Of a stretch of 64,000 nt of DNA, positions 1 to 64,000 are shown piece after piece. How positions within the stretch are numbered: the first letter of the stretch is position 1; each line of letters opens with the position of its first letter. The notes below the pieces were generated by a model that saw nothing but the letters and a program-made list of their open reading frames with translations, did no database searches and was not told the origin of the DNA. Position numbers and translations under genes: made by a program. This stretch comes from Corallium rubrum (taxonomy: Eukaryota; Cnidaria; Anthozoa; Scleralcyonacea; Coralliidae): NCBI GenBank assembly GCA_964035015.1, contig OZ036008.1, forward strand, positions 11,292,692 to 11,356,691, in the 5' to 3' direction.

Positions 1-253
1 ACGTAACATGAAGTTTACTTAGAGTTAGTTGTTCTGACTTTCAATAGAACTTCATATTTATGTGAAGTTCGATATTTAAAATGCGAATTTTTAGCAACTT
101 GCCAAGGAGTCGCCGTGTACCGTTCGCAAGTAATGTTGCGAACCGCGTCCCCAGGGCCTGTTGGACAACAGGCCCTCGGGATGAGGTTGTTGTTCAACTA
201 TTCTTGCTGGTTTTAATATATTGATGATAAAACTGATCTTTTTAAACTTCAAG

Positions 254-1607
254 GTATGAACGAGGTTGGAATCTATCGAGTGTCTGGGGTCTCTTCTGAC
301 GTTAAAAGACTGAAGGAGAAATTTGACGAAAGTAAGTGTAAAATGTTGTGCTGCTGCCAACATTCTGACAAAAACATGTTATTACCACTGTCCACGTCCA
401 AGTTTTAAACACTAGCTGTTGTAGCTCTGCAATGTAAAACTTTAAAAAAATTACTTTGTTTTGGTAAGGAAAATAGCAAGTAATGCATTAGAGCCTGGGT
501 CCAAAATAGTATCTTGGCAATCGTTCACGCATGCTCAAAAAGAATACCGACTTTGTTGGCAGAGTCCACGTTCCCCCGGGTGTCGGTGGCACAGTGGTTA
601 GCGCACGTGCCTTTCACCTCTGCGACCCGGGTTCAATTCCTGCTCTCAGCAGTTATCTGATTAAAATTTCACCTTGGCCGCATGTGAGAAGGGTGCTTCC
701 AGTTTGACTCTACCAAACATCGCAGGTTTCCTCCGGGTGCTCCGGTTTCCTCCTGTAGAAACACTGGACCAATGAGGGATGGCCCTTACTGGACCTCTAA
801 GGGGAACAGTTCGCTTTTAACTGATAGAAATATCCAGTATAAATAAGATTAGTTTAGTTTTTTTTTAGTTTTTTTAGAAGCCTGTGTAGGTCGGAAAGGG
901 GCTCTGACTCGCAGGGTAGAGACACCATTACGTTTTGTGTACAATTTAATCTTTTTGTTGTTCTTCTACAGATAGTCAAGAAGCTCTTGTTTACATCTCC
1001 GAGGCCGATATCCACGCCGTAGCAGGAGCAGTAAAACAATATTTTAGAGAGCTGCCAGATCCTCTATTTACTGCTGAACTTTACCCAAAGTTTACACAAG
1101 CACTAGGTAGGCTTGCTTTGATAACTGTATAGTCTGCGTAGCCGGCGCTGGGGATTGGGACGGACAGTGAAAGGAGCTCCCTTCCCCAATCACCCCAGCG
1201 CCGGCTACGCAGGCTAATAACTGTACTAGAAATTGTCACATTTTTTGGTTCTACTCATATCCATGTTAAGAAACTCACCGCGCTGTTTCCACACAACACA
1301 ACCACCATTCTCTCTGTGGTTTTCAAATAAACGCTTAGTGTAAACCATTTTGCCTTTCTACTTTTTTTTGCTTCCTCGCAGGAATGACAGACGAAGACGA
1401 GAAGGAGAAACATTTGCTGGACCTTCTTGAACGTTTATCGCCCTCAAGAAAGGGTACCGCGCTGTTTCTAATTGATCACTTGCGCAGGTAGATCTTGTTT
1501 TTTCGTAACTACAATTATTGTATGACTTGCAGTTGTTTGAGGTTTTTTGTCACAGGGCTGTAAAGAGGATTCGTTGGAGACACACGTTATGTTTAACATC
1601 ATCATCG

Positions 1608-1642
<35 letters not shown>

Positions 1643-1814
1643 TTCATCATCATCATGCAACAACAACAACAACAACAACATGCATCAACAAGAACAACAT
1701 CGTCAACAACATCAACATCATCAACAACATGCATCAACAAGAACAAGAACATCATCATCAACGTCATCATCATCAACATCATCGTCATCAACATCATCAA
1801 CATCAACATCATCG

Positions 1815-1849
<35 letters not shown>

Positions 1850-2517
1850 GTCATCATCATCAACAACATCAACATCATCATCATCATCATCATGCATCAA
1901 CAAGAACATCATCATCATCATGCATGGACAAGAACATCAACATCATCATCATTAACAACATCATCAATAACGTGCATCAACAACAACGTCAACAATGGAG
2001 AAGCCAGAGAAAACCCCATGAGAGAACTAACAACCCTGCTCGCATGAGTCCCAAGCTATGCTACCCCGTCTAAACCGGTTACCGTACTTAACTCCTCAGC
2101 GGTCACTCCATTTTATGCTTCCCAACTGTGAACAGCTATAATACATTTTTATCTGTAAACAGCTTGAACGCGGCTGTAATACCTTTTTGCTCTATTTTAA
2201 GGGTGAGTCAAGGTGAAGAGGAGAATAAGATGTCGCTTGGCAACCTGGCGACGATATTTGGACCGAACCTATTACGTCCACCTCCGACGGAAAAGCCCGC
2301 GAACGCCACCGACACGTCGACGAGTATCGCCATGGAGATGGCGTCGGGTACGTTTAACGTCATGTCGCAGACATCGATATTCTATTGGTTCCTTAGATCG
2401 AAAAGTAGTAAAGTGAAGCTACCTTCTACGCCGGACATTACACGGCGTCTTTTTCCCGCCCAAAAAGAAGTCGTCATTCAACGACTTTCGTTACAATCAG
2501 AGGAGAAACTAATTTAA
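254..2517 (+). CDS. BCR/ABR: BCR/ABR-like RhoGAP protein, C-terminal exons (partial gene)
   Basis: Partial gene; the 5' part lies left of the window. Four exons join in frame: 254-331, 972-1106, 1382-1487 and 2202-2517 (TAA stop), each bounded by AG and GT. Together they encode most of a RhoGAP domain. Seen: the arginine-finger segment GIYRVSG in the first exon, YFRELPDPLFT in the second, LFLIDHLRR in the third, then KMSLGNLATIFGPNLLRP in the fourth. Order and wording follow the GAP domain of BCR and ABR, which speeds GTP hydrolysis by Rac and Cdc42 at membranes and the cytoskeleton. The tail after the domain is about 70 residues and ends EEKLI; it lacks the PDZ-binding STEV end I recall for human BCR. 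N-terminal kinase, DH and PH regions cannot be judged here. Another RhoGAP family is possible, but the match to BCR/ABR is close. Confidence 0.88.
332..971. other. RhoGAP intron with an older repeat split by a SINE
   Basis: This intron holds the two halves of an older interspersed repeat (about 478-572 and 870-945) interrupted by a tRNA-derived SINE. An uninterrupted relative of the older repeat lies at 62248-62425. Confidence 0.6.
577..869 (+). mobile_element. tRNA-derived SINE, copy 1
   Basis: The left end resembles a tRNA with internal RNA polymerase III promoter boxes: an A-box-like GGTGGCACAGTGGTTAGCGC and a B-box-like GGGTTCAATTCC about 30 bases on. A tRNA-unrelated body follows (GGTTTCCTCCGGGTGCTCCG) and the copy ends near a T-rich tail at 853-868. 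A second copy in opposite orientation at 38738-39027 shares head and body, so this is a dispersed family and not a single tRNA gene. Confidence 0.75.
1128..1221. repeat. Short near-perfect hairpin element
   Basis: The arms TGCGTAGCCGGCGCTGGGG and its reverse complement flank a loop of about 45 bases in the RhoGAP intron. A similar small hairpin with another arm sequence is at 35210-35277, suggesting a class of very short foldback elements. Confidence 0.6.
1598..1975. repeat. CAT/CAA trinucleotide microsatellite
   Basis: A long imperfect (CAT)n array mixed with CAA units, within the last RhoGAP intron (1488-2201). It produces poly-Met, poly-Ser, poly-His and poly-Asp open frames on both strands that are not genes. 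Confidence 0.95.
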
Positions 2518-2552
2518 GGAGTTGTTGACCCCAACTCTCTGACTTAAAGAAG

Positions 2553-3019
2553 TTAAAGTGCACATGAAACGAAAATTAAGTTTGTCTTATTTGAAAGAAC
2601 ACTTGAAATGATAGAGTAACATCTTTTGCAGTTTTTCGTTTCCTTGCTTTGTTCTTGAGATATTTCAGTTTGTTTGAATATGCAAATTAAACATTTTGAC
2701 TTCACACGTGCATAATGAGCTACCGGAGATATCTTTTCTATCATCAAAATTAATTTGAATGAAGCATGTGGATGTGTTTCACCACAACACTAAACATGTA
2801 GATCTTCAAATGATTATTATATTTGATAATAGCAAAGATATGTAACTTTCTCGATAACTCATTATGCACGTGTGACGTCAAAATATTTATTTTACATATC
2901 AAACAAACTGAAATATCTCAAGAACGAAGCAAGGAAACGAAAAACTACAAAAGATGTTACTCTATCATTTTAAGTGTTCTTTCAAATAAGACAAACTTAA
3001 TTTTTCATAGGCACTTTAA
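2553..3019. mobile_element. TTAA-flanked foldback MITE, family A copy 1
   Basis: About 200-bp arms are inverted copies: the left begins TTAAAGTGCACATGAAACG and the right ends in CATAGGCACTTTAA. TTAA at both edges looks like a TTAA target duplication, as in piggyBac or Kolobok groups. It starts 35 bases after the RhoGAP stop codon and may lie in the 3' UTR. Other copies: 20724-21654 and 50861-51336. Confidence 0.8.
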
Positions 3020-3324
3020 AGTATTGCTATAGGAAACATCCACGTTACATTCATTCGCAGAGGTAGACTTTGTAAAATAATAGGCCGTTTCCGAATTCTC
3101 TTTTGCTACGTCTCTATCCCGCATTTTGATTGGTAAATTTACCTGCAAACAACTGACTGCAAATCCGCAACAGGAGATTTGAATTAACGTTTAGATTTGT
3201 TTTTATCTAAACTAAACCAATTCTTCTTTGTAAATTTTAGTTTATGCAAGTTTTAAAACCACAGTAAGAGATCCTAATTAATCGCGTGAGCCCAGCCCAG
3301 CTCATGTAATCAGTCCCTCAAGCC

Positions 3325-3882
3325 TAGTTTCCACTCAGGAAAATTTTCCTCAGGACCGGAACGGACAGGAAAGTTTTCTTTGTCTTGTGAGCTCTTCGTC
3401 GTAAAGGCCCATTTCCACTCAGGAAAATTTTCCTCGGACAGGAAATTTCCCTTTGTCTTGTGAGCTCTTGGGCAGAACTAATTAGTTTGAGACAAAAGAA
3501 AATGTCCTGTCCGAGGAAAATTTTCCTGAGTGGAAATGGGCCTCAGGAAAATTTTCTTTGGACAGGACATTTTGTTTTGTCTCAGACTCATTAGTTCTGC
3601 CCAAGAGCTCACAAGACAAAGGGAAATTTCCTGTCCGAGGAAAATTCTCCTGAGTGGAAATGGGCCTTAACTAACGACTTTTACACAAAAGAAACTTTCC
3701 AGTCCTGCGGAAGATTTTCCTGAGCGGAAACTAGCCTAAAGGCCATTTCCACTCAGGAAAATTTTCCTCGGACAGGAAATTTCCCTTTGTCTTGTGAGCT
3801 CTTGGGCAGAACTAATTAGTTTGAGACAAAAGAAAATGTCCTGTCCAAGGAAAATTCTCCTGAGTGGAAATGGGCCTTTAGT
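3325..3882. repeat. Complex foldback/tandem repeat built on a CAGGAAAATTTTCC motif
   Basis: Direct and inverted copies of a roughly 110-bp unit are stacked. Each carries GGAAAATTTTCCT palindromes, CTTGTGAGCTCTTGGGCAG and TGAGTGGAAATGGGCC. The copy at about 3742-3878 repeats the block at 3410-3545, and 3545-3670 is its inverse. No coding capacity is seen. Confidence 0.75.
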
Positions 3883-4364
3883 TTGATAGTCTGTATCAAG
3901 CGTAACCAACGGAAACGTAATTTGAGTCTGTCGGCCAAAGTCAATCGGAAATGGCCTATTCATAGCGGTTATACAGTAGAGTCATTTCATATCCTATGTG
4001 TAAATAGGGTACGGTTATATAACCTATTTTACGGCATGAAGGGTCAGTTTCCCTTTATAGTTCCCACATAATAACTCGTGGAGTTTACATCCAGTTCGGG
4101 TTTCTTGTGCGTTAGACAAGTCAATAATTATTCGAATAAGAAAAGATGTTTTTCATTAGTGAGAAAAATTCATATAATCAATCAGAAAGTCGATACAAAA
4201 CCTTTTCACTAGTAAGGAAACATCGTATAGTCAATAAGAGCTTTCAGCTTTGGAAATTTGAAACGTACGAATTTCGTTTGTCCCGTTAATTGCATGCAAA
4301 TCTCAGTTAAAAATTAATTTATTGCATGCAAATCCTTATTAAAAAATGGCCGACGAAATAAAAT

Positions 4365-4480
4365 TCTTTTAACAATTATTCGCCTCAGGCTCAGTGAATA
4401 TCGGTGTATAATAACCGAGACGAAGTCGAGGTTATTATTCACCGATATTCACGGAACCTGAGGCGAATAATTGTTTTAGT
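4365..4480. repeat. Foldback repeat around AATTATTCGCCTCAGG
   Basis: The left arm AATTATTCGCCTCAGGCTC followed by GTGAATATCGGTG is matched by its inverse at 4433-4475, with a central pairing of AACCGAGACG and the inverse CGAGGTTATT. A small hairpin-type element with no coding capacity. Confidence 0.6.
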
Positions 4481-4667
4481 ATAAATACACATTTTCGGCC
4501 TTTAAGAACAACAGTTTCTTTAAAATTGTTAATTACCTCGTCTGTTGCATTGACAAATTGGCTAGCGGCCATTTTGAATAAACGCTGTAGGCGATTATCG
4601 GGAATTAATCCGAAGTAGCTCGCCCAATTAGCGCGCGCGATTTTCTATAATCACCTGGGTATTTATA

Positions 4668-4803
4668 CTAAATACACATAAATTAGCCCTTATGAACTCG
4701 TTTTCATGTGGGAAATTCAAAAGAATTTTTACTTTAAAACGAGGTTATAAGGGATAATTTATATGCACATAAAAGAATTCTAATTCGACGGCCATTTTTG
4801 AAT
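4668..4803. mobile_element. Foldback MITE, family E copy 1
   Basis: It shares with 36761-36930 the inverted arms ATAAATTAGCCCTTATGAAC and its inverse, plus the GGCCATTTTTGAATA end. The left end is less clear than in the second copy. Confidence 0.6.
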
Positions 4804-5142
4804 AAGGTCTACACAAAATATAATTTTGTACCTGTCAAGCATCATGGTTGCCGTGACGTCACGTGCGTCTAAGAACGATCGCATCCTCGCTGAAGGCCAA
4901 CCTCATACCCAGGGTATATATATTATCTCCGCTCCAGGCCACTTTGCGGCGTAATCGAAACCCACCGAACTGGAACTGGACTTGCGTAGTCTTGGCTGTT
5001 TACCATATATAGATGGGTCCTAGGGTGTGTGGAACAATAGGAAACAACAAATTAATAAGAGAGACTCCAAAAATATGGGCTGCATGAACAATACTTTGCT
5101 TGGACAGGCGATGCAATCTTTTGAAGAATCCTAGGCTATGTA

Positions 5143-5589
5143 TTAAAGTGTCTATGAAATGAAAAATTCGTTGGCATTTTTGTTGTTTATTGTACAGAGG
5201 AGCATGACAGGAGCACTCACTGAAAATTTCAAGAGAATCTGATGCGTAGTTTTCGTGCTATAAACTCTCAAAATTTGCCGTGGATAGTTTGTTTTGGCGA
5301 AATTTGGGCTTCTTGGTAACAATGCCTTATGACGTACGCAGATGGATCATTAATAGTGAAATCTATTGTTCTTATGCATAGTTGTCCATCTGCGTACGTC
5401 ATAAGCATTGTTTCCGAAAGCCCAAATTTTCGCCAAGAACGAACTAGCCATGGCAAACTTTGAGAGTTAATAGCGCGAAGACTACGCATCAGATTCTCTT
5501 GAAATTTTCAGTGAGTGCTCCTGCCATGCTCCTCTGTACAATAAAACAACAAAAATGCCAACGAATTTTTCATTTCATAGACACTTTAA
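5143..5589. mobile_element. TTAA-flanked foldback MITE, family B copy 1
   Basis: The arms start TTAAAGTGTCTATGAAATG and end in the inverse; the centre holds a near-palindrome around GACGTACGCAGATGG. TTAA flanks both ends. Copy 2 is at 22734-23173. The terminal AAAGTG..ATGAAA is shared with family A, suggesting mobilisation by the same enzyme. Confidence 0.8.
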
Positions 5590-5749
5590 AGTATAGTGAT
5601 GGGCAGTGTTTTAGATAGATCGAAGTGAAATGGTGGTAAACTGCCCAGAATAAATAAGATAACGAAATAATGACGTTTCGAGCCCTTTTGCCACATTTTA
5701 CTTTGATGAAGGGTTTCACTCGAAATGTAAGTATTTCGTTATTAGAGAG

Positions 5750-6453
5750 TTTTAGATTGACGGTTTTTATTGATAACCGCAAACCGCTGGAAACCACGTG
5801 AGCAACGTCCAGCGGTCAGGTTACACGTTTGCGGTTCACGTTTCTACTGCTAGAATGGCTTCTTGAGGTAAGTGAATTACGGCAAGGTTTTTATATAACT
5901 TTTGCTCAACCAACCCACGTTTGGGGTGTAAATTTATACTCTTATATCACGATTGAGTCGGTTTTCTTTGATGTAACACGGTGTATATACAGGTTATATC
6001 CCGTGCATAAATAATTGGATAAAACTTGTCGACAAAACTCGAAAAATCTTGATCGAAACTCTTCGAAATTGACGAAACCTTGTTCGAAAACCTCCTCAAT
6101 CGTGATATAAGTCGGTTATATACCTCGAACTTGGGATATAAGTCATATATTGACCCTCGGGACCTTCGGCCCCTCGGGTCAATATATGACATATCCCGCG
6201 TTCTCGATATATAACCTATACTTACATGTCTGTTGTTCTTGAATCACAACGTTTTTGAATTGAACACTGAAGCTCATGTCAGTTTTTGGTGAATACGTAT
6301 GAACGATTGAAAACCAAACATGGCGACTCGCAACAAGTGAAAATACGAACGCCAATCTAAATGCTCTTTGACATGTTAACGTCAAACTTCTAACCGCAAA
6401 CGTCTAACCGCGGTTTGCAGTTTGCGGTTGTAAAAAAGAACGTCAATCTAAAA
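5750..6453. mobile_element. Long foldback element with TTTAGATTGACG ends
   Basis: The left end TTTAGATTGACGG plus AACCGCAAACCGC is mirrored on the right by GCGGTTTGCAG and CGTCAATCTAAAA. Inside, 5940-6230 is a second inverted repeat (ATATCACGATTGAGTCGG and inverse), so one element seems nested in another. No transposase is seen. Confidence 0.65.
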
Positions 6454-6639
6454 GTTTCTATTAAAACTATTCTCGACTGTTTACCATCTCTTCACTTTGA
6501 TCTACCATAGCTAAGGCGCGGTAGAAATCAATGATTGAATCCTATAACATTTCTGAAGATAAAAAACATACTGACCATTCTGAGAAAATAACGTTTCATT
6601 GCCTGTATACAAGCAAATAATTGCTCGTGGAGCTTGGAC

Positions 6640-6980
6640 TACACACGTAAAAACGCACAAGCTGTTACAGACCTACAAGCAAGTTGTTACTGCAGGGCTG
6701 TTCAGCAGGCTGTCACCATGATGTGTTCGCACTGGCTGTCCCAGATTGTTAACATGTCTGTAACAGGTTGTTGACAACTTGTAACAAGGTTGATGACTCC
6801 AACAGACTGATGACAAGTTGTTCCAACGACCTGTTACCGCTTTGCACTTAACAAGTTGTTAACAGGTTGATGCTAACAAGGCTGTAGCAGCGTTTTGAAT
6901 GAACAGCATTGTTAACAGCCTTGCTACAAGCCTGTTGCGAACACATCCTGTTGACAAGCTGTGAGATTTTTACGTGTGTA
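6640..6980. mobile_element. MITE with TACACACGTAAAAA ends and internal ACAAGTTGTT repeats
   Basis: The termini TACACACGTAAAAA and the inverse bound a body made of direct and inverted variants of ACAAGTTGTTAACAGGTTG about 20-40 bases apart. No coding capacity. Confidence 0.7.
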
Positions 6981-9227
6981 GGTTTATGGTAGTCAACTAT
7001 TTTGAATTCGCAGTAATTTTTATATACGATAATATTTCAAAATTTATAGCTCAGATCTTAGATTTATACGTACTAATCAAGAACATTTTTAGGAACCTGA
7101 AGCAAGGCATAATAAAATATAAAGTTTAAAGTAGCGAAGGTAACTTGCATTAGAAACACGACTCCGCCTATGGAAAAATGAGAATAGTCAGAGTTTGTCC
7201 GAACGTAGAAGTTTTTGTTTGAAAACGCTATAATTTTCTTTTTACGATTAGGCCCATTCTCGTTTTCACCCAGGGCGCATGAAAACGGATGCCTTGGTGA
7301 TAGACGAATAGGTACTGGAAACGAGGGTGTGGTTTGTTAAACCTATACCATTCACGCGTAAATGACGGGACGGAGAAAACCGGCTTAATTTAAAAAAAAC
7401 GTGTTTTCAAACAGAAATAAGGGACTTTCTAACTCGACGACACGGCCTTAAAAACGTTAAAAAGCAATGCATTTAAAAGAAGACACGGTAAATGAACTGC
7501 CGTATTTCATGTTTAACTTTGTTTAATGACTTTCAAGGAACTCATGTTCTTGCTAAAACGGCTGCAGTGTCTGAGCTGAAGTCAACGTTAAGAAACAGCT
7601 CTCAATTCCCAGCGTGTTCGCGTCGTTCTGAAGACGTAAAAATGCTGAGAGTGGCGTTGTTTAGAGAACGAGGACAGTATTGATATTACTCTTGGGATTA
7701 CAAATTATGATTCACTTTGTTTTCATCAAGAATTCTTTTGTTTTTAAGGCGCGTCGTCAAGCTTGCCGCGGCGTGGTTCTTAAAGCCGCTATTCTCTAGG
7801 CGCGTCGTTCTGATAAATACAAGAAATTTGTAACTGCGGTACATTGTAGAAAGCCAGCATGCGTGGTCTAAAATACATTCTCAGAAACTCTTGACGTTTT
7901 TTTTGTGTTTTTGTTTTGCGTTGAGTGTTTCATTATGCATGCGAGAATTTGAAGATTATTTGCACACTCGTTTATGAAGTATTACGTTTTTGAGCTTGAG
8001 GGATGGAGACAGAGAGTAGCCGACCTTACACATAGTCAATCGAGATATGGTCTGGAAACTCGGCAAACTTCAAAGCGCCTATATATAATGAGCTGGGATT
8101 TTATGTTGAACCGTACCTTACACCGTGCACATCCTTTGTTTTAGGTTTATTAATATTTAAATAGCACGGTTGAGTGATTGAACTGAAACGTTGCTATTGG
8201 ACAATTCGTTCATTATACTAAAATACAATGTGTTCAGTGACCGTGCACCGTGCACCGTGCACAAAAATGCATAAAGGCGAACAAAAAGATAGACCAAAGA
8301 CTTTAGCGGAGTTTCCAGACCATATTTCGATTGACTATGATGATGATAATCTTATAAGAGCAAGCATATACATTTATATAGATACACGCACTCATCTCAA
8401 ACATAAAACCATAATTTGGCAAGTAATATTTAAAACACGAGCAGGAGTGTTCTATTAGATTGCCCAAGTGTTTTAGATCTGATAAAACACGTGATGCGAG
8501 TGTTTTGAATGGCTTCAAAAACGATTCGTTATTGGATGTTATGTTCATTAGTATTCTTTATATAAAATTGTATGTTCATTAGTATTCTTTCTGACGTCAA
8601 GAAGTTTTATCAGGTACAAAACCACGGACATGCTACTGATTTCCTTTGTGTTTTCCTCGTGGATTATTAATGAGTTTTCAAGTGTTTATACGCTTCTGCA
8701 TGGGAAGTACTATTTCGTTGTCTGTTCTGAAATTTTCCCATTTATATCGATTATGTTTCTTTTGTTTATCTTTACTTTGTGCTCATCTATATCCACTCTT
8801 GTTAATACTTTTGTAGAAAAAGTATTTGCAAAAAAAGTAGAGTGTTACGTAGGCATGCTATAGGATAGAGCAAAGCGAAAAAGTGATAAACTGCCAAGAA
8901 TAGTTTTGATAACGAAATACAACCTTTTCACTTTGATCTGTTCAATACTTTTGTCTTGTTCCACGCTATGGAATTGGAGTTATACTTTTCAATTTCCAGT
9001 CTTACACTTTTCATCTTTCTAATTAGATGCGTTCTGTTTCATCAATTTTACTGGTGGGATCGATAAAATATACTGTTATCTAGTTGCCCACGCAGTAACA
9101 TATTCTTTCTCTGTTATGGCTTGCGTTTCGATTCACTGCCTCCATATAGTACTTATTCTGTAATCAGATATTCCCTGCTGTGACAACAATTTCCTTCGCG
9201 TAAGAAAGGCTTTCCTGCAACTAAAAG

Positions 9228-12200
9228 ATGCCAACATTTACTCGTTTTTTATTGCTAACAGTATTTCTATTTGAGGATGTGACTTACGGGTATCTTTCCG
9301 TTCGAGAATCAGAAAGCAGAGAGGTAAAGGATCTCAATGGCATTTGGAGATTTCGAGCAGATTTCTCTCTCAACAGAAATGCTGGCTTTGAAGAACAGTG
9401 GTACGCTAGGCCTTTGTCTAAGGTAAATACTGACACTTGCCGAAGAATATTGCTCGATATGTATAGGCAAACACTCAGTACATGAGTATATAAACAGTGA
9501 AGTAAAAGTTTTAATGCATATATATATATATAGGCAAACACTCAGTACATGAATATATAAACAATGAAGTAAAAGTTAAGTATAATGTGCTACGTAGGCA
9601 GTGTTGAAATACAAATCGAAATACCTAAGTAAGGTTTGAGTATACTTCCGAAATTATTGAACGTAGTTTTTAACGTTTTGACTTTTGAGCGAAGCGCCCT
9701 TCGTCAAAATAGCGATCTATTTGACATTGTAAGACGTTAATTATAAGAAATAATATATACAATATGAGCAGCCGAACTGTATGGGCTTTACAACCTGAGC
9801 TATACGACTTATCCAATTCACACATCTAATTCATTGTTCAGATTTATCAACAGTCTTTGATATATACGGAAAGTTTGTAATTCAGGACGAATTTGTATCC
9901 GTTTACAAGACTTGTGAGGTACTAATACAGGCAACATTTTTCTTCGACCCGTTTACACTAGACTGCAAAAGTTCTCGGATTCGTGACGAATCTGGAACGT
10001 TTTAGCCGGATTCGTTTTGCCGTTTACACACAAAAGAATGAATTCGGAATAAAAACTTTCCGTTTTGATCACGTATCCGGAGATTTCGAATCCAGAAAAA
10101 AATGTAGAAACTTCGTATTCGAATACTTTGAGACAATACGTAGTGTGAACGGGTTATTCCGATTAATTCGGATGCTCTTCCGCTCGTAGTCATGTGAGGT
10201 TACGTCATCCATTCATTCATTCATTCATTCATTCATTCATTCATTCATTCATTCATTCATTCATTCATTCATTCATTCATGCATGCATGCATGCATGCAT
10301 GCATGCATGCATTCCATTCATTCATTCATTCATTCATTCATTCATTCATTCATTCATTCATTCATTCATTCATTCATTCATTCATTCATTCATTCATTCA
10401 CTCATTCATTCATTCATTCATTCATTCATTCATTCATTCATTCATTCATTCATTCATTCATTCAAACTTTTGCTCTAGTGTAACGGGGTCGAATTCAACT
10501 TGCAACGCAATTTTGTCCACTCCTGATTGTTGCGTGACAATGCATGTTTAAGGTGGGTGGTAGGTAATACGTGCAACAACGCTTTTTTTAAAGAGAAATT
10601 TGAGGTAAACTTGTCTTAATTTATGGGCGTTTGTTACCACATTTCACAACAACGTCTCGGTAACTGATTCCATTATGTTTTCCTCATGAATTATTAATGA
10701 GTTTGAGAAGTAATATACGCAGAACTTGCGATATGGCCGTCTCCACATCAGGCCCAGTTCAAATATTAAGTTTTTGATCGTCGAATATGTAACACAAATA
10801 TCATGCAGTCGGTTCAAAATGATCAGTTTTTAAGAACAGGAACCACTGTCGCACTGATGAAAATATTTTTTTGTTTCCACCATATCTATCCATTCTCTTC
10901 CAGACTGGTTCCACCATTCCGATGGCCGTGCCTTCGAGTTTCAACGACATCACTGAAGATGCCAAATTGAGAGACTTTGTTGGATGGGTTTGGTATCAAA
11001 GGGAAGTATTTGTGCCATCGTCATGGATGGGAAACAAATTTCGTGTTGTACTCCGCTTCGAAAGTGCTTTATATCATTGCATTGTTGTAAGTAGATCTGA
11101 CCGTTGTCTTCATTATCGCGTCATCATCATCTCCGTCGTCGTTGTCGTCATCCTTCATCATGGCATCACTTCATCATGGCATCATCATCAATATGACATC
11201 ATAATGACATTATGGTCATCATGACATCATTATCATGACATCATCATCATCATGACATCATTATCATGACATCATTATCATCATGACATGATCATTACAT
11301 CAAAATGACGTCATCGTCATCATGACATCATCATCTTCATGACATCATTATCTTCATGACATCATTGTCATCATGACATGATCATCATCTTCCTCTTCTC
11401 CTTCCATTTTTCTCTCCGCTTCATTTTTCATCTTCATCTCCATCGTCGTCTTCATCATAAATTCCACCATCATGGCCACCATGCTCATTATTGTAACCAC
11501 CAACTGTGTATCAGCATCGAAATCACAATCATTATTTAATGTAATTACCATATCCTTATCGTCTTCTGATAGCAGAGGGAATAGGTAAGGTTAACAGGGT
11601 CAATTCTTGTGTACCTCGAGCAGATCATAAAATTTTCACTAATTGAATAGCGGCAAATTTCGCTTTTCAAGTGGGTGAATGGAAAGCATGCAATGGAACA
11701 TGTTGGTGGACATTTGCCGTTCGAAGATGAAGTAAACTCGTTGCTGAAGCTTGGCCAACTGAACCAGATAACTGTAGCCGTGAACAATACTTTAACTCCA
11801 ACTACTTTACCTTGTGGAAGCATCAGTCAAGTCCCAGATGAACAGCAACATTTGTAAGTCTTGTACTGTACTGTACTGTACTGTACTGTACTGTACTGTA
11901 CTGTACTGTACTGTACTGTACTGTGCTGAGCTGAGCTGAGCTGAGCTGAGCTGTACTGTACTGTACTGTACTGTACTGTACTGTACTGTACTGTACTGTA
12001 CTGTACTGAGCTGACCTGCCCTGCCCTGCCCTGCCCTGCCCTGCCCTACCCTGCCCTGCCCTGCCCTGCCCTGCCCTGCCCTGCCCTGTACTGTTTGCGA
12101 GCGTGACACACGTGAGCTATTTGTTAGTTCCAAGCCTAAAACATATCTGTCTAAACGATCTTTTAATTCTGATTCATTCAGATATCCTCAAGGTTATTTT

Positions 12201-15200
12201 GTTCAAAATCTTCAGTTTGATTTTTTTAACTACGCCGGTCTCCATCGCCCAGTTCGTCTTTACACTACACCAAAAACCTATATAAAAGATATCACGGTAA
12301 CCACAGAAATTGGACGACGTTCCGCGTTTGTGAATTTTCAAACTGTTGTTGGGAACCTCAAGAGTACTGATAAAGGGATTGTTTCGATGAAGTACATGCT
12401 TTTTGATCGCGAAAATGTGATAGTTGCCTCGGTCGCAGGAAAAGGCCTGTTGCATGGAAAGCTTCTAGTTGCTAAGGCCAGATTATGGTGGCCTGTACTG
12501 TACTGTACTGTACTGTACTGTACTGTACTGTACTGTACTGTACTGTACTGTACTGTACTGTGATATTTGTACACATTAATGGTAAGTTGCAAGCCTGAAC
12601 AAACGTAAAATCAAATCGTCTTTATATACAGCTCGGAAAATATTTTTACTATGATAAGTACATTTCTCCACGCGATGTATTTAAGTTTGTTATCACAATA
12701 AAGCCGCTATTCTATTATCCACAAAACTTGTTCATGTAATATTTAAACCACGAGCAGCAGTGTTTTATTATAAAACACGCGGCGATAGCTGAGTGATAAA
12801 ATACGATCTGCGAATGTTTTGAATAACTTCAGAAACGATCCATTTGGTAATGCAAGTTCATTTGTGCAGTAATTTTTAAAAACAACGTTGTCTAAGCCGA
12901 GAAAATCAAAGCAAAAGTTTATGTGGATTTTTGATCAGACATGGTACTGATTTTCATCATGAATTATTAAAGAGTTTTTGAAGTAGCATTATAGTGCTAC
13001 GATGTTGATTTTTTGAACATCTCATGCCTTCTCCTGTAGATAAGCTACCAATATATACTTTCTGGAATACCAACTCCATCTGAATTTAGAAGGACTCTAA
13101 GTTGCCAGTAGCAGCGAAATCCTCCCAACCAGGATCGTTATAGTACCAACCTATGTTGCCCAGAGAATTGATAATTGATAATGATATTTATCCAGGATAC
13201 CCACATCACCGAAGTGTTTTTCAGTGGGGTCCTTCAGTAATGATGTATAATAAAGTAACAATACAATAATCCGTGGAAACCATTTCACAACGTGTTCCTA
13301 ATAATCTCTGGTTCTAACATCGATACATAAAATCCACCTCGAAGCTATGGTAATGTATAGCAGAACCACGAAAGAATTATTCATCTGGTTAGTAGGCAAA
13401 AGTTCTTGCCACCAAATGGTTTCCGCGTGTCGCCTTGAGTCCTTTGAAAGCATCTGGTATTGACAGTACAGGAAAGTTAAATAATTCACAATTGGCGCAT
13501 GCACAGTACGAGATTGGAATGGGTGGTGTCGCTATTGAGCTGGATACATGGAGGGCTGGTATATGGCCCACGACGGCATTGATTCTTTAATTAAATGTTC
13601 TTTTCTAAACACATTTAATAGGTTACGCTACATGTTGGTGACGTCACAGATGTATACCGACTTCCGGTTGGTATTCGTTCCGTGAAAGTGGAAGGTGTTC
13701 TGTTTCTCATCAATGACGAACGATTTTATTTCAAAGGACTTGGGATGCATGAAGATTATAATGTGAGTAGAATCGTTGTGTTTTTTTTAACATTTCGGGT
13801 GTTTTACCCATTCGCCCTTCGGTTGTCCTTCCTTCCTTCTTTCCTTTCCTTCTTGATTTCTTTTTTTCCTTCTTGATTTCCTTCTTTCCTTCCTTGGCTT
13901 CTTTTTTTCCCTCCTTCCTTCCTTCCTTCCCTCCTTCCTGACTTCCTTTTTTTGTCCTTAATTCCTTCTTTCCTTCCTGACTTCTTTTTTATTCCCTTCC
14001 GAATTCCTTCTCTTCTTCCTAACTTCTTTTTCTCCTTTCTGACTTCCTTCTTTCGTTTGTTCATTCGTCCGTCCGTTGTTTGTTTGGACATTTCTTATTT
14101 CCTTGTTTAGTAATTCTTGTACACACGTTTCAGATCCGAGGAAGAGGCGAAGACTTTCCATCGATTCTAAAAGATTTTAATTTAATAAAATGGCTTGGTG
14201 GGAACTCATTTCGTACCAGCCACTATCCTTACTCTGAAGAGATAATGAATCTAGCAGATGAACTTGGAATAGTCGTAATCGACGAAGCACCTGCAGTTGG
14301 GCTAGATAAGTAAGTTTAATCGCTTTAGAAAACTAAACCAGGGTTCGTACATGTCAGGAAGAGTGGAATTCAAGGCTTCTTCAATTAAGACAATGTATTA
14401 GGAAATTCAAGGACCAATGGGCTGAAAAGGCGGCTTCAGAAAGCAGTGAAAAGTCACGAAAAACTGTTAAAATTTCCACTTTAACGAGGAAACGAATTCG
14501 AACACATGCTGACAAATTTCAGAAAATGTCATAAAAATTAAAATAAGGATTCAAGGACTTTCAAGCACTTCTTTATAAATGCAAGGACTTTCAAGGCCTT
14601 GAAGTTTTGTTTTCAAATTCAAGGACTTTCAAGTTTTGTATACGAACCATGCTAAGCTGATAGTGAACAGGAACACAACAACAACTTTGGTACGGAGAGC
14701 CACAGGTCTTCTCGGATTTTCTGATAACTTGCACTTATGCAAGCTCAAACCTGTAGTTATTTACGTTATTTTTCGTATTCACATTTCAGTCTGATGAAGG
14801 GCTCCGCTTGAAACGTCAGTTCTCCGTTACTAAAAACCTCGGCAGTCCACCACATTTTCACTTTGCTCTTGTCCAAACACTTCCTACACAGCATGCACTC
14901 TACTCTTAGGGGCTGTTTATATGAGGCGAGCCAGCCCGGTAAGCGGGATAGCCCGGTAAGCGAGATCTCACTGTGTAGTTATTTTCCTGTTAAAAAATCC
15001 TCTGCGTTTATATGGCCAAGCGGGCTAGCCCGGTTAGCGAGATCTCACTTGAAAAAGGCGAGATCTCGGTAAGCGGGATGAAAATTTCCCATGTAAACAG
15101 TCGCTAACCGGGCTGGCCCGCTTACCGGGATGATTTCTCAAAGGGATGCTGACGCCAGGCGGGATGAAATTCGTTCATATAAACGCGAGCCAGAAATCAT

Positions 15201-18200
15201 CCCGCTTACCGAGCTATCCCGGTAAGTGGGCTGATTCGCCTCCATATAAAGAGCCCCTTACAATGGTACTCTCAGTTATTTACGTGAATTTGTTTCCATT
15301 ACTCTAGAAATAATTTTAATGAAGAGACACTCGAACTTCACCGGCGAATCATGGGAGAACTGATTCAACGAGACAAAAATCATCCTTCTGTTGTTATGTG
15401 GTCAGTAGCTAATGAACCTCGAACAGATCTTGAAGAATCTGAAGATTATTTTAAGTAAGACCATTTTTACCTGTTATTCTATTTTATCTTTGTTGCTTTA
15501 TTAGATAGTTCGGTTATAATTTGGTGAAATATTTTATTAATTTCAGAGATATTTTTGAAGAAACACGACGGCTTGATTCCACTAGACCAGTAACATTTGT
15601 TACACACATGAGACCAGTGAATGACAAAGCTGTGAGTTTTGACAATGTGGATCCAGCTGGGTGCAGTTAGCACAGGAAGGAAAGAAGGAAAGGAAGGAAG
15701 AAAGGAAGGGAGGGAGGGAGGGAGGGAGGGAGGGAGGGAGGGAGGGAGGGAGGGAGGGAGGGAGGGAGGGAGGGAGGGAGGGAGGGAGGGAAGGAAGGAA
15801 GGAAGGAGGGAGGGAGGGAGGGAGGGAGGGAGGGAGGGAGGGAGGGAGGGAGGGAAGGAAGGAAGGAAGGAAGGAAGGAAGGAAGGAAGGAAGGAAGGAA
15901 GGAAGGAAGGAAGGAAGGAAGGAAGGAAGGAAGGAAGGAAGGAGGAAGGAGGAAGGAAGGAGAGAAGGAAGGAAGGAGGGAGGGAAGGAAGGAGGGAGGG
16001 AAGGAAGGAGGGAAGGAGGGAAGGAGGGAAGGAGGGAAGGAGGGAAGGAAGGAAGGAAGGAAGGAAGGAAGGAAGGAAGGGAGGGAAGGGAGGGAGGGAG
16101 GGAGGGAGGGAGGGAGGGAGGGAGGGAGGGAGGGAGGGAGGGAGGGAGGGAGGGAGGGAGGGAGGGAGGGAGGGAGGGAGGGAGGGAGGGAGGGAGGGAG
16201 GGAGGGAGGGAGGGAGGGAGGGAGGGAGGGAGGGAGGGAGGGAGGGAGGGAGGGAGGGAGGGAGGGAGGGAGGGAGGGAGGGAGGGAGGGAGGGAGGGAG
16301 GGAGGGAGGGAGGGAGGGAGGGAGGGAGGGAGGGAGGGAGGGAGGGAGGGAGGGAGGGAGGGAGGGAGGGAGGGAGGGAGGGAGGGAGGGAGGGAGGGAG
16401 GGAGGGAGGGAGGGAGGGAGGGAGGGAGGGAGGGAGGGAAGGGACGGATGGAAAAGAAAGATGGAATTTAATGTGTATAAGCTATACTATTTCTTTCTTT
16501 CTCTTCAGATTCGTTTTGTAGATGTCCTTTGCTGTAACCGTTACTACTCTTGGTACCATGACTTCGGGCATTTGGAAATCATTCAGAGCAAGCTGGAATT
16601 TGAACTACGCGAATGGTTCAACGTTAGCAAGAAACCAATTATACAAACTGAATATGGTGCTGGAGCAGTAGCTGGTTTGCATATGGTTAGTTCAAAAGGA
16701 AATAGTGTATTACTAGCCTCCTCCGTAGGCAACTCTTTTGGGCCCTCGCTTTTGATCAGGGGACGTGTGGGATTTGTGTGACAACGCTAGGCGACGAATT
16801 TTACGGCATTCATTCCCCTTTTTGCTGGAGAAAACAAGAGTTGCCTGCGGAGGAGGCTAGTGTATTACAAAGTATCTTATGACCAATTGCTTCCAAACCG
16901 TCTGTATACAAAGTATCAGAGTTGTCAGCCTGCCGCTCAAAATGTCAGTGTTTCGTTATGAAAACTATTCTCGGCAGTTTATCATCTTTTCACTTCGCTC
17001 TATCTAAAACACTGCCTATAAACACTCTACTTTTTACGCTTCTGTAGAAGGTATCACTCGTGCCGTGTTGTGTCTGTCTATAATTTTCTGTAGGTTTATA
17101 ATAAGTGTACTTACGCACCGTGCGTTATGTTTCGTAAAAAAACCCAATTTAATCAAAAAAGCGAACTCTTTTTTAGGAACCGCCAGTAATGTTCAGTGAA
17201 GAATACCAGGTGAGAAATAGAGCATATGTTTGCGAGATATTGATAGGAGACAATGGAGAGATGATTTTGTCGAGTGGATATTTCCAAATTAATTTATTAT
17301 TGAGTCGGGTTTCTTTGTGCTTTCGAGGGCTTTGTATCCATAAAGCCCTTGAATGATAATTAGAAACGAAATGAAGAAAAAAACAAGGAAAATCTTTGCC
17401 CAAGGTGGAAAAAAAAGACAAAACTTTGTTGGAAAACCTCCTCAATAATAAATTAAGTCAGATAAATCCCTCGAACGTCGGGATTTATGCGATATAAAGC
17501 CTTTATATAAAGCGGCTCCCCACACACACACACACACACAAAAGAAACGGGCGAACTATATGCACTGATCTCAAATAAGACTCATTATACTGGATAGAGC
17601 ATCTATTGTTTCGCGCGTGGCAAAAATTGAAGTCGGAAGTGAGGCTAAAAATCTCGCGGCGGCCATATCCGGTGGGACCCACAATATTGCTGAATCATAG
17701 TTTTCGCCTCTGGTTTTCGCTTTATATGATCGGATTTTTAATGAAAACCAGCTAAATTTTTGTGACATGTATCTGTCGCTATGGGAGAACTTAAAAGTGG
17801 CTGTATGAAAACCAAGTGGGTCCCACCTGAAATGGCCGCCGCTAATTTATTCCGACTTCACAGCGAGCACCGGATGCTCTATCCAGTATAATGAGTCTAT
17901 TATTTGAGATCAGTCACTATATACGATGATGATCACAGGGGATGATGTATCCGGTTTACAGCATACTAGTTAGGACCCGTTTCTTCTATCCTCATGAAGT
18001 ATTAACGAATATTTTAAGAATAAATCTACATAATCACTTGATTCACAGGTTGCTTCAGTTCGTGAGTATTTTAAAGTATTCGATAAACTACGCCACGAGT
18101 TCCTCACTGGAGAAATGATTTGGAGTTTTGCAGATTTCATGACCTCGCAAGGTAAGATATATTGTTTCACTTTGCATCCCACGCTATCATCATTGGGGGA

Positions 18201-19258
18201 AGCACATTTTGGGGAGAGCACATTTTGGGGAGAGCACATTTTGGGGAGAGCACATTTTGGGGAGAGCACATTTTGGGGAAGCACATTTTGGGGAGAGCAC
18301 ATTTTGGGGAAGCACATTTTGGGGAGAGCACATTTTGGGGAAGCACATTTTGGGGAGAGCACATTTTGGGGAGAGCACATTTTGGGGAGAGCACATTTTG
18401 GGGAAGCACATTTTGGGGAAGCACATTTTTGGGGAAGCACATTTTCGGGGGAGCACTGATGGGTGGCGTGGGCTGTTTGTTAGGGCGCTGCCTCTCACCA
18501 AAAGTTAAGCTCGGATGGGTGATCACTTGGGAATGACCCCGTTGTCGATCTTGGAACTCATGTGAGTTGAGTTGTATGGTAGTTGATCTCTCCTGAGACT
18601 CGTATGCTTCGAGGATTTTTTGCCGGGTTCTCCGGTTTTCCTCCCTCCGTAAAATCAACACCTACATCATGGTAGTCATGTTCAATTGGGGCATTTCGCT
18701 CTGTTTGACCTGTATCTGATTTACAAGGCGAGCTGCACGCGAGCCGTAGTAAATCAGAAACAGATCGGCTGCGAATGCTTTATCGTACTTATCAAATGGA
18801 CGCATCTAAATAGCCATGTTTTGAAACTATTTTTCAAGTTGGAGTGATTTTAGCTAGGTAAATTGAGGGAAAAGTTCATGTAAATCAGAACGAATCTGTA
18901 TGTGATTTACAGATATTGATTAAATATTCATTTCTTTTGAATTTTTTCATGAATTGTTAATGAATTCTAAATCAAATCATTCGCCAACACGGGGGCGCTA
19001 CACGCCTGGGTACAGATAGGCTCTTGGCGCTGGCCAAAAGGATAAAAGTTGCAATGTAGTACTTTTCTCGCTCGTCCTAATATCGATTTTGTTTTAGGCA
19101 CAACAAGAGTGGCTGGAAACAGGAAAGGAATACTGACCCGAGATCGCCAACCAAAAGCCGTGGCTCACGTGATACGAGAACGCTATCACCATCTTGATTA
19201 TATCCAAAAACCAACCGTACCAGCAGAGAAACACACACCGAATCCAAGTCCGCTTTGA
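9228..19258 (+). CDS. GUSB: Beta-glucuronidase (lysosomal glycoside hydrolase family 2)
   Basis: Exons seen: 9228-9422, 10904-11086, 11672-11853, 12182-12494, 13622-13762, 14134-14309, 15308-15454, 15547-15631, 16509-16685, 17177-17209, 18049-18151, 19098-19258 (TGA). They give 631 codons plus stop; human GUSB is about 650 aa. The start ATG opens a hydrophobic signal peptide ([10 protein letters not shown]), fitting entry to the secretory and lysosomal route. The sugar-binding region carries [11 protein letters not shown]. The TIM-barrel region carries [11 protein letters not shown], then WSVANEP with the acid/base Glu, and IIQTEYGA with the nucleophile Glu. The C-terminus has [12 protein letters not shown] and [13 protein letters not shown]. 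The enzyme removes terminal glucuronic acid from glycosaminoglycans. About 14 residues expected between LWWP and VTLHVGDV were not found. The 33-base exon at 17177 is a true micro-exon. The gene is convergent with the sulfurtransferase gene. Confidence 0.95.
9423..10903. other. GUSB intron 1
   Basis: It contains a local near-duplication around GGCAAACACTCAGTACATGA (9468 and 9534), a dispersed GTGCTACGTAGGCAGTGTT repeat near 9588, an unclassified stretch at 9880-10195 rich in TTCG, CGAAT and CCGTTTACA motifs, and the ATTC microsatellite. Confidence 0.5.
10207..10465. repeat. (ATTC)n microsatellite interrupted by (GCAT)n
   Basis: About 260 bases of ATTC/TTCA units with an internal GCAT block at roughly 10278-10311. 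The HSFI and HACM open frames here are artefacts. Confidence 0.97.
11130..11390. repeat. Degenerate CATCATGA repeat tract
   Basis: Short imperfect units of ATGACATCATTATC and variants in GUSB intron 2. Low complexity with no coding capacity. Confidence 0.75.
11862..12087. repeat. (TACTG)n/(AGCTG)n/(CCCTG)n pentanucleotide array
   Basis: Three related pentamer blocks follow each other, starting eight bases after the GUSB exon-3 donor at 11854. The series TACTG, AGCTG, TACTG, CCCTG suggests successive expansion of point-mutated units. Confidence 0.95.
12495..12562. repeat. (TACTG)n array directly at the GUSB exon-4 donor
   Basis: The array begins at the last in-frame codon of GUSB exon 4 (LWWP), so the only visible donor there, GTACTG, is itself a repeat unit. 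Confidence 0.9.
12563..13621. other. GUSB intron after exon 4
   Basis: It includes a dispersed element (about 12720-12990) related to those at 8411 and 33240, recognisable by TAATATTTAAACCACGAGCA. I searched here for the missing short GUSB exon and found no convincing candidate. The rest is unclassified. Confidence 0.45.
13817..14062. repeat. Degenerate TTCC polypyrimidine tract
   Basis: Imperfect CTTCCTTC units in a GUSB intron, about 70 bases upstream of the exon at 14134. The lysine-rich frames on the minus strand are artefacts. Confidence 0.9.
14339..14651. mobile_element. MITE with CAGGGTTCGTA ends
   Basis: The left terminus CAGGGTTCGTAC and right terminus TACGAACCATG are inverted with one mismatch. 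The body carries CAAGGACTTTCAAG direct repeats. The CAGGG terminus suggests a hAT-type non-autonomous element. Confidence 0.65.
14908..15258. mobile_element. Foldback MITE with GGGGCTGTTTATATGAGG end
   Basis: The left TAGGGGCTGTTTATATGAGG pairs with the right CCTCCATATAAAGAGCCCCT. The interior repeats AGCCCGGTAAGCGGGAT in both orientations. It lies in a GUSB intron about 50 bases before the exon at 15308. Confidence 0.7.
15671..16448. repeat. (GGGA)n/(GGAA)n polypurine microsatellite
   Basis: Almost 780 bases of GGGA and GGAA units; 16084-16439 is nearly pure GGGA. It fills most of the GUSB intron between the exons ending 15631 and starting 16509. The 380- and 286-codon frames through it are artefacts; only 16509-16685 of the longer one is real GUSB exon. 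Confidence 0.97.
16708..16871. mobile_element. Small MITE with CTAGCCTCCTCC ends
   Basis: The left CTAGCCTCCTCCGTAGGCAA and right TTGCCTGCGGAGGAGGCTAG are inverted. Related half-elements are near 31048 (TAGCTTCCTCCGCAGGCA). It begins about 22 bases after the GUSB donor at 16686. Confidence 0.75.
17561..17914. mobile_element. Foldback MITE in a GUSB intron
   Basis: The arms CTGATCTCAAATAAGACTC and ATTATACTGGATAGAGCATC at the left are inverted at the right (GATGCTCTATCCAGTATAAT). A (CA)n tract lies just outside at 17520-17540. Confidence 0.75.
18195..18452. repeat. 16-bp minisatellite (CACATTTTGGGGAGAG)n
   Basis: About 16 units of 15-16 bases, starting about 45 bases after the GUSB donor at 18152. 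Units with GGGGAG and GGGGA alternate irregularly. Frames such as SPKCALPKM are artefacts. Confidence 0.95.
18464..18668 (+). mobile_element. 5S rRNA-derived SINE, copy 1
   Basis: It contains 5S-like GCTGCCTCTCACCAAAAGTT, then GGATGGGTGATCACTTGGGA, followed by a body with GTTCTCCGGTTTTCCTCCCT and AAAATCAACACCTACATC. It is shorter than copy 2 (31137-31325): the segment CAGACGGGGTTAGTACTT is missing. It directly follows the 16-bp minisatellite. Confidence 0.75.
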
Positions 19259-20000
19259 AGCGAATTAAACATTTCAATGTAAGTTTGGGTTCTTGTTCAA
19301 CTTAATTTCTATATACCAAAAGTCAAGCGAAGGACTTCAACGCTAAAAGCACCAACTCTACCAAAATTTGAAAAATTACACAATAGATAATCTACCAATA
19401 GCGGAGACGGACTGACCAACAGATGGACAAACAGAATGACAGACGGTCAGCCAACGGTCCGACTGACAGACCAACAGATGGATAAACAGACGAACCGACA
19501 GATAGACCAATAGACGAACAAACAGGCCGATGGACGGAGTGACAGAAAGAAGGACAGAAAGAAGGACGACAGTCCGCAATCGGCGGACGTCTAACTTATT
19601 ACAATATTTTAGACTAACTTTTCTATGTATATTATTACTGTACTGTATTTTGCTTACTAATAAGCCATAGTATCCCACTGAAAAACACTTCAGCGATGTA
19701 ACACTTAATTTTATCGACTTGCTGATAATGCCTAATGGTGAAAAAAATAGGCACGCACGTATACACGCGTCTCAGGTTCGGAAGTCATCGGAACGACGAT
19801 TCTTGGAGACTGACGTTCTGCAGTACCGATTTCACAGTTGGAATGAAGAAAGCAAGCCCCAATGCCAATATCATGCATATCAAGCATGAACGGTATACTC
19901 TTGAATGGGTTTACGTGACTACAGATAGCTCTACTGACCAAGATAGTTTTGTTAATTTAATATTCTATGCGTATTTCTACAGATTCTTCGTTCAACATAC
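19259..20000. other. Convergent intergenic spacer between GUSB and the sulfurtransferase gene
   Basis: It contains ATTAAA at 19264, a possible weak poly(A) signal for GUSB, and a degenerate tract of GACAGACCAACAGATGGA-type units at 19395-19570. No gene is seen. Confidence 0.5.
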
Positions 20001-23000
20001 TCAATTCTTTTCCACCATATCAGGCGGGGCTCGTCGACCCCACTCGGCCCAGGACCCATCGTAAACACCCACGTCCTTATGTCCGCACTGATGAGCTGCT
20101 AACGCCAGAACTGAAGCTGTAACGCCCGAACCACACGTCGTCGTAATTGGTCGATTCAGGTCAACACCACGCTCGGCAAACACTTGTTTCAATCGTTCAG
20201 GATCCTTCATCAACTGACTCTCCTTATCAAGACACTCGACAAATGGTACATTCAATGAATGTGGTATATGACCAGAAGAAACACCAGGACGAAATTCTTC
20301 TTCACCATCGAATCGTGCTTTTCCTCTGGCGTCGACAACTTGGTACATGCTCCCCCCTGACTGTACATTTGCCACCATGGTTTCATAATCGCGCACTAAG
20401 TCTTTGTTGAGTTTGGCTATGAATGGTTGATTAGCTGAAATAAAAATAGCAAAAAATATCAGTGCAGGTTACTTTGTGTAGCAATTATCGACGAACCTTA
20501 CGTTGTAATATTACAGCGGCGAGCTTAACTCTTTATCGCCCAGTAGCCACTCCATTGACGAGTAAAATCGTCTGGCGTTAGCCAGAGTAAAATACTAAAG
20601 ACATGGCTGATAAAGGGTTAACCGAGATAGTCTATTAAGCCTATATCGCCCAGTAGCCACTCCATTGACGAGTAAAATCGTCTGGCGTTAGCCAGAGTAA
20701 AATACTAAAGACCTTGTTGGGCGTTAAAGTGCACATGAAACGAAAATTAAGTTTATCTTATTTGAAAGAACACTTAAAATGATAGAGTAACATCTTTTGC
20801 AGTTTTTCGTTTCCTTGCTTCGTTCTTGAGATATTTCAGTTTGTTTGATACCCAAATTAAACATTTTGACGTCACACGTGCATAATGACTTATCGAAAAA
20901 CGTTATATATCTTTGATATTGTCAAACATAATCACTTGAAAATCTACATGTTTAGTGTTCTGTGTGAAACACACCCACATGCTTCCTTCGAATTATTTCG
21001 GTTTGATAATAGCAAAGATATATAACTGTTTCTATAGCTCATTATGCACATGTGACGACAAAATGTTTAAGTTGCATATCAAACAAACTGAAATATCTCA
21101 ACAACGAAGCAAGAAAACAAAAAACTGCAAAAGATGTTACGTTCTCATTTTTTAACTTTGGTCGTCAATAAAATCGGCAAAACTCGACATATCAAAAAAC
21201 GCTGACACCGTTTTGCTGGGAATTTATCTCGGAATCAAACTACAAAAAAAGATTTTGAACAAAATAAAACGCTTTTTACTCGAGTCGCCCCGAGTGAAGC
21301 CCTCTGCTTTTAAGTAAAAAAATATTAACGGTTTGTGTTTATCGTAGCCTGCTACGCAGGCTATGTTTATCGTGAAACCAAAGACACCATTGCATTCTAC
21401 AAAGCTTCTAACGATATCTATTTTATTTTTGTGGCATAAATTCTGACGAATTGAGAGCGCTTTATAGAAATACCATGAAAACCTTAACGAAGACTGTTCT
21501 GTAGACGGTATTCCTTTTCTAAAACTTTATTTGTACACTATTTACACGCTCTGTAAAAACTGAACGTCAACACTAATTATAGTTTCTTCATAACAAAGAC
21601 CTTAAGTGTTCTTTCAAATAAGACAGACATAATTTTCGTCTCATGTGCACTTTTAGGAAAATATTACGAAACGCGCTCATGGCCGAAATTTGGACATGAA
21701 ATACTAAACGAACTCTTACTGTTTACGACTGGTTTTTCTCCCGTTTCCATTGGCAAGCCAGCGCTCAACCATCTCGAAAAACCACCATCTAAAACGGATG
21801 TAGTATCGTGTCCAAAACAACGGAACATCCACCAGAGACGCGCGCTCTGGTATACTCCAAAATCTTTATTATTCTCGTAGGCAATAACATGACTATCGTT
21901 GGTGATACCCAGGTGTTGAACGTACTCTGCAAAGAGCTTCTCATCTGGTAACATATGCGGGAATTTATTTGACTTATCGCAGCATTCGTCTATGTCAAAA
22001 CACACTGCTCCTGGAATATGGCCGTTTAGGTAACCTTCACGGGACTGGACTGAATTATTGCCTCCTAGAATCGCTTCTACCACGCGAAGACGTCTCGAAG
22101 TTTTGGTCCTCAGAAGAGCTTGGGCAAGCCAACGTACAGAAACTAACGAAGGTGTTATCTTCATACTTTAATATAGGTATATATGTCAGGACGGTTGATG
22201 TACATAAATGGCAAATGACCGGTGTTCAATCGAATACAGTCACACTTGCGTGCAGCAAGACACGACAGAGGGAAACGGAACAAAAGAGAACCCCGCCCTC
22301 ATTCGCGTAGAAACGTTTCCGGGAACCCTTAATGCCAGTTTTCCACTTAACTGTTTCCTGTGCGTGAAGGTTACTTGATATTTTATCCTGGATAGCGCCA
22401 AATGATTTTATTCATTTCTGGGGAAAGCCCAGGACAGCGATAATTAAAGCGAAATTATTACGAAGTTTTTCTTATCTTGTTTGCTCTTTGTTTGGTAAAG
22501 TAAATATGATAGTGCAGTTACTATAGGTCAAAACGCAGATAAACAAGCCGAAATTGAATCTTGACAGGGACTCGTAAAAGGTCATTTTCTGTTGTTAAAA
22601 ATGAATAAGTTATATAAACTCGGAGACACACGAAAACTAACGTCATCTGCATGTACTCTTTGCTATTGCATTTTGACATCAACTTTATTCTTTTGAATTT
22701 TAAAAACACATATTTTTAATATTTTAAAGTGTCTATGAAATGAAAAATTCGCTGGCATTTTTGTTGTTTTATTGTACAGAGGAGCATGGCAGGAGCATTC
22801 ACTGAAAATTTCAAGAGAATCTGATGCGTAGTTTTCACGCTATAAACTCTCAAAGTTTGCCATGGCTAGTTCGTTCTTGGAGAAAAATTGGGCTTTCGGA
22901 AACAATGCTTATATGACGTACGCAAATGGACAACTATGCATAAGAACAATAGATTTCACTATTAATGATCCATCTGCGTACGTCATAAGGCATTGTTACC

Positions 23001-25299
23001 AAGAAGCCCAAATTTCCCCAAAACAAACTATCCACGGCAAATTTTGAGAGTTGATAGCGCGAAAACCACGCATCAGATTCTCTTGAAATTTTCAGTGAGT
23101 GTTCCTGCCATGCTCCTCTGTACAATAAAACAACAAAAATGCCAGCGAATTTTTCGTTTCATAGACACTTTAAAAGAACAGAAACTTTATAGAACAATGA
23201 GGTACTGAATGAAATTGAAATATTTTTTATTTTTTTATTTATTAACTTTGCCATGATTGTCATATTACAAATATAAATACAGACATTGAGACAACAGGCT
23301 GGGCAACCGCAACAGCTAATGCCAATTACAAATACATATCACATAGACAATTTTTCAAATTGCAGCACCAATGATTAGACAGAAATCTTTGTGTTTAACT
23401 GTAACATGTTGGATGTTGACTCTGACATTGACAAGATGTCAGCAGACATCATCGAAGACAAGTAACCCATTTTTTTTATTTATTAAGTTTGTTTATATAT
23501 TGTAATCACAAAAGAGAAAGTTTAATAGAAAATTTCACTGTTAGCATGAAGGATGTGAAGAGATTATTATTATTCTGTTTATGAATTTAATTTCAAAATG
23601 GCTGAGCGACAGTCACAAGTATCTCGCATGGCCTGACACGCATGTTTTCAGATGACAGACAGGAAATGGACATGGTATATTAGCTAATTTTAGTCAAAAT
23701 AACAATTTTTATTAATAATAAATAAAAAAATATTTATACAGCAGAAAAATTTGATGCGGGTGCTGATGATAAACTGGGATTTTTTTTAAATGGCTTTATA
23801 TAGACAAGTAAACTCTTCTGGCATTGGACAATATTAAAATAATCTGGTGTTAGTCAGAGTAAAATAATAAGTGTTGAATAGCAATAATTATCAATTATTG
23901 GACGAGTCTGAGCGAAATATCATGATTTGTCAGTGGCGAGCTACTAGTTATTTGCCGATGCCAAGGGCAGAGGCAAATAACTAGCAGTGAGACCATGTTT
24001 ACGAGAATTATTTGCCATCAGCAGCATTATCGCTAGTGCGCATGCTCATAAAATTATTTGTAGCAGAAAATTATTTGCAGGTAAATTAACCAATCAGAAT
24101 GCAGGATAGAAATGAAATGAATGATAAATGATAAAGGCCTTCAGGCAACTTTTTGACAATGACATCATAATTTAACATAAACAACATGATAAATAAAATT
24201 AAACCATAGATAATAGAAGGGGAACTGGATAGGAAACTTAAAACAGTGTTATAAATTGCACAACTTGCTATCTAATGGGTGGTCCCACATGGCTGATCAT
24301 GGCCATGTGGGACCAAATTACCATAGCAAGTTGTGCAAACATCGTTTCCGGTGTTGTAACATTTGTTTTAAATTTCCTATCCACAGTTCCCCTAGGCCAC
24401 AGAATAGAGATCAACCAGAAGTCTGACTCGAGTGAAAACTTGTCCGCATTTCTTCAATGCACAGGTGCGATATTTTACGCCATCTGATGCCATCCTATGC
24501 AATCCTACGCAATGTCCTATGCCATTCTACGCAATCCTGGCAAGTTCCCCCCAGCAGTTTTAATAACCTTCTTTTGAAGGTCCAAACTTCCAGGGAACTT
24601 GCCAGGATTGTGTGCATCTTGATTCCTCACCATCCTACACCATCCCGCAAGGCAACATGCGCGAGGATATAAACTTCAAAGGTTCCGACGCGAGTTGGGC
24701 TTCTGGTTGTATTACTCGCGTCGGAACCCTTGAAGTTTATGTCGAATTTCTGAACATTTCCGTCAAAGGTAACCAGAAACCGACTGTGATGATCTAATTA
24801 AAGAGCTTTTAAAATATATCAAAACAATCCAAAAGCATTTAATTCCCTTACCTTTCACAGGCTCTTCGTCTCCCGACTCGACTGGCAAGCCAGCATCTAA
24901 CCATTTTCGAAACCCACCATTTAAAACGGATATAGCACCGTGTCCGAAACAACGAAATGTCCACCAAAGACGAGGACTTGAAAACAGACCAAAATCTTTA
25001 TTATTGTCGTAGGCAATAACATGACTATCGTTGGTTATTCCTAAATGCTGAACGTACTCTGCAAAGAGTTTCTCATCAGGTAACATATGCGGGAACTTAT
25101 TTGACTTATCACAGCATTCGTCTATGTCAAAGAATACAGCCCCTGGAATATGACTGTCGAAATAATCTTCATGAGCTTCAACTGAACCATCTTCGAGCCG
25201 CCATGTTGCATCAACCACGCGAAGTGATCTCGAAGCTTTATTGTGTTTTATGAGAGCTTGAGCAAGCCATTGTACAGAAACTAACGAAGGGATCTTCAT
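20001..25299 (-). CDS. MPST: 3-mercaptopyruvate sulfurtransferase-type protein with two alternative N-terminal exons
   Basis: The C-terminal exon 20001-20434 encodes a rhodanese domain with active-site loop CGSGVTA. This is the mercaptopyruvate type; thiosulfate sulfurtransferase has charged residues at the two positions after Cys. It also has VVDARGKARF and YDGSWAEW. Two separate exons each encode a full N-terminal rhodanese domain beginning at Met: 24852-25299 and 21720-22164. Both end in phase 1 at a GTAAG donor, and the C-terminal exon starts in the matching phase after TTTCAG, so either can splice to it, giving 293 or 292 aa (human MPST 297). The enzyme moves sulfur from 3-mercaptopyruvate to thiols or cyanide, in cytosol and mitochondria. 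I see no second C-terminal exon between the two N-terminal exons. A half-deleted tandem duplicate is the alternative reading. Confidence 0.9.
20534..20710. repeat. Tandem pair of a double-hairpin repeat
   Basis: A roughly 67-base unit (TATCGCCCAGTAGCCACTCC, GACGAGTAAAATCGTC, CTGGCGTTAGCCAG, AGTAAAATACTAAAG) occurs at 20534-20600 and again, nearly identical, at 20644-20710. Single relatives are at 23838, 44918, 48552 and 53437. The two inner motifs are both palindromes. Confidence 0.85.
20724..21654. mobile_element. TTAA foldback MITE, family A copy 2, interrupted
   Basis: The left end TTAAAGTGCACATGAAACG is intact. The right arm breaks near 21147 after AAAAGATGTTAC and resumes at about 21601 with CTTAAGTGTTCTTTCAAATA, so about 450 bases of unrelated sequence are inserted. 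The right TTAA has decayed (CACTTTTAGG). Confidence 0.75.
21720..22164 (-). other. MPST: MPST N-terminal exon, downstream copy
   Basis: Its 148 intact codons start MKITPSLVSVRWLAQALL and end in phase 1 at AACA|GTAAGA. It keeps HIPGAV, FDIDECCDKSNKFPHMLP and LWWMFRCFGHD. Where family members usually read DA(S/T)W it has EAILGG, so it is more diverged than the upstream copy. With its own Met it needs either its own promoter or use as a first exon of a shorter transcript. Confidence 0.85.
22165..24851. other. Region between the two MPST N-terminal exons
   Basis: No rhodanese C-terminal exon is present. It holds TTAA MITE family B copy 2, AT-rich sequence (23180-23880) and a foldback element at about 24215-24405 (inverted TAAATTTCCTATCC, TTGCTAT and GTCCCACATGG blocks). 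Hairpins are also present at 24535-24620 (CAATCCTGGCAAGTTCCC and inverse) and 24665-24745 (ATAAACTTCAA with GTTCCGACGCGAGT, and inverse). Confidence 0.6.
22734..23173. mobile_element. TTAA-flanked foldback MITE, family B copy 2
   Basis: Same ends and central palindrome as 5143-5589: TTAAAGTGTCTATGAAATG, CATCTGCGTACGTCATAAG, and the closing ATAGACACTTTAA. Confidence 0.8.
24852..25299 (-). other. MPST: MPST N-terminal exon, upstream copy
   Basis: Its 149 intact codons start MKIPSLVSVQWLAQALI and end at GTGAAAG|GTAAGG. It keeps the family-typical VVDATW, HIPGAVFFDIDE and LWWTFRCFGHG. It lies about 490 bases from the divergent LRRC43 start codon. Confidence 0.88.
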
Positions 25300-25790
25300 T
25301 TTGTCAACATATAAAGAAGTCTGAACAGTTAGCTTCGAATCTTTGAGTGTCTTTGATCGAGTCTTTGATCTCGAGTATTAAAACGTGCAATTGGTCACAA
25401 TAGACTACACCGGGGGGTGGGGGACGGTTCAACTGAATTACTAAAGTTGTATATATGAATCTTGTTTTACTGGAATAAAATGAGCATTTTATATTTTACG
25501 GAAACTAAAACGTCTATTTCAGGTTTTAGTTTATTATTTTAGTGATAACTAAAGCGCCGAATGACTGGAGGTATACTTAGTGAATTCAGAATGTTCAGTA
25601 TCTCCCCCCTGCTTCCAAAAAATGCATGTTGTTTACCGATGTGTCGTCGGAACATGTCGTAAAGTAACGAAGTAGTCGGTTGTCGTGGAAACGAAAAGCA
25701 ATATGGCGGCCAAATAGCAAGGTTTGCAAGTTTCGTGAATTTTATTGGATAAGAGACTTTTATAGAGTTCTATGGTTAATAGAACAAACG
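25300..25790. promoter_or_regulatory. Candidate bidirectional promoter, MPST and LRRC43
   Basis: The start codons of the minus-strand MPST exon and the plus-strand LRRC43 exon are about 490 bases apart and point away from each other. No clear TATA element is seen. An ATGGCGGCCA (YY1-like) motif lies at about 25702. The promoter role is inferred from geometry only. Confidence 0.35.
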
Positions 25791-28700
25791 ATGGTAACGT
25801 TGTGTGTATCTGATGCTTTTTACAAACAGTTAAAAAATCTCCGTATTACAGATTTTCCTTGTGGTAATGGATCTTGGGTATGGTCACAAAATTATGCTTC
25901 TCGTTTTGGCTACAGATTGTACAAGTTTCTCAGCTATTAAAGCTGAATAATTTTGAGTGTTTGGTTCCCTTTCCCATTTAAAATTACTGTATTGTTTGTC
26001 TAAATAGTATATTATGTTTGGTTTGACTTTTCAGAGGCAAAGTTCGAACAAAAGTGATGCAACTAAATATGGTACTGTATAATCTTAAGGAGCACAATAA
26101 CATATTTTTTATCTGTACAATAATCTAAGGAACCATTTTTAATCTTCCTTCTAGGAGTACTTCAGTCACTTTCAGCTTTCTTTTGAAATCTGAAACGTAT
26201 AACTGAAATGAACATTCCGAACTTAATACGTTGCAATGTTCACAACTACATTGCGAGGTAGATACAAATTTAAGCGGCAATTTGTTTGTGCTTAACTAAG
26301 TATCTATTATTCTTCATTTCCATCAACCACTATACAACAAATAATCTTCTACTCCGTGATTTCACCAAAGGAATTCGATTCAAAGCTTATTAAATTCGAA
26401 CTTCACAGTGAACTTCGCAAAAATCGCCTTTGACCGGTCACAATAGACGAATTTACGGTGGCCCGTAAGGGCCACCTCTTCTCCGTACAAACACGTAGCT
26501 TCTCCATGGAAATTGAGCTTCTCCGTGGAAATGTGACGCTTCTCCATAGAAATACAAACGTGTTCCGCAGAATCGTATCACTTTTCCGTATAAACACCCG
26601 CCTTCTCTGTCTAAGTGCACGTCTGCAGCGGTAAACGAAACCTTTCTACATGAAAATAGTAAACTTCTTTCGGATTGCGCCACGTTTCTCCATACAAAGA
26701 CGTCACTTCTCCGTAGAAATATGCACCTTCTCCGTAGAAATATGCACCTTCTCCGTAAAAACAGACGCCTTCTCCGCAGAAACTTCAAAAACACCCCCCG
26801 GAATCACCCCCTGGATAATGCAGTGTTATTGTTTCGGGGGGTTAGAGAATCAATTTAGAACACTAAATCCCTATTATCATTGACAAAATATGTCATCAAA
26901 TATCTCGTACCAAACCAAAGTGTTGACAAGTGCTGGTAATGTAATCAAACTAATCATTTCCAGCATCCTTCGGCTTTCTTACTATCGTTTTTGAGTTGAA
27001 GAAACGTAGCAGATTGTTCTAAATGAATATCTTCAAGATAATGAAATAAAAGTAGTGTGCTGCGTAGGCAGTGTTGGAATATAGATCGAAATATAGTAAG
27101 GTTTGAGTACTGCCAAAGGGGCCTTCGCTCGAAACGTTGGAAATCCACGTTTAATAATTTCGGCAGTACTCAAACCTTACTATATTTCGCTCTGTATCTT
27201 CAAGATAGATATCAAAGAATGACGCTGTCGGTACGTGTCGTACACCAGAAGTGGATTAAAAATACCGTAAATTGACTGTTCGCAAGGTCACAAAATGTTA
27301 TTAAAAGTCGCGGTATGGCCGCATCAGGTATCCAGCAATGCGAGAATTGCCATACAGAGCCTCTAGAGAATTATGGTTCTTGTAACAATTATTATTGTCA
27401 AGTTATTTATGTTATATCAAGTAAAAATGACGTCTTCTAACGCGCGAAAATTTATGCTCGAATCTGGGGAATATAAGAAAAAGTCGGTCAATATCAACCT
27501 TTCTTTAGGTGGTCTACACGTCCAAACCATTTCATCACTTCAAATAAAAGTCGCTGCTTTGGGAACTGTTTTTAAAAGTTCAGTTATATCAAAACGAAAA
27601 CGCGTTGGAAGAATGATTTCTGAAATGAAGCACTCTATCTCGATGTCGCTATACTTTTATATGGGTTTAAATTATCTATTTGAAAATATCCCTGTTGAAT
27701 TTCTTCATGCAGGAAATGATTAAATTACCAACACTTTGGTTTGGTATATTTGATGACATAATACGGCGCTAGTGTTCTAAATGATTCTCTAACCCCCCGG
27801 AACAATAACACTACAATATCTAGGGGGTGATTACGGGGGGTGTTTTTGAAGTTTCTGCGGAGAAGGTGCATATTTCTACGGAGAAGGTGCATATTTCTAC
27901 GGAGAAGTGACGTCTTTGTATGGAGAAACGTGGCGCAATCCGAAAGAAGTTTACTATTTTCATGTAGAAAAGTTTCGTTTACCGCTGCAGACGTGCACTT
28001 AGACAGAGAAGGCGGGTATTTATACGGAAAAGTGATACGATTCTGCGGAACACGTTTGTATTTCCACGGAGAAGCGTCACTTTTCCACGGAGAGGCTCAA
28101 TTTCCACGGAGAAGGTACGTGTTTGTACGGAGAAGAGGTGGCCCTTACGGGCCACCGTACTAATTTCAGGGTGTTGCGTGCGCATCGTTTTGGAAAGGAA
28201 TTGGCGGGCTCTTGGTGGGCTCCCCACAAAGTAAGCAATGGCAAACAGACTTGCTTTGAGTGGAGCTTGCCAGTTTTTTTGAAAAATGATGCGCGCGCAA
28301 CACCATGACCGGCGTAACATGAAACGTTATTTTGAGCCCTGGAAAATGTTGTTCCTAAAAGTATGAAAACGTGTATTTATACTAAATAGAAATTTATACT
28401 ATATAGACTCTCATGGAGCCCAGTTTGAAAATGTTGAAGATCTCATGGAACTAGAGAGCAGTGGTCCTTACGATGTGGAATGTAGTTGGAGTAAAGAAGC
28501 CAGAAGTTTAAGAAAAATTTCCATTGAATCTCCAGAGTCCTTGAAAGATCCAAACTTCATATTGAAACATTTTACCACACTTAGGATAGTGGACAAAAAT
28601 GTAATTAAAACTACACTACATTAATTATGTGACTAGAGAGTGACACCCTTATACCGTTATACCTTAAATGTATATCTTTACCTACAACGCACCCACCCAC

Positions 28701-31700
28701 CTACCTACCTACACAATTTAGACATTTCCCTAAATGGTCAGAGGAGCATATAAGTTAAACAATAAACTCTAGTGGGTCAGGTTAGTTCAGATTAGCGTAT
28801 CAGTTAAGCAGTAAAATAGTTAGTGGGTTTAGGTGGGTGTTTTAATAAGCTAGGCAGTAAACACACTAGTTGTTCAGGTTAGTGTATATAAGCTAGGCGG
28901 TAGACACACTAGTGGATCAGATTAGCTTATAAGCCGGACACAGTAAATACGCTAGCCTAGTCGGCCAGGTTAGCGTATAAGCTAGGAGATAAACCCACTT
29001 ACTGACTAAGGTAAGAACAATCGAAATATAGTAAGGTTAGATATACTGCCGAAACAGAGAACGTCCTTCGTCAGAGAGAAACGTTTTTTTGACAGCGGTT
29101 GTTTTGAGCTCAATCAGCTCATAATCTGACTGTTAAAGTAACAAAATCACATTATTCACTGGACTAGATAATTTTGAAATATTCTCTTGTCTTCCTACAA
29201 ATTATTAGGTTAGTAATATTGATGATGGTATCTTGAAGTTTATCAACTTGAAAGAGTTAATCTTGTCGGCTAATTTTATCGAGGAACTTCATGGAAGAAA
29301 TTTTCCCCAAAGTTTAGAGGTTGGTCATGTGTTTTCAAGGTTTCTATATTATGTGTTTGAAATGCTCTTTAATTGGCTTGTTTCTATCAGTTCTACACTT
29401 CTTCTACACTGTAGAATGAGTGTTTTCTTTTTTGTACCAGGTTTTAGAATTGGCGGCAAACAACATTAAAGATGTTTCTGGTTTGAAAGGTGACAATCTA
29501 TCTTCACTTTTGCATCTTGGTCTTGCTCATAATAAAGTCACTTTTATTTCGTCTAGTTCTTTCACTCCTTCCAGATGGTAAGCGGAAATCCTGGAAAACC
29601 CAGCACAACATTGTTCATGGTTGACAGCACAACATTGTTCACGGTTGACAGCACAACTTGCTCAAAGTAGGCAGTACAACACTGTTCACGGTTGACAGCA
29701 CAATCACAATTTCGTTACGTGTTCGCATTTTTGTTCGCATTATTGTATTCCTCTCATAATTTCATTCACTTTTTTTTTGTCTCTTATCCATGTAGGCCTT
29801 CTTTACTTTCTCTTGACTTGAGTTATAATAATCTCAGTGATCTTCAAAGTACAGTAGAAATTTTGAAACTCCTTCCAGTACTCAGGAATCTCTTGCTTAT
29901 TGGGAACCCACTTTATGTAAGTCTCATTTTGCCTTCAATTTGAGTTGTAGTGAGATTTTCACTTCACTTCACGTCACGTCACTTCACTTCACTTCACTTT
30001 ACTAATCACTTCACTAATCACTAATCACTAATCACTAATCACTTCACTTCACTTCACTTCACTTCACTTCACTTCACTTCACTTCACGTCACGCCACATC
30101 ACCTCACTCCACTTCCACGTGTTACATAACAGTTGCGTTTAAAATAACTACGTAACCATGCTCTTTCTCAATTCTTGTAGTTATCAAAGTGTTACCATGG
30201 TTTCGTCATTGATAGCATCCCAGGTTTATCATTTCTCGACAATGCCGAGGTCTCCGCAGACGACAGGCACCATTTCAAGTCGTTGTCAAGAATAAAAGGT
30301 AATATAAACAATATACAAAAAAGAATAGGGCTTATCATGATGGATTGAAACTTACATTCTACGGATGACGTGCAGCCTCTCATTGCTGTGGACGGTAGTC
30401 AAAACTAGGGACTTTAAAATCTACGACGGCAAGCTCAACGGCGACGTCCTTTAAACAAAATAATTATTTTGGCAAAACAAAGAGAATGAATAAATTTTCA
30501 CAACGCCGTCCTCGTTCTTTGTACAACGCCACTTACAGCATTTTCACGTCTTCAAGACGACGTCAACGGCCAAAAGATGAGAACTGTTGCTGGAGATTGA
30601 CTTCAATACGGACACTACAGTCATTTTAGCAATACCGAGGCGTTATGGAAGTCATTAAACTAGCTTCAAATATCAAATATAATAGTCAGTTAACCGTGAC
30701 TTCTTTAAATTGTAAAACTTCTCTTGCTTTTTAACTGCCGTCGTCGTCCTCGCATCTTAAAGTCCCTACTACAACGAAAGAATAATTTTTAAGTCCTGGC
30801 ATCACTACTACCACCATCACTACCACCATCATCTTTAAATTTTTCTCTTTCGTAGGTCTCGACGTCAATAGTTGTCAAGTTGTTGTTGAACTTGCTGGTA
30901 TTAGCGGCGTGAAGAAACCAGTTGAACCAGAGGTGGGTCGTTTTGGAGACTTTTCTGAATATCATAACTCGCTGGACCGCATAAGCTACACTACCAACTG
31001 AGCTTTCGTTAACCTTTGGGCTTTAGATATAAGATGATCACACAGAATTAGCTTCCTCCGCAGGCATCTTTGATCTCTCTGTGAACGAGAACGCTACGGA
31101 CGTTTTGATCCCATGCCCCGCTTTTAGGGGAACACGGGTGGTGTGTGCTGTTAGCGCGCTGCCTCTCACCAATAAGTTAAGCCCGGTCAGACGGGGTTAG
31201 TACTTGGATGGGTGACCGCTTGGGAATGACCCCGTTGTCGAGCTTGGAAATCTGCTTCGAGGATTTTTCGCCGGCTACTCCGGTTTTCCTCCCTCCGTAA
31301 AATCAACACCTACATCTTAGCTGTGATCCGTGGTCTGAACTCTGAACTGTGTCGGATGGTGGCTGCCTGGAGCGCCTTTGATATACACATCCACGTTGAT
31401 CTGCGTCCTTCGTAATTCAGCCGCTGGCTGGGAGTAAGGATGATTAGCCCCCAGTCCTTAGCATTTTGCGCGCCACGCGCAGAGGAGAGAATGTATAAGG
31501 CTTAAATTTATACTAATTGTTCCAACTGGAAAGTTTATGTAAATTAGAACGATTCGATTTTCTATAAAATTATAATTATTCTAAAGACACAATCCTCCTG
31601 TATTTAGGATTCTGATTCTGTCGCTGATTACCCAAAAATCGAGTTTAAGTATCATGTGGAGTTTGAATTTTTGAAAGACTTTACGAGAGAAGAACCATTG

Positions 31701-34700
31701 GAAGAGACACGCGATGGTGAGCAGACAGAAAACGATTTCTCGTTGATGGTTGGACATGTTTCTCAACAAGGTGAAATGTTATAGTCACTTTCAGCTTGCG
31801 TTTGAAATTGGTGTGTCAACATTTGTTGGAAGGTTGGGTACTAGGTACGGAAGTTCGCGAAGTTCATTGTGAAGTTCGAATTTAGTAAGCTTTGAATTGA
31901 ATTCCTTTGGCGAAATCACGGAGTAGAAGATTATTTGTTGTATAGTGTTTGATGGAAATGAAGAATAATAGATACTTGGTTAAACAGAAACAAATTGCCG
32001 ACTTAAATTTGTATCTATCTCGCAATGTAGTTCTGAATATTGCAACGTATGTTCGGAATGTTCATTTCAGTTATACGTTCGGATTTCAAAACAAGCTGAA
32101 ACTGACTATAAATCTTTGAAGGATTGCATGGTGGCGAAATATCAGTCAGATAAATATATACGATAAAATCGAGGCTGGTAGGTCCACGATTTCATTGAGA
32201 ATTAGAGGGGGAAAGAGAAGGAGAAAGAGAACGAGAATAAAAAATAAGAAAATAAGTTGAAAGTTTCAATCACTGGCAACTCAGATATATATATGGAGAG
32301 AGAGAGAGAGCTGAAGCGCGAGTTTGAAGTTTGGAACTCAAAATGTTGACGTTCTACCCGGAAAAGTACCGTTCATCTTTTTGTTGTAGGAGACCTTCAT
32401 TCTGTTTCAACAGACAAACTACCGTGGGCAGACGCGCTGGAATTTAATTTCAACAAAACGTTTAACGTCACTGATTTGGCGCGCTTTCGTAATTTTCTTC
32501 AAAATGGCGTCACTTTTACCGTGGTTGGAGTGAAACATTCGTACGTGCTGGAAGATCCACAACTAGAAGAAGGTAGTAAGTATACAATATTTGTATTTCT
32601 ATAAGTACCACTAACAGATCACGTATTACAGAGTCGTCCTCAGAAATACATGAAGACAAATCTTTTTACGATTTTCTAACATTGTTGAAGTCAATGACAG
32701 GGAAAGACGTGTCTGACTAAAACCCAAAGGGAAAGAAAATGTGACATGTGTGAGGAGTGCAATGGTTTATGGATTATGGAAGTGAGACATGGGACATGAA
32801 TGTGGAGCAGAGTGCAAGATTGGAGAGAACAGAGATGAGGATGATATGATGGATGTGTGTTGTATCTTTGTGGGATAGAGTGCTGAGTGTGGAGTTGAGA
32901 GAAAGAATGGGGATTGAGCTGGTGACTGATCTTGTGAGGTGGAACTGGTTGAGATGGCTGGGGCATGTTTTACGGAAAGATGATGGTGACTGGGTGAAAA
33001 AAAGCATGTCATATGAGGTGGAAGGTGTGAGAGGAAGGCCGAGGACGACATGGAGTCAGAGTGTGGAGAGGGACATGAGAGCTAGAGTGTGGTCTAAAAA
33101 GGGAGGATGCGCAAGAGAGAGAGAGAGAGAAGTGGAGGAAACTGCTGTGGGGAGCCGCCGGCCAACCCCTGCGTAAGCGAGGAAAATGACCGTAAAACGG
33201 TTGTTGTTGTTGGACTTGTTGAAGTCAATCGATGAACGTTGAGGTAATATTTAAACCATGAGTAGTTATATATCTGAAAAAAACAACACACTAACACGTA
33301 TTGCGAATGTTTTGAATAGCTTCAAAAACGACCTATTTGATAAGTTTCTTTTGGCGTAGTAATATTTTCCTCATGAATTATTCATAACACAAAGCTTTGT
33401 TGAAACACTGGGATTTCGGGGCATGGAAACATGTCTGCTGACATGTCTACTTTCTGATATAAACCAACAGTAGATTATTACAAGTCATAGATTTCGATTG
33501 ATTGAGCTACTCAAGGCCTACTAGTGACATACCTCATCATTAGTTAGTTGCGAAAGAAGTAAACTTTCAAATGCAAAACCGTTTAGTGTGAGTCACGTAC
33601 GTGCAACCTCTTCAACTTAACCAAGCAACATTGAAATGTCGTTGTACAGGTCAACCAGGAAGCATTTCAGAGAAACAAACTGGGAAAAGTGCTTCCAAAG
33701 ACCGGGTCAAAGATATTAAAGAAAAAAAGGAAACTGATAAGGTATTTGACTTGGCACGGCCTTCGTAGAATCTGATTAATAATACTGTTAGCCGTTTCTG
33801 TTCATGTTAAAAAGAAGAGTCATTGCTGCGTAGGCAGTGTTTTAGATAGAGAAAAGACGCCTGCGTTTACTCGGGCTGCTGGCAATCCGCGGAGTGGGAG
33901 TGGGCCGAGGAAGATCAGATCGAAGGCTAAATGTGGTGCATATATACTTCACAGTGGTGAACATATTTACGATCCGAGACAGCTACATGTAGTTGTCAGC
34001 CACATCTGATCACTGTTAAACTACAAAGTCAGTCACTCTATTTCAAAATCTACCAACAATGTACAAGAACACCTTGATCAAAAGGCAAAGCTGTTCAACT
34101 TTTTGTCCAACTTACTCTAAAAGCCAAAGGAGCAAAGAAGTTACAACATGTCTCACGGCCTCACTCCTTCAAGACACGGCTAACAATTCACAGGAAGCGT
34201 AAATAACAGCACATCTTAAATCTCTTCGAATATCTTTATATCTCACCTCGTGTGATTTTCCTGCCATTATTTTTCTTCCAGAGTGCCAGAGGGAAAGAAA
34301 AGAGCAAAAAAGACAAACATGACCTCAGTGAACTATTTGAGTTACCGCAAGTGCGTAAGATTGTCGGCTCATGTGGCGTACCACTTGCGTCACTTTTGGA
34401 AGGCGAGGCGACGGTGAAGCTATGCTGTCCTTGTAAAGAGGAAAGTGATACAAATGACGAATCACGCCCAGAGGACAACCCCTGTGGAGGGTCAACCAAA
34501 TCACAAAGTGCCAAACGCAGTGATGCCTCGGAGAAGAAGAAGACCAAAGGTCAGTGCATGATAAGAAAAGTTTAGTACACAAGACGCCTGTGCAAGCGTT
34601 CACTTCGACCCGTCCCTCTATTTTCTTCGTTTGTCCTCCGACGATTAGGCCCGAACTACGGGGGCGGGGACGTTCTAGCGTTCACTCGGGCTACCGGCTA

Positions 34701-36217
34701 CGTACTGGCAAGTCATGTTCACCATGTGTAAAGCACCACATTCACCGGTTTCATTTCAGTCGGTGCACTTAGCAAGTGCGCGGAGCCTGAATCGAAGGGT
34801 GAATGTGGTGCATACTGATTTTCAGCCACATCACTGTTACATAAACTACAAAGTCAGTCAGTCAGTCAAATTCGAAATCTACCAACAACGTGCAAAGAAC
34901 ACCTTAATCAAAAGGCAAAGCTGTTCAACTTTTTGTCCAACTCCAAAAGCAAAAGGAGCAAAGAACTTACAACATGCCTCACGGCCTCACTCCATCTCAC
35001 ACGGCTAACATCTCGCCGGAAGTATGAAAGTAGCGGAAGTAAAATGTGCAAAAATGCAAAATCGTGGCACCCAAAAGGGGAAAAAACCCGAGCTGAAACC
35101 TAGACTCGGTCTACCACAGCTAACCCAAGTAAAAAGCAAAGCTGGGTTAAATTATAGAATCTCCTAACCAATGCCCGTTTTACACCAGTGACGTAATTCG
35201 ACCGACTATTAGCCTGCGTGCAGACGCTCCTTTTCCCCGATTTCAGGAGGCGGGAGGAGCGTCTGCACGCAGACTACCGATTATTAGAAGGTCGTAGGTT
35301 GGATCCGGGGCTTGGGGTCAGAAACAATTTTTGAGTCGTATATGAGCTTGACGAACGTCAACCAAATATCTCTTACATTTAGTTACCGTCGTGAAAGCAC
35401 GGCTTGGTTTTCAGAAGGTTGCAGGTTGGATCTCGAGTATTCAGAAACATTTTCTTTATTTGATAAAAGTATTTGAATCAACGTCAACCAAACATCTGTC
35501 ACATTTAGCCGTCGTGAAAACACGGCAATTAGAGAGTTTATAATTTCTAATTTTCTTATTAAAACAACCACTCAAAAAAGACTTTTCACGTTAAAATATA
35601 ACGCCAAATAACCATGATGATGGAGAAAAGAAAACGCAATCTGACGAGGGCCACCAGAAACTACACTAACAAAATCAACTCTGCCATTTGCCGGCTTTTA
35701 AACTCTCTAATCCATCTAATAACCAACGTCTACTGAACGTCTGCTACATTTAGTCACCTCGTAAAAACACGGTAATTAACCATGCCAATTACGGCTTCGT
35801 TATGAAAGATTCGGTATTAAAAGATTCGATCCTGTCTTGGGCTCAGAAGTATTTTTGAATTTGACCATTGCACCAAGCTCGCGCAAATGTACAACATGCT
35901 CTGCACGTAGGTAAAACTCATAATGTAGGGCGTATTGTCTTTCCGTTGGTTTGATTGCATTCTATGTTCGTTCAATTTGATACACAGGAGAAAGTGACAA
36001 ACACATAAAGACGACACCTACGAAAGGGCGGGCTAAAGATCGTAAGAAATCCGCAGCAAAGACGACAAAAGGTGCCAAAGGAAAAGAGAAAACTGAAGAA
36101 ATAAACGAAGAAGACGACGAAGTTGCTGCTCCACCTCCGCCTCTTTCGATTGATTTGGAAATAAAGTTAGAGCGGTGGAAAAATACAAAGGATGCTTTAC
36201 AAGACTCAAAGAACTAG
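25791..36217 (+). CDS. LRRC43: Leucine-rich repeat-containing protein 43
   Basis: Exon 1 begins at 25791 with MVTLCVSDAFYKQLK and FPCGNGSW, which matches the family N-terminus; its 3' edge is uncertain. Then 28407-28600, 29209-29319, 29441-29577, 29796-29916, 30181-30298, 30856-30932, 31608-31770, 32390-32572, 33650-33741, 34282-34549 and 35988-36217 (TAG) join in consistent phase. LRRs are visible in LKELILSANFIEEL, LEVLELAANNIKDV, LHLGLAHNKV, LLSLDLSYNNLSDL and LRNLLLIGNPLY. A lysine-rich region and a C-terminal segment with PPPPLSIDLEIKLERW follow, as in LRRC43. Length is about 600 aa (human about 656). Function is poorly known; a role in ciliated cells is a family-level guess. AATAAA at 36314 is a good poly(A) signal. 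Intron 1 carries a 1.7-kb foldback element and intron 9 a LINE fragment. Confidence 0.9.
26163..26420 (-). mobile_element. Interspersed repeat, family K copy 1
   Basis: The reverse complement of 31786-32110 over about 260 bases, including GTGATTTCACCAAAGGAATT and CACTATACAACAAATAATCT. Both copies lie in LRRC43 introns in opposite orientations. No terminal repeats or coding capacity were identified. Confidence 0.7.
26454..28159. mobile_element. 1.7-kb foldback transposon with 430-480-bp inverted arms
   Basis: The left end CGGTGGCCCGTAAGGGCCAC is matched by the exact inverse at 28139-28157, with TA on both outer flanks, consistent with a TA target duplication. Arms extend to about 26935 on the left and from about 27725 on the right. 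They contain many spaced CTTCTCCGTAGAAA-like repeats. The 790-bp centre holds a dispersed repeat with GAAACGTTGG (27052-27195) and an open frame at 27373-27723 of unknown nature. It lies inside LRRC43 intron 1. No transposase was recognised. Confidence 0.8.
27373..27723 (+). other. Unrecognised open frame (116 codons) inside the foldback element
   Basis: Starts MVLVTIIIVKLFMLYQVKMT and ends EFLHAGND. I see a hydrophobic N-terminal segment and a lysine/arginine cluster (SKRKRVGRM), but no known domain. It sits between the two arms. It could be a transposon remnant or chance; no splice context links it to LRRC43. Confidence 0.25.
28165..28307. mobile_element. Short MITE with TTCAGGGTGTTGCG end, copy 1
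   Basis: The left TTTCAGGGTGTTGCGTGCGC and right GCGCGCAACACCATG are inverted ends. A longer copy with clearer ends is at 51756-51990. It abuts the right end of the foldback transposon. Confidence 0.65.
29940..30115. repeat. (CACTT)n/(CACTAAT)n microsatellite
   Basis: CACTTCACTTCACGTCAC-type units in LRRC43 intron 5, about 65 bases before exon 6. Confidence 0.85.
31137..31325 (+). mobile_element. 5S rRNA-derived SINE, copy 2
   Basis: The 5S-like part is well preserved: CTGCCTCTCACCAATAAGTT, CAGACGGGGTTAGTACTTGG and GGTGACCGCTTGGGAATGAC, close to the internal promoter half of 5S rRNA. It continues into the same 3' body as 18464-18668 (CTCCGGTTTTCCTCCCTCCG, AAAATCAACACCTACATC). It lies in LRRC43 intron 7. 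The 5' half of 5S is missing, so it is not a 5S gene. Confidence 0.8.
31786..32110 (+). mobile_element. Interspersed repeat, family K copy 2
   Basis: The inverse of 26163-26420, with a few tens of extra bases at each end. It starts 15 bases after the LRRC43 exon-8 donor. Confidence 0.7.
32740..33225 (+). pseudogene. LINE reverse-transcriptase C-terminal fragment
   Basis: In the frame starting 32853 one reads SLWDRVLSVELRERMGIE, RWLGHVLRKDDGDWVKK and SYEVEGVRGRPRTTW, the familiar 3' end of non-LTR retrotransposon ORF2 proteins. Upstream, 32755-32850 reads like YGSETWDMN with frame damage. The copy ends with a TTGTTGTTGTTGGA tail. It is 5'-truncated, as usual for LINE insertions, and sits in LRRC43 intron 9 in the sense direction. 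Confidence 0.8.
33850..34200. repeat. Direct repeat copy 1 flanking LRRC43 exon 11
   Basis: Shares with 34655-35030 the blocks AAACTACAAAGTCAGTCA, AATCTACCAACAA, ATCAAAAGGCAAAGCTGTTC and CTCACGGCCTCACTCC in the same order and strand. Unclassified dispersed element. Confidence 0.75.
34655..35030. repeat. Direct repeat copy 2 flanking LRRC43 exon 11
   Basis: Same-orientation partner of 33850-34200. LRRC43 exon 11 (34282-34549) lies between the two copies. Confidence 0.75.
35210..35545. repeat. Hairpin (35210-35277) and tandem CGTCAACCAAA repeats
   Basis: The hairpin arms GCGTGCAGACGCTCC and inverse flank a 25-base loop. After it, degenerate units with ACGTCAACCAAAYATCT and CGTCGTGAAARCACGG recur at 35356 and 35480, and more distantly at 35727. 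Confidence 0.6.
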
Positions 36218-36401
36218 ATTTTACCAAGTAAATTAAACGACTGAGTTGTGCAAAATATTGTAATATATTATTATTGTAAATGATGTTTTGGTAATGGTAT
36301 CCCACATTTTGTAAATAAAGAGCACATGTGAAAATAACAACTTATTCGATGCATGAATCTTTAGGTACATTTATTATATGTATTTGTAGGTACATGATGC
36401 A

Positions 36402-36402
36402 A

Positions 36403-36461
<59 letters not shown>

Positions 36462-36722
36462 ATACATAAATAAAATTAAATAAATAAATATTAAATAAAT
36501 AAATAAATAAATATTAAATAAATAAACATTAAATAAATAGATAGTTTAAAAAATAGATAAATAGATAATAATAAAATAAATAGATATAGCAAATATTAAA
36601 TAAATATATATTAAAATAAATAAATATTAAATAAATAAATAAATAAATAAATAGATAGATTAAAAAATAGATGAATAAATAGATAAATAAATAAATAAAA
36701 TAAACAAGCAAATAAATAATAT
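36402..36722. repeat. (TAAA)n microsatellite with TAGA and ATTAAA variants
   Basis: About 320 bases of AAAT/TAAA units. Frames such as YLFIYLF are artefacts. Confidence 0.97.
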
Positions 36723-36760
36723 AAATAAATGTACATTTGCAATATGCACAGTAAAGACAT

Positions 36761-36930
36761 TCAAAAATGGCCACCGAATTAAAATTCTTTTATATACATA
36801 TAAATTAGCCCTTATGAACTCGTTTTCATGATCATGTGTGAAATTCAAAATAATTTTTACTTTAAAACGAGGTCATAAGGGCTAATTTATATGTACAGAA
36901 AATAATTCTAATTCGGCGGCCATTTTTGAA
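36761..36930. mobile_element. Foldback MITE, family E copy 2, upstream of SKA2
   Basis: The left TCAAAAATGGCCACCGAATT and right AATTCGGCGGCCATTTTTGA are inverted. Inside are ATAAATTAGCCCTTATGAAC and its inverse. Copy 1 is at 4668-4803. Confidence 0.8.
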
Positions 36931-36979
36931 TATGAAAATTTCTAAGGAGGCCTGGGCACCAATTCAACCAATATTCAAA

Positions 36980-39900
36980 ATGGAGGCCGAGGCCGCAGTC
37001 AATCGACTAGAAGCATTGGTAAATCGAAAGATATTTCTGTTATGAATTGTTTTACCCCGTCTCTTTGTTTCTTTGTTGTTTATTTTTTTATTTAATGTTT
37101 ACTTCAAAAGTCTGGCGATAGGTATACGTTGGTACAGATGTGAAATGTACGCAAACATTGATCGAAAAATTGAGCGGGAAACTTGAATTTATTAATTTTA
37201 TAGGTTGAAAAAGTGGACTCGGATCTTAACTACGCCATTTTAAGGTTGGAAAACGAGTTCTCTGCTACTTTAGAAGATGAATTACATGGCGAGCTAGAGG
37301 TATAAAGTAATATAATGACTATTTTAATCGCTTTGCGTGCGGTTGAATACTACAGAAATTATTTGTACTATAAAACTTATCTATTTATTAAACAATTTAT
37401 AGATTATGAGCTCGAAATTTTCACTTAATTTCAGATTAATCCAGTCAAACTGATTGAAAGACTTGAAAAAGTGAAAGAAGATTTTAAGATGCTTACAAAT
37501 GAAGCAAAGGACATAGAAATTGAACAAAAGGCAAGGTTTTATTTATGTTTATATATAATATATTTTAAATGTACAATAAATACTTATTACTAAAATTATA
37601 TTGATATTCAACAGTTGGTGATTGGTATTAGATTGGTATTTGTAATTTTTGAGCCTTTTCAATTGTTTTGTAATGTTTATTTTTCGGTTGGCTTTTATAA
37701 CATGAAATATGACATGAAAACAACATGAAAACAATGCTTTTAATACAAAATGTCTAGTGACAGATATTTAAGAAATAGAAAATGGGCATTCGTGTTTTAT
37801 ATAGCAACATACATTTATTAAGCTTAATTAATTTGTAATTTAGAACATGACCAAGGATTTGTGTGCTGCTATCCGTAAACCCATGAAACAGATTCACCAA
37901 ACTCAACTGCTAGCTGGAGTACAACCAACACATGATCCTACAGAAGAACTAAGAATCCTAACTGGGGATTGTGATAAAATAGGTATATATATATATACTG
38001 TACTATACACATTTGTAGGAAATATTGGAACACAAGTGTAAGAAGTTATATATCATACACAAGGAGGAGTGTTTCATCAGGATTTCCAAACACCGAGACT
38101 TTTGTTCAAAGCTGAGGTTTTTGAACAAATTTCAAGTTGTTTGGAATCCCTGATGAAGCACTCTTCTGAGTGTATGATATAGCTTCTCAAACAAATCAGT
38201 ATTTTAAGAGAAAATCAAGGCAAAAGTTGGCTTAATTTATGTAGTTTCTTCCTCTGATATCAAAACCTCCATCTCAGTACTGATTTCTTTTGTTTTCAGT
38301 TCATGAATTAATGAATTTGAGAAATATATTTAAAATTTTTCTTCATCATATAAACCAGATGATATTATGATCGTGCAAAAAAGCAGAGTGCTGTGTAGGA
38401 AGTGTTTTAGATAGAGCAAAGTAAAAATGTGGTAAACTGCTGAGATTTTTCGTAATGGAAACAGAATGACAATACACCACAGACAAAATTTCAACAGAGC
38501 AATTCTCAACATTTAGATTGGTTTTCTAGAAATATATGATTAAATTAATGAGTATACTTCTTTCCTTATCAATTTACGTGTAGAGAATGAGAGTGAGTCA
38601 CAATTTACCAATGTTCAAGATGTACACAAAGGTAACTTGATGCTTTAAGTACATGTATGTAATGGTACTTCAGTTTCTTGTTTCATGCTGGTGAATTTTA
38701 AGGTGGATTTCCACTAGATGTAAAATACCATGTGCTTAAAAAACTAAACTAACCTTATTTATAATGGATAACTCTATCAGTTATATCTAAACTGTTACCA
38801 TCAGAGGTCCAGTAAGGGCCCACCCTCATTGGTCCAGTGTTACTACAGGAGGAAACCGGAGTACCTGGAGGAAACCTGTGGTATTTGGTAGAGTCAAACT
38901 GGAAGCACTCTTCTCACAGGTGGCCAGGGTGAAATTTTTTTAATCAGATAACTGCACCGTGCAGGAATCGAATCCGGTCGCAGAGGTGAAAGGCACGTGC
39001 ACTAACCACTGTGCCACCAACACCCCTTGATGTTTCTATTGTACAAATTGAATAGCTCTCTACTTTGTTCCACATGGAAACTCATAAAACAAAAGAAAAA
39101 AGTCAAGTGTGTGATATTTTACCCCTAGTGGAAATTCAGCTTTAGGTGCCATCTACATGTAACTTACATGCTGTGATTCTTATAATTTATACAAAATGGT
39201 GTTTACAGATAGAAACATAGCCGTCTTACGAGATAATAGCAAGGACTTTATACCGATAACACATGAGGAGTTCATGGCTGTATCTGAGTTAGTGCGTGGA
39301 AGATCAAAATTGTCGGATGTGAACCAGGTAAAGGGTGAATTTCTTTATTTACATATGCAGGGCATTAGACCAAAGAAAAAAAAGATTTGTTTTTGGTAAC
39401 AAGCTGAGAATAATCTAGTAGAGTGGAGTGAAGATCAAGTAGAGTCAAGCTGCCAAGTACAGTCAAGTAACTCCAGCCATCAATTAATCTTTCTATTTTT
39501 CATCTTGCTATTTTTTTGAATCAGGTTTATGAAATACTTTTTGAATATTTCAAGAAGAATCGTAAAGGGTAAGTACAGTGTAAATGAAATTTACACAACA
39601 TACATTTTTTCTTTTATATTTTTCATTAACAATTTCTTTTCATTTTCTAAGTGCTTTGAGTCTGAAAGACATGACACAAATGGGTTTAAAAGTGTCAGGA
39701 GCCACTGGGAGTGCAAAATTAAAGGTAAATACATCATTTATTTATAAGCCTGCAGATGTCATTGCTGAAATTGCTATGTAGTTAATTATCAAACTCCTTG
39801 ATATTTATTCTGGAAGAAGAAAAAAAAAATTTAAGTAATATTTGTAAATATAGATTCATCCTGATTTATATACATCTCCATTCAATTTTCTCCACTTGAA

Positions 39901-40017
39901 AAAAACTTATATCTTTAAGATTGTTGATAAACTAACACAATTCTCTTTTATTCTTAGGTTTTACGGACACTGAAAGTCATTCAGATCAACAAACAGGGGA
40001 CTGTGAAAATGACATGA
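36980..40017 (+). CDS. SKA2: SKA2-like kinetochore protein with a C-terminal SKA1-type winged-helix-like domain
   Basis: Nine exons: 36980-37018, 37204-37299, 37435-37530, 37844-37982, 38584-38631, 39209-39327, 39525-39568, 39652-39724, 39958-40017 (TGA). They total 714 bases and close in frame as 237 aa. Residues 1 to about 115 match SKA2: MEAEAAVNRLEALVEKVDSD, then NPVKLIERLEKVK and a coiled coil with LCAAIRKPMKQIH. The SKA complex couples kinetochores to spindle microtubules, and vertebrate SKA2 is only about 120 aa. Here the chain continues through a linker to residues 154-237 (ITHEEFMAVSELVRGRSKLS, VYEILFEYFKKN, LKVLRTLKVIQINKQG), which resembles in order and spacing the SKA1 microtubule-binding winged helix. 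Intron 3 uses a GC donor (AAG|GCAAGG). The start codon gives the conserved MEAE. A foldback MITE lies 50 bases upstream. Confidence 0.85.
38040..38330. repeat. Dispersed foldback-type repeat in SKA2 intron 4
   Basis: GGAGGAGTGTTTCATCAGGA is partly mirrored by the inverse near 38150 (CCCTGATGAAGCACTCTTC). Its right part (GTTTTCAGTTCATGAATTAATGAA) resembles the elements at 8411, 12725 and 33240. Confidence 0.6.
38738..39027 (-). mobile_element. tRNA-derived SINE, copy 2
   Basis: The reverse complement reads GGTGGCACAGTGGTTAGTGC, then a B-box-like GGATTCGATTCC, the same body as copy 1 (CAGGTTTCCTCCAGGTACTC) and ends in ATAAATAAGGTTAGTTTAG. It lies antisense in SKA2 intron 5. Confidence 0.75.
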
Positions 40018-40664
40018 AACCTTAAAAATATTGAACTTTTCTGTTGTAAATTACATATATAAATAATACCATACATTATAAATAATTATAGCTAACAAAC
40101 TGAAAGATGTGTTTACACTTAAAGACTCACCTGGATTTGGATAGGATAGGATACCTTTATTTATTTAAACAGGGTAGCCTCATCAGCTATAATAGCTGGT
40201 ATTCATCATTGAAGGACCTGCACAGACGTTGGACTGGTAGACAGTGAGACTATTAACTGGTTGTGTTCATGCCAGATTGGCATTGCATAATTGCATTGCT
40301 ACTTGTTTGTTCCCTTTCTTGTTCGAGACATGTGTATCCAAGCAGCAAATTTTAAGAATAGATTACTCTATAATTTATTATCCCTAACGTGGTACATAAA
40401 TTACTCTATAATTTATCCCTGTGGTACATAAATTACTGTATAATTTATTGTGGTGCATAGACCACAGCTTTGTTTGAGTGCGGAATACAAGTTTGAATAC
40501 ATATGCATGTGAAAACTGACCACAGGGGAATAAACTTTGATCCAAATGAAGCAATGCGGCATCAAATCATGTGGGGTTCCTTGGGGTAATAACAATGCTC
40601 ACGAGAGTTCCATGCACATGTTTGCCATGTAGGCAGAAGTGCACTTCACTTCATCTGTCTTAAG

Positions 40665-40850
40665 ATGGTTGGACAACAATTCACTCCCGAGGAAAGAGCA
40701 TTCATGGTACTTTCCTATCATGAAACAAGAAGCCCAACAAGGACAAGCCAGGGAAGACTTTAGGAGAAGATTTCCAAATCTTGATGTAGCATGCATAATT
40801 TGGACAAGTTCAAATTTTGATGTTGCCTCTTTAAATGACCACATGAAGTG
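40665..40850 (+). pseudogene. Frame-shifted relic of a transposon-type helix-turn-helix domain
   Basis: From 40665 one reads FTPEERAFMVLSYHETRSPT, then a frame change to QAREDFRRRFPN. This resembles the DUF4817-type N-terminal domain common in transposon-linked proteins. It is broken and short. Confidence 0.45.
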
Positions 40851-41412
40851 AGTAGATAACTACTTAGCTCTGAAAATTTCAGACAACAAACTAACAAAGA
40901 AGGAGGGATGGGCTTTTGGTGTGATATAAAAATTTACTTCTTGTACCATAATTAAAGAAGGTGCACCTCATAAATTGATGGGGGGCATTTTTTGGGGACA
41001 ACCCTGTAGATCTTTACAAATCTTGAAAACAATACCTGAATTTGGAAATTTCATCCTCCAATTCTATTAGTCGGCTTCCCTCATCAGTTGCTTAAATGTC
41101 CAGAAATCACTTGAACCTTTTTTGCAGCCAAAATTTCTCAAAAAAAACCAGATTGAGTAAAAAAAGTGCAACTGCCATTATCTTGCAAAAAAGGCCACCA
41201 TTATTTAAATTGATAAAAATGTTGCATTATTTGTGAAAAACCACCATTTTTTCTAAATGCTTATTTATGCATTACCATGGAACTAACTATAGTTATCCTA
41301 ATTAACACATGTGGCTAAGAAATAAAAAAAGTTTCCCACTTTCCCCTCATATTAATGTCCTTATATGCCCTTTAAATCTATAAGCCACATGAGATCTAAC
41401 CTGAAAAGTCAT

Positions 41413-41443
<31 letters not shown>

Positions 41444-43381
41444 GTGAACTACTAATAATTTGGTTGCTTGGACAAACTTTTGGTTCTACTCAGGTCATGT
41501 CAAATAATCCCATGTAAAAATTAAATCCATTGTAGGCCAGGTCACATCCCTGCATAATTTTATTAAAATATATTAATTTATTTATTTGGAGAAAAGGGGT
41601 ATTTCGTATTAAATTTTTCTAAAAATAGTGGCGAAAATGATCGATTTGAAATATACATGTACTACCTATGTATTCAAGCATTCATAATTCTGCGTCTAAA
41701 AGCATGCGAGTAGCCACTGCCGCGCTCAAAGATCACTCGTTATTCTTGATTTTTCTGTTAAAATTATTTCTGATCGAGCGAAGAAAATGTTTTTGAGAAT
41801 TTTATCGAAATTCTAAAAATACAACTTTCGAATTAGGTGTGAATGAAGTTCGTGTTAACAGTTTTATTCAGTACATGCGTTTTAGAAGCCACTGAAGTTG
41901 CCCAATTGCAAAATGAACCTGAAATGTCTGTTTGTCAATGAAAATCCCGGCAAAACTACAAGAGTGCTGTCTCGTGGGGAAAAATTGATTTCGCATACGT
42001 CGTCGAACCGTCCCGCCGAGAACGAAGACAAGCGGGTTGACCTGAACATGACTCACAAAAAAAAACTCGTACAAAAATGGTCTTGAAAACATCCGAAATA
42101 ACGAAGAATACGTAAAAATATAGTAGAAAATATCTAAAACATTGCACCGTTCAAAGCTTCTTGAGGAGGTAAAGACAAACAGTCTGGTTTGACACGTGTG
42201 CTGGAATTTGTGGTGTCAAAATTCTCCGAGATGGACCGAGAAAAGCAGAAATTTCGTTAGAAAGTGAAGAAACTTGGTCCGGTTTTCATCTCGTAAGATT
42301 TCTAGCTAAATGTAAGCAGTAAATTGGAAGAAAACGACGTTTTCAAGTCATGCACCGAACTGAGGAGCTTCGAAGACCGACTGACATGAGTTTCAGTAAA
42401 AAAAAGCACAACAAAGGCAAGAAACTGAATTGAAATTAGCATACTCACATTCCTGTCAATCTTTGGTAGCCTTTCGTTAAGAACCAGTTGCTTTGCTCCT
42501 TTTTGTTTAGCTGAATTTTTGAACGTTCACGGCGACATAAGTCCGGCTTTCAGAAGTGTAGAAATCTTTCCAGCTTTCCGCCATGCTCCAAACTGCATGA
42601 AAAGCCGTTGGACACGTGACCTAGGCTTGAACCATCATTGGTTAAAATTTCCATATGAAACCGAATTCGCGTTTGTGATTGGTCCACGCTTCCCGCTTGG
42701 GAATTAAACCAGTTTAGCATGTTTTTTAAGTTTTTTCCAAACGTGCATGCCCTAAGGAGAGCAGAAACACCAGTTTCTTGTACGGTATGCAATTTCAGAT
42801 TTGAAACAGAACCGAATTAATTTCTAAACCAATTATTATATTAAATATATAATACTGTATATGTATAATTTTTTTACCTTTACAATACAGTATCAGACTA
42901 TCTGCAATTCAATTGTTACTAAAAATCCATATTTGGAGTGATTAATAAATACTGTATATCATAACTTGATAACATTACACAACTTGCAGTCGAACAAGTA
43001 GTTGTCGGACAAACTAAAGGTTTGGTTCTGTAACTGGTGAGACAAGTTGCATGAACCATTGCAGCATGTATTGTCACATAGCCAAGATCATTGCTTGAGA
43101 CAAGTTCATAGAATTGTTGCACAGAGTAGAACTTCAACACCCATGTGGAGCTTCTCGTGAAGTTTGACCAGCAAACTGGACATTTTTAGATTAACAGTAA
43201 ATGTAACATTACCACAGGTAGCTTTGACAAGTGTAAATTGATATCCCGGGTCTGGGATAGGATATACAAATTGTCCAACATTGGAATAGGATATTAGAAT
43301 AGGGTGCCTATTTTGGTCTGATATGGATGCCAAATATGTGACACCAGTTCTGGGATAGAGTATTATAAAATAACATGTATA

Positions 43382-43690
43382 CTACACGAGCCATGATTGG
43401 TCAATTGCTGTGTTTGGATCAGAGTATCCAAACACGGAAAAATTCCCCCCAAAACGATTTTTTGAAATTGTTGGACAGTATATCATATTCGCTTGTGATT
43501 ATTTTATAAAAGAAATACCAAATGGTTTTTTCCGTGTTTGGAGACTCTTATCCAAACACTTGGGAAATTGCTCGACTTTCGAATTAAAGCTAAAAACACT
43601 CACCTACGGCTCGTGTTTTACAGTATTACGCTTTTCTCCAGTCTCGCAATTTCACACATGTTTGGATCAGAGTATCCAAACATGGAAAAC
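43382..43690. mobile_element. Foldback MITE with TGTTTGGATCAGAGTATCCA, copy 1
   Basis: GTGTTTGGATCAGAGTATCC and inverted forms occur at both ends (43410 and 43660), with GAGACTCTTATCCAAACACT between. Copy 2, in inverse orientation, is at 50160-50440. Confidence 0.7.
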
Positions 43691-43936
43691 CATTTGGTAC
43701 TTCTTTATTGATATTTTTAGTTTAAGTCTGGGATAGGACCGTATTAAAAATCAGCTTTTTAGGTCTGGAGTAGGGCCAGGATTTTGAGGTCAGGGTGGCA
43801 CACCCCTACCCAAAAATTGCCAGAGTACCCCCCTCTGGGGATTAATACATCAAGCTAAGAGGATGTTCTTATTGGCAGTAGACTGCCAGCCTATACCTTG
43901 AACGGTAGTTTTGAACTGCCTGCAGTCCAACATTAG

Positions 43937-46303
43937 CTACCTCAGGTAGTAGTCTATAGCCGTGGAGAAAGCTGCAAATCCAGCACAACCTAACAGTGCT
44001 GCTTTACCACCAGCTGCAAAGAAAAAAGAAAATAAAGTCCATACAGGGGCATTGTTGTGACATTAAAAAGGGGGGGGGCAAAATTTTTAGGAGGGTCCAA
44101 GGGCATGCTCCCCCAGGAAATTTTGAAATCTAGAGTCTCTGAAATGCCATTTCCTGCATTTTAGGACAAGGATGTACAGAATTCTAAAGGTCCAAAAATG
44201 TCATAAAATACTCAAAAGTCAACACTTTTCCGGACATTGAATATCTGCATTCAAATTTCTTTATTATATCTTTATTCAAAGTCGTGGATTAGCTAGGGTT
44301 AGTGCTTTTGTTAATCATAACTTTATTACTGGCCTTGTTTATTACTGGCCTTGTTAAAAAGTGTGTGTGTGTGTGTGTGTGTGTGGGGTGGGCAAACATA
44401 TTCTGGGGGCCCCACCAAAAATGTGGGGGCCTGGGGCACCCTGGTCCCCCTGCTTCTGACGCCTCTGAGTCCATACATTTAGAAAATTGATTACTAATGC
44501 AAACCATGGTAAGAAAAATAAGAAACAAAAACATCACAAATGAAAAACAAAAAAATTCAAGATGTAATGAAGTAAGATGAGGTCCATCAATATATAATTA
44601 TATTATCACGTGTAAGCTATAGTAAGGCTATTAATCACTAACCTCTTAATCCAATAACTCCCCCAGTTATACAGCCTGATAAAGTGCCATTTTTCCAATC
44701 ACTTTTACCTCGATACTAGAGCATGTAAAAAAGACAAGTACAGTAAGGCTCATTGAACCATATTTTAAAAAATTGTTCCAGTGCATTGTTTGGCATTTTA
44801 AATTAAACGTTCCATTCAATGGGGCATCAGGAAAATATGTTTTACCATTGTACTTATAAACATTCATTTCCTTTCACTCCCAAATATGGAATTTTCCTTA
44901 CTTTATTATTTTACTCTGTCTAATGCCAGATGATTTTACTCATCAATGGGTCATTGCAGAAAAGATCCATACCTCCCCCACAGAGGAAATTTGTGCCATC
45001 CGGGGAGGGGAGGGGAGGGGGTAAATCTACTTCTAATAATAGTAAAATGTACTAGGACATCCGAAGGGGGGAGGGGGTCAACTTCACATTTCCTCTGTGG
45101 GGGAGGTGTGGATGTTTTCTGGAATGACCCAACGGGAGAGCTCCCAGAAAGTTGGTAGTGAAAGGGTTAAAATGTAGACTTGAATGTAGAACTGAACAAA
45201 CTCATTACTTACAGATTCAACTACACATTCAGTCCCTGAAAACATTGCTCCAACAACCCCAAAGTTCTTGCCATACGAGGACGCTCGTTGGCCCATTTCA
45301 CGTAAGGTTGCTCTAGCTGAAGTATCAACTTGACCTGTAACACTTGTTGGCATTGAGGTGTCCAAGCCAGCTGTGAATAAACCAAAACCTGCTCCCAGAG
45401 CATAACCTATAGGACACACAGTACTCATAAACATCACTGACTTGTTGCAAAGATTCTTCACAAGAAACCCATAGCAAATAGACAACACGTGGTGGAGTGT
45501 AATTCACAACATGAGGTGGAGCCTAAGCACCCACCCCTAGTCTGCACTCCATGCTAGATATCTCCAAAAATGTTTGGTGTGTTGGTATTAGATCAGTCAA
45601 ACTATAAGTACTTGGTGTAATAGAGTATGCATTAATTTACAATTGCCCCAGAGTGCTTGGTGCATAGGTGATCAGCAGCCACATCAACTCCGAGAAATAT
45701 ACAAACATTTGTGCAATCTCGGTGCAATCGGCCAGGCATATTTGGGTGAATGAGATTGATCTTGGTGTGATTGTCTCTCTCCCCAATCCCCCATTCTTGT
45801 ATATTACATAATCTTGGTGTAGTAGTCAGAAGCATTAAGCTTATGTCCAATGTAAAGTTTACATGGAAATGGGCACCCACTAGATTTACCCTATTAAGTT
45901 AACCCCAAGTCTTAACACTATAAATCATAACCTTTAATAATCGAACACTATTAAAATCATAAACCGAAACCTAACCTATTAAAACCTACTCCTATCTCTT
46001 TGTTTTAAAAGTATGTTTTAGTTTTGTCATAGTAATATTATAATAAGTGATTAAAGTGCAAAAATACATTAATACTTTACCTAAAACGCCGGCCAAAGTC
46101 GATTTAAAAACACAACTCTCCATAATGTTTTCAATGCGTATCTGTTGCGGTGGACGAGGAGATTGTGGTAATCCTGAGATAACATCAATTGGACCTTTCC
46201 TTTTTCTCAGTTCCTCCATCATTGGAATAAATGAAGCAAGCGTTATTTCGTCTCTAAAATCATTTTGTTCGGCTTTCTCTAAAACGTCCCCTGCGTCCGC
46301 CAT
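43937..46303 (-). CDS. TIMM22: Mitochondrial import inner membrane translocase subunit Tim22
   Basis: Four exons on the minus strand: 46081-46303 (ATG at 46303), 45213-45406, 44643-44715 and 43937-44013 (TAG). They total 567 bases and 188 aa (human 194). Exon 1 has ENIMESCVFKS, exon 2 GAGFGLFTAGLDTS and YGKNFGVVGAMFSGTECVVES, exon 3 YRGKSDWKNG and LSGCITGGVIGLR, exon 4 GKAALLGCAGFAAFSTAIDYY. These are the Tim17/22/23-family helices with glycine-rich packing motifs; the Cys of ESC and of TEC correspond to the conserved pair. Tim22 forms the carrier translocase that inserts multispanning carriers into the mitochondrial inner membrane. The frame stays open upstream of the chosen start through a (TGAT)n tract to a Met at 46516, but the family N-terminus fits the shorter start. 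Confidence 0.95.
44040..44470. repeat. Repeat remnant sharing sequence with the hAT element, plus (GT)n
   Basis: 44095-44165 (GGCATGCTCCCCCAGGAAAT, TCTGAAATGCCATTTCCTGC) is the inverse of a segment at 60395-60480 inside the hAT-like element. A (GT)12 tract lies at 44360-44384. Located in TIMM22 intron 3. Confidence 0.6.
44947..45131. mobile_element. MITE with GGGTCATTGCAGAAAA end in TIMM22 intron 2
   Basis: The left GGGTCATTGCAGAAAAGATC and CCTCCCCCACAGAGGAAATT are inverted at the right (TTTCCTCTGTGGGGGAGG, TTTTCTGGAATGACCC). The interior is G-rich. Confidence 0.75.
45407..46080. other. TIMM22 intron 1
   Basis: No recognised gene or element; unclassified sequence in this 674-base intron. 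Confidence 0.5.
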
Positions 46304-46360
46304 ATTGGAACGAGAGGCTAAGGAAACTGGGAACGAGTCTGGAGAAAAGCAATCTCGTCG

Positions 46361-46361
<1 letters not shown>

Positions 46362-46457
<96 letters not shown>
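46362..46457. repeat. (TGAT)n microsatellite in the TIMM22 5' region
   Basis: About 24 perfect TGAT units, ending about 60 bases upstream of the TIMM22 start codon. Confidence 0.97.
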
Positions 46458-46458
<1 letters not shown>

Positions 46459-47059
46459 CCCCAGAGCCAAATATGCCCGGCCGCGCCTCTGGGAACGAGA
46501 TTGAGTGGACCCGCATGCGGTATTGTATCTACTGCGCATGCGAGTAGAGCTAGATACTATTCCGATCACACCCCGCGCAGTCCGAGCAGTTTCACGCAGT
46601 AGTTATATCTTATTAGATGTTTTGGTGTGTAGTATCGCTGTATATTTTTACGAGTTGTGCCGTATTTTGAGGAGCCCGCAGGGCTCGCACTACACACCAA
46701 AACACCTTATAAGAGATTTATTATACAACTGCTCTGATCAACAAACTTTTATGGAAAAAGAAAACTCTAAAAAGGCCAGAGAAGTAGCGTGACTTGCACC
46801 AGGACAAAACCAGGACAAAATAATAAGCATACATGAAGTAGTTCCCGAGTGATACATTTGATTGGCTAACAAAATCTGTAATAACTAAATACCGCTGTAT
46901 ATTTGTACTCATTTTTAGCGTTATTTGGACAGTTTTTAATGCAGTTGTATAATAAATACATGTACGCCCAAACGTGCCTATTTTTAACTTTCTTAGACTT
47001 TTCTTGGCGAGAACAACACGCATCCGCTGACCGCCTGACAAGGTGTCTGGGGTCAGTCG

Positions 47060-47435
47060 ATGCTCACGTTGTAACCAGTAAACTACTGTAATTGTAAAGC
47101 ATTGTATGCAGTAAGTTACTGGAAATTGTTTAATAAAGAGGTTTTTAATGAAACCCTTCCCCCCCCCCCCCGAACCCTAATCTCAAAAATGTGAATTTCC
47201 CGGGGGTGACCCTAACCCTAACTTGAAAAGTGTCGGGGGGGGTTTTTAAGCCGCCTCCCCCCCGTCCGACCCCCCTAATAGTGTTTTTAATTTATGGTCA
47301 ACAGTTCTTGACAAAGATTGTGGGATGCGCAGTGAGTTTAATCCGTTAATTCGCGCATCTTACAATTTCCAGTAACTTACTGCATACAATGCTTTACAAT
47401 TACAGTAGTTTACTGGTTACAACGTGAGCAACGGG
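47060..47435. mobile_element. Foldback MITE with TGCTCACGTTGTAACCAGTA arm
   Basis: The arm 47062-47128 (GCTCACGTTGTAACCAGTAA, GCATTGTATGCAGTAAGTTA) is almost perfectly inverted at 47364-47432. Confidence 0.8.
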
Positions 47436-47892
47436 TGCTGGGGTTAGGGTTTATAGTGGGGTTGAGCCTTCAGTCGTAGTATTGGCACTGGTGTACACAA
47501 AACTAATAAATCACCTACCACAAGCACCGAAGTTTGTCTCACAAGACAATTTATATTCAGCTACTGTAATTTACATCAATTTATGTAAAGATAATTTAAT
47601 GTAAATATATACTAATTTATACACAGATTATTTATACAAATTCGTGCAGAAATGCTAATTTCTTTTACGAGCAACAGACAATGTCGAGCAAAATAAATAT
47701 AAATAAAAAGAAATTTACTATCATTTCCAAGATTAAGTGGTATTTAGTTATACTACAAGAGTTGTCAAGTAAGGGAAGCTTTCTTTGAAAATGTCGACAC
47801 TCAACAATGTCGTCTATTTTGAAAATGTGTTAAGAGGTGAAAAATATTTTTTTTCACAACGATGGCGTACGAGTAAGACCTGATTTTTTAAT

Positions 47893-48521
47893 ACCATGAG
47901 TGCCGCCATCTTGAATGGACCTTTTCACCCAATAGCGGCGCTATCTTGAATTCGCAATGCATTGTGGTCTATCCAGGGTAATAAGCTCAATTAAAAGGGT
48001 GATTGCTTAGTGTTGAGACACAATGCGGTAATTTTTTCTTGATAAACACTTTCATGGCAACAATGTCTAGATGTGATCGTTGTCATGTTGGTAAAAGCAA
48101 TAATCTTGTACGTATAAGGATACACTTGTCATGAATCTATCCTTACACGTCCGAGAATTATTGCTTTCACCAATATGACAATTATTATATTTAGATATTG
48201 TTGCCACGAAAGTATTTATAAAGAAAAAATTACCGCATTGTGTCTCAACACTACGCAATAGCCCTTTAAATGGAGCTTATGGATAGAACATAATGCATTG
48301 CGAATTCAAGATGGCGACGCTATTGGTGAAAAGGTCTATTGTGACGTCAATGGTTGCAACCGAATATTAGCATGACTGCTTAGCCAGGTTGTCTTGGTAC
48401 GTGTTTTGTTCAAAAATATGAATTTCAATGTTCCAAATTAATTTAAAAACCAAAAACACACTAAAACAACCAACATCGGCAACTATTTGACGTCACAATT
48501 CAAGATGGCGGCACCCATGAC
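47893..48521. mobile_element. Large near-palindromic element (GCCGCCATCTTGAAT ends)
   Basis: The outer arms GAGTGCCGCCATCTTGAAT and ATTCAAGATGGCGGCACCC enclose inner inverted blocks: AATTCGCAATGCATT and inverse, GTTGAGACACAATGCGGTAA and inverse, and a central GGTAAAAGCAATAA/TTATTGCTTTCACC. The plus strand could fold into one long hairpin. The arms contain an ATGGCGG YY1-like core. Confidence 0.7.
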
Positions 48522-49808
48522 TTTCGGCAACGTCACCACTGATCTGACGTCATTCCTTGACGAGTAAAATCGTCTGACAGTAGCGCAGAAAGCAAGTTGA
48601 TGTTGGAGGGGCAAAGCTTCAAAAGGGCATTTTGTTCAGGGGGATAGAGCTTCAGAAGGACACTTGAAACTAACCTCTTACCCACGGCATTTTGCCTCCG
48701 CGTTTGGACATCGGCGAAAATGGCCATGGCATCGGCTGGTCACATGACACCCAGAATTTTGGGGTGTTTGGCAAGAAAATTTATGCGGTCTTTGTGTTTT
48801 GTTTTTGTATAATACGTATAAATGAATAAATCAGAAATATTTAACGTTCTGCCGACTCACTCATGTGAAGCTTTTATCAGAAAAGCAACTGGCTAGCATT
48901 ATTCATGATACCCCCACGATTATCTAAGATACATGTAAATGTCATGAACAAGCATATATCTAATGTTGTTCTTGACTTTAACCAAGGCTATCGTTTACAT
49001 TTTTTGGGTAACTTTTGAAGAGTGAGTCTATTGCAATTCACATCTTGATTAATAAATTATATTCTATCTGAATTAATCGAGTTTTTTAAACCGGAGTTTT
49101 TTAAATATAGAATCGGCCAGCCGATGCCAGGGCCATTTTCGCCGACGTCCCAACGTGGAGGCACGAGATTGACTTGAAACACATGTTTTATCATAAAAAG
49201 GGCACTCAGCCTGGATAAGGGCTGACACTGATTTCTATACAGGATATATCGAGATCAGCGCACCCAGTGTACTCGAAGTAGTATCGTACCACCTCACTAC
49301 TTGAAACAATGAAATGTTATTCCATAGTTATAAAGTTACTTATTATAAATTCAAGAAATATATTTACCTCCAAACTATCATATCGTACAGTAAAAACCCG
49401 CATAAAAGAACACACGATTTTCGGTTCAGGCTGATTTTGTTCTTATATATCGGGAGCTTTCCGCAAAATCAGCCTGAAGATGTTCTTAAGGTGTTCTTAA
49501 TATTGTTTCTGGAAATTATATACTGCATAGACTACTAACAGATGAAATTAATGTGCAATCACAATGTTTTATTGTAAGTAAAAACATGACTTGAGGGAAA
49601 TTAGCGATTTAATTTCCCCGCCGCCGAGTACCCTAGTAGGCTTTTTTAATCTAACTGGCACACATTTTTTATATAAGAACATTTTTTCATTTGTCAGGCT
49701 GAATTTGTTCTTATGTATATGGTACTTTGTTGACCAAATTTCAGCCTGAGTGTTTTTAATCCACTTGTTCTTTTATGCGGGTTTTTACTGTATCTGATCG
49801 ACGTCTTG

Positions 49809-52800
49809 TCATCTAACACTAGTAAAACTATAAACAAACTGTCCATCTATACGGTCAGTTGAACGTAAAGCACAATTACCATTAAGCATCTCCTTCTTCG
49901 GTTGGTTCTCAAACAGTGCTCCTCTGTTCTGAATATCATCTCGTTTCCTCTGTACCCAGTGACCGTAAATCCTGAAGGCGCAGCCGTCGATTAGTTTTCT
50001 AAACGTCTTTACTTTGTACGGAGCACACGTGGCCATCTCCATGGTGATTTCCTGTTTCTCCTGCATCATTTGACGAAAAGCGAGACAAGTACGAACTGCG
50101 ATCATTGCTCCCTGAAAAGCAAACATACAAAAAACATGTACTGTCATCATTCATTAAAGACTGATACCAAATGGTTTTCCGTGTTTGGATACTCTGATCC
50201 AAACACGCGGGAAATTGCGAGACTTCAGCTTTTCGAAAGTCGAGCAATTTCCCAAGTGTTTAGATAAGAGTCTCCAAACACGGAAAAAACCATTTGGTAT
50301 TTCGTTTATAAAATAATCACAAGTGAATATGATATACTGTCCGACATTTTCAAAAAATCGTTTTGGCGGGAATTTTCCGTGTTGGGACACTCTGATCCAA
50401 ACACGGCAATTGACCAATCAGGGCTCGCGTAGTACACAAGTTATTTTATACAGTGAAGTACGGAATAATAAAGAAGCGCGCTCAATTAAGTTAATTAACG
50501 CCATTTCATGGTTGACTCAAAGTTGAACTTCTGAAAGTGGTTTATAATACAGTAAACACGTACGTATAAGAACCTAGTGGATTAAAAACCTATATACAGG
50601 CTGAAATTTGGAAATTAGACCCCCATTATATACAAACGCATTCATAAGTTAATCAGGCACTGTATGAGTGAAATGTACTTTAAGGTTGTAACCTTACGTT
50701 CATGTTCGCGGGGCTGTTTTGGGTCAAAATATATTTTAGCGCTAAGCATTGTAGGACAAGTAGAACTTTCAACATCGTAAACAAACTGTGGAAAGTGTAT
50801 TATATTTCCCTAGATTTTGAATGGTTTTGTAGTTTCTGTGACACGACTGAAATAATGGGCTTAAAGTGCCTATGAAGCGAAAATTATTATTGTCTTAAAT
50901 GAAAGAACTCTTAAAACTACAACGTAACATCTTTTGCAGATCTTCGTTTCCGTGCTTCGTTGTTGAGATATTTCAGTTTCTTTGATATGCAAATTAAACA
51001 CTGACATCACACGTGTATAATGAGTTATCGGAGAAAGTTCTATATCTTTGCTATTATCAAACGAAATCACTTCGAAGCCGATCCTATTCGTCTATTTCGC
51101 ATACAGCATTAGACATACAGATTTTTATTTGATTTTGTTTGATAATAACAAAGATACCGAACCTTCTCTGATAACTCATTATACACGTGTGACGTCAAAG
51201 TGTTTAATTTGCATATCAAAAAAATGAAATATCTCAACAACGAGACACGGAAACGAAGATCTGCAAAAGATGTTACTTCGTCGTTTTGAGAGTTCTTTCA
51301 TTTAAGACAATAATAGGCACTTCATACGCACTTTAAAGTAGTACTCTGAGAGTACTGATCGGTACCTTTAGTTTGATCCTTCCAACAAACGCCTGGGGTC
51401 TAGTTACCTGAAGAGGAAAGAAATCAAAATTTAGAAAATTTTGTACATGTTTTTCCCCGCCTCTTTTCAGCTGACGTCAGCATAAACCAAATATGAGAGG
51501 TTGCTAAGTTTCGAGCGCTTTCCTCGAAAAATACGATTCAACAGTAGAGAAAATTATCCTTTTAAATATTCCTTGGCTTTGCTATACATATTAACACAAT
51601 CCACCGTAGCAAAGTCTTTTCGTCTAACGAAAACTATATGTCGAAGAAAGATGGCAAGACAGAGCTACAAAGATACGAAATTGCTAAGCAGAAACTTGTT
51701 GTCTATTAAGCTCACGTTGATATGTTAAATAACGTTTTGCTCTTGTCATGATAATAGGCGAATTTCAGGGTATTGCGCACGCATCATTTTGCAGAGAAAT
51801 TGGCGGGCTCCCCACAAAGTAAGCAATGGCAAACAGACTTGCTAGCGAGCCAACAACAGCAGAATAACAGTGTTGAACATCCAGAAACTCTATCTATATT
51901 TTGTTTATCTCAAACAGTATGTTTAATTTGAGTGTAGCTTGCCAGTTTCTTTGAAAAATAATGCGCGCGCAACACCCTGAAACTCGCCTACTCAACTGGG
52001 CTCGCAAAGGATCATGGTAAAACATGAAGCCGCGATCTTTTTTGCTGTAGTGGACAGCGTTTCAATACAGTTGTAAACGAAACGCCATGTAGGCACTACA
52101 AGCACAAACAGTCTTTCTCAAGACTACTCTAACCTGGACGAGCCACTTTCTCAAACATGTTATAATACTCCTAGGTTCAAACCATTTACTATAAACAACA
52201 TGTCAGATAATGTGAAATTAAACCATACCAAAATCAACTCTTTCTCAAGTTACCTTTACTCCTTCTAACCACGGGTGTTTCAGACAATCATCAGCAGAAT
52301 ATCTTCTATCAGGCTCCAAAACAAGCAGTTTGGAAATCTGTAAATAAAAAGCCGCGACACCATGCATTTTGTGAAAATAATATAAACAACGTCAATACAC
52401 GGATGTCGTAAAATTTTCCCGCCAAAACTTAGTAATCCATAAAAAAGCGCATTGACCTCTCACTGCCTGGGAAAACAATACACTTTTTTCCAGACTGTTC
52501 AGCAACCAATCGACGTGTACCATGACCTGGCACAGCAATATAATAAAGTAAATAAGGTGCATTATATATAACATTATTTTACCAAGTCTTTGGCGGAGTC
52601 CGATATATCGGCCCATTCTGGGCCACTAAACTGGTAACGGCATTCCATGATAGAGCGTATTAGTACAGCTTGTCGTCTATGCCAAAATGGAGGACAGCCT
52701 GCCAACCTACAAGATAAAATGTAGAGTCTCACACACTAAAAGTCTAACGTTGCGTTGCGTTGCGTTGCGTTGCGTTGCGTTGCGAAGTGTTGTGTTGTGT

Positions 52801-55800
52801 TGTGTTGTGTTGTGTTGTGTTGTGTTGTGTTGTGTTGTGTTGTGTTGTGTTGTGTTGTGTTGTGTTGTGTTGTGTTGTGTTGTGTTGTGTTGTGTTGTGT
52901 TGTGTTGTGTTGTGTTGTGTTGTGTTGTTTTGTATTGTGCTGTGTTGTTCTGGGTTGTGTTCTGCTGTTTGTATTGTATTGTATTGTGTAGTGTTGTTGT
53001 GCTGTGTTGCGTTTCCTAACCATATAAAAACACGTCCATTACAGCAATACTTACAAAGTAAACATGATGACGCCACAAGCCCATCTAAAAAATACGAATA
53101 AAATAGAACTTATAATATTACCAGACCAGAGCTTCATCCATAACGAGAAAACGAATTAATATTTTAACTTTACTGCAAATGAATCTTCATGAGTAAGCAG
53201 ACCAAGAACTTTCAAAACACTTACAAGTCCACCTTGAAACTATAGCCTGGTTCATCGTCATACATACTAGCTCGTAAAACTTCTGGAGATAAATAACCTA
53301 GAGTACCACACAGATCTAGAAAACAAAATAAAAAGCTGTTTTTCTCTCAAAAAAACCTGCTTTGTCAGCGCATGTGTGCTAAACCAGTCACGAGATTGCA
53401 TGGCATAAACAAAAAAATTACAACTACCAATTCAAGGTTTGAGGAGTAAAATCGTCTGGCGTTAGCCAGAGTAAAATACTAAAAGGCCACCATGGTAGGG
53501 AAAGGTTTAATAGCGCCCAAAATGAGAACTGAAAGTCACTTTTAAAGTTTCTGAGAGTTAAGTAGCAACAAATAGCTGCTTTAATATTTAATACCTGTAA
53601 GTGTTTCGCCATCTTCTAGTTCCTTAGCAAAGCCAAAGTCTGATAACTTTATCCTCTGCTTATCATTAAGAAGGATGTTTTCAGGCTAATAAATAATGAA
53701 AACGTCACTTGTTAGTCACATAGTTATAGTCTGCCACTCATTGTGGACCCATTCTCTTCTGCCTCACATACAGTACACCTTTCAGCCATCATTAATACCA
53801 GCACTTAATGTTGAGGAGATTAAACCAACGTTTAAATCCACCTGCCCACTTCCTGTCTTCCACCTGCCCCACCTCCTGTCTTCCACCTGCCCCACTTCCT
53901 GTCTTCCACCTACCTCACCTTCTGTCTTTCACCTGCCCACTTCCTGTCTTCCACCTGCCCACTTCCTGTCTTCCACCTAACCCACCTCCTGTCTTCCACC
54001 TGCCCTACCTCCTGTCTTCCATCTGCCCTACCTCCTGTCTTCCATTTACCCTACCTCCTGTCTTCCATCTGCCCTACCTCCTGTCTTCCATCTCCTCCAC
54101 CTCCTGTCTTCCATCTGCCCTACCTCCTGTCTTCCATCTCCTCCACCTCCTGTCTTCCACCTGCCCTACCTCCTGTCTTCCACCTAACCCACCTCCTGTC
54201 TTCCACCTAACCCACCTCCTGTCTTTCACCTGCCCTACCTCCTGTCTTCCAACTGCCCTACCTCCTGTCTTCCACCTGTCCCACCTCCTGTCTTCCACCT
54301 GCCCCACTTCCTGTCTTCCACCTAACCCACCTCCTGTCTTCCACCTGCCCTACCTCCTGTCTTCCATCTGCCCTACCTCCTGTCTTCCACCTGCCCCACC
54401 TCCTGTCTTCCACCTGCCCCACCTCCTGTCTTCCATCTGCTCCACCTCCTGTCTTCCACCTGCTCCACCTCCTGTCTTCCACCTGCTCCACCTCCTGTCT
54501 TCCATCTCCTCCACGTCCTGTCTTCCACCTGCCCCACCTCCTGTCTTCCATCTGACCTACCTCCTGTCTTCCACCTGCCCCACCTCCTGTCTTCCATTTG
54601 CCCTACCTCCTGTCTTCCACCTGCCCTACCTCCTGTCCTCCATCTGACCTACCTCCTGTCTTTCATCTGCCCCACCTCCTGTCTTCCATCTCCTCCACCT
54701 CCTGTCTTCCACCTGCCCCACCTCCTGTCTTCCATCTCCTCCACCTCCTGTCTTCCATCTCCTCCACCTCCTGTCTTCCACCTGCTCCACCTCCTGTCTT
54801 CCACCTGCTCCACCTCCTGTCTTCCACCTGCTCCACCTCCTGTCTTCCATCTCCTCCACCTCCTGTCTTCCATCTCCTCCACCTCCTGTCTTCCATCTCC
54901 TCCACCTCCCGCCTTCCATCTTCTCCACCTCCTGTCTTCCATCTCCTCCACCTCCTGTCTTCCATCTGCCCCACCTCCTGTCTTCCATCTCCTCCACCTC
55001 CTGTCTTCCACCTGCCCCACCTCCTGTCTTCCATCTCCTCCACCTCCTGTCTTCCACCTGCCCCACCTCCTGTCTTCCATCTCCTCCACCTCCTGTCTTC
55101 CACCTGCCCACCTCCTGTCTTCCATCTCCTCCACCTCCTGTCTTCCACCTGCCCCACCTCCTGTCTTCCATCTCCTCCACCTCCTGTCTTCCACCTGCCC
55201 CACCTCCTGTCTTCCATCTCCTCCACCTCCTGTCTTCCATCTCCTCCACCTCCTGTCTTCCACCTGCTCCACCTCCTGTCTTCCACCTGCTCCACCTCCT
55301 GTCTTCCACCTGCTCCACCTCCTGTCTTCCATCTCCTCCACCTCCTGTCTTCCATCTCCTCCACCTCCTGTCTTCCATCTCCTCCACCTCCCGCCTTCCA
55401 TCTCCTCCACCTCCTGTCTTCCATCTCCTCCACCTCCTGTCTTCCATCTGCCCCACCTCCTGTCTTCCATCTCCTCCACCTCCTGTCTTCCACCTGCCCC
55501 ACCTCCTGTCTTCCATCTCCTCCACCTCCTGTCTTCCACCTGCCCCACCTCCTGTCTTCCATCTCCTCCACCTCCTGTCTTCCACGTGCCCACCTCCTGT
55601 CTTCCATCTCCTCTCTTCCACCACCCCACTTGCCTTCCACCTGCCCTATCTCCTGTCTTCCACCTGCCCCATCTCCTGTCTTTCACCTGCCCTACCTCCT
55701 GTCTTCCACCTGCCCCACCTCCTGTCTTCCACCACCTCACCTCCTATCTTCCACCTGCCCTACCTCCTGTCTTTCACCTGCCCCACCTCCTGTCTTCCAC

Positions 55801-58800
55801 CTGCCCCAACTCCTGCCTTCCACCGTCCTACTCCACCTCCTGCTGTCCATCTCCTCCACCTCCTCTCTTCCACCTGCCCCACCTCTTCTCTTCCACCTGT
55901 AGCACCTCCTGTCTTCCACCTGCCCCACCTCCTGTCTTCCACCTGCCACACTTACTGCCTTCCATTGGTCCCCACCTCCTGTCTTCCATCTCCTCCACCT
56001 CCTCTCTTCCACCTGCTCCACCTGCACCACTACCCACATATACAATAACATAATTAAGTTTTGTCAGAAATATTTATCACCATGGCAGTCTACCTTCAAG
56101 TCCCTATGAACAATATTTTTAGAATGCATATATTTCACAGCTGTCAGTATTTCATACATCACTTTCCTAAAATTAAAAAGATACTAATTTTTAATACTTC
56201 TGAGGTAAGGCAGGCTCAGTGCTCCTGTATATTTATGTATGTATTAGATACAGTTTTATAGTTCCTCAAACATAAATAACAGTACAAACATGTTTATAGG
56301 TGTCAAATTTGCATTCTCCACCTTTAACTTGAAAAACTTTTAACAGAAAAACTGGCAAACAAACACCACATAGACTTCATAAAAAACAAACCTAGCTCTT
56401 TTCTCAGAGAATGTTACATCTTTGGTTAGCTGATCAAACAGCTCACCCCCAACAGCACTATAAAAATAAATAAAATACCCAATGTGCAGATTGAATCATC
56501 AGCTATTAACATGAATCGTAAGGAAACCAGACTGTAAAGTGTTTTTTTTGTGTGGGGAGCATAAATTCCTTTAAAAAATTTTCACAGCACGGGAAATTTT
56601 TTTAGCATTTTTGGTTGTTAAAGAAGAGATTTTATAACTACTGTATTACATTTTGTTAGATTCACAAAAATTTCACAAAGTTTTTTACTTCTTGTCAGAA
56701 ATGCACAGGTAATGGGGGTTGATATATCAAAAATTCTGTGCAGATTCTTAGACAAATCTTGAAAATGCGTGACAGAAATCTGGACGAAAAATGCTGTATG
56801 GAGAACGTGCTCCACGTGGGCCAACTATTACAGTCTGGTAAGGAAAGAGCCTAAAGCAAGTTAATTTTATTAGTTTATCTTTTTAAAACCCTAACACGTA
56901 TGATACATGCTAGGGTTTTAAAAAGATAAACTAATAAAATTAACTTTCTTTAGGCTCTTTCCTTACCAGACTGTAATAGTTGGCCCACGTGGAGCACGTT
57001 CTCCATACAGCATTTTTCGTCCATACATGATGTATCTAAAGTAAAGTTTACCCATACTCAGGGTTCTCATTAGAAGCCGGTGAACGGCGAAGTTCGCCGT
57101 CTACTTCCTAAATGTTCACCGTCTACTTTTCTGTGTTTAAGAAAAAAATATTTAATTCCTTCTATCGCGTTCTTAAACACTTAAAATGAGTTAAAATGAA
57201 AATACCAGGGCATCATCGACAGATCGTGCTTTGTCAACATCGTGGGATTGGGACCGAGACCTCATCGAGCATGCAAGATTTCACGTGCGGTATCACGCTC
57301 TTTATTTAAATACTCGGAGAAAGCATGAAACGAAAGCAAACGAATCCAAGAGGATCCGATTCATAACGAAAATAGTAAGTATTATATTTTTGTGTTTTAC
57401 GTTTCGTTAGTCTTATAAGCTATCGTCGACGTATGATGCATTTATAATAGCACGAGCCCCGTGAAACGTTTGTCTTTGCATGTGTTTATTATAAATACAG
57501 TCGGGTGTATTATTTATTCGTGTCAGGTTTCAGTTTGATAGAGTGCTTAAAGTTAATATGGAAGGGTCACAACAGGTCGAGACGTCAATTTTCGTGTGTA
57601 TGCATGTTCAAAGACAATGTCAATGTCAATGTATATTAAAGTTTGTGACAGCGAGAGATAAATATTAAATATGAAGTGATTAATTTCATTTTGTCATGTA
57701 TTATTAATAAATATAAATATAAATGTTATAAGATAGGCAGGCCGCAGCCCTGCAAATTTTGTGTTATCCTTACAGTTGATGGTTGTAAAATATATCTTTA
57801 ACAATATAAAGATTTAAAAATCATACTTGAATGTTCTTGGAAGTTGTTTCTATCGACCTTACGCATAACATATTCGCAATCCGGGATTGGTATCCTAGCA
57901 ACGAGGGTGTAAGCGCGGGAAAACGAGCGAAAATCGCTTGTTTTCCCGCGCTTACACCCTCGTTGCTAGGATACAAATCCCCGGATTGCGAATATGTTAT
58001 GCGTAAGGTCTTACCGTCTGTCGAAGCTTCTGATTTTGCTATAAAATGTGAATTTGTGTATTTGACTATATGTATTGCAGACTGAAGTGAACAATTGCAT
58101 ATACATGTACATGTACATAAATAACTATTATATGCACATACATGTAATTACTAAATCGTTGTTTCAAGTATAATTTTTAAACATTTTCATTGTTAATAAG
58201 ATACATTTAAATGTTACAACCATCATTGTTATAATCTACAGTGTCAGTACTAGTAGCTCCATTTGATTAACTGATGAGTGATCTATTAGGTCTGACCACT
58301 GATGACCCAGGACCGTCACCAGGTGATGATAATATTGACAGCTCAAATTCAGATATCTCATCTGGGTCAAACAATGTACGTCCTGATACTACAACTTCAG
58401 CTTCGGCATCAACATCAACAGCTCCATTGTTAAGTTCTAGCTTTTGCTTCACAGAAATCTCCAACCAAGAAGCAACTGGGCAACTTGTTAAGTTGTTCCC
58501 CGACGAAGACCAATCTGCTATTCATCACCACTCAGTTTGTATCCAGAAGTCATGCTGCTGAGTTTCAAAAGGGGAGTTGCTCACTCAATCCAGTTTGAAA
58601 AACAAATTTAAACATGAGTGGCTCCTCGATAAAGAAATAGCATACTCAGCTGAAACTGGTATTTGGTGGTTGATATTTGTTGAGGGAAAGGGGATGTATT
58701 GTTTACTTTGTCGAAAGCATGACATGTCAAACAAGTTCAACAAATTTAAAACATTCAATGCCGATCCATCCATAAGATACCGCAAGCCAACTTTGTTAGA

Positions 58801-61800
58801 ACATTGTTCTTCGCAGCAACATCGTGATGCAGTGACAACAGAGCACGTTCAGAGAATCTCCTGTTTTCACAAAGAAGTTGTCAGTAGAGAAAATACAGCT
58901 GATAGTGTTCTTTTTAAAGTTTTCATGTCAATATACTCGCTTGCAAAACAAGAAATTTCAAACAGGAAATTACTCTCTCTTCTTGCATTAATACAAATTC
59001 TTGGTGTCAAGGAGATGCAGTACTTTAAATACAAATCAGAAGGCGCTATTCAAGAGATGTTTTTGACTATTGGAAAAGTGATTTTGGACACAATTGTCCA
59101 GAAGCTTGTCAGAGCTAATTACATTGGAATTTTATGTGATGATGTTACAGATGTTGCAGTGATGGAACAGTTTATTAACTTTGTTCAGTTTGTCGACCCA
59201 GATACTTATGAACTGGAAACAGATTTCCTATTTGTTGAGAATGTCCTTGAGAAATCTGATTCAGCTGATGCCAAAACTCTATTCACAGTTCTGTGTGACA
59301 AATTGAAATCTTTTGGTATATCTATAGACAAACTATCGAGTCTTGTCAGTGATGGGGCTAGTGTAATGCTAGGAAACAGGTCAGGACTTGCAGTTAGATT
59401 GAAAGAATTAAACCCTAAAAGAGAACAAACGCCCGGGTGTTACAGTAGCCACTTGGACTCTCCAACATTTTATTGGTCAACCTTCATACAAGTTTTTCTA
59501 TGCCATCCTGTCTCAACTAGCTGAATGTTGTTTCTCAGTTCCTGTTTCAAATGCATGGCCAGAGAGAGCGGCAAGTGCAGTGAAGCGAATCAAAAGCAGG
59601 CTAAGGAGCCGACTTTCAAAGCCGATGCTGCAATCTTTGATGTCGATTTCTATCAGTGGTCCTGCAGTGGGCTCCCCGGAATGCGAAGTTCTAATCAAGA
59701 AGTGTGTTGAAGTGTGGAATGCACAAAAGAAAAGGCGTAAGTTGCCAGCTGCATCAGCAAGTAATTCTACTTATGCCGAGGACTTCTCAGTGCCCCTCAG
59801 CTTTGTTGAGGTTGCTGATGCTGCTGTCCAAGTTTCTGGGCCAATGGATGTCATTGTGGACACTGTCGATGTTGCAACAGCCAATTTTGACTTAACAGCA
59901 GAAGAAACAGAGGAAGTGCAAGCTGAAGTCGAAGACGAAGTTGAAGCTGCTAGTGCTATCCTGAATCTAGATCATTATCAAACGGAAACATATGGCATTT
60001 ACACAAATGATTATGAAAATTCATCAGATTCCGATTCGGATTGATAGATTCGGGGGATGACTATTTAAAACGGCATTTTTGAGAAAAGAGCAGCACATAA
60101 AATTTAAATGCGGATATTTTTTGTTCAGTTGGAGGTTCAAAATGCACTCGAACATGAATGACATAAACAAACCAACGTTTAGACTTTAGATATAAGAGAC
60201 AGAGTACAGATAGTACTAACTAATATTGTGTGTACTTAATTGTGACTTGTATGCCATGGCATACAAACTTTATACAAAATTTGTTGGTGAGCATTACACT
60301 TATGTTGTATTTGTGTGTTTAGCGTGCTATTTATCACAAATTTCACCATTAAAACCGTGTTGTGAAAAGCTGAGATTTTTAAAAAAAATGTGTTCTCAGA
60401 ATGCAGGAAATGCTATTTCAGAGACCCAAATTTTAAAAATTTCCCTGGGGAGCATCATGCCCCCGGACCCCCCTACCTGGCTTGTGCCTGTGGCACTCGG
60501 CTCACGCCTTCTGCACTCGCATACTGTACAATACACTCCCTAATACCTTGCTGTCTACTTTTTCTGTTTCTCCTGCTACTTTACATCCTAATGAGAACCC
60601 TGCATACTTACATTTCAAAAATGAGAAAAAAGAAAGTGGGTGACTCAAAGAAATCTACCAGTGAAACTATAAACACAAAAAAGAAGTACCGTAAATGTTT
60701 GATTTAGCGCCGCGGCGCTTATTAAAATTTGCAATCTTTTGGTGCGGTGCTTAATTGAGAGCAGCGCTTAATCAAGAGTGGCGCTTATTAAAAAAAGTTA
60801 ACAAAATGCTCATAACACAACTTTAATTATCCATAGAAAAACCCAATAAATTTAACCCAATAATTTTCATAATACCCAATAGCACAATAAATTCAAAAAA
60901 GAACGTTAACGTCCTGGTCATCGCCTTCTTTATCGTCGTCTATCCATAGATGTGGATCAGAGGCATCTTCGACATCTGAATCAGAGACTTCAAAGAGATT
61001 TGTGTCTGGCTCTTTTAGGATGGACAGCTGCGATCGAAGTACCTCGCGACCTTGACTGGCGAAAAACTCCAGTGATGTATTAAAGATATGTTGATATGTT
61101 AGCGTATCGGTTTGTGTTTTTTTGCTGATTCATCTTTTTCGAAGGTGCGGCGCTTATTAAATTATCCTGCTTCTGGGTGTGGCGTTTAATCGAGAGCAGT
61201 GCTAAATCAAACATTTACAGTACCTACTATTAATTACATTACATTTGTAAGGTTAAATTACTGTAATTACCAATTAGACTAAGTGACAATGGAGTAAGGT
61301 CACTCAGAATACACATTTTAAAGTGTCATTTTAATGATTTTATAAACAGTGCAGTTTCATTCTAGTCCCTACTGATTCGGTCACTTTTCTTGAGCACACC
61401 TGCACCAAAAATTTTTGGGTGGCCAAAAAATGACAAGATCTGAGGATAAAAATGTTTAAGTCTTAGAATGACATTTATGACAACTTACAAAATGTATGTA
61501 CTTACTAATGTTAGAATGACCAGATAATGTTCTTAATATTTTTGCCTCATTTCTTGTAATTTCTCCAATATCACAAGCACCATGATCGCCTAACTTGTCG
61601 ACTATTTTAACTGCATATTCCTGACCTGAGGACTTATGTACACATCTTCTAACTACACTGGACAAACCCCTACAAACAGAGAAACCAAAACAAAACAAAA
61701 CAAAACAAACAATGGATGCGATTGCAGATATACAGAATCATAACAGAGGCCGCGGAAGCACCTGAAAAGTGTGTGTGTGTGGGGGGGGGGGGGGGGGGCA

Positions 61801-62984
61801 GGGGGGGGGCACTGCCAAAAAGGGGCACTTTGGTTATTTTCAAAATTATTGTATACACTGTAATTTAAAATGTTGTACGGTTGTAACTTCCATTTGACCA
61901 CCACCATTTTGTTTTTAACATAATTTCTTGGTCAGCAGCATTTATTTTAGAAATAGAATAGTTCAAATAGCACCAATGTGCTGGAAACTTACATTATATC
62001 ATATTTTATAAATAACTTTTATGTCACCCCTCAGGCAACGGCACGGTCACTCTTTTCTACAGCAAATAGCAATGTTATACTTCTACAAAAAGGGTTCATT
62101 AATTCTTCCCAGTATAGGCAATATGCCACAGTAAACCTTAATCAGAAAAAGGGCACCAACAAACTCGATCTTCGCCCCAAGTTTGGGGTGAGTCAGTCAG
62201 GTTTTAAACTGGTCAAACAAGTTCTAGTTTATGAACACATATAAGCAGGAAAATAGGAAGTGATGCATTAGAGCCTGGGCCCAAAATAGTATCTTGGCAA
62301 CCATTCACGCATGCTCAAAAAGAAATATCGAGTTTGTTGGCAGAGCCCACTTTCCTCTGAAGTTTGCATAGGTCAGAAAGGAGCTCTGACTCGCAGTCTG
62401 GGTACACCACCATAAACCCTAACACACACATTCTCAAGTGGTTGGTGAACGAGCTGCAGCGGTACCTGCTAAACTGCAGTCTAAAATTATAAAAGTGGTT
62501 TACTGTATTAAATGACAAAAGAAATGAAAGTGAAAGCCACAATACAGCCATGCTACTTCCAATTTCCTTCCCATTCCCTTTTCCACTGTGAGTCTCACAT
62601 TTACAGATTTACTCCAAATTCTTTTCTACAAACAAAGTCAACAGACACTGACACAAACTAAAGTCTGCTTAAAATCGACATGCTTCGCTTAACCGTTGTC
62701 AATATGAACAAGTCAGAAGTGACAATTTGACAGATAAAAGTTGGAATAAATTGACAACAAATTATTAAATATAAGTGCTGATTCCCATGAGCCATGAGGG
62801 AGTGAGGGAACTGTCTGAACTATTATTAAATGTTTCCCATCCCAAACTGAACGAATACCGATTAAAATAAAAAACAATCTCACAAACAGTAAATCAATAC
62901 TTACGCTCCTAGCTTTTCTTTTGGTTTGTATTTCGCGTAGAAAATCTGAGTTGCTTCGTTTTCGACCAACACTACTCCATCCAT
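49809..62984 (-). CDS. PHKG: Phosphorylase b kinase gamma catalytic subunit
   Basis: Twelve minus-strand exons: 62905-62984, 61506-61669, 60612-60666, 56392-56457, 56094-56166, 53595-53685, 53225-53315, 53055-53084, 52583-52706, 52254-52337, 51366-51407, 49809-50111. They total 1203 bases and 400 aa (human PHKG2 406). The kinase motifs run in order: glycine loop LGAGLSSVVRR, YAVKIVD with the ATP-site lysine, IVHRDLKPENILL, LSDFGFAKE, LCGTLGYLSPEV, VDLWACGVIMFTL, FWHRRQAVL and DCLKHPWLEG. The C-terminal calmodulin-binding region reads FRKLIDGCAFRIYGHWVQRK, then NRGALFENQPK. The enzyme phosphorylates glycogen phosphorylase in response to calcium, with alpha, beta and calmodulin subunits. The APE motif is SPE here. 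The 30- and 42-base exons are micro-exons. The intron 60611-56458 contains a hAT-like transposon at its donor. Confidence 0.95.
50160..50440. mobile_element. Foldback MITE with TGTTTGGATC motif, copy 2
   Basis: CCGTGTTTGGATACTCTGAT, its inverse near 50388 and a shared internal AAAATAATCACAAGTGAAT link it to 43382-43690. Confidence 0.7.
50861..51336. mobile_element. TTAA-flanked foldback MITE, family A copy 3
   Basis: Starts TTAAAGTGCCTATGAAGCG and ends ATACGCACTTTAA. Inner blocks AACATCTTTTGCAG and AGATATTTCAGTTT match copies 1 and 2 but are more diverged. Confidence 0.8.
51756..51990. mobile_element. MITE with GAATTTCAGGGTATTGCGC end, copy 2
   Basis: The left TAGGCGAATTTCAGGGT and right ACCCTGAAACTCGCCTA are inverted; the adjacent GCGCACGCATCATTTT is also mirrored. 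About 90 bases longer than 28165-28307. In a PHKG intron. Confidence 0.75.
52750..53010. repeat. (TTGCG)n/(TTGTG)n pentanucleotide microsatellite
   Basis: About 32 TTGTG units after a short TTGCG block, within the PHKG intron between exons 53055-53084 and 52583-52706. The CVVLC and TQHNT frames are artefacts. Confidence 0.97.
53825..56036. repeat. 23-bp minisatellite (CCCCACCTCCTGTCTTCCACCTG)n
   Basis: Roughly 95 copies of a 23-base unit varying mainly as CATCTGCCC, CATCTCCTC and CACCTGCTC. Because 23 is not a multiple of three and the unit lacks stops, long frames stay open on both strands (up to 434 codons); these are artefacts. The array fills the PHKG intron between exons 56094-56166 and 53595-53685. 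Confidence 0.97.
56781..57022. mobile_element. Near-perfect 115-bp-arm foldback element
   Basis: TGGACGAAAAATGCTGTATG and CCAACTATTACAGTCTGGTA are inverted at 56975-57022; the arms meet around CCTAACACGTATGATACATG. It lies 31 bases left of the hAT-like insertion's target duplication in the same PHKG intron. Confidence 0.85.
57855..58010. repeat. 156-bp near-perfect palindrome inside the hAT element
   Basis: GACCTTACGCATAACATATT reads to the centre (GAGCGAAAATCGCTTG) and back to its inverse with few mismatches. It is probably a small foldback element nested in the transposon. Confidence 0.8.
58274..60044 (+). pseudogene. hAT-family transposase, internally deleted and frame-disrupted
   Basis: 58274-58561 starts MSDLLGLTTDDPGPSPGDDN and ends at an in-frame TGA; the same frame continues to 59524. 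The second part has a zinc-finger-like MYCLLCRKHD with later LEHCSSQQHRDAV, then GILCDDVTDVAVMEQ and LVSDGASVMLGNRSGLA, typical of the N-terminal half of vertebrate-domesticated hAT proteins. A different frame then gives VPVSNAWPERAASAVKRIKS and SISGPAVGSP, a hAT C-terminal dimerisation-type end, followed by an acidic tail to 60044. The catalytic middle, some 200 or more residues, is missing at about 59440-59470. The element therefore cannot make an active transposase. Confidence 0.8.
60667..61505. other. PHKG intron 2
   Basis: Contains inverted TACCGTAAATGTTTGATTTA-like blocks at 60690 and 61200 with GCGGCGCTTATTAAA repeats between (60705-60790, 61145-61205), suggesting a MITE of about 530 bases. 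No gene seen. Confidence 0.55.
61670..62904. other. PHKG intron 1
   Basis: Has a G-run at 61781-61809 next to (GT)n, and an uninterrupted copy (62248-62425) of the repeat that is split by a SINE at 478-945. The rest is unclassified. Confidence 0.6.
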
Positions 62985-64000
62985 GTTCGATTATTCGATT
63001 CCAAATCGCCTTGATTTAAATGTTCTTCTGCATAGGCTTACAACGCTTCATTCTTCACTAAATACCTTCATAATAATTTCTAGACATGGTATATTCTTCT
63101 ATCCAACACAAATCATTCAGATATTTGGGATAGAAGTATTTTATTCCAGTTATTTCCGCAGTTTGTGATCATAGCCGGTCGCCGGTCGGTCTATACATGT
63201 ATGTTGACATGCCACAGACTGCGTACGTGACGTCCCCAGATCAGTGACGTCCCCAGATCAGTGGACGTCCCGCAATAAACACGTTTGAAAAGAGACTGGT
63301 GTCGATTAAAGCTTCTGGTCACGTAATCGTAATTATGTCCGTATTTAGCTCAGCAGGTATTTCGTTCGTTCGTTCGTTCGTTCGTTCGTTCGTTCGTTCG
63401 TTCGTTCGTTCGTTCGTTCGTTCGTTCGTTCGTTCGTTCGTTCGTTCGTTCGTTCGTTCGTTCGTTCGTTCGTTCGTTCGTTCGTTCGTTCGTTCGTTCG
63501 TTCGTTCGTTCGTTCGTTCGTTCGTTCGTTCGTTCGTTCGTTCGTTCGTTCGTTCGTTCGTTCGTTCGTTCGTTCGTTCGTTCGTTCGTTCGTTCGTTCG
63601 TTCGTTCGTTCGTTCGTTCGTTCGTTCGTTCGTTCGTTCGTTCGTTCGTTCGTTCGTTCGTTCGTTCGTTCGTTCGTTCGTTCGTTCGTTCGTTGGTAAT
63701 AAGTCCATGACCAATATGCACGAATTTATTGGTTAGGTTTAGGGGGTGTGATGGGGTCAGGCTTTCATGAAGTACCCAGGTTATTTTGGACATGAACTTA
63801 CAACCCGTTCGTTCGTGTCAACTCCCCCTGATAGCCACCCGTCAAGTACCCTGGGAACCAGAGGGATCTCTGTATTATCCTCTGATCTCTCTATTATCCC
63901 CTTTTTCTGAATCCCGAGATAAGTTTTTTCTCCGCGTTTTTTTCGCCTCGCGCCTCGCGCGTTTTTTTTCGCCTCGCGCCTTCGGTTTTTGCCCGCTTTT
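62985..64000. other. Region upstream of PHKG
   Basis: The likely PHKG promoter lies just right of 62984 but I see no TATA box. A triplicate GACGTCCCCAGATCAGT lies at 63230-63268. After the CGTT array the end of the window (63770-64000) has ACCCTGGGAACCAGAGG and CGCCTCGCGC repeats that look like another dispersed element. Confidence 0.5.
63360..63694. repeat. (TTCG)n microsatellite
   Basis: About 84 perfect TTCG units with no interruption. RSFV and TNER frames are artefacts. Confidence 0.98.

Follow-up and report, generated by a model that had tools for sequence, protein, structure and literature searches.

The window analysed here, the whole stretch of 64,000 nt from the Corallium rubrum contig OZ036008.1, contains at positions 36980-40017 a nine-exon gene model for a SKA2-type protein with an additional C-terminal domain (Table 1). 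The gene model, described in the initial annotation as closing exactly in frame at 237 aa, is confirmed: the rebuilt plus-strand exons join to 714 nt, with an open frame of 237 codons followed by a terminal TGA at 40015-40017. All eight introns end in AG, and all but one begin with GT. The exception, which follows exon 3, requires a GC start at 37531 (GC-AG intron), since use of the alternative GT five bases downstream destroys the frame; a GC donor is a less common yet accepted splice type. When Pfam matches were mapped onto the exon model, the SKA2 profile crossed junctions 1-2, 2-3 and 3-4, and the DUF3161 profile crossed junctions 6-7, 7-8 and 8-9. Because the profiles run across exon borders, six of the eight junctions have protein-family support, while the linker junctions 4-5 and 5-6 are based on splice consensus and phase only. 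Exon 5 (48 nt) could be skipped with the frame kept, and exon 6 has a good acceptor whose phase is compatible both with exon 4 and with exon 5.

Table 1. Exons and related features of the SKA2-type gene (positions in the window) and the SKA1 gene of the same genome (contig position)
Feature	Position	Strand	Basis
SKA2 exon 1, start codon and start of coil	36980..37018	+	exon model; Pfam SKA2 residues 4-109
SKA2 exon 2, coil	37204..37299	+	exon model, Pfam
SKA2 exon 3, coil; followed by the GC-AG intron	37435..37530	+	exon model, Pfam
SKA2 exon 4, end of coil and start of acidic linker	37844..37982	+	exon model, Pfam
Exon 5, linker, 16 codons, skippable in frame; without protein-family support	38584..38631	+	splice consensus, phase
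In-frame ATG shortly 5′ of exon 6, possible initiation codon for a stand-alone DUF3161 product of 102 aa	39196..39198	+	
Exon 6, last part of the linker and first part of DUF3161 (ITHEEF...VRGR...DVNQ), significantly SKA1-like part	39209..39327	+	Pfam, shuffles
Exon 7, second helix of the DUF3161 domain	39525..39568	+	exon model, Pfam, predicted structure
Exon 8, DUF3161 domain	39652..39724	+	exon model, Pfam
Exon 9, final helix, predicted hairpin and stop codon	39958..40017	+	exon model, Pfam, predicted structure
SKA1 gene, seven exons, 254 aa	C13:3275757-3281857	-	Pfam SKA1, 2.1e-66 over 243/243 positions

Residues 4-109 match the Pfam family SKA2 (PF16740; 1.1e-16, 61 bits against a cut-off of 30.1), and the human SKA2 PDB chain is matched at 2.4e-10, so that the earlier assignment of the first half of the protein to SKA2 holds. 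Residues 153-228 match DUF3161 (PF11362; 6.7e-13) over positions 5-81 (77 of 83 positions), with scores of 49 bits for the full protein and 51.4 bits for the domain alone, both over the cut-off of 25. Two Pfam families are therefore found above cut-off within a single frame. By its sequence the C-terminal domain, hereafter the head, is already catalogued: DUF3161, which the initial annotation had left unnamed, is a Pfam family of unknown function, and the domain has therefore been seen before in other sequences. The calculated pI is 10.0 for the head, 4.8 for the coil and 4.5 for the linker, compared to 9.7 for the human SKA1 head. Human SKA2, which acts in chromosome segregation and consists of hardly more than the coil, is a protein of 121 aa (123 residues in the PDB chain). 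It has the coil in common with the coral protein, which differs from it (PF16740; PDB 4AJ5) in being ~125 residues longer, the excess consisting of linker and head.

A search of the genome (474 Mb, 312 contigs) with the 237-aa query revealed no second copy of the gene: eight of nine matches corresponded to the locus itself, and the remaining one was a weak match to the coil on contig C1 (E 2.5). In the literature searched, no paper named DUF3161 or PF11362, nothing combined SKA2 with cnidarian and kinetochore, and no title or abstract among those listed dealt with a SKA2 head domain; van Hooff 2017 (GBE) and Tromer 2019 (PNAS) lie outside that scope.

A separate, complete SKA1 gene is present elsewhere in the genome, and its product matches the human SKA1 head at 3e-34. 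The protein studied here can therefore be read as SKA2 bearing a second, minimal head of winged-helix-like type. In the SKA1 gene, the end of exon 4 (MEYLTTEEFEGVPK plus donor) is tandemly repeated about five times in ~160-base steps (locus L009, ~4050-4760, minus strand); the second copy is almost intact, the rest are decayed, and the SKA1 model takes the first one.

We compared the head with SKA1 at the level of profiles. After DUF3161 and SKA2, the next-best of the 24736 Pfam families searched was SKA1 (PF07160), matched by the full protein with 24.1 bits (E 3.8e-5) over residues 46-192 and profile positions 26-171. This match is colinear with the coil-linker-head order of SKA1 itself, and the remaining families listed behind it had E-values of 0.05 or worse. 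The score misses the curated Pfam cut-off for SKA1 (29.6 bits), and the protein is therefore not filed as SKA1. Pfam searches with the head by itself, with head plus linker, or with only the N-terminal half gave no SKA1 match; HMMER filters may hide weak matches in such searches. With the head native and the N-terminal half shuffled, SKA1 was matched in four of five constructs (15.7-17.7 bits, all ending at profile position 171) versus none of four constructs with the N-terminal half native and the head shuffled; thus, the SKA1 signal needs the head. Composition adds to it as well, because the construct matches extend back into the shuffled part. Heads of human and worm SKA1 showed no DUF3161 match, the human one being tried both with and without its insertion. 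A scan of the whole genome with the SKA1 profile, by which the SKA1 gene on C13 was located, returned 26 places (E 10 or better); the SKA2 locus was absent from these, which counts against the link to SKA1, although the scan works exon by exon.

A three-sequence SKA1 HMM was built from the heads of the coral's own, human and worm SKA1. The head scored 12.6 bits with this model, above all of 5000 shuffles, albeit by a narrow lead (best shuffle, 11.6 bits), and the match consisted of two colinear segments (model positions 1-31 and 77-109). The best single segment reached 9.2 bits, with at least five shuffles higher among those listed, and the full 237-aa protein scored 8.5 bits, lower than seven shuffles among those listed. 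In a comparison with 776 reading-frame pieces (45-87 aa, taken from the window and from six other loci), HMMER ranked the head first, followed by the frame of exon 6, itself part of the head; hhalign, applied to 300 of the 776 pieces, gave the same top two (24.8 and 23.5). HMM-HMM alignment of the head with SKA1 by hhalign had a P-value of 7e-4 over 79 columns and was equalled by none of 200 shuffles; its probability was 27%, and 5% when the alignment was forced end to end. Another alignment covered 68 columns.

Judged from these and pairwise comparisons, the SKA1 link of the head is real but partial. When the whole head was aligned pairwise, shuffles did as well in 8 of 3000 cases for the coral's own SKA1, 7 of 2000 for worm and 104 of 2000 for human SKA1. 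For the first 43 residues, no shuffle did as well with the coral's own (0/3000), human (0/2000) or worm (0/2000) protein, and the strongest similarity lies in the ITxEEF...GR...N stretch, in line with the EEF-type start and GR...N helix pointed out earlier. The last 44 residues were equalled by 1266 of 3000 shuffles for the coral's own SKA1, 2296 of 3000 for human and 39 of 3000 for worm SKA1, and are counted as not significant; another shuffle run on the last part of the head gave 1452/2000 and 795/2000, and an ungapped comparison 466/3000. The closing helix and hairpin, not significant alone, are colinear in the whole-head alignments produced by HMMER and hhalign. Pairwise alignment of the SKA1 and SKA2 coils of the coral showed no significant similarity (equalled by 698 of 3000 shuffles). 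For the first helices, homology to the SKA1 head is thus well supported by sequence; for the rest of the head it is plausible. The initial annotation had residues from about 154 onwards follow the SKA1 C-terminal winged helix; the similarity of a basic domain stands, while the missed cut-off, the membership in an already catalogued family, the closing half and the genome scan leave the claim unsupported in its full extent.

According to Abad and colleagues (PMC3923297), the human SKA1 head consists of a winged helix to which two further modules are added, and its microtubule binding maps to R155/236/245, K183/184/203/206 and K217/223/226/227. The internal insertion of SKA1 (model positions ~32-76; human residues ~171-215) has no counterpart in the head, and human K183/184/203/206 sit inside the missing segment. 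In the HMMER alignment, R171, R221 and K230 of the head fall on human R155, R236 and R245, respectively; only R171 is secure, because hhalign shifts the closing part of the alignment. Overall, the head shares with that of SKA1 (PF07160; PDB 4C9Y, 4CA0, 2LYC) the ITxEEFxxV...GR...N start, the coil-linker-head order, a high pI and a closing hairpin predicted at low confidence, and differs from it in the absence of the middle insertion, a score below the Pfam cut-off and a closing half without significant similarity. The intron positions were compared as well. RKG-AL of the head is paired by hhalign with TKG-CF of the coral's own SKA1, and in both genes an intron lies within that glycine codon, in phase 2 in SKA2 and in phase 1 in SKA1. 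The two positions, one base apart, suggest a common intron that slid; the remaining introns of the two genes disagree.

A single-sequence structural model of the head was obtained at low confidence (pLDDT 64, pTM 0.53; 43-50 for the other four models). It contains a strand at 5-7, helices at 10-21, 29-43, 50-54 and 65-76, and strands at 78-81 and 86-88. At this confidence, the predicted order of extended start, helices and closing hairpin would be like that reported for SKA1 (PMC3923297), minus the insertion. Fold searches with the model did not return SKA1 among the matches listed.

As a whole, the observations are probably best explained by a SKA2 protein carrying a second, minimal winged-helix-like head akin to that of SKA1. 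In humans, SKA2 forms a triple-helix bundle with SKA1 and SKA3 (PMC5036024), and two such bundles pair into a W-shaped dimer whose ends carry the C-terminal parts of SKA1 and SKA3 (PMC5036024, PMC7614391). The coral coil would join the SKA bundle in the same way, and the SKA2 head would emerge alongside the SKA1 heads at the ends of the dimer, giving four heads per dimer rather than two. Putative microtubule binding by the SKA2 head would be in keeping with its high pI and with the basic residues that align to those of human SKA1; placed next to the SKA1 head, this simpler basic head could provide more but weaker tubulin contacts of electrostatic nature.

The main rival with respect to function is binding of another partner. 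A SKA1-related head that no longer binds microtubules might hold the SKA1 head, NDC80 or a phosphatase, or position the complex, and the segment with human K183/184/203/206, one microtubule-binding cluster, indeed has no counterpart here. Given the head pI of 10.0 and the alignment of R171 with human R155, joined in the HMMER alignment by R221 and K230 on R236 and R245, we consider such a loss of function unlikely. It appears rather improbable that the head is of other descent, a helix-turn-helix or winged-helix module fused to SKA2 whose likeness to SKA1 is a generic motif opening such folds. The significant likeness is limited to the first ~40 residues of the head, and the exon 6 motif FIPITHEEFMAV...R.R (FIxITxEExxAVxxxxRxR) resembles PDB chains of DDRGK1/UFL1 (E 0.16-0.26, not significant), perhaps as a generic winged-helix start; however, SKA1 is third of the 24736 Pfam families, with E-values of 0.05 or worse for the others listed, the whole-head alignments by both HMMER and hhalign are colinear, and the host protein is itself a SKA subunit. 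Least probable is that the locus yields two proteins, namely a short SKA2 that stops within the linker and an independent, small DUF3161 protein made from the ATG at 39196 or from its own promoter. This ATG is in frame with exon 6 (102-aa product, DUF3161 1.3e-13) and therefore leaves room for a separate short product, junctions 4-5 and 5-6 are without protein-family support, and a single ATTAAA at 38539 could serve as a polyadenylation signal, but AATAAA is absent from 37983-39208, the good exon 6 acceptor fits exon 4 and exon 5 in phase, and two genes would require the chance placement of a SKA1-head relative immediately after SKA2, with matching strand and phase.

The three SKA subunits have been called paralogues (PMC6927755); a paralogous relation of SKA2 to SKA1, also put forward in the initial annotation, is thus already present in that publication. 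If SKA2 carries a SKA1-like head, the short vertebrate SKA2 would be a truncated form, and vertebrate loss of the head is plausible. We tentatively propose, with somewhat less than even confidence, that ancestral animal SKA consisted of paralogues in which a coil was in each case combined with a microtubule-binding head of the winged-helix type, that the minimal SKA2 head is DUF3161, kept in this lineage and lost in vertebrates, and that the textbook two-head dimer is a reduced four-head complex. Were this true, a Pfam family of unknown function would gain a place at the kinetochore and a likely job, SKA2 would do more than hold the SKA complex together as a coil, and animal lineages would differ in how many microtubule contacts each SKA complex makes. 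An insertion-less head next to the SKA1 head would then offer a natural comparison to identify the SKA1-head parts needed for tracking microtubule ends.

Several other features were observed in the window. Long four-base microsatellites are located at 15703-16452, 63361-63694 (perfect through 83 copies), 36401-36730 and 10205-10464, one of them just upstream of SKA2. A 2.2-kb tandem array with a 23/46-base unit at 53837-56023 has a strong strand asymmetry (GC skew -0.76). On the minus strand, several similar sulfurtransferase-like reading frames lie at 20004-25377, of which 21667-22167 matches Pfam Rhodanese, and a reading frame at 45087-45503 has a Tim17/Tim22 match (the first five letters of the query were inexact). 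Long reading frames at 58562-60041 on the plus strand resemble a zinc-finger/hAT-type transposase relative.
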